From a virus, in IMG/VR virus record IMGVR_UViG_3300030061_000766, positions 1 through 36,565 of that record: 36,565 nt of DNA; one strand, 5' to 3'. The notes below the pieces were generated by a model that worked only from the letters and a program-made list of their open reading frames with translations, was not told the origin of the DNA and did not search any database. Of this stretch, positions 1-36,565 are shown piece after piece. The stretch's first letter is position 1, and every line of letters starts with the position of its first letter. Both the position numbers and the translations under genes were made by a program.

Positions 1-69
1 GACTTATTACAAAAATTGCAAGATCAACAAACACAATTAACGCCTATTATGCAAAGTTCATTTGTATAG
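1..69 (+). CDS. C-terminal end of probable portal (head-tail connector) protein, partial
   Basis: An open frame runs in from the left edge and ends at TAG 67-69, giving 22 residues that are Gln-rich and start DLLQKLQDQQ. Nothing in so short a tail identifies the product. The call rests on gene order: in T7-like and related marine podoviruses the portal gene lies directly before the scaffold gene, and the next gene here looks like a scaffold. Gln-rich helical tails are common at portal C-termini. The start is outside the window. Confidence 0.5.
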   Translation, partial: DLLQKLQDQQTQLTPIMQSSFV

Positions 70-80
70 GCTAAAGAATT

Positions 81-120
81 TGACGGCTACCTAGACTCCT
101 CGTCTGGCCCCGTCTTTAAT
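81..120 (+). other. GC-rich stem-loop between portal and scaffold genes
   Basis: In this AT-rich genome the gap holds a folded-looking element. GACGG (82-86) can pair with CCGTC (110-114), and inside it CC(T)AGAC (90-96) can pair with GTCTGG (102-107) around a TCCTC loop, followed by CTTTAAT. It resembles a weak intrinsic terminator or an RNA processing/attenuation element before scaffold and capsid. The T-tract is short, so termination is uncertain. Confidence 0.45.
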
Positions 121-167
121 ACCAACAGTAGCTACCCACAACATAGTGGCCCTGCATGGAGGTGAAG

Positions 168-1019
168 ATGACTGATACAACAAATCAACAAATAGAGGAA
201 CCAAAAAAGAAATCGCCTACCCCAACACCATATATGGGTAAAGATAGGGTTTTTGAAAGTAAACAAGAAATTACTAAAGAAGCAGACGCATTGCGATCTA
301 CAGAAACTAGTAACGAAGAATTACCAAAAAAAACCACAGGCACCGAGCATGATTACAAAAAGCGATATGATGATTTAAAATCACATTATGATACAAAATT
401 ATCTACATGGAGAAAAGAAAAAGAAGAAATTCTTACTCAACTCCAAACAAATAAAAAATCAAATGTGGTAATGCCAAAAACACCAGAAGAAATTGAAAAA
501 TTTAAACAAGAAAATCCTGATGTTTATGACGTTATTGAAACTATCGCAAGTATGAAAACAGACTCTAGAGTACAAGATGTTGAAGAACATTTGAATATTC
601 TACGAGAAAAAGAGTTTGAGCTTGAAAGGCAAAATGCACAGAGAGAACTTTTAAACCATCACTCAGATTTTCTCGAACTGAAAGATAGTGAAGAATTTAC
701 TGAATGGTTAAAAGATCAACCTGATAATATTGCTGAAGGTGTCACTAAAAATGCCACAGATGTTAGATGGGCCGTGAGGACTATTGACCTTTATAAACTT
801 GACAAGGGTATTGGTAAACCAAAGTCTAAATCTAGAAAACCTAGTGATGCTGCAAAAGTTGTAAAAACAACTACAGCTTCGCAAGACATTACAGATAAAA
901 ATCAAGGAAAAAAGATTTGGACATATGAAGAGATTTCTCGATTAAAACCGCATGAATTTGTGAGGCTAGAAGAAGAAATTGATCTAGCAAATCGAGAGGG
1001 TCGAATCAGAGAACAATAA
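168..1019 (+). CDS. Capsid scaffolding protein
   Basis: This 283-residue, highly charged protein is rich in Lys and Glu, with a long predicted helical/coiled-coil middle (a KKRYDDLKSHYD-type segment followed by a Glu/Arg-rich helix) and no recognisable enzyme motif. Scaffolds direct procapsid assembly and leave before or during packaging. The position between a probable portal end and the capsid gene is the T7-like order, and a C-terminal region like DLYKLDKGIGKPKSKSRK fits marine podovirus scaffolds as I know them. An ATG at 156 is in frame, but GGAGGTGA at 158-165 sits just before the ATG at 168, so I use 168; a start at 156 would place the ribosome site inside the gene. Confidence 0.8.
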   Translation: MTDTTNQQIEEPKKKSPTPTPYMGKDRVFESKQEITKEADALRSTETSNEELPKKTTGTEHDYKKRYDDLKSHYDTKLSTWRKEKEEILTQLQTNKKSNVVMPKTPEEIEKFKQENPDVYDVIETIASMKTDSRVQDVEEHLNILREKEFELERQNAQRELLNHHSDFLELKDSEEFTEWLKDQPDNIAEGVTKNATDVRWAVRTIDLYKLDKGIGKPKSKSRKPSDAAKVVKTTTASQDITDKNQGKKIWTYEEISRLKPHEFVRLEEEIDLANREGRIREQ

Positions 1020-1054
1020 TAATCAATCAGATAACTTTTTAAAGGAGAAAGGTT

Positions 1055-2011
1055 ATGGCTTTTAGTACAGCTGCTGGTTACGACAACCTCGTCAATGGGG
1101 CTTTCGTTCCTAGCATATTTAGTCAAAAAGTTCTCAAGTTCTTCCGTAGATCTTCGGTTGTAGAAGCAATTACTAACACCGACTATGCTGGAGAAATAGA
1201 AAATTTTGGCGACACAGTTAAGATAATCAAGGAACCGACAATCACAGTTTCTGCTTATCAACGTGGAGCAACTTTAAATCCACAAGATCTTACAGATACA
1301 GAAATTACTCTTACTGTAGATCAAGGTAATGCTTTTTCATTCAGAGTGGATGACATTGAAGAAAGACACAGCCATCTTAATTTTGAGTCTTTGGCAACTT
1401 CTTCTGGTGCATATGCTCTTAAAAGGCAATACGACTTTAACGTGTTAACTAACATTAACTCAAACGCAACTACAGATACAACTAACTTAGGTGCTGCTAG
1501 TTCTGCTATATCATGCAATACTGGTAATGAGTGTGCGAACTACCTTAGTACAGCCGCTCGTTTACTTGACGAAAATGACGTTCCAGAAGAAGGAAGATGG
1601 TGTGTTGCACCTCCTCAGTTTTTTGAAATACTTCGTCAAGCTGACGCTAAGTTGATGGATTCAAGTGTAACTGGTGAAAATCAGTCTGCCCTTTTGAATG
1701 GTGCTGTTACAGCAAGACAAGTTCATGGGTTCACACTTTATCAGTCTAATGCTATTGCAGTTAGTTCCACAGGTTCTTCTGCTACAGCAACTTTTGGACC
1801 ATCATCTACAAGTGGTGAAACTAATGTTCTTTTTGGTCATATGAGTGCAGTTGCTACTGCATCACATATTGCTAAAACAGAAGTAGTTCGTGATCCAAAC
1901 AGCTTTGCTGACATTGTGCGTGGTTTACACGTCTTTGGAAGAAAAGTTCTTAGACCATCCGGAACAGGATTTACTGGAGTTCTCTCTGGTGTTCCTGATC
2001 TTAACACTTAA
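1055..2011 (+). CDS. Major capsid protein
   Basis: This 318-residue protein follows the scaffold gene and is preceded by a strong ribosome site (AAAGGAG at 1040-1046). Its N-terminus (MAFSTAAGYDNL, then VPSIFSQKVLKFFRRSSVVE) and the segment with GDTVKI are typical of the marine podovirus capsid family with the HK97 fold: an N-arm, a long helix, then beta-rich domains. The C-terminus contains HVFGRKVLRPSG. It forms the icosahedral shell. Gene order and family look agree, and no Cys-rich or enzymatic motif argues against it. Confidence 0.88.
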   Translation: MAFSTAAGYDNLVNGAFVPSIFSQKVLKFFRRSSVVEAITNTDYAGEIENFGDTVKIIKEPTITVSAYQRGATLNPQDLTDTEITLTVDQGNAFSFRVDDIEERHSHLNFESLATSSGAYALKRQYDFNVLTNINSNATTDTTNLGAASSAISCNTGNECANYLSTAARLLDENDVPEEGRWCVAPPQFFEILRQADAKLMDSSVTGENQSALLNGAVTARQVHGFTLYQSNAIAVSSTGSSATATFGPSSTSGETNVLFGHMSAVATASHIAKTEVVRDPNSFADIVRGLHVFGRKVLRPSGTGFTGVLSGVPDLNT

Positions 2012-2025
2012 GGGGAGTATATATT

Positions 2026-2496
2026 ATGGCTACATATAATGCAACTCATAGCAGTGCAGGAACAGTAGGTCATCCTTCTGGTGCTGCCAAAGCCTATGTT
2101 ATTACTTCTCCAGTTTATGATGCTGTTGACAATACAGACTTAGAGCAAGGCGACATTGTTCAATTAATAGATCTACCTGCTGACACAATGGTTGTTGGTG
2201 GTTGTATCGAAATTCTTGAAGCATCTGGTAATGCACAAATCACTTTTGATGTGGGTATTACAGGTGGTGATGTTGACGCTTTTGTTGATGGTGCTGCCTC
2301 TAATGGTACCACTGCTGTCAATTTTGGTGCTCAAAGTACAGATTCAGCTATGGTAACTGCTGCTGATACACTAGATCTTCTAGTTATTGATGGTGGTTCT
2401 ACTAAAACTACTGCATGGAGATTCCGTGCTCACGTTGTTTTAGTTGACGTTTCTAAAAACCCTGTTGAGTCTGCTACAGTTTCAACTGGTACATAG
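2026..2496 (+). CDS. Small head protein, possible capsid decoration or head-fibre protein
   Basis: This 156-residue protein is rich in Gly, Ala, Thr and Val, with alternating hydrophobic strands and few charges, as expected of a beta-sandwich virion protein. It has a good ribosome site (GGGGAG) 14 bases after the capsid stop. A gene in this slot is usual in related marine phages and is generally a minor head or decoration protein. No catalytic motif is seen. The terminator that follows would let it be co-expressed at high level with the capsid protein, which fits a decoration role, but the exact function is inference. Confidence 0.6.
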   Translation: MATYNATHSSAGTVGHPSGAAKAYVITSPVYDAVDNTDLEQGDIVQLIDLPADTMVVGGCIEILEASGNAQITFDVGITGGDVDAFVDGAASNGTTAVNFGAQSTDSAMVTAADTLDLLVIDGGSTKTTAWRFRAHVVLVDVSKNPVESATVSTGT

Positions 2497-2513
2497 TATT
2501 ATATTAAGGTTTC

Positions 2514-2547
2514 GGGGGGTTCCTTAAAAACCCCTCATATTTTCCCT
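2514..2547 (+). terminator. Rho-independent-like terminator after the capsid genes
   Basis: GGGGGGTT (2514-2521) can pair with AACCCCTC (2529-2536), an 8-bp stem with one G-U pair and a 7-base loop, followed by ATATTTTCC. Its place right after capsid and head-protein genes parallels the T7 terminator after gene 10. Readthrough must occur if the genes downstream share the same promoter. Confidence 0.65.
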
Positions 2548-2580
2548 CATTGCTGAGTTCAAATTAAAGAGGAATAGTAA

Positions 2581-3225
2581 ATGTTTTTTATTAAATTACT
2601 TACAGAAGAGAATGTTAAATATTGCACAAATGCAATAAAGAAGTTAAAGTACAAAGATGGTAGTTTTACACAGCCTTTAAATAAAATATATAGTGTAAAA
2701 CAAAATCAAGAAATACTTGGTGTACCAGAAAGTGTACGAAAATATTTAATTGATATTTTTTATAATCACGATTTTATAGATTCAGTCTATTGTCCAAATA
2801 GAATATCAGTAAATTTTTATAATAAGTATCAAAAAGATGACTTCTATGACCTTCATGTAGATTCATTTAGAGCAACACCAAAATCAAACAATGTATACTT
2901 TGACTATGGTTTCTCTATAAATTTAACAGATAAGTATGAAGGTGGAGAATTTTTTCTTCAAACAGAAGTAGGACCAATGTCGTTTAAGTTGGCTTCTGGA
3001 GAAGCAGCAGTTTTCCCAATTATATATCCGCATGGTGTAAATAAAGTTACATCAGGAATAAGAGAAAATATATTAGGTTGGTTTTCATCAAATGTATCGT
3101 ATGAGCAATCTTTTATTTTAAAAAATTTATATGACGTACAAGCACATCTAAAAGAAAAAAATAAAGAAAAGTTTGTACAAACCACACTAGTTCAATCATA
3201 TTTGAAAAAAGCGTGGGGTAAGTAA
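2581..3225 (+). CDS. 2-oxoglutarate/Fe(II) dioxygenase, PKHD (prolyl/lysyl hydroxylase-like) type, copy 1
   Basis: This 214-residue protein carries the facial triad of the family: H92 and D94 in YDLHVDSF, H151 in IIYPHGV, and R161 as the 2-oxoglutarate-binding Arg. The context YEGGEF, a VFPIIYPH strand, then W-F-x-S-N matches the PiuC/YbiX PKHD-type hydroxylases (YEGGEL...YPSTSLHRVTPV...R...W-x-Q-S). These enzymes oxidise a substrate with O2 and 2-oxoglutarate, giving succinate and CO2; the substrate here is unknown. It is preceded by AGAGGAAT and followed by a paralogue through a TAATG overlap. The base composition is more AT-rich than the capsid genes, suggesting later acquisition. Confidence 0.85.
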   Translation: MFFIKLLTEENVKYCTNAIKKLKYKDGSFTQPLNKIYSVKQNQEILGVPESVRKYLIDIFYNHDFIDSVYCPNRISVNFYNKYQKDDFYDLHVDSFRATPKSNNVYFDYGFSINLTDKYEGGEFFLQTEVGPMSFKLASGEAAVFPIIYPHGVNKVTSGIRENILGWFSSNVSYEQSFILKNLYDVQAHLKEKNKEKFVQTTLVQSYLKKAWGK

Positions 3226-3881
3226 TGATATATAAATTATTTACAGATGAAGAAACAGATAGTATACTTGCAAGACTTAATAAAAATTTTGTAGATGGTA
3301 AAAATACACAAAAGTTAAGTAATGTTTACAGTATAAAAGAAAACAAAGAAACATTAATTACTCCAAAAATAGATGAATATATAGGTAATATATTTAAAAA
3401 TAAAAAAGCTATTAAAAAAATATATGCACCTACAAAAATAAAAAATAGAATTTACAATAACTACAACACCAACGATTTTTATGATTACCATGTAGATTCT
3501 TTTCAATCATCTGATAGTAAAATGTTATACAATTATGGTTTTACTATAAGTTTAAGTGATGACTATGAGGGTGGAGACTTTGTTTTACAAACAGAAGCAG
3601 GTGAGATAGCATATAATATTGGTAAGGGTCAGATAGTAATCTTTCCAATTATCTATCCACACAAAGTAACACCAATTATTAGTGGGCGTAGACAAAATAT
3701 TATAGGTTGGTTTGAGTCTAATATTACTTATGAACAATCATTTGTACTAAAAAATTTAGAAGAAATTGCAACTATAAATTTAGAATTATTACAGAGTAAC
3801 ACAGAGCAAGTTTTATTTAAAGAATTATTGATAAAGACCGCATTAGTTCAAAATTATTTAGTAACAAAATGGGGTTTTTAA
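3225..3881 (+). CDS. 2-oxoglutarate/Fe(II) dioxygenase, PKHD type, copy 2
   Basis: This 218-residue paralogue of the preceding gene starts inside its stop codon (TAATG). The triad is H89, D91 (YDYHVDSF) and H146, with R156 for 2-oxoglutarate. The two proteins share long runs with small changes, such as GGEFFLQTE versus GGDFVLQTE and the endings LVQSYLKKAWGK versus LVQNYLVTKWGF, so they arose by tandem duplication and then diverged. All catalytic residues are intact in both, so neither looks like a decaying copy. The substrates may differ. Low GC and many AAA/AAT codons match copy 1. Confidence 0.85.
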   Translation: MIYKLFTDEETDSILARLNKNFVDGKNTQKLSNVYSIKENKETLITPKIDEYIGNIFKNKKAIKKIYAPTKIKNRIYNNYNTNDFYDYHVDSFQSSDSKMLYNYGFTISLSDDYEGGDFVLQTEAGEIAYNIGKGQIVIFPIIYPHKVTPIISGRRQNIIGWFESNITYEQSFVLKNLEEIATINLELLQSNTEQVLFKELLIKTALVQNYLVTKWGF

Positions 3882-3882
3882 A

Positions 3883-4602
3883 ATGAACATAGTAGAAAAA
3901 CAAAAGCAAGTTCATGGTAATATATTTAAACCTATAGCTGATACAGAAGTTTTAACTCCATTTGGACCAGTTATAGCCTATAAAAAATTATCAGATAAAT
4001 TTGTTAAAGAATTAAATTCTCATATTGATGATGATTTACCAGATCACTCAGATTATTTAGTTGGTAAAGTAAAACAAGAAACAAGATTTACAGATGCTAT
4101 AAGTAAAGTATTTATAGGTGAACTTGGTGGTTTTATTTTTGAATATTATAAATATTGTTTTGAACGTGCAAAAATGGTAGAGGATAGTTTACCTAGAGAT
4201 GTAGATTATCAATTAAATGTTATAAATGGTTGGTTTGTTAGACAATACGCAAATGAGTACAATCCAATGCACATCCATACAAACTGTTCAATATCTTGTG
4301 TAGGTTATTTAGCTTTACCAGAAAAGTTTGAAGAAGAATGTGAAGAAGATTATAAAGATCATCACCCTTCACATGGACATATACAGTTTAGTAATGGATC
4401 ACCTAATTGGATGGAAAGTTCAGGATTTGTTGCTAAACCAAGAGTAGGTGATTTTTACTTGTTTCCTTCAAAGTTATTACATACTGTATATCCGTTTTAT
4501 TCTGAAGGAGAACGTAGGTCGTTTAGTGTAAATATGGAAATAGCATCAGCACCAAAAGGATCATTAACAAATGACGGAAAAGAAAAAAAGAAAAAAAAGT
4601 GA
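3883..4602 (+). CDS. 2-oxoglutarate/Fe(II) oxygenase of a second subfamily (PF13759/TIGR02466-like)
   Basis: This 239-residue protein has probable metal ligands in YNPMHIHTNCS (H130, H132) and LLHTVYPF (H200), with R212 in RRSFSVNM as the likely 2-oxoglutarate contact. GDFYLFPSKLLH is the typical strand before the distal His. The H-x-H rather than H-x-D start and the overall spacing suggest the putative 2OG-Fe(II) family seen in many marine phages and hosts, not the PKHD type of its two neighbours. It ends in a Lys run encoded by an A-rich stretch that overlaps the next gene. Substrate unknown. Confidence 0.75.
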   Translation: MNIVEKQKQVHGNIFKPIADTEVLTPFGPVIAYKKLSDKFVKELNSHIDDDLPDHSDYLVGKVKQETRFTDAISKVFIGELGGFIFEYYKYCFERAKMVEDSLPRDVDYQLNVINGWFVRQYANEYNPMHIHTNCSISCVGYLALPEKFEEECEEDYKDHHPSHGHIQFSNGSPNWMESSGFVAKPRVGDFYLFPSKLLHTVYPFYSEGERRSFSVNMEIASAPKGSLTNDGKEKKKKK

Positions 4603-4873
4603 TATGTCTGGTTTGACTATCAAGGGAGGGCATAAACGCCCAACTAAAAAAGGTGCTGGCATGACTGAAAAAGGTGTAGCAGCATATAGAAGAAAAAATC
4701 CCGGTAGTAAATTACAAACCGCTGTTACTGGTAAAGTTAAACCCGGATCAAAGGCTGCTAAAAGACGCAAGAGTTATTGTGCAAGATCCGCAGGACAAAT
4801 GAAGAAGTTTCCTAAAGCTGCCAAAGATCCTAACAGTAGATTAAGGCAAGCTCGTAAACGATGGAAATGTTGA
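4571..4873 (+). CDS. Small Lys/Arg-rich protein with conserved RRKSYCARSAGQMKK motif
   Basis: This 100-residue, very basic protein overlaps the end of the preceding oxygenase by 32 bases. It contains YRRKNPGSKLQTAVTGK, then RRKSYCARSAGQMKK, and ends KRWKC; I recognise this pattern from small conserved phage proteins of unknown function in marine myo- and podoviruses. The start at 4571 has AAAAGGA about 10 bases upstream; an internal ATG at 4604, directly after the oxygenase stop, is an alternative and would give 89 residues. A nucleic-acid-binding or virion-internal role is plausible from the charge but not shown. Confidence 0.7.
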   Translation: MTEKKKRKKSDMSGLTIKGGHKRPTKKGAGMTEKGVAAYRRKNPGSKLQTAVTGKVKPGSKAAKRRKSYCARSAGQMKKFPKAAKDPNSRLRQARKRWKC

Positions 4874-4876
4874 TAG

Positions 4877-5011
4877 TTGTTACCTGACAACGATAACAAA
4901 GAGCTTGAAGAATTAGATAAAAAGATTGAACAAGCAAAAATAAACCAAACCAATAAAATGTTACGGAGAAATACAAATGTACGGAATGAAGAAAAAGAAG
5001 AAGATGAATAA
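4877..5011 (+). CDS. Possible 44-residue charged protein (TTG start)
   Basis: An open frame starting at TTG just after an in-frame TAG encodes a charged, helix-prone peptide with KELEELDKKIEQAK, then a basic patch and a Glu-rich end. It fills the 103-base gap between two small genes and overlaps the next by 35 bases. There is no clear ribosome site and no ATG, so it would depend on re-initiation after the stop at 4871. The amino acid pattern looks protein-like, but this may be chance. Confidence 0.3.
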   Translation: MLPDNDNKELEELDKKIEQAKINQTNKMLRRNTNVRNEEKEEDE

Positions 5012-5252
5012 AGGTGGTAAATCTTTTCCTGATCTTAACAAAGATGGTAAAATTACTCAAGCTGACATCTTAATGGGTAGAGGTGTTGTTGGTAAAAAGA
5101 AAATGATGTATGGCGGTATGATGTCAAAGAAAAAGAAAATGATGGGTGGCGGTATGATGTACGGCAAGAAAAAAATGATGGATGGTGGCAATGTTTCAAA
5201 AGGTGGAAACGAAAGACTCTATCCTTATGGTAAAACAAATTTATTAGGTTAA
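4977..5252 (+). CDS. Lys/Met/Gly-rich small protein with a dockerin/EF-hand-like calcium loop
   Basis: This 91-residue protein has two parts. Residues 19-30 form DLNKDGKITQAD, an almost ideal EF-hand/dockerin-type loop (ligand positions D19, N21, D23, K25 by backbone, T27, D30). The rest is low-complexity, with repeated units of the form MMYGGMMSKKKK and MMGGGMMYGKKK. CGGAG lies 8 bases before the ATG. Similar small proteins with a PDLNGDGK-like motif occur in marine phages, without known function as far as I know. The charge suggests contact with DNA, RNA or an acidic surface; calcium binding is inferred from the motif only. Confidence 0.7.
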   Translation: MYGMKKKKKMNKGGKSFPDLNKDGKITQADILMGRGVVGKKKMMYGGMMSKKKKMMGGGMMYGKKKMMDGGNVSKGGNERLYPYGKTNLLG

Positions 5253-5258
5253 TAAATA

Positions 5259-5435
5259 ATGGCTAAAAGCACAGTAAATAAAGCAGGGAATTACACCAAA
5301 CCAACCATGCGTAAAAATCTTTTTAGTAGAATAAAGGCTGGTAATAAAGGTGGTCCTGCTGGTAAATGGTCGGCAAGAAAAGCACAAATGCTTGCTAAAC
5401 AATATAAAGCAAAAGGCGGAGGCTACAGAAGCTAA
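5259..5435 (+). CDS. Small basic conserved phage protein (58 residues)
   Basis: This 58-residue protein begins MAKSTVNKAGNYTKP and ends WSARKAQMLAKQYKAKGGGY plus two residues. It is strongly basic with no hydrophobic core of note. I recognise the pattern (N-terminal NKAGNYTKP, central GKWSARKAQ, C-terminal GGGYR) from small hypothetical proteins of marine phages. It starts 7 bases after the previous stop and ends in TAATG, which starts the next gene, so translation is coupled. No function can be assigned. Confidence 0.75.
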   Translation: MAKSTVNKAGNYTKPTMRKNLFSRIKAGNKGGPAGKWSARKAQMLAKQYKAKGGGYRS

Positions 5436-5671
5436 TGGCAATGGGAGTTCCACATTATTACAAAGATGGCAAACCGCTTGGTGCTGGCGGTATGGGTCAG
5501 TATCATAAAATGAAAGATGGTACATTACACTCAGGTAAAACACACACTAAAAGCAGTAAAAGACTTTTTCATTTTAATGAATTGTCTAAAACTGCAAAAT
5601 TAAAAGCTAAAAAAAATCAAGATACGTTTTTAAAGAAGAAAAAAAATGGCTCTAAAAAAATCACAACGTAG
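5435..5671 (+). CDS. Small basic protein with SSKRLFHFNELSK motif
   Basis: This 78-residue protein starts in the TAATG overlap with the preceding gene. It reads MAMGVPHYYKDGK, then HKMKDGTLHSGKTHTKSS, KRLFHFNELSKTAK and a Lys-rich tail. The pattern is that of a conserved small phage protein that often sits with the other Lys-rich proteins of this block. Its 3' end overlaps the next gene by 26 bases. Function unknown; the charge suggests binding to nucleic acid or inclusion in the virion, which is inference. Confidence 0.7.
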   Translation: MAMGVPHYYKDGKPLGAGGMGQYHKMKDGTLHSGKTHTKSSKRLFHFNELSKTAKLKAKKNQDTFLKKKKNGSKKITT

Positions 5672-5894
5672 TTTAAAGGCTTGGGGAAAACAAAAATGGC
5701 GTACCAAATCTGGCAAACCATCTGGAAAAACTGGAGAGAGATACTTACCAGAGAAAGCAATCAAAGCCCTATCATCTGCGGAGTATGCGGCAACGACAAA
5801 AGCGAAGCGAAAAGGAACAAAGCAGGGAAAACCATCTGTGAAACAACCGAAGAAAATTGCAGATAAAACTAGAAAGTATAGAAAGTTTAGTTGA
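5646..5894 (+). CDS. Lys-rich small protein, DUF5872-like
   Basis: This 82-residue protein has WGKQKWRTKSGKPSGKTGER, then YLPEKAIKALSSAEYAATTK and KQPKKIADKTRKY. The order of a WxTKSGKPS motif, a GERYLPEKA motif and ALSSxEYAAT is what I know from the DUF5872 family, found in phages and giant viruses and without assigned function. AAAGAAG precedes the ATG. The frame at 5681-5866 inside it is a shadow. It ends in TGATG, shared with the next start. Confidence 0.75.
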   Translation: MALKKSQRSLKAWGKQKWRTKSGKPSGKTGERYLPEKAIKALSSAEYAATTKAKRKGTKQGKPSVKQPKKIADKTRKYRKFS

Positions 5895-6022
5895 TGAGTT
5901 TGCCTACTTGTCAATGTCCTATTTGTGATGATCAAAATTGTTTTTGTGATTGTTCAAATTGTGATGATAAATATTGTACTTGTATGTGTCATTTTTTAAA
6001 AGAAAACGAAACGGATAAATAA
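5894..6022 (+). CDS. Cysteine-rich metallothionein-like miniprotein (42 residues)
   Basis: This 42-residue protein has ten Cys (6, 8, 11, 16, 18, 20, 23, 28, 30, 32) and His33. Residues 8-20 and 20-32 are two copies of CxxCDDxxCxCxC with a 12-residue period sharing Cys20. The dense CxC/CxxC spacing with almost no hydrophobic core is the signature of metallothioneins, which bind several Zn or Cu ions through thiolate clusters. Start and stop are locked into the operon: ATG overlaps the preceding stop (TGATG) and TAA overlaps the next start (TAATG), which strongly supports a real gene. Secreted Cys-rich peptides are less likely because no signal peptide is present. Metal type and role are unknown. 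Confidence 0.8.
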   Translation: MSLPTCQCPICDDQNCFCDCSNCDDKYCTCMCHFLKENETDK

Positions 6023-7113
6023 TGGGAACATTAACTTTTCTTAACTACACCAATAGAGTTCTCCAAGATCTTAACGAGACTACACTCACCGCTTTGTCTA
6101 GTTCTCGTGGAGTACAGACAGTAGCAAAAAACAGCATAAATCGTGCTCTTAACGATATAGCCAATGCTGAAGTTGAATGGCCCTTTTTACATAGTGATAA
6201 AGAACAAGATACTTATGCTGGTATAGCAGAATATGATTTACCTAGTGATCATAGTTATGTAGATTTTGATAGTTTCATGGTGTTTCCAAAAAATCTTGTT
6301 GCAAATGGAACATTTGATAGTAACATAACAAGTTGGACAGATGGTTCTACTGGTACAGGTGAAGTAGCATTTAATAGTACAGGTCCACAACCTCCAGCTT
6401 CAAGAACTGGTGTGTTAAGATTAACAGCAGGATCTAGTGGTGTTGCTATTGCTTCTCAAGAATTAACAACTACAAAAAATAAACAATATAGAGCATCTTT
6501 TGGTGTAACATATCCTTCTGGTGGAGACTTAACATTTAATATAGGAACATCAGCTAACGGAACACAAATATCTACTAATACTGTTAGTATAGATGATATT
6601 GGTGATTTTAAATATGTAGATTTTACTTTCTCTGCAACAGGAACATCGACTTATATAACATTTAATCAATCAGTAGATACACAAGTAGATATAGATAATG
6701 TTGTAGTAACCGAAGACTTTCATCCAAGAAAACTTAAATATTTAAGCTATGATGAGTTTCAAGAAACTGTTAAAAGAAGAGATAGAAATACAAGTATAGA
6801 TAAGTTAGGACAGCCTGATTGTGTTTATCGTACACAAGATCAAAAGTTTGGTTTATCTCCTGTGCCTGATCTAAGCACTTATACTATAGGTTATGAATAT
6901 TGGAAAACAACTACACAACTCTCTAGTGACACAGATACATCAGATGTTCCAACTAGATTTGAACACGCAGTTATAGCACGAGCAAGATACTATGTATCTG
7001 TTCTTCGTTCAGATCTTCCAACTGCTCAAGCCTCTTTACAAGAATACGATAATATTATGCGTAGAATGAGAACAGAACTAGTAAATCAAAAAAATTATTT
7101 TCGAGCAGTTTAA
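6022..7113 (+). CDS. Tail tube protein A-like (gp11-like) with an inserted jelly-roll domain
   Basis: The 363-residue protein has the ends of a podovirus tail tubular protein A: residues 1-90 (LNYTNRVLQDLNE, then SINRALNDIANAE and EWPFL) and 231-363 (HPRKLKYLSYDEF, then AVIARARYYV). This family forms the ring below the portal. Between them, residues about 92-230 form a separate beta-rich module starting VANGTFDSNITSWT and ending DTQVDIDNVVV, which looks like a CBM4/9-type carbohydrate-binding jelly roll. The usual family length is near 200, which fits an insertion of about 140. It starts in the stop of the Cys-rich gene (TAATG). Confidence 0.75.
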   Translation: MGTLTFLNYTNRVLQDLNETTLTALSSSRGVQTVAKNSINRALNDIANAEVEWPFLHSDKEQDTYAGIAEYDLPSDHSYVDFDSFMVFPKNLVANGTFDSNITSWTDGSTGTGEVAFNSTGPQPPASRTGVLRLTAGSSGVAIASQELTTTKNKQYRASFGVTYPSGGDLTFNIGTSANGTQISTNTVSIDDIGDFKYVDFTFSATGTSTYITFNQSVDTQVDIDNVVVTEDFHPRKLKYLSYDEFQETVKRRDRNTSIDKLGQPDCVYRTQDQKFGLSPVPDLSTYTIGYEYWKTTTQLSSDTDTSDVPTRFEHAVIARARYYVSVLRSDLPTAQASLQEYDNIMRRMRTELVNQKNYFRAV

Positions 7114-7454
7114 TGGATGGTAGATTTAAAAATACATCGGTTGCTTTATCCGATACTAACTTAACAACTGTATATACTTGTCCAGCTAAATTTACTGCTA
7201 TTATAAGAGAAATATTTCTTACTAATGTAGATGGTACTTCCGCTGTAGATGCTACATTAAAATACACCGATACTTCTGCTAGTGCTACTTTTTCATTGAT
7301 AAGCACAAAAAGTATTGCAGCAGATGATTTTTTAAGAATAGAAGATGCAAACATTGTTCTTGAGACTGGTGATATTTTAAAAGCACAAGCAGGTGCAGCA
7401 AACGATTTAGAAGTAACAGTTTTTGTAGAAGAATTTTTAAAACCGCAAGGATAG
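7113..7454 (+). CDS. Small structural protein of the tail region
   Basis: This 113-residue, beta-rich protein (TTVYTCPAKFTAIIREIFL, a central TLKYTD strand, then ETGDILKAQAGA) starts in a TAATG overlap with the tube protein gene. The pattern, with a VYTCP motif near residue 20, recurs in small proteins of marine phage tail modules and in a paralogue-like gene further on (11451-11798). It may be an adaptor or a small fibre/knob subunit; no specific function can be assigned. Confidence 0.6.
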   Translation: MDGRFKNTSVALSDTNLTTVYTCPAKFTAIIREIFLTNVDGTSAVDATLKYTDTSASATFSLISTKSIAADDFLRIEDANIVLETGDILKAQAGAANDLEVTVFVEEFLKPQG

Positions 7455-7457
7455 TAA

Positions 7458-8975
7458 ATGCCAGATTTATCACAAATGTCTCCTGTTACTGTGCCTTTAG
7501 GGGGCGGTTTAATTCTTGACAGAGATGACTTTTCTTTACCACCGGGAGCAGCAGTTACACTACAAAATTTTGAGCCTAGTATTCAAGGTGGCTATCGTAG
7601 ATTAAGTGGAACTAGTAAGTGGAATAGTAATCAAGTTAATAGTACAAATAAAATATTAGGATTACAAGTATTTAATAATGGTGTTGTTGCAGCCGCAGGT
7701 AATGTAGTAACCTTTGCAACATCAGGTAGTACATATTCTACAATAGGAACACGAACATCGGCTGGTAGATATAAGTTTGATTTATATAATTTTAATAATA
7801 CTGAAAAACTTATAATGGTAGATGATGTTAATCAAGCAGCATCGTATGATGGAACTACATATACTTTAATAAGTACAACCGGAGCACCAGCAGACCCGGC
7901 TTCAGTAGCAGTATTTAAAGATCATATGTTTTTTGCTGGTATGTCTAGTAATCCACAAGAAATAATATTTAGTGCTCCTTTTGCAGAAACAGACTTTTCA
8001 GCAGCTAATGGTGCAGGATCTATAAGAGTTGATACTTCTGTTGTAGAGTTAAAAGTTTTTCGTGATGCTTTATTTATATTTGGTATAGACAAAATTTATA
8101 AAGTAGTTGGTTCTAGTGTAGCCGATTGGCAAGTATTACCAGTAACACGAACATTAGGTTGTGCCGATGGTTTCTCAGTTCAAGAACTTGGTGGTGATTT
8201 ATTATTCTTATCACTTGATGGTTTAAGAACTATTGCAGGTACAGAGAGAATTGGTGATGTAGAATTAGGAACTATTTCTAAACCTATTCAACCAAGAATA
8301 ACAGAGGTTATTGGATCAAGAGATCGTATCTCTTCTGTTATTGTTAGAGGTAAAAGTCAATATCGTTTATTTTATCCTAGTGATGGCGATTCTATTGGAA
8401 ACAGTAGAGGCATTTTAGCTTCTTTAACACGAACACCTCAAGGTGGTATAGGTTTTGAGTTTGCTGATATAAAAGGTATAAAACCTTCATCAATGTCTTC
8501 TGGATTTATTAGTGGTAAAGAAGTTATTTTAGAAGGTGGTTATGACGGATATGTTAGACAACAAGAAAGTACAACAGATACTTTTGATGGAGATAATGTA
8601 ATAGCAATTTATCGTTCTCCTGATTTGTCTCTTGGTGACTCTGGTATTAGAAAGTTAATGCAAAGAGTTATCATAAATTATGCGGTTGAAGGAACAATAG
8701 ATGTAGATATGAGAGTTAGATTTGATGGAGATGCACAAGATACTCCTCAACCTGCCTCATTTGATCTTTCTTCTCCCGGTGGAATAGCTTTGTATGGAAG
8801 TTCTAGTTCTACATATAGTGCCGCTGTTTATGGATCTAGTGGAGCACCAATACAAAGACAATCAATAGAAGGATCAGGATTTTTAATTGCTGTTAAAGTG
8901 GATCATAATAGTGCTCTAAGTCCGTTTACTTTATTTTCATACCAATTAGAATTTACAAATGGAGGTCGTAGATAA
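7458..8975 (+). CDS. Tail nozzle-like protein (tail tubular B-like), beta-propeller
   Basis: This 505-residue protein contains repeated short beta-blade sequences (for example KLIMVDDVNQAASYDGTTY, HMFFAGMSSNPQEIIFSAP, DALFIFGIDKIYKVVG), as in the beta-propeller of the tail nozzle in podoviruses. N-terminal PLGGGLILDRDDFSLPPGAA and ALTLQNFEP-like text, with GGYRRLSGTSKW, is usual in marine podovirus proteins at this spot. AAGGA precedes the ATG. The gene follows a tube protein A-like gene, as gp12 follows gp11 in T7, but sequence similarity to T7 gp12 is not evident, so the name is structural inference. Confidence 0.6.
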   Translation: MPDLSQMSPVTVPLGGGLILDRDDFSLPPGAAVTLQNFEPSIQGGYRRLSGTSKWNSNQVNSTNKILGLQVFNNGVVAAAGNVVTFATSGSTYSTIGTRTSAGRYKFDLYNFNNTEKLIMVDDVNQAASYDGTTYTLISTTGAPADPASVAVFKDHMFFAGMSSNPQEIIFSAPFAETDFSAANGAGSIRVDTSVVELKVFRDALFIFGIDKIYKVVGSSVADWQVLPVTRTLGCADGFSVQELGGDLLFLSLDGLRTIAGTERIGDVELGTISKPIQPRITEVIGSRDRISSVIVRGKSQYRLFYPSDGDSIGNSRGILASLTRTPQGGIGFEFADIKGIKPSSMSSGFISGKEVILEGGYDGYVRQQESTTDTFDGDNVIAIYRSPDLSLGDSGIRKLMQRVIINYAVEGTIDVDMRVRFDGDAQDTPQPASFDLSSPGGIALYGSSSSTYSAAVYGSSGAPIQRQSIEGSGFLIAVKVDHNSALSPFTLFSYQLEFTNGGRR

Positions 8976-11440
8976 TGGGTGCAACATATACAAGGCAAAG
9001 TAGCACAGAAATTGTTGATGGTGAAGTTATTAATGCTGCTGATTTTAACAATGAATTTGCCGCACTCGTAACAGCTTTTGCTGCTTCAACAGGTCATAGC
9101 CATGATGGAACAGCCGCTGAAGGTGGTAATGTTACTAAATTATTAGGAACATCTATTACCATAGGTGATGCTACAGCAGGAACAGATATAACAGTAACAT
9201 TTGATGGTGAAACATCTGATGGTGTTTTAACATGGATGGAAGATGAGGATCAATTTAAATTCTCTGACGACATTATGATTATTGATGATGAACAATTAAT
9301 ATTTGGTACAGATTCAAATGTTGCTATAAGTTATGATGAAACTACAACAGATTCTTTAAAGATAGCTGCTACTGAAGGTGCAGCATTAGCTATTACATTA
9401 ATGGCTGATGAAGGTGATGATGCTGGAGATGAGTGGAAGTTAAACATTGCAGATGGTGGAACATTAACATTAGGTAATGACATAAATTCTGCTGGTACTT
9501 ATGTAACACATCTAACATTAACACCAAATGCTACAGTTGCAAACTCTACACTTGCTGTTGCAGGTAACTTAACTGTAGCTAATGACCTTACAATTACAGA
9601 TGATGTATTACTAGACTCAGATAGTGCTGTTCTTAAATTTGGTGATGATCAAGAAGTAACAATTACTCATGTTGCAGATACAGGATTAAATTTAAAACAT
9701 ACAGCAACTGGAGATGATAAACCTATTGTATTAACTTTACAAACAGGTGAAACAGACATTGCTTTAAATGATGTGATTGGGCGTATTGACTTTCAAGCTC
9801 CTGATGAAACAACTGGTACAGATGCCATACTTGTTGCTGCTGGAATTGCTGCTGTATCTGAAGGAGATTTTAGTTCTTCAAACAATGCAACAAAATTAAG
9901 TTTTAGAACTGCTGCCTCTGAAGCTGCTAGTGAAAAGATGTCACTAAGTTCTGGTGGTAATTTAACAATTTCTGGAGACCTAACAGTTTCTGGTGATGAT
10001 ATTACAATGGGTACTAACACCTCTGGACATATTATGGTGGCAGATGGTACAAACTTTAATCCTGTTGCAGTATCAGGTGATATAGGAATTAGTAATACAG
10101 GTGCTGCATCTATTAGCACAGGTGTTATTGTTAATGCTGATATTTCTGCTACCGCAGCGATTGACCCAGATAAATTTGATTTAACAGCTGCTGCTGATGG
10201 TACAGGAATAACGATTGCTGCTTCTGATATATTATTAGTTGCCGATGCTGATGATAGTAATACTGTTAAAAAAATTAATGCTTCTCAATTAAACACATAT
10301 ATAAGTGCTGAATCAAGTGCTGTTGCTGCTGATAATATTTCTACAGGTGATGCTGCCGTAAACATTGTAACATCTAGTGGAGCAGTTCTTGTAGACTCAC
10401 AAGCAAGCACAGCTACTATTGATGGTCATACAGGTGTTACAATACAATCAACTGACTCTGGTGATATAACACTAGATTCTGTTGCAGACATTACCTTAGA
10501 TGCTGGCGGTGCAGATATACTTCTTAAAGATGATGGAACAACTTTTGGTAGTATTACAAATTCTGGTGGTGAAGTAGTAATAAAATCAGGTTCTACACCA
10601 ACAACAGCCTTGACATTTGCTGGAGATGATGCTAACTTTGCAGACAATGTTCAATTAGATTCTGATAGTGCTGAGTTATTGTTTGGTGATGATGGTGAAA
10701 TCAAACTTATTCATAATGCAGATGCAGGTCTACTTCTTAAACATACAGCTACAGGTGATGGTACTCCAGTATCTTTAACTTTACAAACTGGTGAAACAGC
10801 TTTAACTGTTGGAGAACCTTTAGGAACAATTAATTTCCAAGCTCCAGATGAGGCTGGTGGTACTGATGCCATTCTAGTAGCTGCCGCTATAGAAGCTGTA
10901 GCTGAAGGTACATTTGCTGCGGATAATAATGCTACTAAGTTGTCATTTAAAACAGGTGTATCAGAAGCTGCATCAGAAAAAATGTCATTGAGTTCTGCTG
11001 GATTACTTACTGTAGCTGATGATATAATGATTAAAGATGGTGGAACAATAGGTGTTGCTTCTACCAATGATGCTTTAACAATAAGTTCCGCAGGTTTATT
11101 AACAGTTAAAGATGATTTAGTAATTAAGTCTGGTGGTACAATAGGTGGTGCAGGAGACACAGACCTATTAGAATTAGGTTCTGCTATACTAACAGTTAAT
11201 GGTGAAGTCTCTATGACTACACTAGATATTGGTGGAACAAATGTGGGGTCAACCGCAACAGAACTAAATTTACTTGATGGTTCTGCTAAATCAACATCAT
11301 CAATAACTGTTGCAGATACAGATGCAATTATAATTATTGATGGTACAACAACGAAGCAAATACCAGCTTCAGATATAAAAACTTATGCAGCTGGCGTTTC
11401 AACAGCAGATGCCACAGCATTAGCCGTTGCTTTAGGATAG
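8975..11440 (+). CDS. Repeat-containing tail fibre protein
   Basis: This 821-residue protein is rich in Asp, Gly, Thr and Ala with beta-repeat character. The start, MGATYTRQSSTEIVDGEVIN with AADFNNEFAALVTAF and GHSHDG, is typical of the N-terminal attachment region of phage fibres. The shaft contains two similar 121-residue blocks (residues 211-331 and 559-679). The C-terminal third has TELNLLDG and SDIKTYAA motifs common in trimeric fibres. I see no peptidase or chaperone domain. It starts in a TAATG overlap with the nozzle gene and probably takes part in host recognition. Long open minus-strand frames under it are composition shadows. Confidence 0.75.
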   Translation: MGATYTRQSSTEIVDGEVINAADFNNEFAALVTAFAASTGHSHDGTAAEGGNVTKLLGTSITIGDATAGTDITVTFDGETSDGVLTWMEDEDQFKFSDDIMIIDDEQLIFGTDSNVAISYDETTTDSLKIAATEGAALAITLMADEGDDAGDEWKLNIADGGTLTLGNDINSAGTYVTHLTLTPNATVANSTLAVAGNLTVANDLTITDDVLLDSDSAVLKFGDDQEVTITHVADTGLNLKHTATGDDKPIVLTLQTGETDIALNDVIGRIDFQAPDETTGTDAILVAAGIAAVSEGDFSSSNNATKLSFRTAASEAASEKMSLSSGGNLTISGDLTVSGDDITMGTNTSGHIMVADGTNFNPVAVSGDIGISNTGAASISTGVIVNADISATAAIDPDKFDLTAAADGTGITIAASDILLVADADDSNTVKKINASQLNTYISAESSAVAADNISTGDAAVNIVTSSGAVLVDSQASTATIDGHTGVTIQSTDSGDITLDSVADITLDAGGADILLKDDGTTFGSITNSGGEVVIKSGSTPTTALTFAGDDANFADNVQLDSDSAELLFGDDGEIKLIHNADAGLLLKHTATGDGTPVSLTLQTGETALTVGEPLGTINFQAPDEAGGTDAILVAAAIEAVAEGTFAADNNATKLSFKTGVSEAASEKMSLSSAGLLTVADDIMIKDGGTIGVASTNDALTISSAGLLTVKDDLVIKSGGTIGGAGDTDLLELGSAILTVNGEVSMTTLDIGGTNVGSTATELNLLDGSAKSTSSITVADTDAIIIIDGTTTKQIPASDIKTYAAGVSTADATALAVALG
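9605..9967 (+). repeat. Fibre shaft repeat, copy 1
   Basis: This block encodes residues 211-331 of the fibre, from VLLDSDSAVLKFGDD to EKMSLSSGGNL. It matches the block at 10649-11011 in length (121 codons) and in signature segments: LKHTATGD, LTLQTGET, FQAPDE, TDAILVAA, NNATKLSF, SEAASEKMSLSS. The copies are clearly divergent at DNA level, so the duplication is old or under selection. Confidence 0.8.
10649..11011 (+). repeat. Fibre shaft repeat, copy 2
   Basis: This is the second copy of the 121-codon block (residues 559-679), from VQLDSDSAELLFGDD to EKMSLSSAGLL. It is separated from copy 1 by 227 codons of unrelated fibre sequence. A conserved LDSDSA start and a conserved SEAASEKMSLSS end mark the borders. 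Confidence 0.8.
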
Positions 11441-11450
11441 GAGATAAATA

Positions 11451-11798
11451 ATGGCAAATACGTTTAAAGTAATTACAAAGGCTGGAGTAACAAGTGCTGA
11501 TGTGATTTATACTGTTGCTGGTAGTACGACAACAGTTGTTTTAGGAATTATGATTGGTAATACACAAAGTTCGGATATTACCGCAACTTTAACTTTAGGC
11601 ACAGATACAGGTAGTAGAGCAGGTGCAAACAATGAAGCTAACCAAGATGTTGAGCTTCTTACATCAACTACAGTACCTGCCAATTCAACCTTAGAAATGA
11701 TGGGTGGAAATAAACTTGTAATGGAAACAACGGACACGTTAAGTTTAACAGCGAGTGCTGGAGCCGACATTTCAGTTTCAATTATGGAGATAACCTAA
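11451..11798 (+). CDS. Small structural protein after the tail fibre
   Basis: This 115-residue protein is Thr/Ala/Gly-rich with alternating strands (FKVITKAGVTSADVIYTVAG, then TTVVLGIMIGN, SLTASAGADISVSI). The ribosome site GGAG lies 8 bases before the ATG. Its outline (IYTVAG near residue 20, LGIMIGN, a conserved N-strand, a C-terminal SIMEIT) is like that of the 113-residue protein at 7113-7454, so the two may be distant paralogues. Probably a tail or fibre accessory protein; function not assigned. Confidence 0.6.
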   Translation: MANTFKVITKAGVTSADVIYTVAGSTTTVVLGIMIGNTQSSDITATLTLGTDTGSRAGANNEANQDVELLTSTTVPANSTLEMMGGNKLVMETTDTLSLTASAGADISVSIMEIT

Positions 11799-12862
11799 TG
11801 CCGTATATAGGAAGTGAACCCTCTGCTGGAATTCGTCAACCTGTAATTAATGCTGTGATTAATGGAGATATGGCAATAAATCAACGGGGTAATATGACTG
11901 GTTCAACTAATAGTGTTTCAGATTTAGCAAACAATGATACAGAGTTTTGTCTTGACAGATGGAAAATATTTTCTGATACCAATGATGTTATTGATGTTAG
12001 CCAAGACACAACTGTACCAAGTAATGCAGGTTTACATTCAATGAAACTAGATGTTGAAACTACTAATAAAAAATTTGGAGTAGCTCAAGCTATAGAATCA
12101 TTTGATTGCCAAGATTTAATTGGTAATGAAGTAACTTTATCATTTCAAGCAAAAGTAAGCAGTACCGCTAAACTAGATAATGTTAAGTGTGCAATTATTG
12201 CTTGGTCATCAACAGCTGATTCTTTAACAGATGATATGATTTCAGCATGGGAAGCTGAAGGAACTGAGCCTACACTAGCAAGTAATTATACCTACGAAAA
12301 TAGTCCAGCTAATTTAGGTTTAACCACTAGCTTTGCTAAGTATTCAATTACTGCAACAGTTGATACAAGTAGTGCTGCAAACATTGTTGTGTTTATTTGG
12401 TCAGATGTTACAGATACAACGGCTGGACATTTTTTATTTATAACAGATGTGCAACTAGAAAAAGGAAGTACAGCTAATGCTTTTGTTCGTGAAAACAGAC
12501 ACGTACAACAAATAAATTGCGAAAGGTTTTATCAAATTTTTGATTTCAATGCGGAAATGATGACTGTTGCTGGTGCTAACGGCAATGGTCAAGCATTTGG
12601 AAATATACCTTTAGGTATGGGTATGAGAACTACACCAACATTTTCTGAAGTAGGAACTATTGTTTTTGCTGACGGAGCAAATTCAAACTCAAGTAATTGC
12701 ACAGTTACTATAGAGGCATCCGCTAGACAAGATGCAACAGTAAATTTAGTTAAATATTGCACCATGAAATTTGATTATGACAACGATAAAACGGCTGGTG
12801 CTGGATATGTTCACGGCACATCTAGTAGACAAAATATGCAATTTTTAGCAGAAATTTGGTAA
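11798..12862 (+). CDS. Tail tip/receptor-binding-like protein with carbohydrate-binding-type domain
   Basis: The 354-residue protein has N-terminal VINGDMAINQRGN followed by FCLDRWKIFSD, the signature of a CBM-like jelly-roll domain seen in many phage fibre and tip proteins. VTLSFQAKVSS and a later ITDVQLEKGSTANAFV are the matching strands near its end (about residue 235). The remaining C-terminal part (from CERFYQIF) is a separate beta domain. The ATG overlaps the preceding stop (TAATG). A role in binding host surface sugars is likely from domain type and position, but no receptor can be named. Confidence 0.65.
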   Translation: MPYIGSEPSAGIRQPVINAVINGDMAINQRGNMTGSTNSVSDLANNDTEFCLDRWKIFSDTNDVIDVSQDTTVPSNAGLHSMKLDVETTNKKFGVAQAIESFDCQDLIGNEVTLSFQAKVSSTAKLDNVKCAIIAWSSTADSLTDDMISAWEAEGTEPTLASNYTYENSPANLGLTTSFAKYSITATVDTSSAANIVVFIWSDVTDTTAGHFLFITDVQLEKGSTANAFVRENRHVQQINCERFYQIFDFNAEMMTVAGANGNGQAFGNIPLGMGMRTTPTFSEVGTIVFADGANSNSSNCTVTIEASARQDATVNLVKYCTMKFDYDNDKTAGAGYVHGTSSRQNMQFLAEIW

Positions 12863-12874
12863 GGAGAAAAAGTT

Positions 12875-13063
12875 ATGATGCAAGTAAAATCAGTAAAATG
12901 GAACGCAACAACATTAGCTGGTGGTTCAGCAAAAAATACATCTTACATTGTAGTAGATACAGATGATAAAAAATATTCCGTGCCATTAGATGCTAGAAAT
13001 GTTGAATATCAAAAAGTACAAGCATGGATAAATGCTGGTAACACAGTTGCAGACGCAGATTAG
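12875..13063 (+). CDS. Small fibre-associated protein (62 residues)
   Basis: This 62-residue protein, MMQVKSVKWNATTLAGGS then SVPLDARNVEYQKVQAW, is a short conserved protein that I know from tail-fibre neighbourhoods of marine phages. AAGGAG lies 8 bases before the first of two consecutive ATG codons; I keep the first. No domain is recognised. It may be a fibre adaptor or an assembly factor. Confidence 0.65.
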   Translation: MMQVKSVKWNATTLAGGSAKNTSYIVVDTDDKKYSVPLDARNVEYQKVQAWINAGNTVADAD

Positions 13064-13075
13064 GAGAAAAATGTA

Positions 13076-13720
13076 ATGCCTTATTTTGGAACATCACCAA
13101 CATCCACAACTACACCAACTACAATAGCCGCTTCAACTACTGTTGGAGATGGTACAGCAGAAGATACAAAACTTGTATTTGACGGCAATGCCTTAGACTT
13201 CCGCATTGGTATAGATGATGGAACAGATAAGATAGAAATTGGTAAGGGTAACGCACATGGAACAACAACCCATCTGACATTTGATACAAATGGTATTATG
13301 ACAACTCCGCTACAATCAGGTGCATATGCAAGGAAATCTGCAAACCAAAGTATAAATAATAACACGCTTACATTGGTAACATGGGATGAAGAAGGCTATG
13401 ATATATTAAGTGAATTTGCTAGTAATAAATTTACAGCAACTGCTGCTGGTATTTATAGTGTTGTTGCATTTACAGGAATGAATTTAGGAGATGGTGATTT
13501 TTTGTTTTCTGGTTTGTATAAAAATGGAAGTTTAACACACAGAACTAATACAAGAGTTGGTGCTGCTGGTGATGCTACAGCAATTCATGTTGCAAATATG
13601 CAGTTAGCCGCAAGCGATTATTTAGAAGTCAAAGTCCAACATGATTATGGAAGTGCAAGAAATTTAACAGGTGGAAGTGATGGTGCATATTCATATTTTA
13701 TGATTAATAAAATAGCCTAA
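13076..13720 (+). CDS. Fibre/tip protein with C1q-like jelly-roll C-terminus
   Basis: This 214-residue protein has a short N-terminal fibre-like part (TKLVFDGNALDFRIGIDDG) and a C-terminal domain from about residue 85 (ARKSANQSINNNTLTLVTWD, then FTATAAGIYSVVAF, LYKNGSL, DYLEVKVQHDYG, and a final SYFMINKI). The order of strands, with FTAxxAGIYxV and DYLEVxVxH, is that of C1q/TNF-like domains that cap trimeric phage fibres. AGGAGAAAA precedes the ATG. Such domains form the receptor-contacting tip in other phages; the receptor is unknown. Confidence 0.65.
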   Translation: MPYFGTSPTSTTTPTTIAASTTVGDGTAEDTKLVFDGNALDFRIGIDDGTDKIEIGKGNAHGTTTHLTFDTNGIMTTPLQSGAYARKSANQSINNNTLTLVTWDEEGYDILSEFASNKFTATAAGIYSVVAFTGMNLGDGDFLFSGLYKNGSLTHRTNTRVGAAGDATAIHVANMQLAASDYLEVKVQHDYGSARNLTGGSDGAYSYFMINKIA

Positions 13721-13731
13721 AGGAGAAAGAA

Positions 13732-13971
13732 ATGGCTGAGTACAAAGTAACCTTAAATTCAATACAAGAAAAAGCATTGTTAGGAGATATGACTTCAATT
13801 CAAGATTGGATCGAAAATGCAATCACTAACAAAGCAAGGCAATGTATAGATTATTATTGTGATTTAGAAGGTGTCTCTAAAAAAGCCTCAGATAGCACAA
13901 AAAATACTACTATTACAAATGCTACAATAGAAACCGCTGTCGATAGAAATAAAAGATTAGGTATAGATTAA
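13732..13971 (+). CDS. Small helical protein of the tail module (79 residues)
   Basis: This 79-residue, helix-rich protein includes IQEKALLGDMTSIQDWIENA then NKARQCIDYYCDLE, and a Thr/Asn-rich tail. It has a strong ribosome site (AAAGGAG). The segment DWIENAITNKARQC looks like a conserved core found in small phage proteins placed after fibre genes. I can suggest only an assembly or chaperone role by position. Confidence 0.6.
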   Translation: MAEYKVTLNSIQEKALLGDMTSIQDWIENAITNKARQCIDYYCDLEGVSKKASDSTKNTTITNATIETAVDRNKRLGID

Positions 13972-13978
13972 TTTTAAG

Positions 13979-14440
13979 ATGAAAATATTTAACATAATAA
14001 GTATTATATTTATTTTAGTTGCTAGTTGTTTAACAACATCAACACAAGCACAACAACTAATGTGCGGTGAAAGAACGAGTTTTTTATCTGGTCTTAAAGA
14101 AAATTTTAATGAAGTATTGACAGAGCAAGGTTTAGGAAGTAACGGAGTTTTAATAGGAATTACAGTAAGTCCACAAAAAAAATGGACATTATTAATGGTA
14201 CCTAAACATAATCCTTACAGTTATTGTGTTGTAGTTAGCGGATCTAATTGGAAACAAGATCCATCAGCATCAACAGGTTTATTAGATGGTGGCAATAGTT
14301 TGATGTCAATAGGTTTTGATGATGATCTTAATTGGACTTTAATAATTGTAGATTACAAAACTAAAGAAGTATATCCTGTATTTGATGGTTATGCTTGGGA
14401 TAGAATAAAAGACATCAACATACAAGAACAATCTTTGTAG
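13979..14440 (+). CDS. Exported small protein with lipoprotein-type signal peptide
   Basis: The 153-residue protein starts MKIFNIISIIFILVASC: a Lys at position 2, a hydrophobic core (4-16) and VAS-C17, which fits a lipobox. A signal peptidase I site after A24 (TQA-QQ) is an alternative. The mature part has CGERTSFLSGLKENFNEV, ISPQ-like strands with KKWTLLMV, and a second Cys in NPYSYCVVV. It resembles small periplasmic proteins of marine alphaproteobacteria rather than virion parts. No RBS consensus is clear; the gene starts 7 bases after the previous stop. A role in blocking superinfection or altering the envelope is possible, not shown. Confidence 0.65.
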   Translation: MKIFNIISIIFILVASCLTTSTQAQQLMCGERTSFLSGLKENFNEVLTEQGLGSNGVLIGITVSPQKKWTLLMVPKHNPYSYCVVVSGSNWKQDPSASTGLLDGGNSLMSIGFDDDLNWTLIIVDYKTKEVYPVFDGYAWDRIKDINIQEQSL

Positions 14441-14456
14441 GTATAAGGAAAATAAT

Positions 14457-15818
14457 ATGACAGATTTATCTGAATCAGAAGAAACAAATCAACCTGTAGG
14501 TTTAGAAGATCGTAATGCTCCTATTATAGATATTATTGGAAGCCAAGCAGCTGCTCCAGTTTTACCTTCTGGAGCTACTTTTGTTGGGGCTGGACAAACT
14601 GCACAAGCAGATGAATTTCAACAAACACCACAAATAACAGATATAGGACAGGTTGCTGTTCCTGATATTGCACAAGCACCAGCTACACAACTTACACCAA
14701 CTACTGCTCCAACAGTTCAAACAGCACAAAGGGCTGAACAACTTGCTCCTATGCAAGCTGCTACACTTGCTGCTCCTACAAGAGTTATTGATGCTCCGCA
14801 ACGTGGTGTTTCTGAGCAAGCCATACCTATTGCAGCAACACAAGATTTACAAGAACAAGCTACTGTTCAATATCAATTATCTGAATTATATAAAACTATA
14901 GAAGAAGGTAAACCATTACCAGCTTGGGCTTCGGGTGCTGCTAGAGGTGCATCACAAGTTATGCAACAAAGAGGTTTAGGTGCTTCTTCAATGGCTGCCG
15001 CTGCAATTGCACAATCAGTAGCTGAAAGTGCATTACCAATCGCTGCCGCAGATGCACAATCTTATAAACAAATTCAATTACAAAATCTTACCAATCAACA
15101 GCAAGCTGCATTAACAAAAGCTGCAACTTTTGCACAAATGGACACAGAAAACTTAAATGCAAGGTTGACATCTGCTGTAAATAATGCTAGAAACTTTTTA
15201 AGTATAGATACACAAAATCTTACTAATCAACAAAACAGTAACACCATCTCACATCAAACAAAAGTTCAAGAGCTATTTACAGATCAAGCTCAAGAAAATG
15301 CTACACGACAATTAAATGCTAAAAACCAAATACAAGTAGAAGAGTTTTTTGCACAACTTGGTGTACAAGTAGACGAAGCAAATGCAAATAGATCTGTAGC
15401 TATTGACCAATTTAATGTAGGTCAAAAAAGAGCACTAGGTGAGTTTAACACTAAAATACAAGATGCTAGAGATAGATTTAACGCTACTATGCGATCTCAA
15501 ATAGATGCTTCTAATGCTTTGTGGAGAAGAACTGTAAACACCAGAAATACTGCCATACAAAATGAAGTTAATAGAGTAAATGCTCAAGCATTATTAGGAT
15601 TAACTACAGCGGCACAAAATCAATTGTGGCAACAATATAGAGATGAAGCAGGTTGGCTTGTTGGAACTACCGAAGCAAAACTAGACAGAGCACATCAATT
15701 TGCTTTGTTGGCTCAAAGAGCAGATTTAGCTGCTGATGCTTCTTACGCTGATAGTTTTGGTCAAGCTCTAGGTGCTGTTGGACAATTTGCACTTGAATCT
15801 ATTTTTGGACAAGGATAA
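14457..15818 (+). CDS. Internal virion protein, Gln/Ala-rich coiled coil
   Basis: This 453-residue protein has a Pro/Ala/Gln-rich N-terminal third and then a long helical region (from about residue 140) with repeated NLTNQQ, NARNF and NQIQVEEFF elements. A conserved PAWASGAARGASQVMQQRGL segment with Gly and Ala suggests a membrane- or tube-interacting part. It opens the block of large, low-hydrophobicity proteins that in podoviruses are ejected with the DNA. AAGGA precedes the ATG. No enzyme domain is seen. Confidence 0.6.
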   Translation: MTDLSESEETNQPVGLEDRNAPIIDIIGSQAAAPVLPSGATFVGAGQTAQADEFQQTPQITDIGQVAVPDIAQAPATQLTPTTAPTVQTAQRAEQLAPMQAATLAAPTRVIDAPQRGVSEQAIPIAATQDLQEQATVQYQLSELYKTIEEGKPLPAWASGAARGASQVMQQRGLGASSMAAAAIAQSVAESALPIAAADAQSYKQIQLQNLTNQQQAALTKAATFAQMDTENLNARLTSAVNNARNFLSIDTQNLTNQQNSNTISHQTKVQELFTDQAQENATRQLNAKNQIQVEEFFAQLGVQVDEANANRSVAIDQFNVGQKRALGEFNTKIQDARDRFNATMRSQIDASNALWRRTVNTRNTAIQNEVNRVNAQALLGLTTAAQNQLWQQYRDEAGWLVGTTEAKLDRAHQFALLAQRADLAADASYADSFGQALGAVGQFALESIFGQG

Positions 15819-15822
15819 TACT

Positions 15823-16140
15823 ATGAGACAAAAAAAATTTTTAGGAGGAATTATTAGTGGAATTGCTACAAATTTTATTGGTAGTAAGTTAAAAGGTGGT
15901 GGCGGTGGTGGATCTTCACAACAGCAGCAACAACGACCACAAACAACGGCTCAAGATAGGCTTGCAGCATTTATGCAAATGAGTGAAGGTGCAGTAGAAA
16001 GTAGAGCAGCTATACAAAATAGAGTTGTAGCAAGTAGACAAGCCAATGCACAAATAGAAGCAATACTTCAAAGAGAATTAGAATTAGCCTACAGAGATCC
16101 ACAAGTAGCTGCTCAAAGAATATTTAAGGATGTTGTATAA
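15823..16140 (+). CDS. Small internal virion-region protein with Gly-rich N-terminus
   Basis: This 105-residue protein begins MRQKKFLGGIISGIATNFIG, followed by a GGGGGGSSQQQQQ linker and a helical, charged C-terminal half. The start at 15823 has AAGGA 10 bases upstream; the longer frame back to 15772 lies inside the previous gene and has no such site. The hydrophobic N-terminal helix could insert in a membrane during ejection. Ends in a TAATGG overlap with the next gene. Function unassigned. Confidence 0.65.
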   Translation: MRQKKFLGGIISGIATNFIGSKLKGGGGGGSSQQQQQRPQTTAQDRLAAFMQMSEGAVESRAAIQNRVVASRQANAQIEAILQRELELAYRDPQVAAQRIFKDVV

Positions 16141-16697
16141 TGGCTAGAAAAAAACCAAATAAAAAACAACAACAATATGACAGAGATAAAATAGATCCTT
16201 TCTCTGTTCCGCCAGCAGGATATGGCTTAACTACACCTCCGGGTAAATGGGCTTGGGAACAACCACCAGAACACGTTGATGTTGAAGATGCTTATGAAGA
16301 AATAAAAGCAAAGATGATGGTTCCAGAAAATAGAATGACAATGATTCAATTAATTGATGCAGGTGTTCCTATTGAAACTCTAGTGCGTACTATCACATTT
16401 GCAGGATTTACAGAAGGTAAATTTACACCAGATGTAGCAGAAATTCTTAATCCCTTACTAGCTGTACACATGGCTATACAAGCAGACAAAGCAGGGATTA
16501 CACCAAGAATGTTAAATAATCCACCAAAAACATCAGTAGATAGTGATGTAGTCTTTGATATAATGAAAGATTTAAATCCCGAAAGATATTTACAATTAAT
16601 AGATATGCCTTTAGATGAAAGCGGAGAAGAAGAAGATCAACCAAAAGAAAAGAAAACGGCTGAAAACTTTATGGAAATGGAGAAAGTAGATGGGTAA
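16140..16697 (+). CDS. Conserved virion-region protein, acidic C-terminus
   Basis: This 185-residue protein has a basic start (MARKKPNKKQQQ), a segment YGLTTPPGKWAWEQPPEH, a helical middle with MTMIQLIDAGVPIETLVR and FAGFTEGKFTPDVAEILNP, and an acidic tail (DESGEEEDQ). The PPGKWAWEQPP and DAGVPIETLVRT motifs are ones I recognise from marine podovirus genomes next to ejection proteins. It starts on TAATGG and overlaps the next gene by 8 bases. Function unknown. Confidence 0.6.
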   Translation: MARKKPNKKQQQYDRDKIDPFSVPPAGYGLTTPPGKWAWEQPPEHVDVEDAYEEIKAKMMVPENRMTMIQLIDAGVPIETLVRTITFAGFTEGKFTPDVAEILNPLLAVHMAIQADKAGITPRMLNNPPKTSVDSDVVFDIMKDLNPERYLQLIDMPLDESGEEEDQPKEKKTAENFMEMEKVDG

Positions 16698-18774
16698 ATT
16701 AATGAAAGCAGCTGTTCTTGGTGGCATAGGACAAGCATTTACTGGATTTATGGAAGCTAAAGAAGCAAGAAGACAACAAGAAATTATGTTTGAAAGACAA
16801 GATAAACTAGCAAAAGAACAAAGAGAGTTTTCAGCAGAACAAGCTCAAATAGAAAGACAATCACGAGGATTTTTCTTACCGGGAGAAGATCGTAGTGGCT
16901 ATGATACAATGATAGCTCAACAATTACAGAGAAAAGAACTTGCGAAAAGAAAAAATGATAGCCTTGATCCTACTAAATTTTTGATAAATGGTGGTGCTAG
17001 GTTAAGAGGTGTTCCTGAGAGTGTTGCTGGTGCTGTACCTTCTCTTGATTTAAGTGCATTTAAAACTAGAGATGAAAGACAATTTGCAAGAGATGACGCA
17101 ATAATAAAACACGCTAACAAAGTTATTGGAGCAATGAGAGCAGAAGATAATACTTTATCATATAGAGATGCGTATCAACAACTATTAGAAAATAATCCTA
17201 CTTTTGGACAATCAATCAAAGATTTAATTTATTCTAGACATGATGAGGCAATGCAAAAAGGAGGTTCTGCTAAAGATACTATAGGAGTGCCTCTTCTCAT
17301 AACCGGACAAAGTTTATTTGCAGCTAGTCCACATCTTGCTGGTGTTGCTAGTGCAGCCATTGCAGAAAAAAATGAAAAGAATATGATGCCAGCTGCAAAA
17401 GAACTTAATGCAGGATGGAAGATAAGTGGACCTAGTGAGAACATGGCTGGTAGAGCACTCGGTAGTGTTTTTGCACATACAAAGACAAATTTAGGTCAGA
17501 GTTTACCACCAAGATTACAAAAATTAGCCAACGATAGATTTGCTAATCTTAACGATAGAATGATAAATGAAGATATATCTATGGAAGAATTTTATCGTGA
17601 AATGAAAAATCTCATGGGTGGTAATCCAACCGAACTACAAATGAGAACAGCATTTAAAGAAGCAAGTAGTTATTTTCAACCTGCTGTTACCGCCAGAGGA
17701 TTTTTAAAAGGTAGTGGACAAGGTGATGTAAATCCTAATTTTGAAATAGTACCTACAACTGCTTCTGATAGAGATAAATTACACGGAAGATCAGCAGTGG
17801 AATTAACAGGCACTACAGCTGCTATTGCAAAAATAGCATCTGAGGGTAATGTAGATGTTTCTCCTGCAAGTGCAAATATTAATAGAACAATTTCTACATT
17901 TACAACAATTTTTTCTGAAGGTTTAAGAGCTATAACAGGCGGTGCTGTTGATTTAACAGGACAAACGTTTGTGAAGGTTGGTACTGAAGATATAATAGGA
18001 GAAAACAAAGAACAAATTAGAGATTCTTTATTTAGTGAACTTGATTCTACTATTTCTAACATACAAAAAGACAAAAAAATAGTTGGGCTTTCAGAAGAAC
18101 AAACAGTAAATTTAAGTAAAAAATTACAAAAATTTAAAGCTGGATTAGCAAATAGTACAGATGATCAAACATATTTATTTAACTTTCAAAGAGTTAAACT
18201 AGCTTTCTTATACGCTAAGTTTATTCAAGGTGGTGGCGGTGGTAATGCTGTATCTAATGCTGACTTTGAAAGAAATTTTGATGCACTATTTGGTATTTAT
18301 AGTAGTAATAGAAATGTTGTATTGGCTGATATGATGAGAGGTATCGCTGCTATACATAATGATGCAAAAAATTCTATAGTAGATGCAGAAGATAGACAAA
18401 AATTTACAGCTAATCTTGGCGGTCAAAATAGATATTATATATCACCATCTGCAAAAAAATTAATACGAAATCATAATAATACAACAGGAGATTCGTTAAG
18501 TACACCGGGTTATCAATCAACAGCTAGATATTGGATTAATCAATTACATAATGGAGATGTGGAAAAGGCTTCACCTCTTTTAAGAGCAATGTTAGTATCT
18601 AGAGGTCAAAATGATTTAATACAAATTTTAGAAAAAGATGCTGGTGGAGAAGCCGGAGGAGGTGGAGAACAAATAATACCAGATCTTGAAGCTGCCGGTG
18701 GAGCAATAAATCAAAAACAAGATCAAGATCTTGGGGATAGTATAGCACCAAGTAATACAGGGGGTTCAAATTAG
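16690..18774 (+). CDS. Large internal/ejection protein
   Basis: The 694-residue protein has a helical N-terminus with MKAAVLGGIGQAFTGFMEAK followed by Arg/Gln-rich heptads (residues 20-60), a long central region without known motifs, a GGGGGN loop near residue 515, and a Gly/Gln-rich C-terminus. The N-terminal GGIGQAF helix is like those of virion proteins that form the ejection channel. GGAG lies 7 bases upstream of the ATG. The place between small internal proteins and the 1637-residue protein supports an internal core role. Confidence 0.6.
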   Translation: MGKLMKAAVLGGIGQAFTGFMEAKEARRQQEIMFERQDKLAKEQREFSAEQAQIERQSRGFFLPGEDRSGYDTMIAQQLQRKELAKRKNDSLDPTKFLINGGARLRGVPESVAGAVPSLDLSAFKTRDERQFARDDAIIKHANKVIGAMRAEDNTLSYRDAYQQLLENNPTFGQSIKDLIYSRHDEAMQKGGSAKDTIGVPLLITGQSLFAASPHLAGVASAAIAEKNEKNMMPAAKELNAGWKISGPSENMAGRALGSVFAHTKTNLGQSLPPRLQKLANDRFANLNDRMINEDISMEEFYREMKNLMGGNPTELQMRTAFKEASSYFQPAVTARGFLKGSGQGDVNPNFEIVPTTASDRDKLHGRSAVELTGTTAAIAKIASEGNVDVSPASANINRTISTFTTIFSEGLRAITGGAVDLTGQTFVKVGTEDIIGENKEQIRDSLFSELDSTISNIQKDKKIVGLSEEQTVNLSKKLQKFKAGLANSTDDQTYLFNFQRVKLAFLYAKFIQGGGGGNAVSNADFERNFDALFGIYSSNRNVVLADMMRGIAAIHNDAKNSIVDAEDRQKFTANLGGQNRYYISPSAKKLIRNHNNTTGDSLSTPGYQSTARYWINQLHNGDVEKASPLLRAMLVSRGQNDLIQILEKDAGGEAGGGGEQIIPDLEAAGGAINQKQDQDLGDSIAPSNTGGSN

Positions 18775-21700
18775 TGACTGATTTAACAGAAGGAATGAAG
18801 ATAGATCCGGCAGCTAGAACTGGTCCATTAGACGTTGATCAGGTTTTGCCAGATGTTTCTCCAGAATTAGGTCCAAATATACCAGAAGTTGTTGAACAAA
18901 TAGATCCAAATAGAGAAGAAAGATTAATAAAAGAACAACAAGAACGTACACGTTTGCGTAATCTTGGTATTATAAGTGAACCTACAGAATTAAAATACAA
19001 ATTACCTAAGAGTGGTGTTGAAAAAACTCTTATGGCTGATGTAGATATGCGTCATGCTTTTACACCAAAAGATGATGTACAAAATTTTGATACAAGTCTT
19101 ACTTCAAAAAATGGCACAGCTTTGTTTGCTGTAAACTTTCCTAGACGACAAGATGGAAGTGTTGGTAATGAAGATGGCAGTCCTTTTACTTTAAACCAAT
19201 TTATAGTAAATAGGGTAATACCTTTTGTTTCTGCACAACTTGGTGATACAAATCTTGGTGCTATAGCTACCTCTAGTGATCAAGCAAAGCGTTCAATACG
19301 AGGAATGATAACTAAAAATACTTACGATATATTAAGAAACAATCGTAATGCTTTAGAATATTTTAGAGAAAATGATCCGCAAGGAATAGCCGGTCTTGAA
19401 AAAACAATGATGGAGTTAAATACTGTTTTAGGTATAAACGAATACGGCAAAGAATTTAAAGCTGGTGATGAAGCAGAAGTTCTTAGAAGAACAACAGATC
19501 CAGAATTTGCTCCTGAGTCTGGTAGATTTCTTTCTCTAGACTTTACTCTTCCTAAAATTATTGGTGGTCTAAAAACAGTTACTCTTGATGATCCGTTTAA
19601 TCAAGAAATGGTAGACTTAGCTAAAAAAACAGATGAGTCAATTACCAATGCTAAACGTGGTATAAATTGGCATCTTGCTTATGCAGGTGCATTATTTACT
19701 GAACTTGCTAGTGGTATTACTGGTATATATGAGAAAAAAGATGGTAAACCTTTCGGTAGGTATATTACTGGACAAGAATCTCGTAACAGAACACTAACAG
19801 ATTTCTTTGAAGATGGAATAGGTAAAGCACTAGGGTTTACACCAAAAGGTGTTGGTGAGTTGGCTAATACTTTAGTAAAATATTTGCCTCTTTCTGAAAC
19901 TTTAGGTTATACAAAATTTACTGAAGCAGAATTAAATAACCCTGATCTTAAAGTAAGCGACATCACAGGTGCAAGTTCTGAGAGTGTATCTGATTTAATT
20001 ATGTACAGCATAGCAAAAACAACACCATCTTTCTTTGGGTTTAGCCCAGAAGATATTGCAAATCTTGATAAGGTTACAGAAGAAATAGGTATGGAAGCAG
20101 ATGTAACTATTCCGGGTGCTAGACCTAGAGTAGATGAAGTAACAGGACAAGTTGCGTTTGAAGGAAAACCTTTAGGAGCAACACTATCAGATATTTTTGG
20201 TGGTTCATCAGCATTGTTTGGTATCAATGCAGTTTCAACTGGTATGTTAAGAAGAAGTGGTAAAGATTTTGTTGCTAAAGCTAAAACAGGTGAAGATGCT
20301 TTTAACATCATGCAAAATGGTAAGATTAGTAGAGAACAATTAACCAGAGCTTTTAACGCACTTGATGAAGGAAAAGATGTTGCTGGTTTAGGAACATTAA
20401 ATCTTAGAATACCACTTACATCAAAAAGATTTTTAAAAGAAAGTATAATTAGAAGCACCAATCATCCTATGCGAACAGCAGCAGGTATGCAACTTTTTTA
20501 TGCTATGAGTATAGGTGCAGCTGAAGGTGCTCAACAATTAATAACAGATGAGAATGGTAACTTTGTATCTCCTCTTGGTGGTAAATTATCAAATGCAGGA
20601 GCAGTTGGCTTTACTCTTTTTTCTGCTATAATGGCTCCAATATTAGCCTTGCCTGTAGGTAGAGGAATAATAAAATATGGATATGATAAAACTCTAGCAG
20701 AAAAAGTGTCAATGTTTTCATCTCCAGAATTTTTTGAAGTTATGAAAGCTGTAAAAAATCGTTCTGGTGCTTCTTTTCGTCAAACAAAAAAAATAGACAA
20801 AATAATACAAGATGAATTAATTAATTTACGAGATGAATTTCCAGAACAGTTTGATCAGATATACAAATCATTAGATGAAGTAAATAAAGGTAATGCTCTA
20901 TATCTTGAGAATGGTAGAAAAGCAGGTATTCCAGAAGCTGAACTACAACAAGATATAAAAAATATGAAAGAAATTACTGACCATGCAACAACTTATTTAT
21001 TTATGGCATCAGCGAGAAGTTTTTATGATACAAAAGCTGTAACGAACATAATAAAAGGTAGTTTAAGTAGAAAAAGAATGAAAAACTTAGCCGATCAAGC
21101 TAAAGATGCTGCTATAGTTGAAGCTAATGCTAATAATGCTCAATTAACTCTTACTAACCTCATAATAAAACAAATAAGAAGATTAGAGGAGAGACAAACA
21201 GGGACAGCAGGTATTAAAGATATAGAGAAAATATCTGGTCTTGATCGTGCAATGTTAAAGCAACAAGAACAGCTTGCAAAAATGTTACGAGATAATATAG
21301 GTGGTGTTAATGCAAACGAACTTATACCTGCAATGAAAACACTATTTAACACCGCAGATGATTTAGCTAATGGTGTTGTTGATACTGCTGAAGCTACTCG
21401 TCTAGTAAAAAATGCTCTGGCAGGTTTAACCGATGACGTAGATAAAAATATATTTATTTCAAATGTTTTTATGGCTGAAGAAATAGGAACAATAAAAGGT
21501 TTTGAAAAAATAATTGATGAAGCTATACCTAATCTTCGTAAAGCTATAGATGAACGAGACACATCAATAAAAACATTTTCTGGTTTGGTTGCAAACAATG
21601 TTACTTTTGAAGGTACAGGAACACCAGTAATACCTGTTAATAAAGCTACAGCACAACACAAAATTATAATGAAAGCCTATGATGAAGCAAAGAAAAAATC

Positions 21701-23687
21701 TGATGCTTTATATGAAAAAGTTTATAACAAAATAGGAGGAAAGCAAGAACTATATCCTGTACAAAAACTTAGGGATATACTAGAAACACAATCAACTGCT
21801 TTAGACTATGGACCTGCTGCTGCTTCTAGATTAAAAACTATTTTAAGAAAATCATTAAAACCATTAGAGGCTGAAGCTAAAGAACTTGGTCTTGAAGCCC
21901 CAAGAGATTCTATTACTTTTAAAGAAGCACATCAACTTCGTTCAGATTTAGCTGATGCTTTATTTAAAGAATATAGAACTGCTAATCCCGATGGGGCATA
22001 TATAAATTTACTAGGTGAAACTATAGATACTATGGATGATTCTATAGAGGCATTTTTAGAAAGACCTCAAAATGTAACTATAAAAAATAATTTTGAAGAA
22101 GCACAAGCAAATTACAGAGATAATCTTGCTGGCTTATTTTATAATAGTAGAGTATTACGCACAACAAAAGAAGAAAAATTTAGCAATCTTTTTACTAAAA
22201 TATTTAATGCTAAAAGTATGGATGGACAACGAGATGCTTTTGATAAAATGTTTCCAGAAGGTAGTGCAAATAGAAAACAAGCTGAAAACTTACTAAAAGA
22301 AGAAATGATAAGAGTTGCTATGGGTAATGAAAGAAATATGTCGCAACAACAATTTGAAATTGCCCTTAGAAAAAAAGTTAGAAATCTTGAAGTGGGTATG
22401 TTTGGAACAAAAGCTGAAGGTGGTTTTTTAGATATTCTTTTAGGTAGTGAAAAAAATGCAAAAGATTATAAAACTTTAGATACCTTCTTACCAGAAATAA
22501 CAGAGACTGGTGCTGTTAATACAGCTGCTCCTATGGTTAAAATAGATAAAGAGTCTAGATCTGAATTGTCTAAATTAAAATTTTACAATGAAAAACAACT
22601 AGCATTAAGAACAGGCGACAAGTTAAACGAGTATTTAAATAGTGCTGTAAAAGAAATTAGTAAAAGAAATCTTGGTTCCGTAGATGAGATTAATAAAGGT
22701 TATTGGAAATCATTAGCTAATATAGATGAAAAAAGTGGTTTTACTCAAACTACACTAGATCATATTTTAGGTTCTGGTAGAAGCAATGATGGCTCACAAG
22801 CTGCTGATAGATATGTATCATTAATTAAAGACATGGAAAATTTAGTTGGTGTTGATGATGCTGATAACTTTGCAGAACTTTTAAATCGTGCATTACTTTT
22901 TGATGTCTTCGATCAAAATATAAAAAGAACAAAAGCACTTAAAGACGTTCAACCAGAAGGTCAGAAATTTATTCTTAAAGAAAATGCAGAGGCTCGTAGA
23001 AAAATTTGGATTCAACATGAAGATTTATGGAATATAGCTTTTGGAAAACATGCAAGAAGTATAGCTCATGCTATTGATATGACTGTATTAGCAGAATCAC
23101 CAGCAAGAAGTGTTTTACAGTTTGCAGAAACAGTCAATAAATTATCAGCAAATGGTTTACTCTCTAGGGCTTGGGGTGCTGCTAGAGGTGTTGTTAGTTT
23201 ACGTTACATAGGTTCAGAAATTTTATTAAGAAATATGTTAAATGATAAGAGTGGTATACTACTGAATGTATTGTCTACACCAGAACTATCTCCTTATATA
23301 ATGGATGCTGTACGTTACGGACAAACACCAGCTAGGATGCAAAACTATTTTAAAACACAATTTATGGCTGCTATGATAGCTCAAAAAGATGATCAAAGCG
23401 ATATAGATGACATACAAAAACATATGAATGGGTTTTTTAAAGAAGCTGTTAAACAAAAACAAGATCCAGTACAACTAATCATGTCTATGTATTTTATATC
23501 AAAAAATCCAGAATTAAGAAAACAACTACAAATTGATTTACAAAGAGCAAATCAAGGATTGCCATCAAAACTACCAACAATAATGAGAGAAAGTGTAAGT
23601 ACACCAAGAGGGGTCAAAGAGAGATTAAGACCTAGAGCGGAAGATAGTCCTCTCTTAGATCAAATGAAAAATCTTGGTCTACTGTAA
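18774..23687 (+). CDS. Very large internal virion (ejection) protein
   Basis: At 1637 residues this is the largest product in the window. It uses a GTG start in a TAGTG overlap with the preceding stop. It is almost wholly helical and charged, with hydrophobic stretches near residues 590-630 (LFYAMSIGAAEGAQQL, then LFSAIMAPILALPVGRG) and no signal peptide. Podovirus ejection proteins of this size (T7 gp16 is 1318 residues) line the DNA channel; some carry an N-terminal transglycosylase, but I see no such motif here. The gene ends in TAATGAG, overlapping the next start. Confidence 0.7.
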   Translation: MTDLTEGMKIDPAARTGPLDVDQVLPDVSPELGPNIPEVVEQIDPNREERLIKEQQERTRLRNLGIISEPTELKYKLPKSGVEKTLMADVDMRHAFTPKDDVQNFDTSLTSKNGTALFAVNFPRRQDGSVGNEDGSPFTLNQFIVNRVIPFVSAQLGDTNLGAIATSSDQAKRSIRGMITKNTYDILRNNRNALEYFRENDPQGIAGLEKTMMELNTVLGINEYGKEFKAGDEAEVLRRTTDPEFAPESGRFLSLDFTLPKIIGGLKTVTLDDPFNQEMVDLAKKTDESITNAKRGINWHLAYAGALFTELASGITGIYEKKDGKPFGRYITGQESRNRTLTDFFEDGIGKALGFTPKGVGELANTLVKYLPLSETLGYTKFTEAELNNPDLKVSDITGASSESVSDLIMYSIAKTTPSFFGFSPEDIANLDKVTEEIGMEADVTIPGARPRVDEVTGQVAFEGKPLGATLSDIFGGSSALFGINAVSTGMLRRSGKDFVAKAKTGEDAFNIMQNGKISREQLTRAFNALDEGKDVAGLGTLNLRIPLTSKRFLKESIIRSTNHPMRTAAGMQLFYAMSIGAAEGAQQLITDENGNFVSPLGGKLSNAGAVGFTLFSAIMAPILALPVGRGIIKYGYDKTLAEKVSMFSSPEFFEVMKAVKNRSGASFRQTKKIDKIIQDELINLRDEFPEQFDQIYKSLDEVNKGNALYLENGRKAGIPEAELQQDIKNMKEITDHATTYLFMASARSFYDTKAVTNIIKGSLSRKRMKNLADQAKDAAIVEANANNAQLTLTNLIIKQIRRLEERQTGTAGIKDIEKISGLDRAMLKQQEQLAKMLRDNIGGVNANELIPAMKTLFNTADDLANGVVDTAEATRLVKNALAGLTDDVDKNIFISNVFMAEEIGTIKGFEKIIDEAIPNLRKAIDERDTSIKTFSGLVANNVTFEGTGTPVIPVNKATAQHKIIMKAYDEAKKKSDALYEKVYNKIGGKQELYPVQKLRDILETQSTALDYGPAAASRLKTILRKSLKPLEAEAKELGLEAPRDSITFKEAHQLRSDLADALFKEYRTANPDGAYINLLGETIDTMDDSIEAFLERPQNVTIKNNFEEAQANYRDNLAGLFYNSRVLRTTKEEKFSNLFTKIFNAKSMDGQRDAFDKMFPEGSANRKQAENLLKEEMIRVAMGNERNMSQQQFEIALRKKVRNLEVGMFGTKAEGGFLDILLGSEKNAKDYKTLDTFLPEITETGAVNTAAPMVKIDKESRSELSKLKFYNEKQLALRTGDKLNEYLNSAVKEISKRNLGSVDEINKGYWKSLANIDEKSGFTQTTLDHILGSGRSNDGSQAADRYVSLIKDMENLVGVDDADNFAELLNRALLFDVFDQNIKRTKALKDVQPEGQKFILKENAEARRKIWIQHEDLWNIAFGKHARSIAHAIDMTVLAESPARSVLQFAETVNKLSANGLLSRAWGAARGVVSLRYIGSEILLRNMLNDKSGILLNVLSTPELSPYIMDAVRYGQTPARMQNYFKTQFMAAMIAQKDDQSDIDDIQKHMNGFFKEAVKQKQDPVQLIMSMYFISKNPELRKQLQIDLQRANQGLPSKLPTIMRESVSTPRGVKERLRPRAEDSPLLDQMKNLGLL

Positions 23688-23914
23688 TGAGTGATGACAG
23701 ACAGACAGAACTTCTCTTAGCAATAGGGAGATTAGAGGGTAAGGTTGATGGTCTTGTATCATCTCATCAAAACCTTGAAGTAGATATTCGACAACTTAGC
23801 AAGCGTGTTAATACACTTGAAAAAGAAAAATCAAGAATGTATGGGGCTGGTGTTGTTCTAGCTCTTGTCGGTAGTGGTGTGATGTGGTTGATTAGTATGT
23901 TAAAAAGTCCATAA
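23687..23914 (+). CDS. Holin-like or XhlA-like membrane protein (coiled coil plus TM)
   Basis: This 75-residue protein has a coiled-coil N-terminal part (residues 5-50, GRLEGKVDGL and NLEVDIRQLSKRVNTLEKEK) and one C-terminal membrane helix (51-71) flanked by Lys and Arg. That layout matches XhlA-like proteins, which act with holins in lysis cassettes of some phages. ATG overlaps the preceding stop (TAATGAG). It starts a run of three membrane genes. Membrane topology is clear; lysis function is inferred. Confidence 0.6.
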   Translation: MSDDRQTELLLAIGRLEGKVDGLVSSHQNLEVDIRQLSKRVNTLEKEKSRMYGAGVVLALVGSGVMWLISMLKSP

Positions 23915-23930
23915 AGAAAGGGAAATTGCA

Positions 23931-24320
23931 ATGGATGTAGGCATTGTGATAGAACTTTTTGAGAAGGTAGGTATTCCTGTTTTAACCGCAGCAGCAGCCG
24001 GATATGGGCTATGGTGGTTGATACGATGGATCACAAATACTTTTCGTCAAGATGTTCTAACAGCACTTAAAAATTTACATCAAGAATTAGATGAAGAAAT
24101 TAGAGACACCAGAGAGTTATCAGATAAGAAGTTAGCTGAATTAACTGTCATGGTTGTTAGATTAATTGATCGTGTTCGTATTCTTGAAAAAAACTTTATT
24201 GAACACGATGAAACAATGAGAGCAGTCTACTCTCTTGGTGGTAAAGCCAAACGTAAATTAACTAGACATGAAACAATAGAAGAACTTAAAGAACAGATTA
24301 AAGATGCTGGTGGAGATTAA
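23931..24320 (+). CDS. Membrane-anchored coiled-coil protein of the lysis region
   Basis: This 129-residue protein has an N-terminal membrane helix (about residues 12-34, VGIPVLTAAAAGYGLWWLI) followed by a long amphipathic coiled coil (42-105) with Glu/Lys/Arg heptads and a C-terminal basic-acidic helix. A single helix with a long coiled-coil tail suits a spanin-like or holin-regulating (antiholin-like) role. GAAAGGGAAA lies before the ATG. The function is inferred from topology and neighbours. Confidence 0.5.
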   Translation: MDVGIVIELFEKVGIPVLTAAAAGYGLWWLIRWITNTFRQDVLTALKNLHQELDEEIRDTRELSDKKLAELTVMVVRLIDRVRILEKNFIEHDETMRAVYSLGGKAKRKLTRHETIEELKEQIKDAGGD

Positions 24321-24838
24321 TGGAAATTCTTCTAACACTATTAGGTATAGTACCTGTAGCAGAAACGATAACAGAAGCCGGATCTTCCGGAGGAGGTAGT
24401 ATTATGGGTGGAATACCTATGGAATTGATTACAATGCTTGGATCATCATTACTTGGTGGTGTTATGTCAATATGGGGTCAGAGCATTAAGGCAAAAGAAG
24501 CAAACAATAAATTAATGATGGCTGCAATGACCAAAGAAGCAGAGGTTATTGACAAAGCTAGACGTTACGAAAATCCGCACTTTCAATGGACACGAAGGCT
24601 AATAGCTTTAGGAGCCATTGGTGCAATAATTGTGTGGCCCAAAATTGTGGCTGTATTTTATCCTGACATAGCTGTAACTGTTGGTTGGACACAATTCAAT
24701 CCCGGCTTCTTTATCTTTGAAGGTAAAGAGATGGTTAAATGGGAACAGATGACAGGATTAGTGATAACACCACTTGATACACATTTAGTATCAGCTATCG
24801 TGGGGTTATATTTTGGTGGTTCATTAGTTAAGAAATAG
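24320..24838 (+). CDS. Putative holin, multi-TM
   Basis: The 172-residue protein starts in a TAATGG overlap. Hydrophobic segments lie at about residues 34-53, 93-113 and 154-170. The pattern (Gly-rich N-terminus, a charged KAKEANNKL segment, NPHFQWTRRLIALGAIG, then TPLDTHLVSAIVGLYFGGS) resembles the GTA-type three-TM holin family of alphaproteobacterial phages and gene transfer agents. Holins form the inner-membrane lesion that triggers lysis. Its place after the virion module fits. No endolysin gene is found next to it. Confidence 0.6.
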   Translation: MEILLTLLGIVPVAETITEAGSSGGGSIMGGIPMELITMLGSSLLGGVMSIWGQSIKAKEANNKLMMAAMTKEAEVIDKARRYENPHFQWTRRLIALGAIGAIIVWPKIVAVFYPDIAVTVGWTQFNPGFFIFEGKEMVKWEQMTGLVITPLDTHLVSAIVGLYFGGSLVKK

Positions 24839-24850
24839 GAGTATATAGTT

Positions 24851-25030
24851 GTGTATAGTGATAAGTATCAAATACGTTTACCATTTGAGGTTTTAGCAGA
24901 TATAAGGGAAATGGAAGAAAAACCAAAAGCTAAAGCTAAAGCGATAAAAAAAATACCTACACCAAAGGTAAAAAAAAGAATTAAAGAAATACTGCTAGAA
25001 GCAGATATGATTGCAAACCCTATTAATTAA
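24851..25030 (+). CDS. Small Lys-rich protein, GTG start, last gene of the virion strand
   Basis: A 59-codon frame opens with GTG at 24851, with AGGAG (24837-24841) 9 bases upstream. It encodes YSDKYQIRLPFEVLADIRE, then a run of Lys-Ala and Lys-Lys pairs, and ends in EADMIANPIN. No similar family is known to me. Its TAA lies in the TTAATTAA shared with the convergent minus-strand gene. A good ribosome site and a normal codon pattern support it. Confidence 0.65.
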   Translation: MYSDKYQIRLPFEVLADIREMEEKPKAKAKAIKKIPTPKVKKRIKEILLEADMIANPIN

Positions 25031-25052
25031 GTTTTTTCTTCTTAATAGTTTG
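25014..25052. other. AT-rich inverted repeat at the convergent junction
   Basis: CAAA-CC-CTATTAA (25014-25026) can pair with TTAATAG-TTTG (25042-25052) as an 11-bp stem with a two-base bulge and a 15-base loop. It overlaps both stop codons. Either strand could fold, so it may serve as a weak bidirectional 3' end; no strong GC stem or U-tract is present. Confidence 0.3.
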
Positions 25053-25367
25053 GTGTAGTGTAGGAATATCAGGTATTTCACTTGATACTCTTTCACTAGG
25101 ATAGCTAACATCTGTTATTGTACCACAATACTCTTCTGTTTCTTTTAGTACAAACTCAATTAAATTTCCAACATGAGTAATTAATCCTGCTATATCTTGA
25201 GTATAGTCAAAGTCTGGCATATATTCATCCATATGTGTAATAAAGTCTTTAGGATCAATCTTTGAAACCTCTACAGCAGGATTTAAAGCATTTTTAGCAT
25301 CAAGCATTAAAGAAAAAGTGAGAACAGGAGTGTATCTGTTCTCTTTTTTTTTGTCTTCATCAAACAT
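25023..25367 (-). CDS. Conserved protein of unknown function downstream of ribonucleotide reductase
   Basis: The 114-residue protein uses the ATG at 25367, inside the end of the ribonucleotide reductase gene and 7 bases behind GAGGTGG; the longer frame back to 25388 lies deeper in that gene. It begins MFDEDKKKENRYTPVLTFSL and has PKDFITHMDEYMPDFDYTQD in the middle and a Lys-rich end. It is acidic overall with no known motif. Being last in the replication operon it is probably expressed with it. Its stop lies in the TTAATTAA shared with the opposing gene. Confidence 0.65.
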   Translation of the reverse strand: MFDEDKKKENRYTPVLTFSLMLDAKNALNPAVEVSKIDPKDFITHMDEYMPDFDYTQDIAGLITHVGNLIEFVLKETEEYCGTITDVSYPSERVSSEIPDIPTLHQTIKKKKLN

Positions 25368-27276
25368 CAACCACCTCACACACATCACCTACACAACTAA
25401 ACTCTTGTGTTCCTTTTGTTCCATCCTCCTTTTCGTATTCACTCAACTTACCAAAGTCTATGGTTGCTGGCATAGAAGAAACTAGCTTATCATACTCTTC
25501 TTTATTGACAGACTCATAAGGAGCTTGAGCATATACAGCATCGGTGTGTGGGAAAAATGACACACCAGACATATAATCAAAGTTTTTATATACCCATGCC
25601 GCAACTTCTAACCATTCATGTTCTCTAACAGTAATTGTTATACTAGGTTTATGCTCACACCAATGTATTTGATACATCAACCATAGATCTAAATGTTTTA
25701 TGGGATTGAGATCATCATTAATTACAGATCCATAGGGAGCTTGTATAGGAAAAGAAAACACCGCAGTATTTTTACTTTCTATATCTCCAACAGCATCTTC
25801 ACATGGTATGCCACTATCCATCAAAAATTGTGTTAGTGGATCTTTCTTATCTCCTCTTACTCTACGAATATAATACTTACTATGCCTAGCATGAATACCA
25901 CTTGCGGCATCTACTAGCTGACTGACTGTACCCGATGGTTTTACACAAGTTATAGCTGTACTTGCAGGAATACCTAATGCTTCCGCCCATACTGTATTTG
26001 TCTCAACAGCAAGGTGTTTAAGTTCTTCTAAAACCTCTGGTAAGTTTCCTTCTGCACCATTGGTTATTTTGTTATCCATTATACCTGTAAGACTAACACC
26101 AAGTAATCTTTCTTCTTCTGTAGTCTTTTGCCATATTTTACGCAAGTATTTAAAGTTTGTTAAAGTAGATTGATATGTTCCTAGTATTGTTGCAAGCCTA
26201 ACTTTTTCTTTTAAAGTTTCTAGTGTATCTGTTTTCTTAACAACAACCTCTGTTAAATTACAGAATTGATTAGGTCTAAGAATAATTTCACAACAAGGAT
26301 TTGTACCAAAGTCAAAGTCTGGATTTCTTCTTCCATTTGCCGCTACTTGTTTTTTAACTGCGGCACGACTAAACATACCTCTTTCACCAGATCTACTTTC
26401 ATAGAGAGATGTCCACTCTTTCATAAATATACCCATCTCTGGTCTATCTTTATAAACAGCAGAATTATTAGCATAAGATCTATAGCTATGATGGTTCCAC
26501 CAATCACCTGATTTAGCACCTCGCAATAAATCATCACTAAGATTACTAAGAGAAATGAGTGCAGATCTGCGAACACCACCTACTACTACTACTTGTGCCG
26601 TTTTACACACTAAATCATGGCACTCTATACTACTCAATCGCCTACCTGCACTCTTTCTGAACAGATTAACCGCAAATCTGAACAGATCCTCTAATGGGTC
26701 AGGACCACTTGCCCTTCCACCAAAAGTCCTAAGTCTAGCTCCAGCTGGTCTTACTTGGCTTGTGTCCCAAGTAGGAACTTGACCAGAATACAATAAAGAT
26801 ATTAGTTCTTTAAATGCTCTAGCCCAACCAGACTTACTATCTTTTACAACTATAACTGTACTGCTGTCTTCAAAGTGTTCTTCTACTATTGGTAATTGTA
26901 GCACACTTTCTCTTTCTACAGAGAAACCTACACCTGTACCATTCATTAAAACATAAAGTATTTCGTCAAATGCTCTTGGGCTATCTATAGCAACATAACT
27001 ACAGTTATAAGCGGCAACATTACATTTTTCTACAGCCTTGCCTGATGTCATTAGTAGACGCATAGAAGGCATGATCTCAAGATTAAGAATAGCAGTCTTT
27101 AATTTTTTTACTGTGTTATCATCAAAAACATTACCACTTTTTTCTGTGGATTTCATGTAGTCAAAGTAACGACCTACAGTTTCTTCCCATGTTTCTCTGC
27201 GGTTTTCATCATCTAGCCACCTTGAATAGCGTGATGTGTGTATGTATTCTTGATATGCGGTTGGTAATTTGTACAT
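25360..27276 (-). CDS. nrdJ: Class II (adenosylcobalamin-dependent) ribonucleoside-triphosphate reductase
   Basis: This 638-residue monomeric-type reductase makes dNTPs from NTPs with a cobalamin radical. Motifs: YNCSYV (C92, redox Cys), GTNPCCEI (N326, C328 as thiyl-radical Cys, E330), QFCNLTEV (C339, second redox Cys 11 residues after C328, the spacing of C408 and C419 in the Lactobacillus enzyme), CVKPSGTVSQLVDAASGIH, and a C-terminal CX4C (C628, C633) for re-reduction by thioredoxin. It is shorter than the 739-residue Lactobacillus enzyme. TAATG couples it to the MazG-like gene. It makes the phage dependent on cobalamin in the host. Confidence 0.93.
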   Translation of the reverse strand: MYKLPTAYQEYIHTSRYSRWLDDENRRETWEETVGRYFDYMKSTEKSGNVFDDNTVKKLKTAILNLEIMPSMRLLMTSGKAVEKCNVAAYNCSYVAIDSPRAFDEILYVLMNGTGVGFSVERESVLQLPIVEEHFEDSSTVIVVKDSKSGWARAFKELISLLYSGQVPTWDTSQVRPAGARLRTFGGRASGPDPLEDLFRFAVNLFRKSAGRRLSSIECHDLVCKTAQVVVVGGVRRSALISLSNLSDDLLRGAKSGDWWNHHSYRSYANNSAVYKDRPEMGIFMKEWTSLYESRSGERGMFSRAAVKKQVAANGRRNPDFDFGTNPCCEIILRPNQFCNLTEVVVKKTDTLETLKEKVRLATILGTYQSTLTNFKYLRKIWQKTTEEERLLGVSLTGIMDNKITNGAEGNLPEVLEELKHLAVETNTVWAEALGIPASTAITCVKPSGTVSQLVDAASGIHARHSKYYIRRVRGDKKDPLTQFLMDSGIPCEDAVGDIESKNTAVFSFPIQAPYGSVINDDLNPIKHLDLWLMYQIHWCEHKPSITITVREHEWLEVAAWVYKNFDYMSGVSFFPHTDAVYAQAPYESVNKEEYDKLVSSMPATIDFGKLSEYEKEDGTKGTQEFSCVGDVCEVVDV

Positions 27277-27671
27277 TAGACTCCCCTTAAATCTGCTTGT
27301 TTATAGCGGTTTGATTTCATTATTTTTCCGTCTTCTCGATAGACAGGCTTTCCATTTTCGTCAAGTTTTGACATATTTGATTGGTGTATTCTATTAAATA
27401 TAACTTGCATATCCCAACCAAAATCTACAAATAAACCTGTTAAAACATATAATAAGTCTGCTGCTTCCTTTTTAATTTTTGTTTCATCTTCCTCTGTCAT
27501 AGCTTCCATTAATTCACTATACTCTTCTTCAATTAAAGTTCTGCGAAGCTCAAACATTTCTCTAGCTTCTAAAACAATTTTAGTTTGAGAAAAATCTACA
27601 TCTGTAAATCTTCCAAATGCTTTTTGAAACTCTGTTACAGCATCTTGCATGGTTCTGTATTTAGCCATCAT
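27276..27671 (-). CDS. MazG-like/HisE-type nucleotide pyrophosphohydrolase
   Basis: The 131-residue protein has the all-alpha NTP-PPase motifs EExxE (E49, E50, E53 in LIEEEYSEL) and ExxD (E69, D72 in KEAADLLYVL), with the C-terminal SNMSKLDENGKPVYREDGK segment typical of phage MazG-like proteins. Such enzymes cleave NTPs or dNTPs to the monophosphate and pyrophosphate with Mg. The role in phage may be nucleotide-pool control or interference with ppGpp signalling. The ATG at 27671 overlaps the previous stop (ATGATG). Confidence 0.9.
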   Translation of the reverse strand: MMAKYRTMQDAVTEFQKAFGRFTDVDFSQTKIVLEAREMFELRRTLIEEEYSELMEAMTEEDETKIKKEAADLLYVLTGLFVDFGWDMQVIFNRIHQSNMSKLDENGKPVYREDGKIMKSNRYKQADLRGV

Positions 27672-28006
27672 GGTAAATTCTTTTCTAAATTTATATACGC
27701 ATCGTGTTTTGTTCTTATGTCTTTAAGTTTTTTTATATACCACTCTGCTTTTGCTAAGTCTTCTAAAGGTTTTTCTTTATGTTCATATCTACTGATGTAT
27801 TTTATAATACAACCTTTTAGATAGCCCATAAACTCATCTAATGGCAATAAGTTTTGCATGATGTCTATAGTTTCCATACCACCTTTTTGATAATGAGGAG
27901 GATTGTTTACACTATCATTGGCAGATTTTTTTTGGTTTTCTTCCCATGCTTTTAATTGTTTTTGCCCTATTGGGCTACTCCACCTTGCATCAATCTTCTT
28001 CGGCAT
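27668..28006 (-). CDS. DUF3310 protein, T7 gp1.7-like
   Basis: This 112-residue protein has the DUF3310 domain at residues 35-96: NPPHYQKGGMETIDIMQ, EFMGYLKGCIIKYISRY, then DLAKAEWYIKKL. The family includes T7 gp1.7, a nucleotide kinase for dGMP and dTMP that lacks a P-loop. The domain here is alone, with a Lys/Gln-rich N-terminal extension. Placed between endonuclease I and MazG-like genes, it probably acts in nucleotide supply; the kinase activity itself is not testable from the sequence. Confidence 0.85.
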   Translation of the reverse strand: MPKKIDARWSSPIGQKQLKAWEENQKKSANDSVNNPPHYQKGGMETIDIMQNLLPLDEFMGYLKGCIIKYISRYEHKEKPLEDLAKAEWYIKKLKDIRTKHDAYINLEKNLP

Positions 28007-28427
28007 CTTCTTTACACTCCTTTATCAGCCATGTTTCATCAATAATTCTGTTGCTGTATTTAAAATCATTTCGTATACACCATTGAGCATACGTTGTTTT
28101 TCCGCTTTTTGTTAGTTTGTTATTTGCATTTGAGAATACAAAACGGACATCAATATTAGGATGTTGTTTTCTAAATGTCAAGTGTTTTGTTCGATCTTCT
28201 GACGTAAAAAAACCTTTTGTTTCTATATAAATTTGTTGTTCTGGTAAATAAAAATCTGGTGTATATGTTGTAGTCTTTGGTTGATACTCATAGCTATCTG
28301 GTTCGTAATCAAAATCTACTTTTCTTCTAATTAAATCTGATGCAAAATCTACTTCAAAATTACTTCTGTACTTTGTTCCGGCTACACGCCTACTCATTCT
28401 AGTCCGTCTTGACATATTGTGGCTCAT
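27990..28427 (-). CDS. Endonuclease I, T7 gp3-like Holliday-junction resolvase
   Basis: The 145-residue protein has the catalytic residues of T7 endonuclease I: E25 in YRSNFEVDF, D58 in YTPDFYLP, and E69 and K71 in YIETKGFF, followed by HLTFRKQHPNIDVRFVF and TTYAQWC. It cuts branched DNA and helps break host DNA and resolve replication intermediates. The frame opens at 28427 inside the upstream gene; an ATG at 28397, right at the upstream stop (TAGAATG), gives a length closer to T7 gp3 at the N-terminus and may be the true start. Confidence 0.9.
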   Translation of the reverse strand: MSHNMSRRTRMSRRVAGTKYRSNFEVDFASDLIRRKVDFDYEPDSYEYQPKTTTYTPDFYLPEQQIYIETKGFFTSEDRTKHLTFRKQHPNIDVRFVFSNANNKLTKSGKTTYAQWCIRNDFKYSNRIIDETWLIKECKEDAEED

Positions 28428-28803
28428 ACTTTTCTACTAAATAACTAATCGTATTCTTAATAAACTTTAATGTTCTAGGTGCATTATCCGCCATTATACT
28501 ATTTTCCTCTTCTTGTAAAAATTGACTTTCCAAAAACACAATAGCTCTGCGATCCAAGTATTTTACTACTTTATCTACATCTCTACCAAATTTAGTTGTA
28601 TTCTCTCGATAATTACTATCTGTCCATTGAGCTTCTACACTAGAAGAGGGAGCCTTGCTAATTGTTAATGGCAAACAGTTTTGAGCTTCTCTCATGTACA
28701 CCTTTCCACCTTCTTTTTTTTCACTCTCAGTATAGATAAAAAAACATCGAGGATTACCTATAACATCTTCTTTTTTTATACCATGATACAATATGAGCGG
28801 CAC
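28399..28803 (-). CDS. Conserved hypothetical protein of the replication operon
   Basis: This 134-residue protein uses a GTG start in a TAGTG overlap with the exonuclease stop, with GGAG 8 bases upstream. It has LYHGIKKEDVIGNPRCFFIY, then SSVEAQWTDSNYRENTTKFG, RDVDKVVKYL and a helical C-terminus. The polar, mixed alpha/beta pattern suggests a globular protein, and the YREN and KFGRDVDKVV motifs look conserved. I know no function. It lies between two nucleases in a tight operon, so a DNA-processing accessory role is possible. Confidence 0.7.
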   Translation of the reverse strand: MPLILYHGIKKEDVIGNPRCFFIYTESEKKEGGKVYMREAQNCLPLTISKAPSSSVEAQWTDSNYRENTTKFGRDVDKVVKYLDRRAIVFLESQFLQEEENSIMADNAPRTLKFIKNTISYLVEKYEPQYVKTD

Positions 28804-29669
28804 TACATTTGCTCCTTATTTAATTGTGAATACCACACCATAGGAGGATTTTTTGCTTCTGATGCAACCTTGTGATGTAGTTTTGAGTTAGACCAACAAT
28901 GACTTTTAAAATTACAAAAACTACAAGTAGTATTTAATAATCTATTTCCTGTTGACTTTCCTCTAAATCTTTCTGGAACATCTTCTAACTTTTGTAATGG
29001 AATACTTTTATCTTGTAAGGCATTTATATTATATGAAGCTATAGCCAATGCAGATGCACGCTCATCATCTTGTATGTTAGGGGCAGGACATATTTGTATC
29101 TCTCCAGAAGATTTATTAATTACTATCCAACCACCAAAAGGTTTATTATCTGCTTCTGCGTATAAATATCCTTGCACTACATAACCAAAAGGATCGTTGT
29201 CTTTTACACGACTATAACTTGTAAATTTACTAGTATAAGCATAGGGGCTTGCGGTTTTAATATCCCAAACCTTACCATCAATAATTATATCAAGTGTACC
29301 TTTTAATTGTACGCCTTCTATTTCTAAAGTTACAGGCTTTTGATAATCTTCTACATTAACACCAGCTTCTTTCATTTCTATGTAAAGCAAAACTTCAAGC
29401 AGATCTCCAAATAAAAATCTGTTTATTGCATTGTATTCCATAGTTGTTTCTGTTTTTACATTATCTCTTTCTAGCTGTTGTTGGCACAAGGGTTTACCTA
29501 GTCCAGACATACGCATAGACCAATCTCTTTTCTTATCACCAAATTGTTTTTCTAGAGCTTTTCCACATTCTTCTTTAAAAAATAAAAGTAAATCGGGAGA
29601 GATTTTTTTCTCCCCCGAAATTACTTGTTGTAAATAAAGTTGTAAATACTCCTTAATGAGATTATTCAT
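28803..29669 (-). CDS. PD-(D/E)XK exonuclease with Fe-S cluster, Cas4/RecB-type
   Basis: The 288-residue nuclease has the core at residues 124-140: GTLDIIIDGKVWDIKTAS with D127, D136 and K138, and Q166 in VVQGYLY. Four Cys are placed as in Cas4/AddB-like nucleases: C62 (PLCQQQ) before the core and C249, C252, C258 (CSFCNFKSHC) after it, the layout of a [4Fe-4S] cluster that locks the fold. It probably degrades or resects DNA during replication and recombination, in place of T7 gp6. It starts within the last codons of the SSB-like gene. Confidence 0.88.
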   Translation of the reverse strand: MNNLIKEYLQLYLQQVISGEKKISPDLLLFFKEECGKALEKQFGDKKRDWSMRMSGLGKPLCQQQLERDNVKTETTMEYNAINRFLFGDLLEVLLYIEMKEAGVNVEDYQKPVTLEIEGVQLKGTLDIIIDGKVWDIKTASPYAYTSKFTSYSRVKDNDPFGYVVQGYLYAEADNKPFGGWIVINKSSGEIQICPAPNIQDDERASALAIASYNINALQDKSIPLQKLEDVPERFRGKSTGNRLLNTTCSFCNFKSHCWSNSKLHHKVASEAKNPPMVWYSQLNKEQM

Positions 29670-30492
29670 CTAGTGAGTCAACTATCTCCACATCTTCAAA
29701 GTCCTTGCGAGACTCCTTATATTTTTCTTCTATGTCAGAATTATGAAGATTAACTATATCCATAAAACTTTCAAGTAGTGGTACATCTCCTTTCGGAACA
29801 AATTCAACACTATCCTTAACTTCAATGTTGGCTTTGTAAAAAATGTTGCCACCATACTTCTGTTTAGATGTGGTTAAAAGTGCTCTTGTATTAAACAGCA
29901 ACTTACCTTGTTTTTCTAAGGTTTTAATCCAATCGCTGACAGGCATGAAGTTACTACCCTTTGCGTACCAAGCATGAGGTACCGCTTCTGCATTGCCAGA
30001 CAAAGCTACTGTTCCATATATAATTTGAGAACACTTTATACCTGCTTGGAGTGTCCTTGCAGGGTCATCTGGAGCAAGAAGATCTAACTCTTTTCGATCT
30101 ATCTTACCACATTTCAGTCCACCTGTAGTATCAAAAAACTTATCTCCAAATGATGACGCTTGGATTGTCATAGACGAATAATTTTGTTGTCCTTGATCCC
30201 AAACACTATACATATATCTTCTTAAAAAAGGTCGAAAGATAACAGTATCGCTGTGAACTGTTTCACCATTTGCATCTCTTACACGCCACTTTCCACGAGG
30301 AAGACTATTGCCGTCATCATCTTCGGTATTGTGCTCAATCGAAAGTCTAGGTAAATACGCCTTAGTGCTTTCGCTTGATGTAGACGACAGATCCTTTTGA
30401 CCTAACATTGCCATCAGAGTATCTGTGTCCATCTCTTTTGCGGTAACCAAATCTTTTATACTTGGTGTCTCCGCTACTGCTACGTCTGTCAT
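29662..30492 (-). CDS. Putative single-stranded-DNA-binding protein
   Basis: This 276-residue protein has a flexible acidic N-terminal region (with SSTSSESTK), a beta-rich core (KWRVRDANGETVHSD, FRPFLRRYMYSVWDQG, QIIYGTVALSG) and a very acidic C-terminus (DFEDVEIVDSLDE). An acidic tail for partner binding is typical of SSB-type proteins, and the place between polymerase and exonuclease fits. AAGGAG lies before the ATG. The fold cannot be assigned by eye, so the function is inferred. Confidence 0.6.
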   Translation of the reverse strand: MTDVAVAETPSIKDLVTAKEMDTDTLMAMLGQKDLSSTSSESTKAYLPRLSIEHNTEDDDGNSLPRGKWRVRDANGETVHSDTVIFRPFLRRYMYSVWDQGQQNYSSMTIQASSFGDKFFDTTGGLKCGKIDRKELDLLAPDDPARTLQAGIKCSQIIYGTVALSGNAEAVPHAWYAKGSNFMPVSDWIKTLEKQGKLLFNTRALLTTSKQKYGGNIFYKANIEVKDSVEFVPKGDVPLLESFMDIVNLHNSDIEEKYKESRKDFEDVEIVDSLDE

Positions 30493-30493
30493 G

Positions 30494-32032
30494 TTATTGC
30501 AACTCCTTTGTGCTGACAGTTTCTAAATTAGACCAATCGTTACCGATTTTTAATTCGATCCCGATTGGCATATTGTATTCAACACCATACCTTCTTTGAC
30601 ATTCCTTTCGTATGCCTAGCATGGCTTCTTCTAGTAAATGTATCGCTATTTCCTCTTCTTGAGGGTGTACATCCAAGACTATACTATCATGGACTGTATT
30701 ACAAATCAAGCTCTTTATTTGCTTTTCTTTTATTTTATTATGTAGTGATATTAATGCAACAGGTAGTAGATCTGCGGTTGCAAACCCTTGTACCGGATAG
30801 TTTTTTATTTGTGTAGCATTAGAATACCCACCATTTGCATAACTTTTTACGTTTGGAAACTGATACTCCCTGCCTGATGGTAGGGTTATTTTTTTGCGTA
30901 CAAGAGCCTCACGACCTAATCTTTGATGCCATTCTTCTATACCTTTATACTTCTCAAGAAATGCTTCATAGTATCTTACTTCACTTGTAGTTCCTGTCTT
31001 GCCGCCATATAGAGGTTTAAAAGTGTGAGCTTTTGCTTCTTGTCGGCTAACACCAATGATGCTTGCAGTATATGAGTGAACATCAACCTCATCTTTAACA
31101 TCTTGTAAGACTTGTTTATCTCCTGCAAGAAACCCTGCTACTCTAAATTCTAATTGGCTATAATCTCCTTCAAGTATCTTGCCACCTTCAAATCGACTAA
31201 CAATAGCTTCTCTAACAGGAAACGTAGTGCTTCTAGGCATATTCTGAAAGTTAGGATTGCGAGAGGATAATCTTCCGGTAGCTGTTACACATTGCATAAA
31301 CTGTGGGTGTATAAATCCATCCTTGCCTGTGTTACTTTTTATACTATCTATAAAAGTATTAAGGTAAGTAGACAAAGCATTATATCTCATATACTTCTGT
31401 AAAAACTGTCTTTCTTTTCCATGCACCTGTAACATCTTTTCTTTGATTGTAGTTATATCTGTTTTAAATCCATGTACAGAAAGATCTTTTTCGTTTAGAG
31501 GATTAAGACCAAGACCCGCTCTTTCTTTGGTGTTTACATAAACAACACCTCTACCAAAACACATCTTACATTTACGGGGCATACCATAGGTGCCATCTTT
31601 TTTCATAAAATCAACTGTACCTCTTCCTCTACAGGCTCTACAAGTTTTCTTGTAAGTTTTTAAAAAAGCTCCAATCTTATACTGATACTTACTTCTAAAT
31701 ATACTTGGTGTAGATACTCTAACAAATTTCTTTTTTCTCTTTCCATCTTTAACAACTGTACCTAAATCAAAAAATTCTTTCCATTCTTTTTTATCTCTTA
31801 CAACTTTAGAATAAAATAACTTTGATCTATCTTCTGCTGATGCCAAATTGATTGGTGTATCTCCACACAACTCTTTAATCATGGTATTTAATTCATGTTC
31901 TATCTCTGTGTGTTCATCTCTAAAATCTTTTTCAATCTCAAGAAGTTTAGGAACATCAACCTTGATACCATCATTTTCTATATCACATAATGTTCTGCAA
32001 ACATCCATGTGTAGTTTAACTGTAGCTTTCAT
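30494..32032 (-). CDS. Family A DNA polymerase, polymerase domain with N-terminal DnaJ-type zinc module
   Basis: This 512-residue product is the palm/fingers/thumb part. It has motif A (GDYSQLEFR, D290), motif B (R330, K334, F338, Y342 in RQEAKAHTFKPLYGG), motif C (VHDS, D449) and ATGRLSSRNPNFQNMPR. At 131-158 lie two CxxCxGxG repeats (C131, C134, C155, C158), a half of the DnaJ zinc region, as reported for phage HMO-2011 polymerase. The residue at the E. coli 762 position is Phe. The 3'-5' exonuclease domain is absent and encoded by the gene before, in an ATGA overlap. Glu after the motif C Asp is replaced by Ser. Confidence 0.93.
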   Translation of the reverse strand: MKATVKLHMDVCRTLCDIENDGIKVDVPKLLEIEKDFRDEHTEIEHELNTMIKELCGDTPINLASAEDRSKLFYSKVVRDKKEWKEFFDLGTVVKDGKRKKKFVRVSTPSIFRSKYQYKIGAFLKTYKKTCRACRGRGTVDFMKKDGTYGMPRKCKMCFGRGVVYVNTKERAGLGLNPLNEKDLSVHGFKTDITTIKEKMLQVHGKERQFLQKYMRYNALSTYLNTFIDSIKSNTGKDGFIHPQFMQCVTATGRLSSRNPNFQNMPRSTTFPVREAIVSRFEGGKILEGDYSQLEFRVAGFLAGDKQVLQDVKDEVDVHSYTASIIGVSRQEAKAHTFKPLYGGKTGTTSEVRYYEAFLEKYKGIEEWHQRLGREALVRKKITLPSGREYQFPNVKSYANGGYSNATQIKNYPVQGFATADLLPVALISLHNKIKEKQIKSLICNTVHDSIVLDVHPQEEEIAIHLLEEAMLGIRKECQRRYGVEYNMPIGIELKIGNDWSNLETVSTKELQ

Positions 32033-32562
32033 TGTCTAGACCATTCTTGTAAGGAAATATTTAAAATATCAGCCTGTGCAAATGCTAACTCATAAGCTGA
32101 CTTTACATCTTGTACACCATACTCTGTAAGTTTATCATAAGGTATTTCATCTACACCTTTTCCAGCTTTTATAAACTCTTCAAAGATGTGAGATTTTTTC
32201 TCAGAAACATTGCGTCTTTTACATGAAGCACTAAGAGTTAATTCTCTATTTAATCCTCTAGCTAATAAATACTCAACGCCCATTGTGTCCCAAACTTCTC
32301 CGCCATACTGAAAACCACAAGCTAGTAACCATTGTAAATCATATTTTATATTGTGTCCAATCAATAAAGTTGTTCGGTTTAAAATATCTTGTAAGATGTC
32401 TATATTATTTTCTGTAGGCGGCTCTTCTGCATGATAGAAACATAAATAATTTTGTTCTCCACCATTTGTAAGAAAGCCAACCGACACCAATATATTATTT
32501 CCATTGTACGGCATACTGTTACCTTTAGTAAAAGTATTTTCTATATCAAGACAAGTAATCAT
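32029..32562 (-). CDS. Stand-alone 3'-5' proofreading exonuclease (DnaQ/Pol I type)
   Basis: The 177-residue protein has the DEDDy motifs: D6 and E8 (CLDIENT), N71 and D75 (GHNIKYDLQWL), D92 (WDTMG) and Y148-x3-D152 (EYGVQDVKSAYE). This matches the exonuclease half of family A polymerases and ends where the fused proteins pass into the polymerase part. Start overlaps the helicase stop (ATGA) and its stop overlaps the polymerase start (ATGA). It should proofread with the separately encoded polymerase. Confidence 0.9.
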   Translation of the reverse strand: MITCLDIENTFTKGNSMPYNGNNILVSVGFLTNGGEQNYLCFYHAEEPPTENNIDILQDILNRTTLLIGHNIKYDLQWLLACGFQYGGEVWDTMGVEYLLARGLNRELTLSASCKRRNVSEKKSHIFEEFIKAGKGVDEIPYDKLTEYGVQDVKSAYELAFAQADILNISLQEWSRQ

Positions 32563-33782
32563 ACACTATACCTTCCTGTTGCAATATTTATTTGAACCGG
32601 CACATTACCATGCCACCCATTTATTTTATTCTTACTTACTGCTAAGAAGCGAGTATTGTTTTCATCTATTCCCATTTGTTTACCAATACCTATAATTAAA
32701 TCTGCTTCTCCGGCTTTGCCTGTACGACTGTTATCAAGCATAGAATAATCTATTACTTCTCTTTCGTGTGCTTCATAACTAGCTTGTGATACAGCCCACA
32801 CCAAACAATTATGTCTTTTGGCTAACTCTCTACCCATAACATAAATCTCTTTTAGTCTTTCATCTCCACGAGTGTATGTACCATCAATCTTAACTTTATC
32901 CATTTGATCTATAAATACTACGTCTGGTTTATTCAATGTAGTAAAATTTACAATCTCTTTGACACTAGTTCCTACACTATCCATCACAACTAAATTAGCA
33001 TCAACCTTTTCTTTATACTCTTCTATGTACCTATCCTTTTGTTTTTGCAGAGTATTCTTGTCAATATCAAAATACGCTGTGATAATTCTAAGTTTAACTT
33101 TCTTGGCTATTTCTTCATTAGCCCAATAATGTACTTTCTGTCCTCTGGATATGTAGTGTGATGCAAGATGAGCACAAAAACTACTCTTACCTATCTCTGG
33201 TCTAGCAAAGATAATTCCAAAGTCTCCACGATTTAATCCTTGTACGTTTTGTTCTAACGTATGTAATCCAAAAGTAAAATCTGGTTCTTTAACTGTAGAC
33301 TTTATTAATTCCTCAAAGTCCTCGTGTATAATTCTAAAACTATCTTCTCCATCAAGACTGTTAGATGCAACCTTTTCTATCATTTGTGAGATCTCAGAAA
33401 ATGCCATAGAGTTTTCGCCTGTCCAAAAACCAACAGCTTTCTCTCCAATCTGTCTAGCCATATCTCTTTGCCAAAAAGTTTTAGCCCAATCATACGCTAG
33501 GTTTACATCAACCTTTTTAACAGCCAACAAATCATCTATAAGATCAAAAGTTTGTAAGGCTTTACTATCAGGCATAGCCGGAAACATTATCTTATGTACT
33601 GCTACTAATGTTGTAGCATCAAGACTTTCAATCTCCTCATATTTAAGATGGGCTTCTCTAATGGTGTGAGCCAATGATCGCCAATCTTTAGGAAACATAA
33701 CTGGTGTTATAAAGTTTTTGGTTCTATCCCACACAGATTTATCTAGCATGGTAGCTAGAACATTTAATTCTATGTCTTGCAT
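32559..33782 (-). CDS. Replicative DNA helicase, DnaB/T7 gp4 C-terminal type
   Basis: The 407-residue helicase has a helical N-terminal part (1-165), Walker A FARPEIGKSS (K199), the catalytic NEE (residues 222-224), Walker B VVFIDQMDKVK (D292), the H3 Gln in WAVSQAS (Q333), and a C-terminal KNKINGWHG loop. Gly is replaced by Glu inside the P-loop (ARPEIGKS instead of ARPGxGKS), which is unusual but not inactivating by itself. It unwinds the fork 5' to 3'. GGAGGA sits just before its ATG. In T7 helicase and primase are fused; here they are separate. Confidence 0.9.
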   Translation of the reverse strand: MQDIELNVLATMLDKSVWDRTKNFITPVMFPKDWRSLAHTIREAHLKYEEIESLDATTLVAVHKIMFPAMPDSKALQTFDLIDDLLAVKKVDVNLAYDWAKTFWQRDMARQIGEKAVGFWTGENSMAFSEISQMIEKVASNSLDGEDSFRIIHEDFEELIKSTVKEPDFTFGLHTLEQNVQGLNRGDFGIIFARPEIGKSSFCAHLASHYISRGQKVHYWANEEIAKKVKLRIITAYFDIDKNTLQKQKDRYIEEYKEKVDANLVVMDSVGTSVKEIVNFTTLNKPDVVFIDQMDKVKIDGTYTRGDERLKEIYVMGRELAKRHNCLVWAVSQASYEAHEREVIDYSMLDNSRTGKAGEADLIIGIGKQMGIDENNTRFLAVSKNKINGWHGNVPVQINIATGRYSV

Positions 33783-33922
33783 TATCCTCCTGCTTTCTTC
33801 ATTCTACTTTCAGAAGGTCGGAGTTTCTTTCTATGATTTAATGGTGGTTTTTTAAACCTACGTCTTGTTTTCTTTGCTGGTGCATAAGTGTTTGTACCAT
33901 ACATTGCTCTTTTCTTAGCCAT
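33782..33922 (-). CDS. Small Arg/Lys-rich protein between primase and helicase (46 residues)
   Basis: A 46-residue, very basic frame starts at 33922, inside the primase 3' end, and ends in TAATG at the helicase start. It reads MAKKRAMYGTNTYAPAKKTR, then KKPPLNHRKKLRPSESRMKK and AGG. Fit to both neighbours and the ribosome site GGAGGA in its last codons, which serves the helicase, support a real gene. It is likely nucleic-acid binding; no family is recognised. Confidence 0.65.
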   Translation of the reverse strand: MAKKRAMYGTNTYAPAKKTRRRFKKPPLNHRKKLRPSESRMKKAGG

Positions 33923-34739
33923 TTTTAAATACCAATTCTTCTAGTTGTTCTGGGTTCATGTTTTTTAAATCTACTTCTGGAAATAAAACAGAAGAATATT
34001 TTACCTTGTGTTTTATCGTATCACAAATCATCATACTTTTCAATACTGCATCTTTATCTAAACATACCAATACTTTTTCATAATTTTTTCTTGTAAGATA
34101 ATGTAATAATATTTCAGATAATATAGTACCACACATAGCTATTCCTACAACATTTTTCATCTTTGAAACAACACAAGCTGATGGAATATCTTCAACTAGG
34201 ACAGCTATGCTGCCACATCCTATCTTGTAATCTGCTGATGTTTTTGCATATTTAAACCATTTTGGTTGAGAACTTACTTTAAGAGATCTACCTACGGCAT
34301 TGATTACTCTATTACTTTCTAAATCTTTTACTAAAAATACTATGCGGTCTTGTTGCGGATCATATTTTACACTGATGTGATCTTGAATAAAAAGGTCATA
34401 ACATTGTACCTTTTTTAAATATGCAATACAGGCATCTTTATTATTATCTATAGAAACTAAATTAGATAAATGTATTTCATCCTGTATCATAGTTGGAATA
34501 TCTGTGGCTTTAGAAAATAATCCATTCTTTAAATTAGTTTTTTGTAATCCAACTTTTTTATATCCTTTTACTTCACAACTAGCATCAAAACAATTATATA
34601 CGACAACCATTGATGTAGGTAAATACATAGCTGAGAAAGTATTTCCACTTCCACACTCAGGACAATCAGAACGAACTCGACCTAATTCTATAGCGTCATC
34701 AAGTAAATATTCAATATTTTCATTAATTGTTAATGTCAT
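33915..34739 (-). CDS. DNA primase, zinc finger plus TOPRIM
   Basis: The 274-residue protein has an N-terminal zinc ribbon with C26, C29, C50 and C55 (CPECGSGNTF and CFDASC), and a TOPRIM part: E183 in VLVEDIPSA and D228 and D230 in CLDKDAVL. This is the T7 gp4-type primase without its helicase. It makes the RNA primers for lagging-strand synthesis. Its 5' end overlaps the small basic gene. The fold is shorter than DnaG, as expected for a phage type. Confidence 0.85.
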   Translation of the reverse strand: MTLTINENIEYLLDDAIELGRVRSDCPECGSGNTFSAMYLPTSMVVVYNCFDASCEVKGYKKVGLQKTNLKNGLFSKATDIPTMIQDEIHLSNLVSIDNNKDACIAYLKKVQCYDLFIQDHISVKYDPQQDRIVFLVKDLESNRVINAVGRSLKVSSQPKWFKYAKTSADYKIGCGSIAVLVEDIPSACVVSKMKNVVGIAMCGTILSEILLHYLTRKNYEKVLVCLDKDAVLKSMMICDTIKHKVKYSSVLFPEVDLKNMNPEQLEELVFKNG

Positions 34740-34878
34740 TTGATGTATCTTTCTTTGTTTTGTCTATAGACCATTTAATTTTATTATATTTACTTCTGTA
34801 AGTATCTGATGTATATTTCTGTCTCTCCTTTCTAGCTGAAGGAGTAGACCATCTCGGTTTTTTAGTTTGTTTTACCAT
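34723..34878 (-). CDS. Small basic protein, first gene of the replication operon (51 residues)
   Basis: A 51-residue frame with many Lys and Arg, MVKQTKKPRWSTPSARKER then RSKYNKIKWSIDKTKK, starts at 34878 with AGGA 8 bases upstream and runs 17 bases into the primase gene. It is the first gene after the promoter. Charge suggests RNA or DNA binding or a host-directed early function. No family is recognised. Confidence 0.6.
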   Translation of the reverse strand: MVKQTKKPRWSTPSARKERQKYTSDTYRSKYNKIKWSIDKTKKDTSNDINN

Positions 34879-34911
34879 TAATTAAATCCTAATATTGGTG
34901 TTATATAGTTT

Positions 34912-34926
34912 ACCCCCTCAAGGGGT
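34912..34926 (-). other. GC hairpin at the start of the replication transcript
   Basis: On the minus strand ACCCC (34926-34922) and GGGGT (34916-34912) flank TTGAG, a 5-bp stem. The predicted start of transcription is next to it, so the RNA would begin with this hairpin. Such 5' stem-loops can shield mRNA from 5'-end-dependent decay. On the + strand GGGG is followed by TTTT, so it could also act as a weak terminator there. Confidence 0.5.
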
Positions 34927-34961
34927 TTTATGAGTATATCATGTATTTTAATTGTGGTCAA
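34926..34961 (-). promoter_or_regulatory. Sigma-70-like promoter of the replication operon
   Basis: On the minus strand TTGACC (34961-34956) and TATACT (34938-34933) are separated by 17 bases, each matching 5 of 6 consensus bases, with TG one base before the -10 (extended -10). Transcription should start near 34926. It is about 50 bases upstream of the first gene and would be read by the host RNA polymerase, in keeping with the absence of a phage RNA polymerase in the window. Confidence 0.8.
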
Positions 34962-34987
34962 GCCCATAAAAAAAATTAAATTTATGG

Positions 34988-35016
34988 TTGCAATGATTTT
35001 TCATTCATGTTATGTA
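34988..35016 (+). promoter_or_regulatory. Weak candidate promoter for the right-hand + strand genes
   Basis: TTGCAA (34988-34993) and TATGTA (35011-35016) are 17 bases apart in the only gap that could carry a promoter for the rightward genes. The -35 matches 4 of 6 and the -10 only 3 of 6 bases, so this is a weak call based mainly on position. Confidence 0.25.
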
Positions 35017-35052
35017 GGTCTAGTTTGTCGTAATAGAAGGGTGGTAATAAAA

Positions 35053-35217
35053 ATGAGATTATCAAATAAGGAGCAAGATAGAGGGTGGCACTTGCGAGTT
35101 TTTCATAGAAAAGCTGTAAGAAAACTTTATGAAGCTCGGTGGGTTTGGTATCATACGATCCTAGCCGTCGAGCTTTTTATTTTAATTATTATACAAACTA
35201 TTGGATTGTTCATATGA
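35053..35217 (+). CDS. Small membrane protein, basic N-terminus and one TM (54 residues)
   Basis: I start this at ATG 35053 rather than at 34930, since the longer frame would cover the promoter and lacks a ribosome site; AAGGGTGG lies upstream of 35053. It gives 54 residues: a basic N-terminal half (HLRVFHRKAVRKLYEARW) and a membrane helix from about 31 to the end. It starts a divergent + strand group, ends in ATGA with the next gene, and may be an early membrane-directed protein. Function unknown. Confidence 0.6.
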   Translation: MRLSNKEQDRGWHLRVFHRKAVRKLYEARWVWYHTILAVELFILIIIQTIGLFI

Positions 35218-35474
35218 AAGAAATAAAAAAAGTTACACCAACCCATGATCTTAGTTGGTACGTCAAATGGGTAGCAACACTAATAATAATTGTTGGTGCT
35301 TGTCTAAATTCATTTGAATTGCAACCATATAGCCATGTTGTTATGTGTGTGGGTGCTAGTTTATGGTTATTTGTTGGTTACTTGTGGTACGATAGAGCAT
35401 TAATTGTAGTAAACTCTGCTATTTTAGCAATATATTTTACAGGGTTTGTTATGTATTTGACGTATTATACATGA
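35214..35474 (+). CDS. Small three-TM membrane protein (86 residues)
   Basis: The start at 35214 overlaps the preceding stop (ATGA); a longer frame from 35139 lies within the previous gene. The 86 residues contain HDLSWYVKWVATLIIIVGA, then MCVGASLWLFVGYLWYDRAL and NSAILAIYFTGFV, three likely membrane spans at about 16-34, 41-58 and 62-84. A similar small membrane protein with an HDLxWYxKW start and a WNDRALI-like third part is common in marine phages and of unknown function. It ends in ATGA with the nuclease-like gene. Confidence 0.7.
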   Translation: MKEIKKVTPTHDLSWYVKWVATLIIIVGACLNSFELQPYSHVVMCVGASLWLFVGYLWYDRALIVVNSAILAIYFTGFVMYLTYYT

Positions 35475-35962
35475 TTTATGTACCAATAACATCAAGCATG
35501 AAGCGAATAGCGACCAGAAATGCAAATCGCATGGGTCGCATTCGTAATAGTATTACTCGTGGTCAGGGTAATTCCTATGGTTTTTTAGGAGAACAAATTA
35601 CTAAGTTAGTGTTAGGTGGTGAAATTGTAAACAAGGGTAAGAAATACAATGTAGACTATGATCTTGTTCTTGATGATGGCACTACAGTTGAAGTAAAGAC
35701 TAAGAAAACAACAGTTGAACCAAAAAAATATTATGAGTGTAGTGTCGCAAAGTACAACACCAAACAAAAATGTGATTACTATGCTTTTGTAAGAGTGTTA
35801 GATACTAAGAAAGGTGGTTGGTTTCTTGGTGTTATGCCGAAAGAAAAATATTTTATCAATGCAAAGTTTTTAAAAGCCGGAACAAGAGATGGTGATAATG
35901 GATTTCTTGTAAGGGCTGATTGTTACAATTTAGCTATTTCTGATTTGCAAATTAATATATAA
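35471..35962 (+). CDS. PD-(D/E)XK nuclease-like protein
   Basis: The 163-residue protein has a basic N-terminal part (RNANRMGRIRNSITRGQGNS), then GFLGEQ (E41), VDYDLVLDDGTTVEVKTKK with D62 or D64, E74 and K76 as the D-xn-ExK core, and a C-terminal sheet (CDYYAFVRVLD, then GWFLGVMPKEKYF). This is the restriction-endonuclease-like fold seen in Hjc-like resolvases and phage nucleases. Target is unknown. It overlaps the membrane protein gene by ATGA. Confidence 0.75.
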   Translation: MIYVPITSSMKRIATRNANRMGRIRNSITRGQGNSYGFLGEQITKLVLGGEIVNKGKKYNVDYDLVLDDGTTVEVKTKKTTVEPKKYYECSVAKYNTKQKCDYYAFVRVLDTKKGGWFLGVMPKEKYFINAKFLKAGTRDGDNGFLVRADCYNLAISDLQINI

Positions 35963-35983
35963 ATAACTGAGGAGTTTAAAAAT

Positions 35984-36565
35984 ATGGAAACACAAAATAA
36001 CAATGAAAATAAAGAATACATTTATCTAATGATTTATGATTTTTCAACTTTTAATTCTGATGACGAGCCAGACTTGTTGTGTGATGTGAGAGAGTTAATT
36101 AAAAAAGGAGTTTTTGAAGAACACCACGAAAAACGACTTTGTAAAATTGGTATGTCAACTAATCCTCATTCAAGAATTAAAGCTATTGAAAGAGAAACAG
36201 AATTACAATTTAATTTTAAATATATTTTTGATACTACTAATTGTGATACTATGTCAATAGAGAGAAATTTACATCGTTGTTATGAGAAACAACGTGTACG
36301 AGGAGAATATTTTTATTTTAATCCAGAAGAATTTTTGATAAATGACAAGGTTAAAGGTCTTTTAATTAGTTCAGGAGTTAATGCAGGTTTCACAGATTTT
36401 GAAGGTCTTGTGGGAACAAAACCAATTAGTTTATTATCTCCTAATCAACAAAAAAGTATATCCATTTCAGACCATAAAATAGCCGTTGAAAATGAAAGAA
36501 AAAAATTTCTTATGTTGTTTAATGAGTTACTTTTATCTACACAAACTTATGTAACTCAATATGAA
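35984..36565 (+). CDS. GIY-YIG/T5orf172-like protein, 3' end outside the window
   Basis: The frame starts at ATG 35984 after GAGGAG (35970-35975) and runs 194 codons to the right edge without a stop. YIYLM (12-16), CKIGMSTNPHSR (53-64, with R64), ERNLHRCY (E93) and GEYFYF (108) match the T5orf172/GIY-YIG nuclease pattern. The region after residue 120 (VKGLLISSGVNAGFTDFEG, then ISISDHKIAVENERKKF) is not recognised and may be a DNA-binding or partner part. It could be a homing-type or defence nuclease; role unknown. Confidence 0.75.
   Translation, partial: METQNNNENKEYIYLMIYDFSTFNSDDEPDLLCDVRELIKKGVFEEHHEKRLCKIGMSTNPHSRIKAIERETELQFNFKYIFDTTNCDTMSIERNLHRCYEKQRVRGEYFYFNPEEFLINDKVKGLLISSGVNAGFTDFEGLVGTKPISLLSPNQQKSISISDHKIAVENERKKFLMLFNELLLSTQTYVTQYE

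Follow-up and report, generated by a model that had tools for sequence, protein, structure and literature searches.

Separately encoded predicted proofreading exonuclease and family A DNA polymerase in a clade of uncultured phages related to HMO-2011

How should a phage locus be read in which the exonuclease and polymerase parts of a family A DNA polymerase lie in two overlapping genes? Family A polymerases usually, though not always, include a 3'-5' exonuclease domain within the chain itself. The polymerase of phage HMO-2011 and of its type, which the original prediction took to be a single chain, is indeed annotated and described as exonuclease, DnaJ and polymerase in one polypeptide (PMC9038755, PMC6918029). 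The window analyzed here, 36,565 nucleotides of a linear 41,316-base IMG/VR virus record that may be a fragment, holds two open reading frames at the corresponding place, and on rechecking them the previously claimed coordinates and ATGA overlap proved exact (Table 1). On the minus strand the exonuclease frame ends in AGA CAA TGA, overlapped by the polymerase ATG at 32032. The helicase stop in turn overlaps the exonuclease start (32559-32562), which makes helicase, exonuclease and polymerase a train of overlapping genes. The full 41,316-base record encodes a single PF01612 protein and a single polymerase.

Table 1. The split polymerase locus and neighboring replication genes, in window coordinates
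Feature	Position	Strand	Evidence and remarks
Conserved gene directly 3' of the polymerase in HMO-2011-type phages	29662..30492	-	24% to HMO-2011, 32% to HTVC033P; no Pfam or PHROG match
PD-(D/E)XK / Cas4-like exonuclease, replication module	28803..29669	-	phrog_1990
Family A DNA polymerase without exonuclease domain, 512 aa	30494..32032	-	ORF, PF00476 and model; corresponds to Klenow 522-928
Two CXXCXGXG zinc knuckles, CRACRGRG and CKMCFGRG	31547..31642	-	polymerase residues 131-162, in the thumb insertion
ATGA junction, polymerase ATG over exonuclease TGA	32029..32032	-	also in close relatives
Exonuclease C-terminal tail, residues 170-177 and stop	32029..32055	-	outside the Klenow exonuclease domain; helix 171-176 in the model
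Stand-alone DEDDy 3'-5' exonuclease, 177 aa	32029..32562	-	ORF, PF01612 and model; corresponds to Klenow 350-518
DnaB-like replicative helicase	32559..33782	-	Pfam; used as phylogenetic marker
DNA primase	33915..34739	-	phrog_47, 1.4e-13

Judged by its capsid, tail and replication genes, the phage is related to the HMO-2011 type. Its capsid protein is homologous to that of the type (44% to HMO-2011, 64% to HTVC033P); no match to a terminase large subunit was found in the linear record of 41 kb, possibly a fragment. Far more conserved than either the capsid protein or the polymerase is an 82-aa protein (5646-5894, plus strand; 84% to HTVC033P, 69% to HMO-2011), overlapped by an antisense ORF at 5630-5935. 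Also on the plus strand, three consecutive genes at 2581-4602 match 2OG-Fe(II) oxygenase families (phrog_61, phrog_61 and phrog_81), and two large proteins of 694 and 1637 aa, encoded at 16690-23687, had no PHROG match at 1e-3.

A stop and a start overlapping within four bases, in a phage whose cultured relatives have the fused gene, could reflect a sequencing or assembly error in which a single-base slip broke the frame of one chain. Using the polymerase and exonuclease of the window and two relatives as queries, we scanned viral contigs and obtained about 300 loci. By frame analysis, 125 of the distinct polymerase genes were split and 114 fused; this ratio is not an estimate of abundance, since one of the queries came from a fused phage and the fused count reflects it. 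The ATGA junction, which the original prediction had proposed to look for in related genomes, was present in every one of the 13 loci in the cluster closest to the window (some contigs being counted more than once), and the search with the exonuclease added further contigs of this cluster; in all, the junction occurs in about a dozen contigs besides the window's own. Among the split genes as a whole there are about 30 different spacings between exonuclease and polymerase, the extremes being an overlap of several tens of bases and a separation of 1.5 kb, and both alternative frames are used. In the subclade of loci L254, L253 and L246, 0.4-1.5 kb of other small ORFs lie between the two genes. 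Since one slipped base cannot account for such varied spacings and intervening ORFs, the single-base error that had been offered as the alternative is rejected, and we regard it as hardly credible. The natural split proposed for this polymerase is thus borne out against its one-chain relatives by separate frames in 125 distinct genes, and PF01612 and PF00476 fall in different ORFs, as expected for an exonuclease encoded as a protein of its own. From these comparisons of contigs we conclude that the split is real and inherited, and that it defines a large clade of uncultured, mostly marine phages.

The intervening ORFs are variable small cargo genes, found at L254, L253, L246, L059, L067, L240 and L244; the first of them often encodes a possible helix-turn-helix protein ending near 'GHWMITKPW'. 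In a collection of bacterial and archaeal genomes we found four HMO-type relatives; two of them (L319 and L322) extend far enough upstream and are fused, and the others end before the junction. A DNA-level search of named phages gave no match, the phage collection searched contained no cultured member of the split clade, and a literature search, with subscription journals largely outside its coverage, found no report of this split.

The smaller protein has the features of a PolA-type DEDDy exonuclease, with four acidic residues and a tyrosine on an RNase H-like fold. Its ORF matched PF01612 at 1e-6 (Pfam) and contains all five DEDDy residues (D6, E8, D75, Y148 and D152), which are invariant across 30 split and 14 fused representatives apart from one fragment that lacks the first motif. 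The structural model (pLDDT 91) superimposes residues 1-169 on Klenow 350..518 (Z 16.7, 2.5 A, 160 aligned). The larger protein matched PF00476 at 1.9e-52 (Pfam) and carries motifs A, B and C of family A, with D290 and H448-D449-S450 invariant. Its model, built from 39 sequences (pLDDT 87), resembles Klenow, Bst, Taq and Pol theta (Z about 29-31), and residues 1-504 correspond to Klenow 522..928 (Z about 29, 3.0 A) and to Bst 470..876. No 3'-5' exonuclease domain was detected in this chain: Pfam gave no PF01612 match, and the model begins at Klenow 522. The ratio dN/dS among close relatives is 0.07-0.12 for the exonuclease and 0.06-0.11 for the polymerase, and by sequence both halves look functional.

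The original prediction also held that the polymerase starts where the fused proteins continue. This agrees with tblastn alignments to HTVC033P and HMO-2011, which begin at residue 4 or 1, and with the alignment of model residue 1 to Klenow 522. Because the two chains correspond to Klenow 350-518 and 522-928, the models place the cut exactly where the exonuclease domain meets the polymerase domain, leaving an eight-residue exonuclease tail outside the Klenow exonuclease domain.

The original prediction placed the zinc knuckles near the new N-terminus as a possible docking site, an idea that the analysis does not support. The zinc ('DnaJ') module starts at residue 131, after the first thumb helices; the DnaJ_CXXCXGXG Pfam match over residues 126-165 is below threshold. 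In a profile alignment, polymerase residues 3-73 fall on chain positions 180-245 of Bst, the first stretch of its thumb (i-Evalue about 0.02, weak but collinear), and from about residue 189 the alignment continues at Bst position 258, which indicates that about 115 residues, including both knuckles, are inserted in the thumb. By analogy with Klenow, the thumb would face the DNA duplex. The fused relatives carry the zinc module equally, and it is therefore not a docking adaptation that followed the split. The second knuckle is changed from CXXCXGXG to CXXCXXKG in the polymerases of L043, L053, L037, L075, L202, L074 and L063.

Several observations bear on how the second gene is translated. A Shine-Dalgarno-like 4-mer at good spacing precedes 72% of the split polymerase starts, compared to 25% of random ATGs. 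In the split relatives this sequence usually lies within the last exonuclease codons; it is weak in the window, where termination-reinitiation at the overlap is consequently the likelier route. The tail of the stand-alone exonucleases is conserved as a hydrophobic or aromatic residue, an acidic pair, W/L/F and often a further aromatic residue. This tail might be a new docking peptide, a tempting reading; in most lineages, however, its codons hold the GAGGA-type Shine-Dalgarno sequence of the next gene, and ribosome binding by itself could account for much of the conservation. Programmed ribosomal frameshifting could instead join the two frames into a fused protein, and a slippery-like T_TTA_AAT heptamer does occur about 30 nt ahead of the stop codon of the exonuclease (about 32062-32068, minus strand). 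However, a -1 shift at this heptamer meets a TAG that precedes the polymerase ATG by two codons, so the heptamer probably occurs by chance. Across the clade a frameshift fusion fails because both alternative frames and long spacers are in use, with other genes between in some relatives. We therefore consider frameshifting very improbable.

The history of the split was reconstructed from three gene trees. In a polymerase tree with outgroups, the fused HTVC033P is sister to all split lineages together with a second fused lineage, represented by L063, L074 and L202 (99/99). The helicase tree unites the split lineages in one clade (96/96) with the fused L063 lineage as its sister, and the exonuclease tree agrees with it, weakly. 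The full polymerase tree, by contrast, nests the fused lineage beside the split L043 and L075 (99/98), and an AU test on the full polymerase rejected monophyly of the split genes (p 0.015). Such nesting would follow from repeated fission and fusion, with the L063 lineage being a re-fusion; the altered second knuckle, which lies in the N-terminal part of the polymerase and is common to this lineage and its split sister group, points the same way. Yet a single split clade was not rejected for polymerase residues 1-290 (p 0.49) and was rejected for residues 291-460, the palm and fingers (p 0.005). The significant conflict is confined to a part where recombination can explain it, and the helicase tree sets the lineage outside the split clade, as does the exonuclease tree, weakly. 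On these grounds re-fusion is disfavored and appears unlikely; it concerns the history of the pair rather than its working. Over about residues 291-460 (window numbering), the polymerases of L063, L074 and L202 are unusually like those of L043, L053 and L075, as if recombined. The trees are most simply read as a single fission, after which a split and a fused lineage exchanged a palm/fingers segment.

The sequences establish that the gene is split, where the cut lies, that the split is inherited, that the active sites are intact and that both proteins are under selection. The detached exonuclease might serve as a free 3'-5' nuclease in end trimming, nucleotide recycling or degradation of host DNA, with the polymerase non-proofreading like exonuclease-deficient family A enzymes. 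The stand-alone exonuclease ExnV1 (PDB 7r0t) is soluble and non-oligomerising and binds metal and nucleotide (PMC9629493), which is compatible with independent action, as is the drifting apart of the two genes in one subclade. On the other hand, the exonuclease is retained upstream of the polymerase, without loss, at every split locus with more than 700 bp of upstream sequence, and it is under the same level of constraint as the polymerase. The two genes have stayed next to each other in a clade within which polymerase identity falls to about 50%. An unattached nuclease is accordingly an unlikely explanation.

We consider it probable that the pair is instead a two-subunit family A replicase that arose by a single fission, is co-translated and reassembles non-covalently. 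A one-chain exonuclease-polymerase ancestor, like that of HTVC033P and HMO-2011, would have been cut a single time between the two domains, probably when the linker changed frame and a new start codon arose. Since then, neighboring genes, most of them overlapping, would have supplied the two proteins, through termination-reinitiation, a Shine-Dalgarno sequence within the last part of the exonuclease gene, or both. The predicted polymerase subunit comprises thumb, palm and fingers, the thumb carrying the DnaJ-like zinc module; the putative proofreading subunit is the detached DEDDy 3'-5' exonuclease. They most likely rejoin along the old, Klenow-like interface, and mispaired primer ends would still pass from polymerase to exonuclease in trans. 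Against this model stand the subclade with genes between exonuclease and polymerase, which has lost tight coupling, the weak Shine-Dalgarno sequence of the window, and the full polymerase tree, although its conflict with a single split clade lies in the palm/fingers segment. A fuller version, with a dissociable proofreading subunit from one clean fission, a later palm/fingers exchange between split and fused lineages, and fidelity possibly tuned by the ratio of exonuclease to polymerase, has in our estimate about an even chance of being correct.

What is new is a whole clade that encodes its putative proofreading exonuclease as a protein of its own, cut exactly at a domain boundary and missed by length-filtered surveys. 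The census of HMO-2011-type phages kept DNA polymerases larger than 540 aa (PMC9038755), so that split polymerases of 512-524 aa would be left out. Fused relatives, the split clade and its fused sister lineage form a natural series, which allows testing whether the covalent linkage of proofreading matters for the fidelity and speed of a family A polymerase.

Among known systems, the closest are HMO-2011, HTVC033P, CRP-1 and others, which have the same order of exonuclease, DnaJ-like knuckles and polymerase. The HMO-2011 type also shares the neighborhood of primase, helicase, polymerase and Cas4-like nuclease as well as homologous capsid and tail genes, and in HMO-2011 and HTVC033P, whose polymerases are 41-44% identical to that of the window, the polymerase likewise directly follows the helicase. 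The difference is that they encode it as a single gene, giving one chain of about 680 aa rather than two of 177 and 512 aa. Family A polymerases in two genes or pieces, not far from that of the window in sequence space, also occur in the OM43 phages MEP401 and MEP402, the Vibrio phages ICP2 and ICP2_2013_A_Haiti, and Alcaligenes phage QDWS535, but there the cut lies inside the polymerase domain and the exonuclease stays on the N-terminal part. A small ORF or HNH endonuclease separates the pieces in MEP401 and ICP2, and an intron or homing-endonuclease origin was suggested for the MEP401 split (PMC10580990); the junction in the window, a four-base overlap with zero intervening DNA, lacks any such element. 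The QDWS535 polymerase (L091, 3500-5415) is annotated as two genes overlapping by one base. Compared by annotation, gp25 of Pseudomonas phage LUZ24 (Bruynoghevirus), a 'DNA polymerase exonuclease subunit', resembles the window exonuclease in being a separate gene beside primase and helicase, but it lies more than 2 kb from the polymerase genes, which are themselves in parts. ExnV1, a crystallised PolA-type exonuclease from a viral metagenome, is similar to the window exonuclease model (Z 14.7); its authors consider it most likely the product of a truncated gene, and the accessible part of their report names no partner polymerase (PMC9629493). Beyond family A, E. coli DNA polymerase III also places proofreading on a separate subunit, with epsilon held to alpha by its own specific contacts. 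The gp43A/43B polymerase of the T4-like Aeromonas phage 25 is likewise assembled from separate pieces, which co-purify and are active (PMC2988022), although the two enzymes belong to the unrelated polymerase families C and B, respectively.
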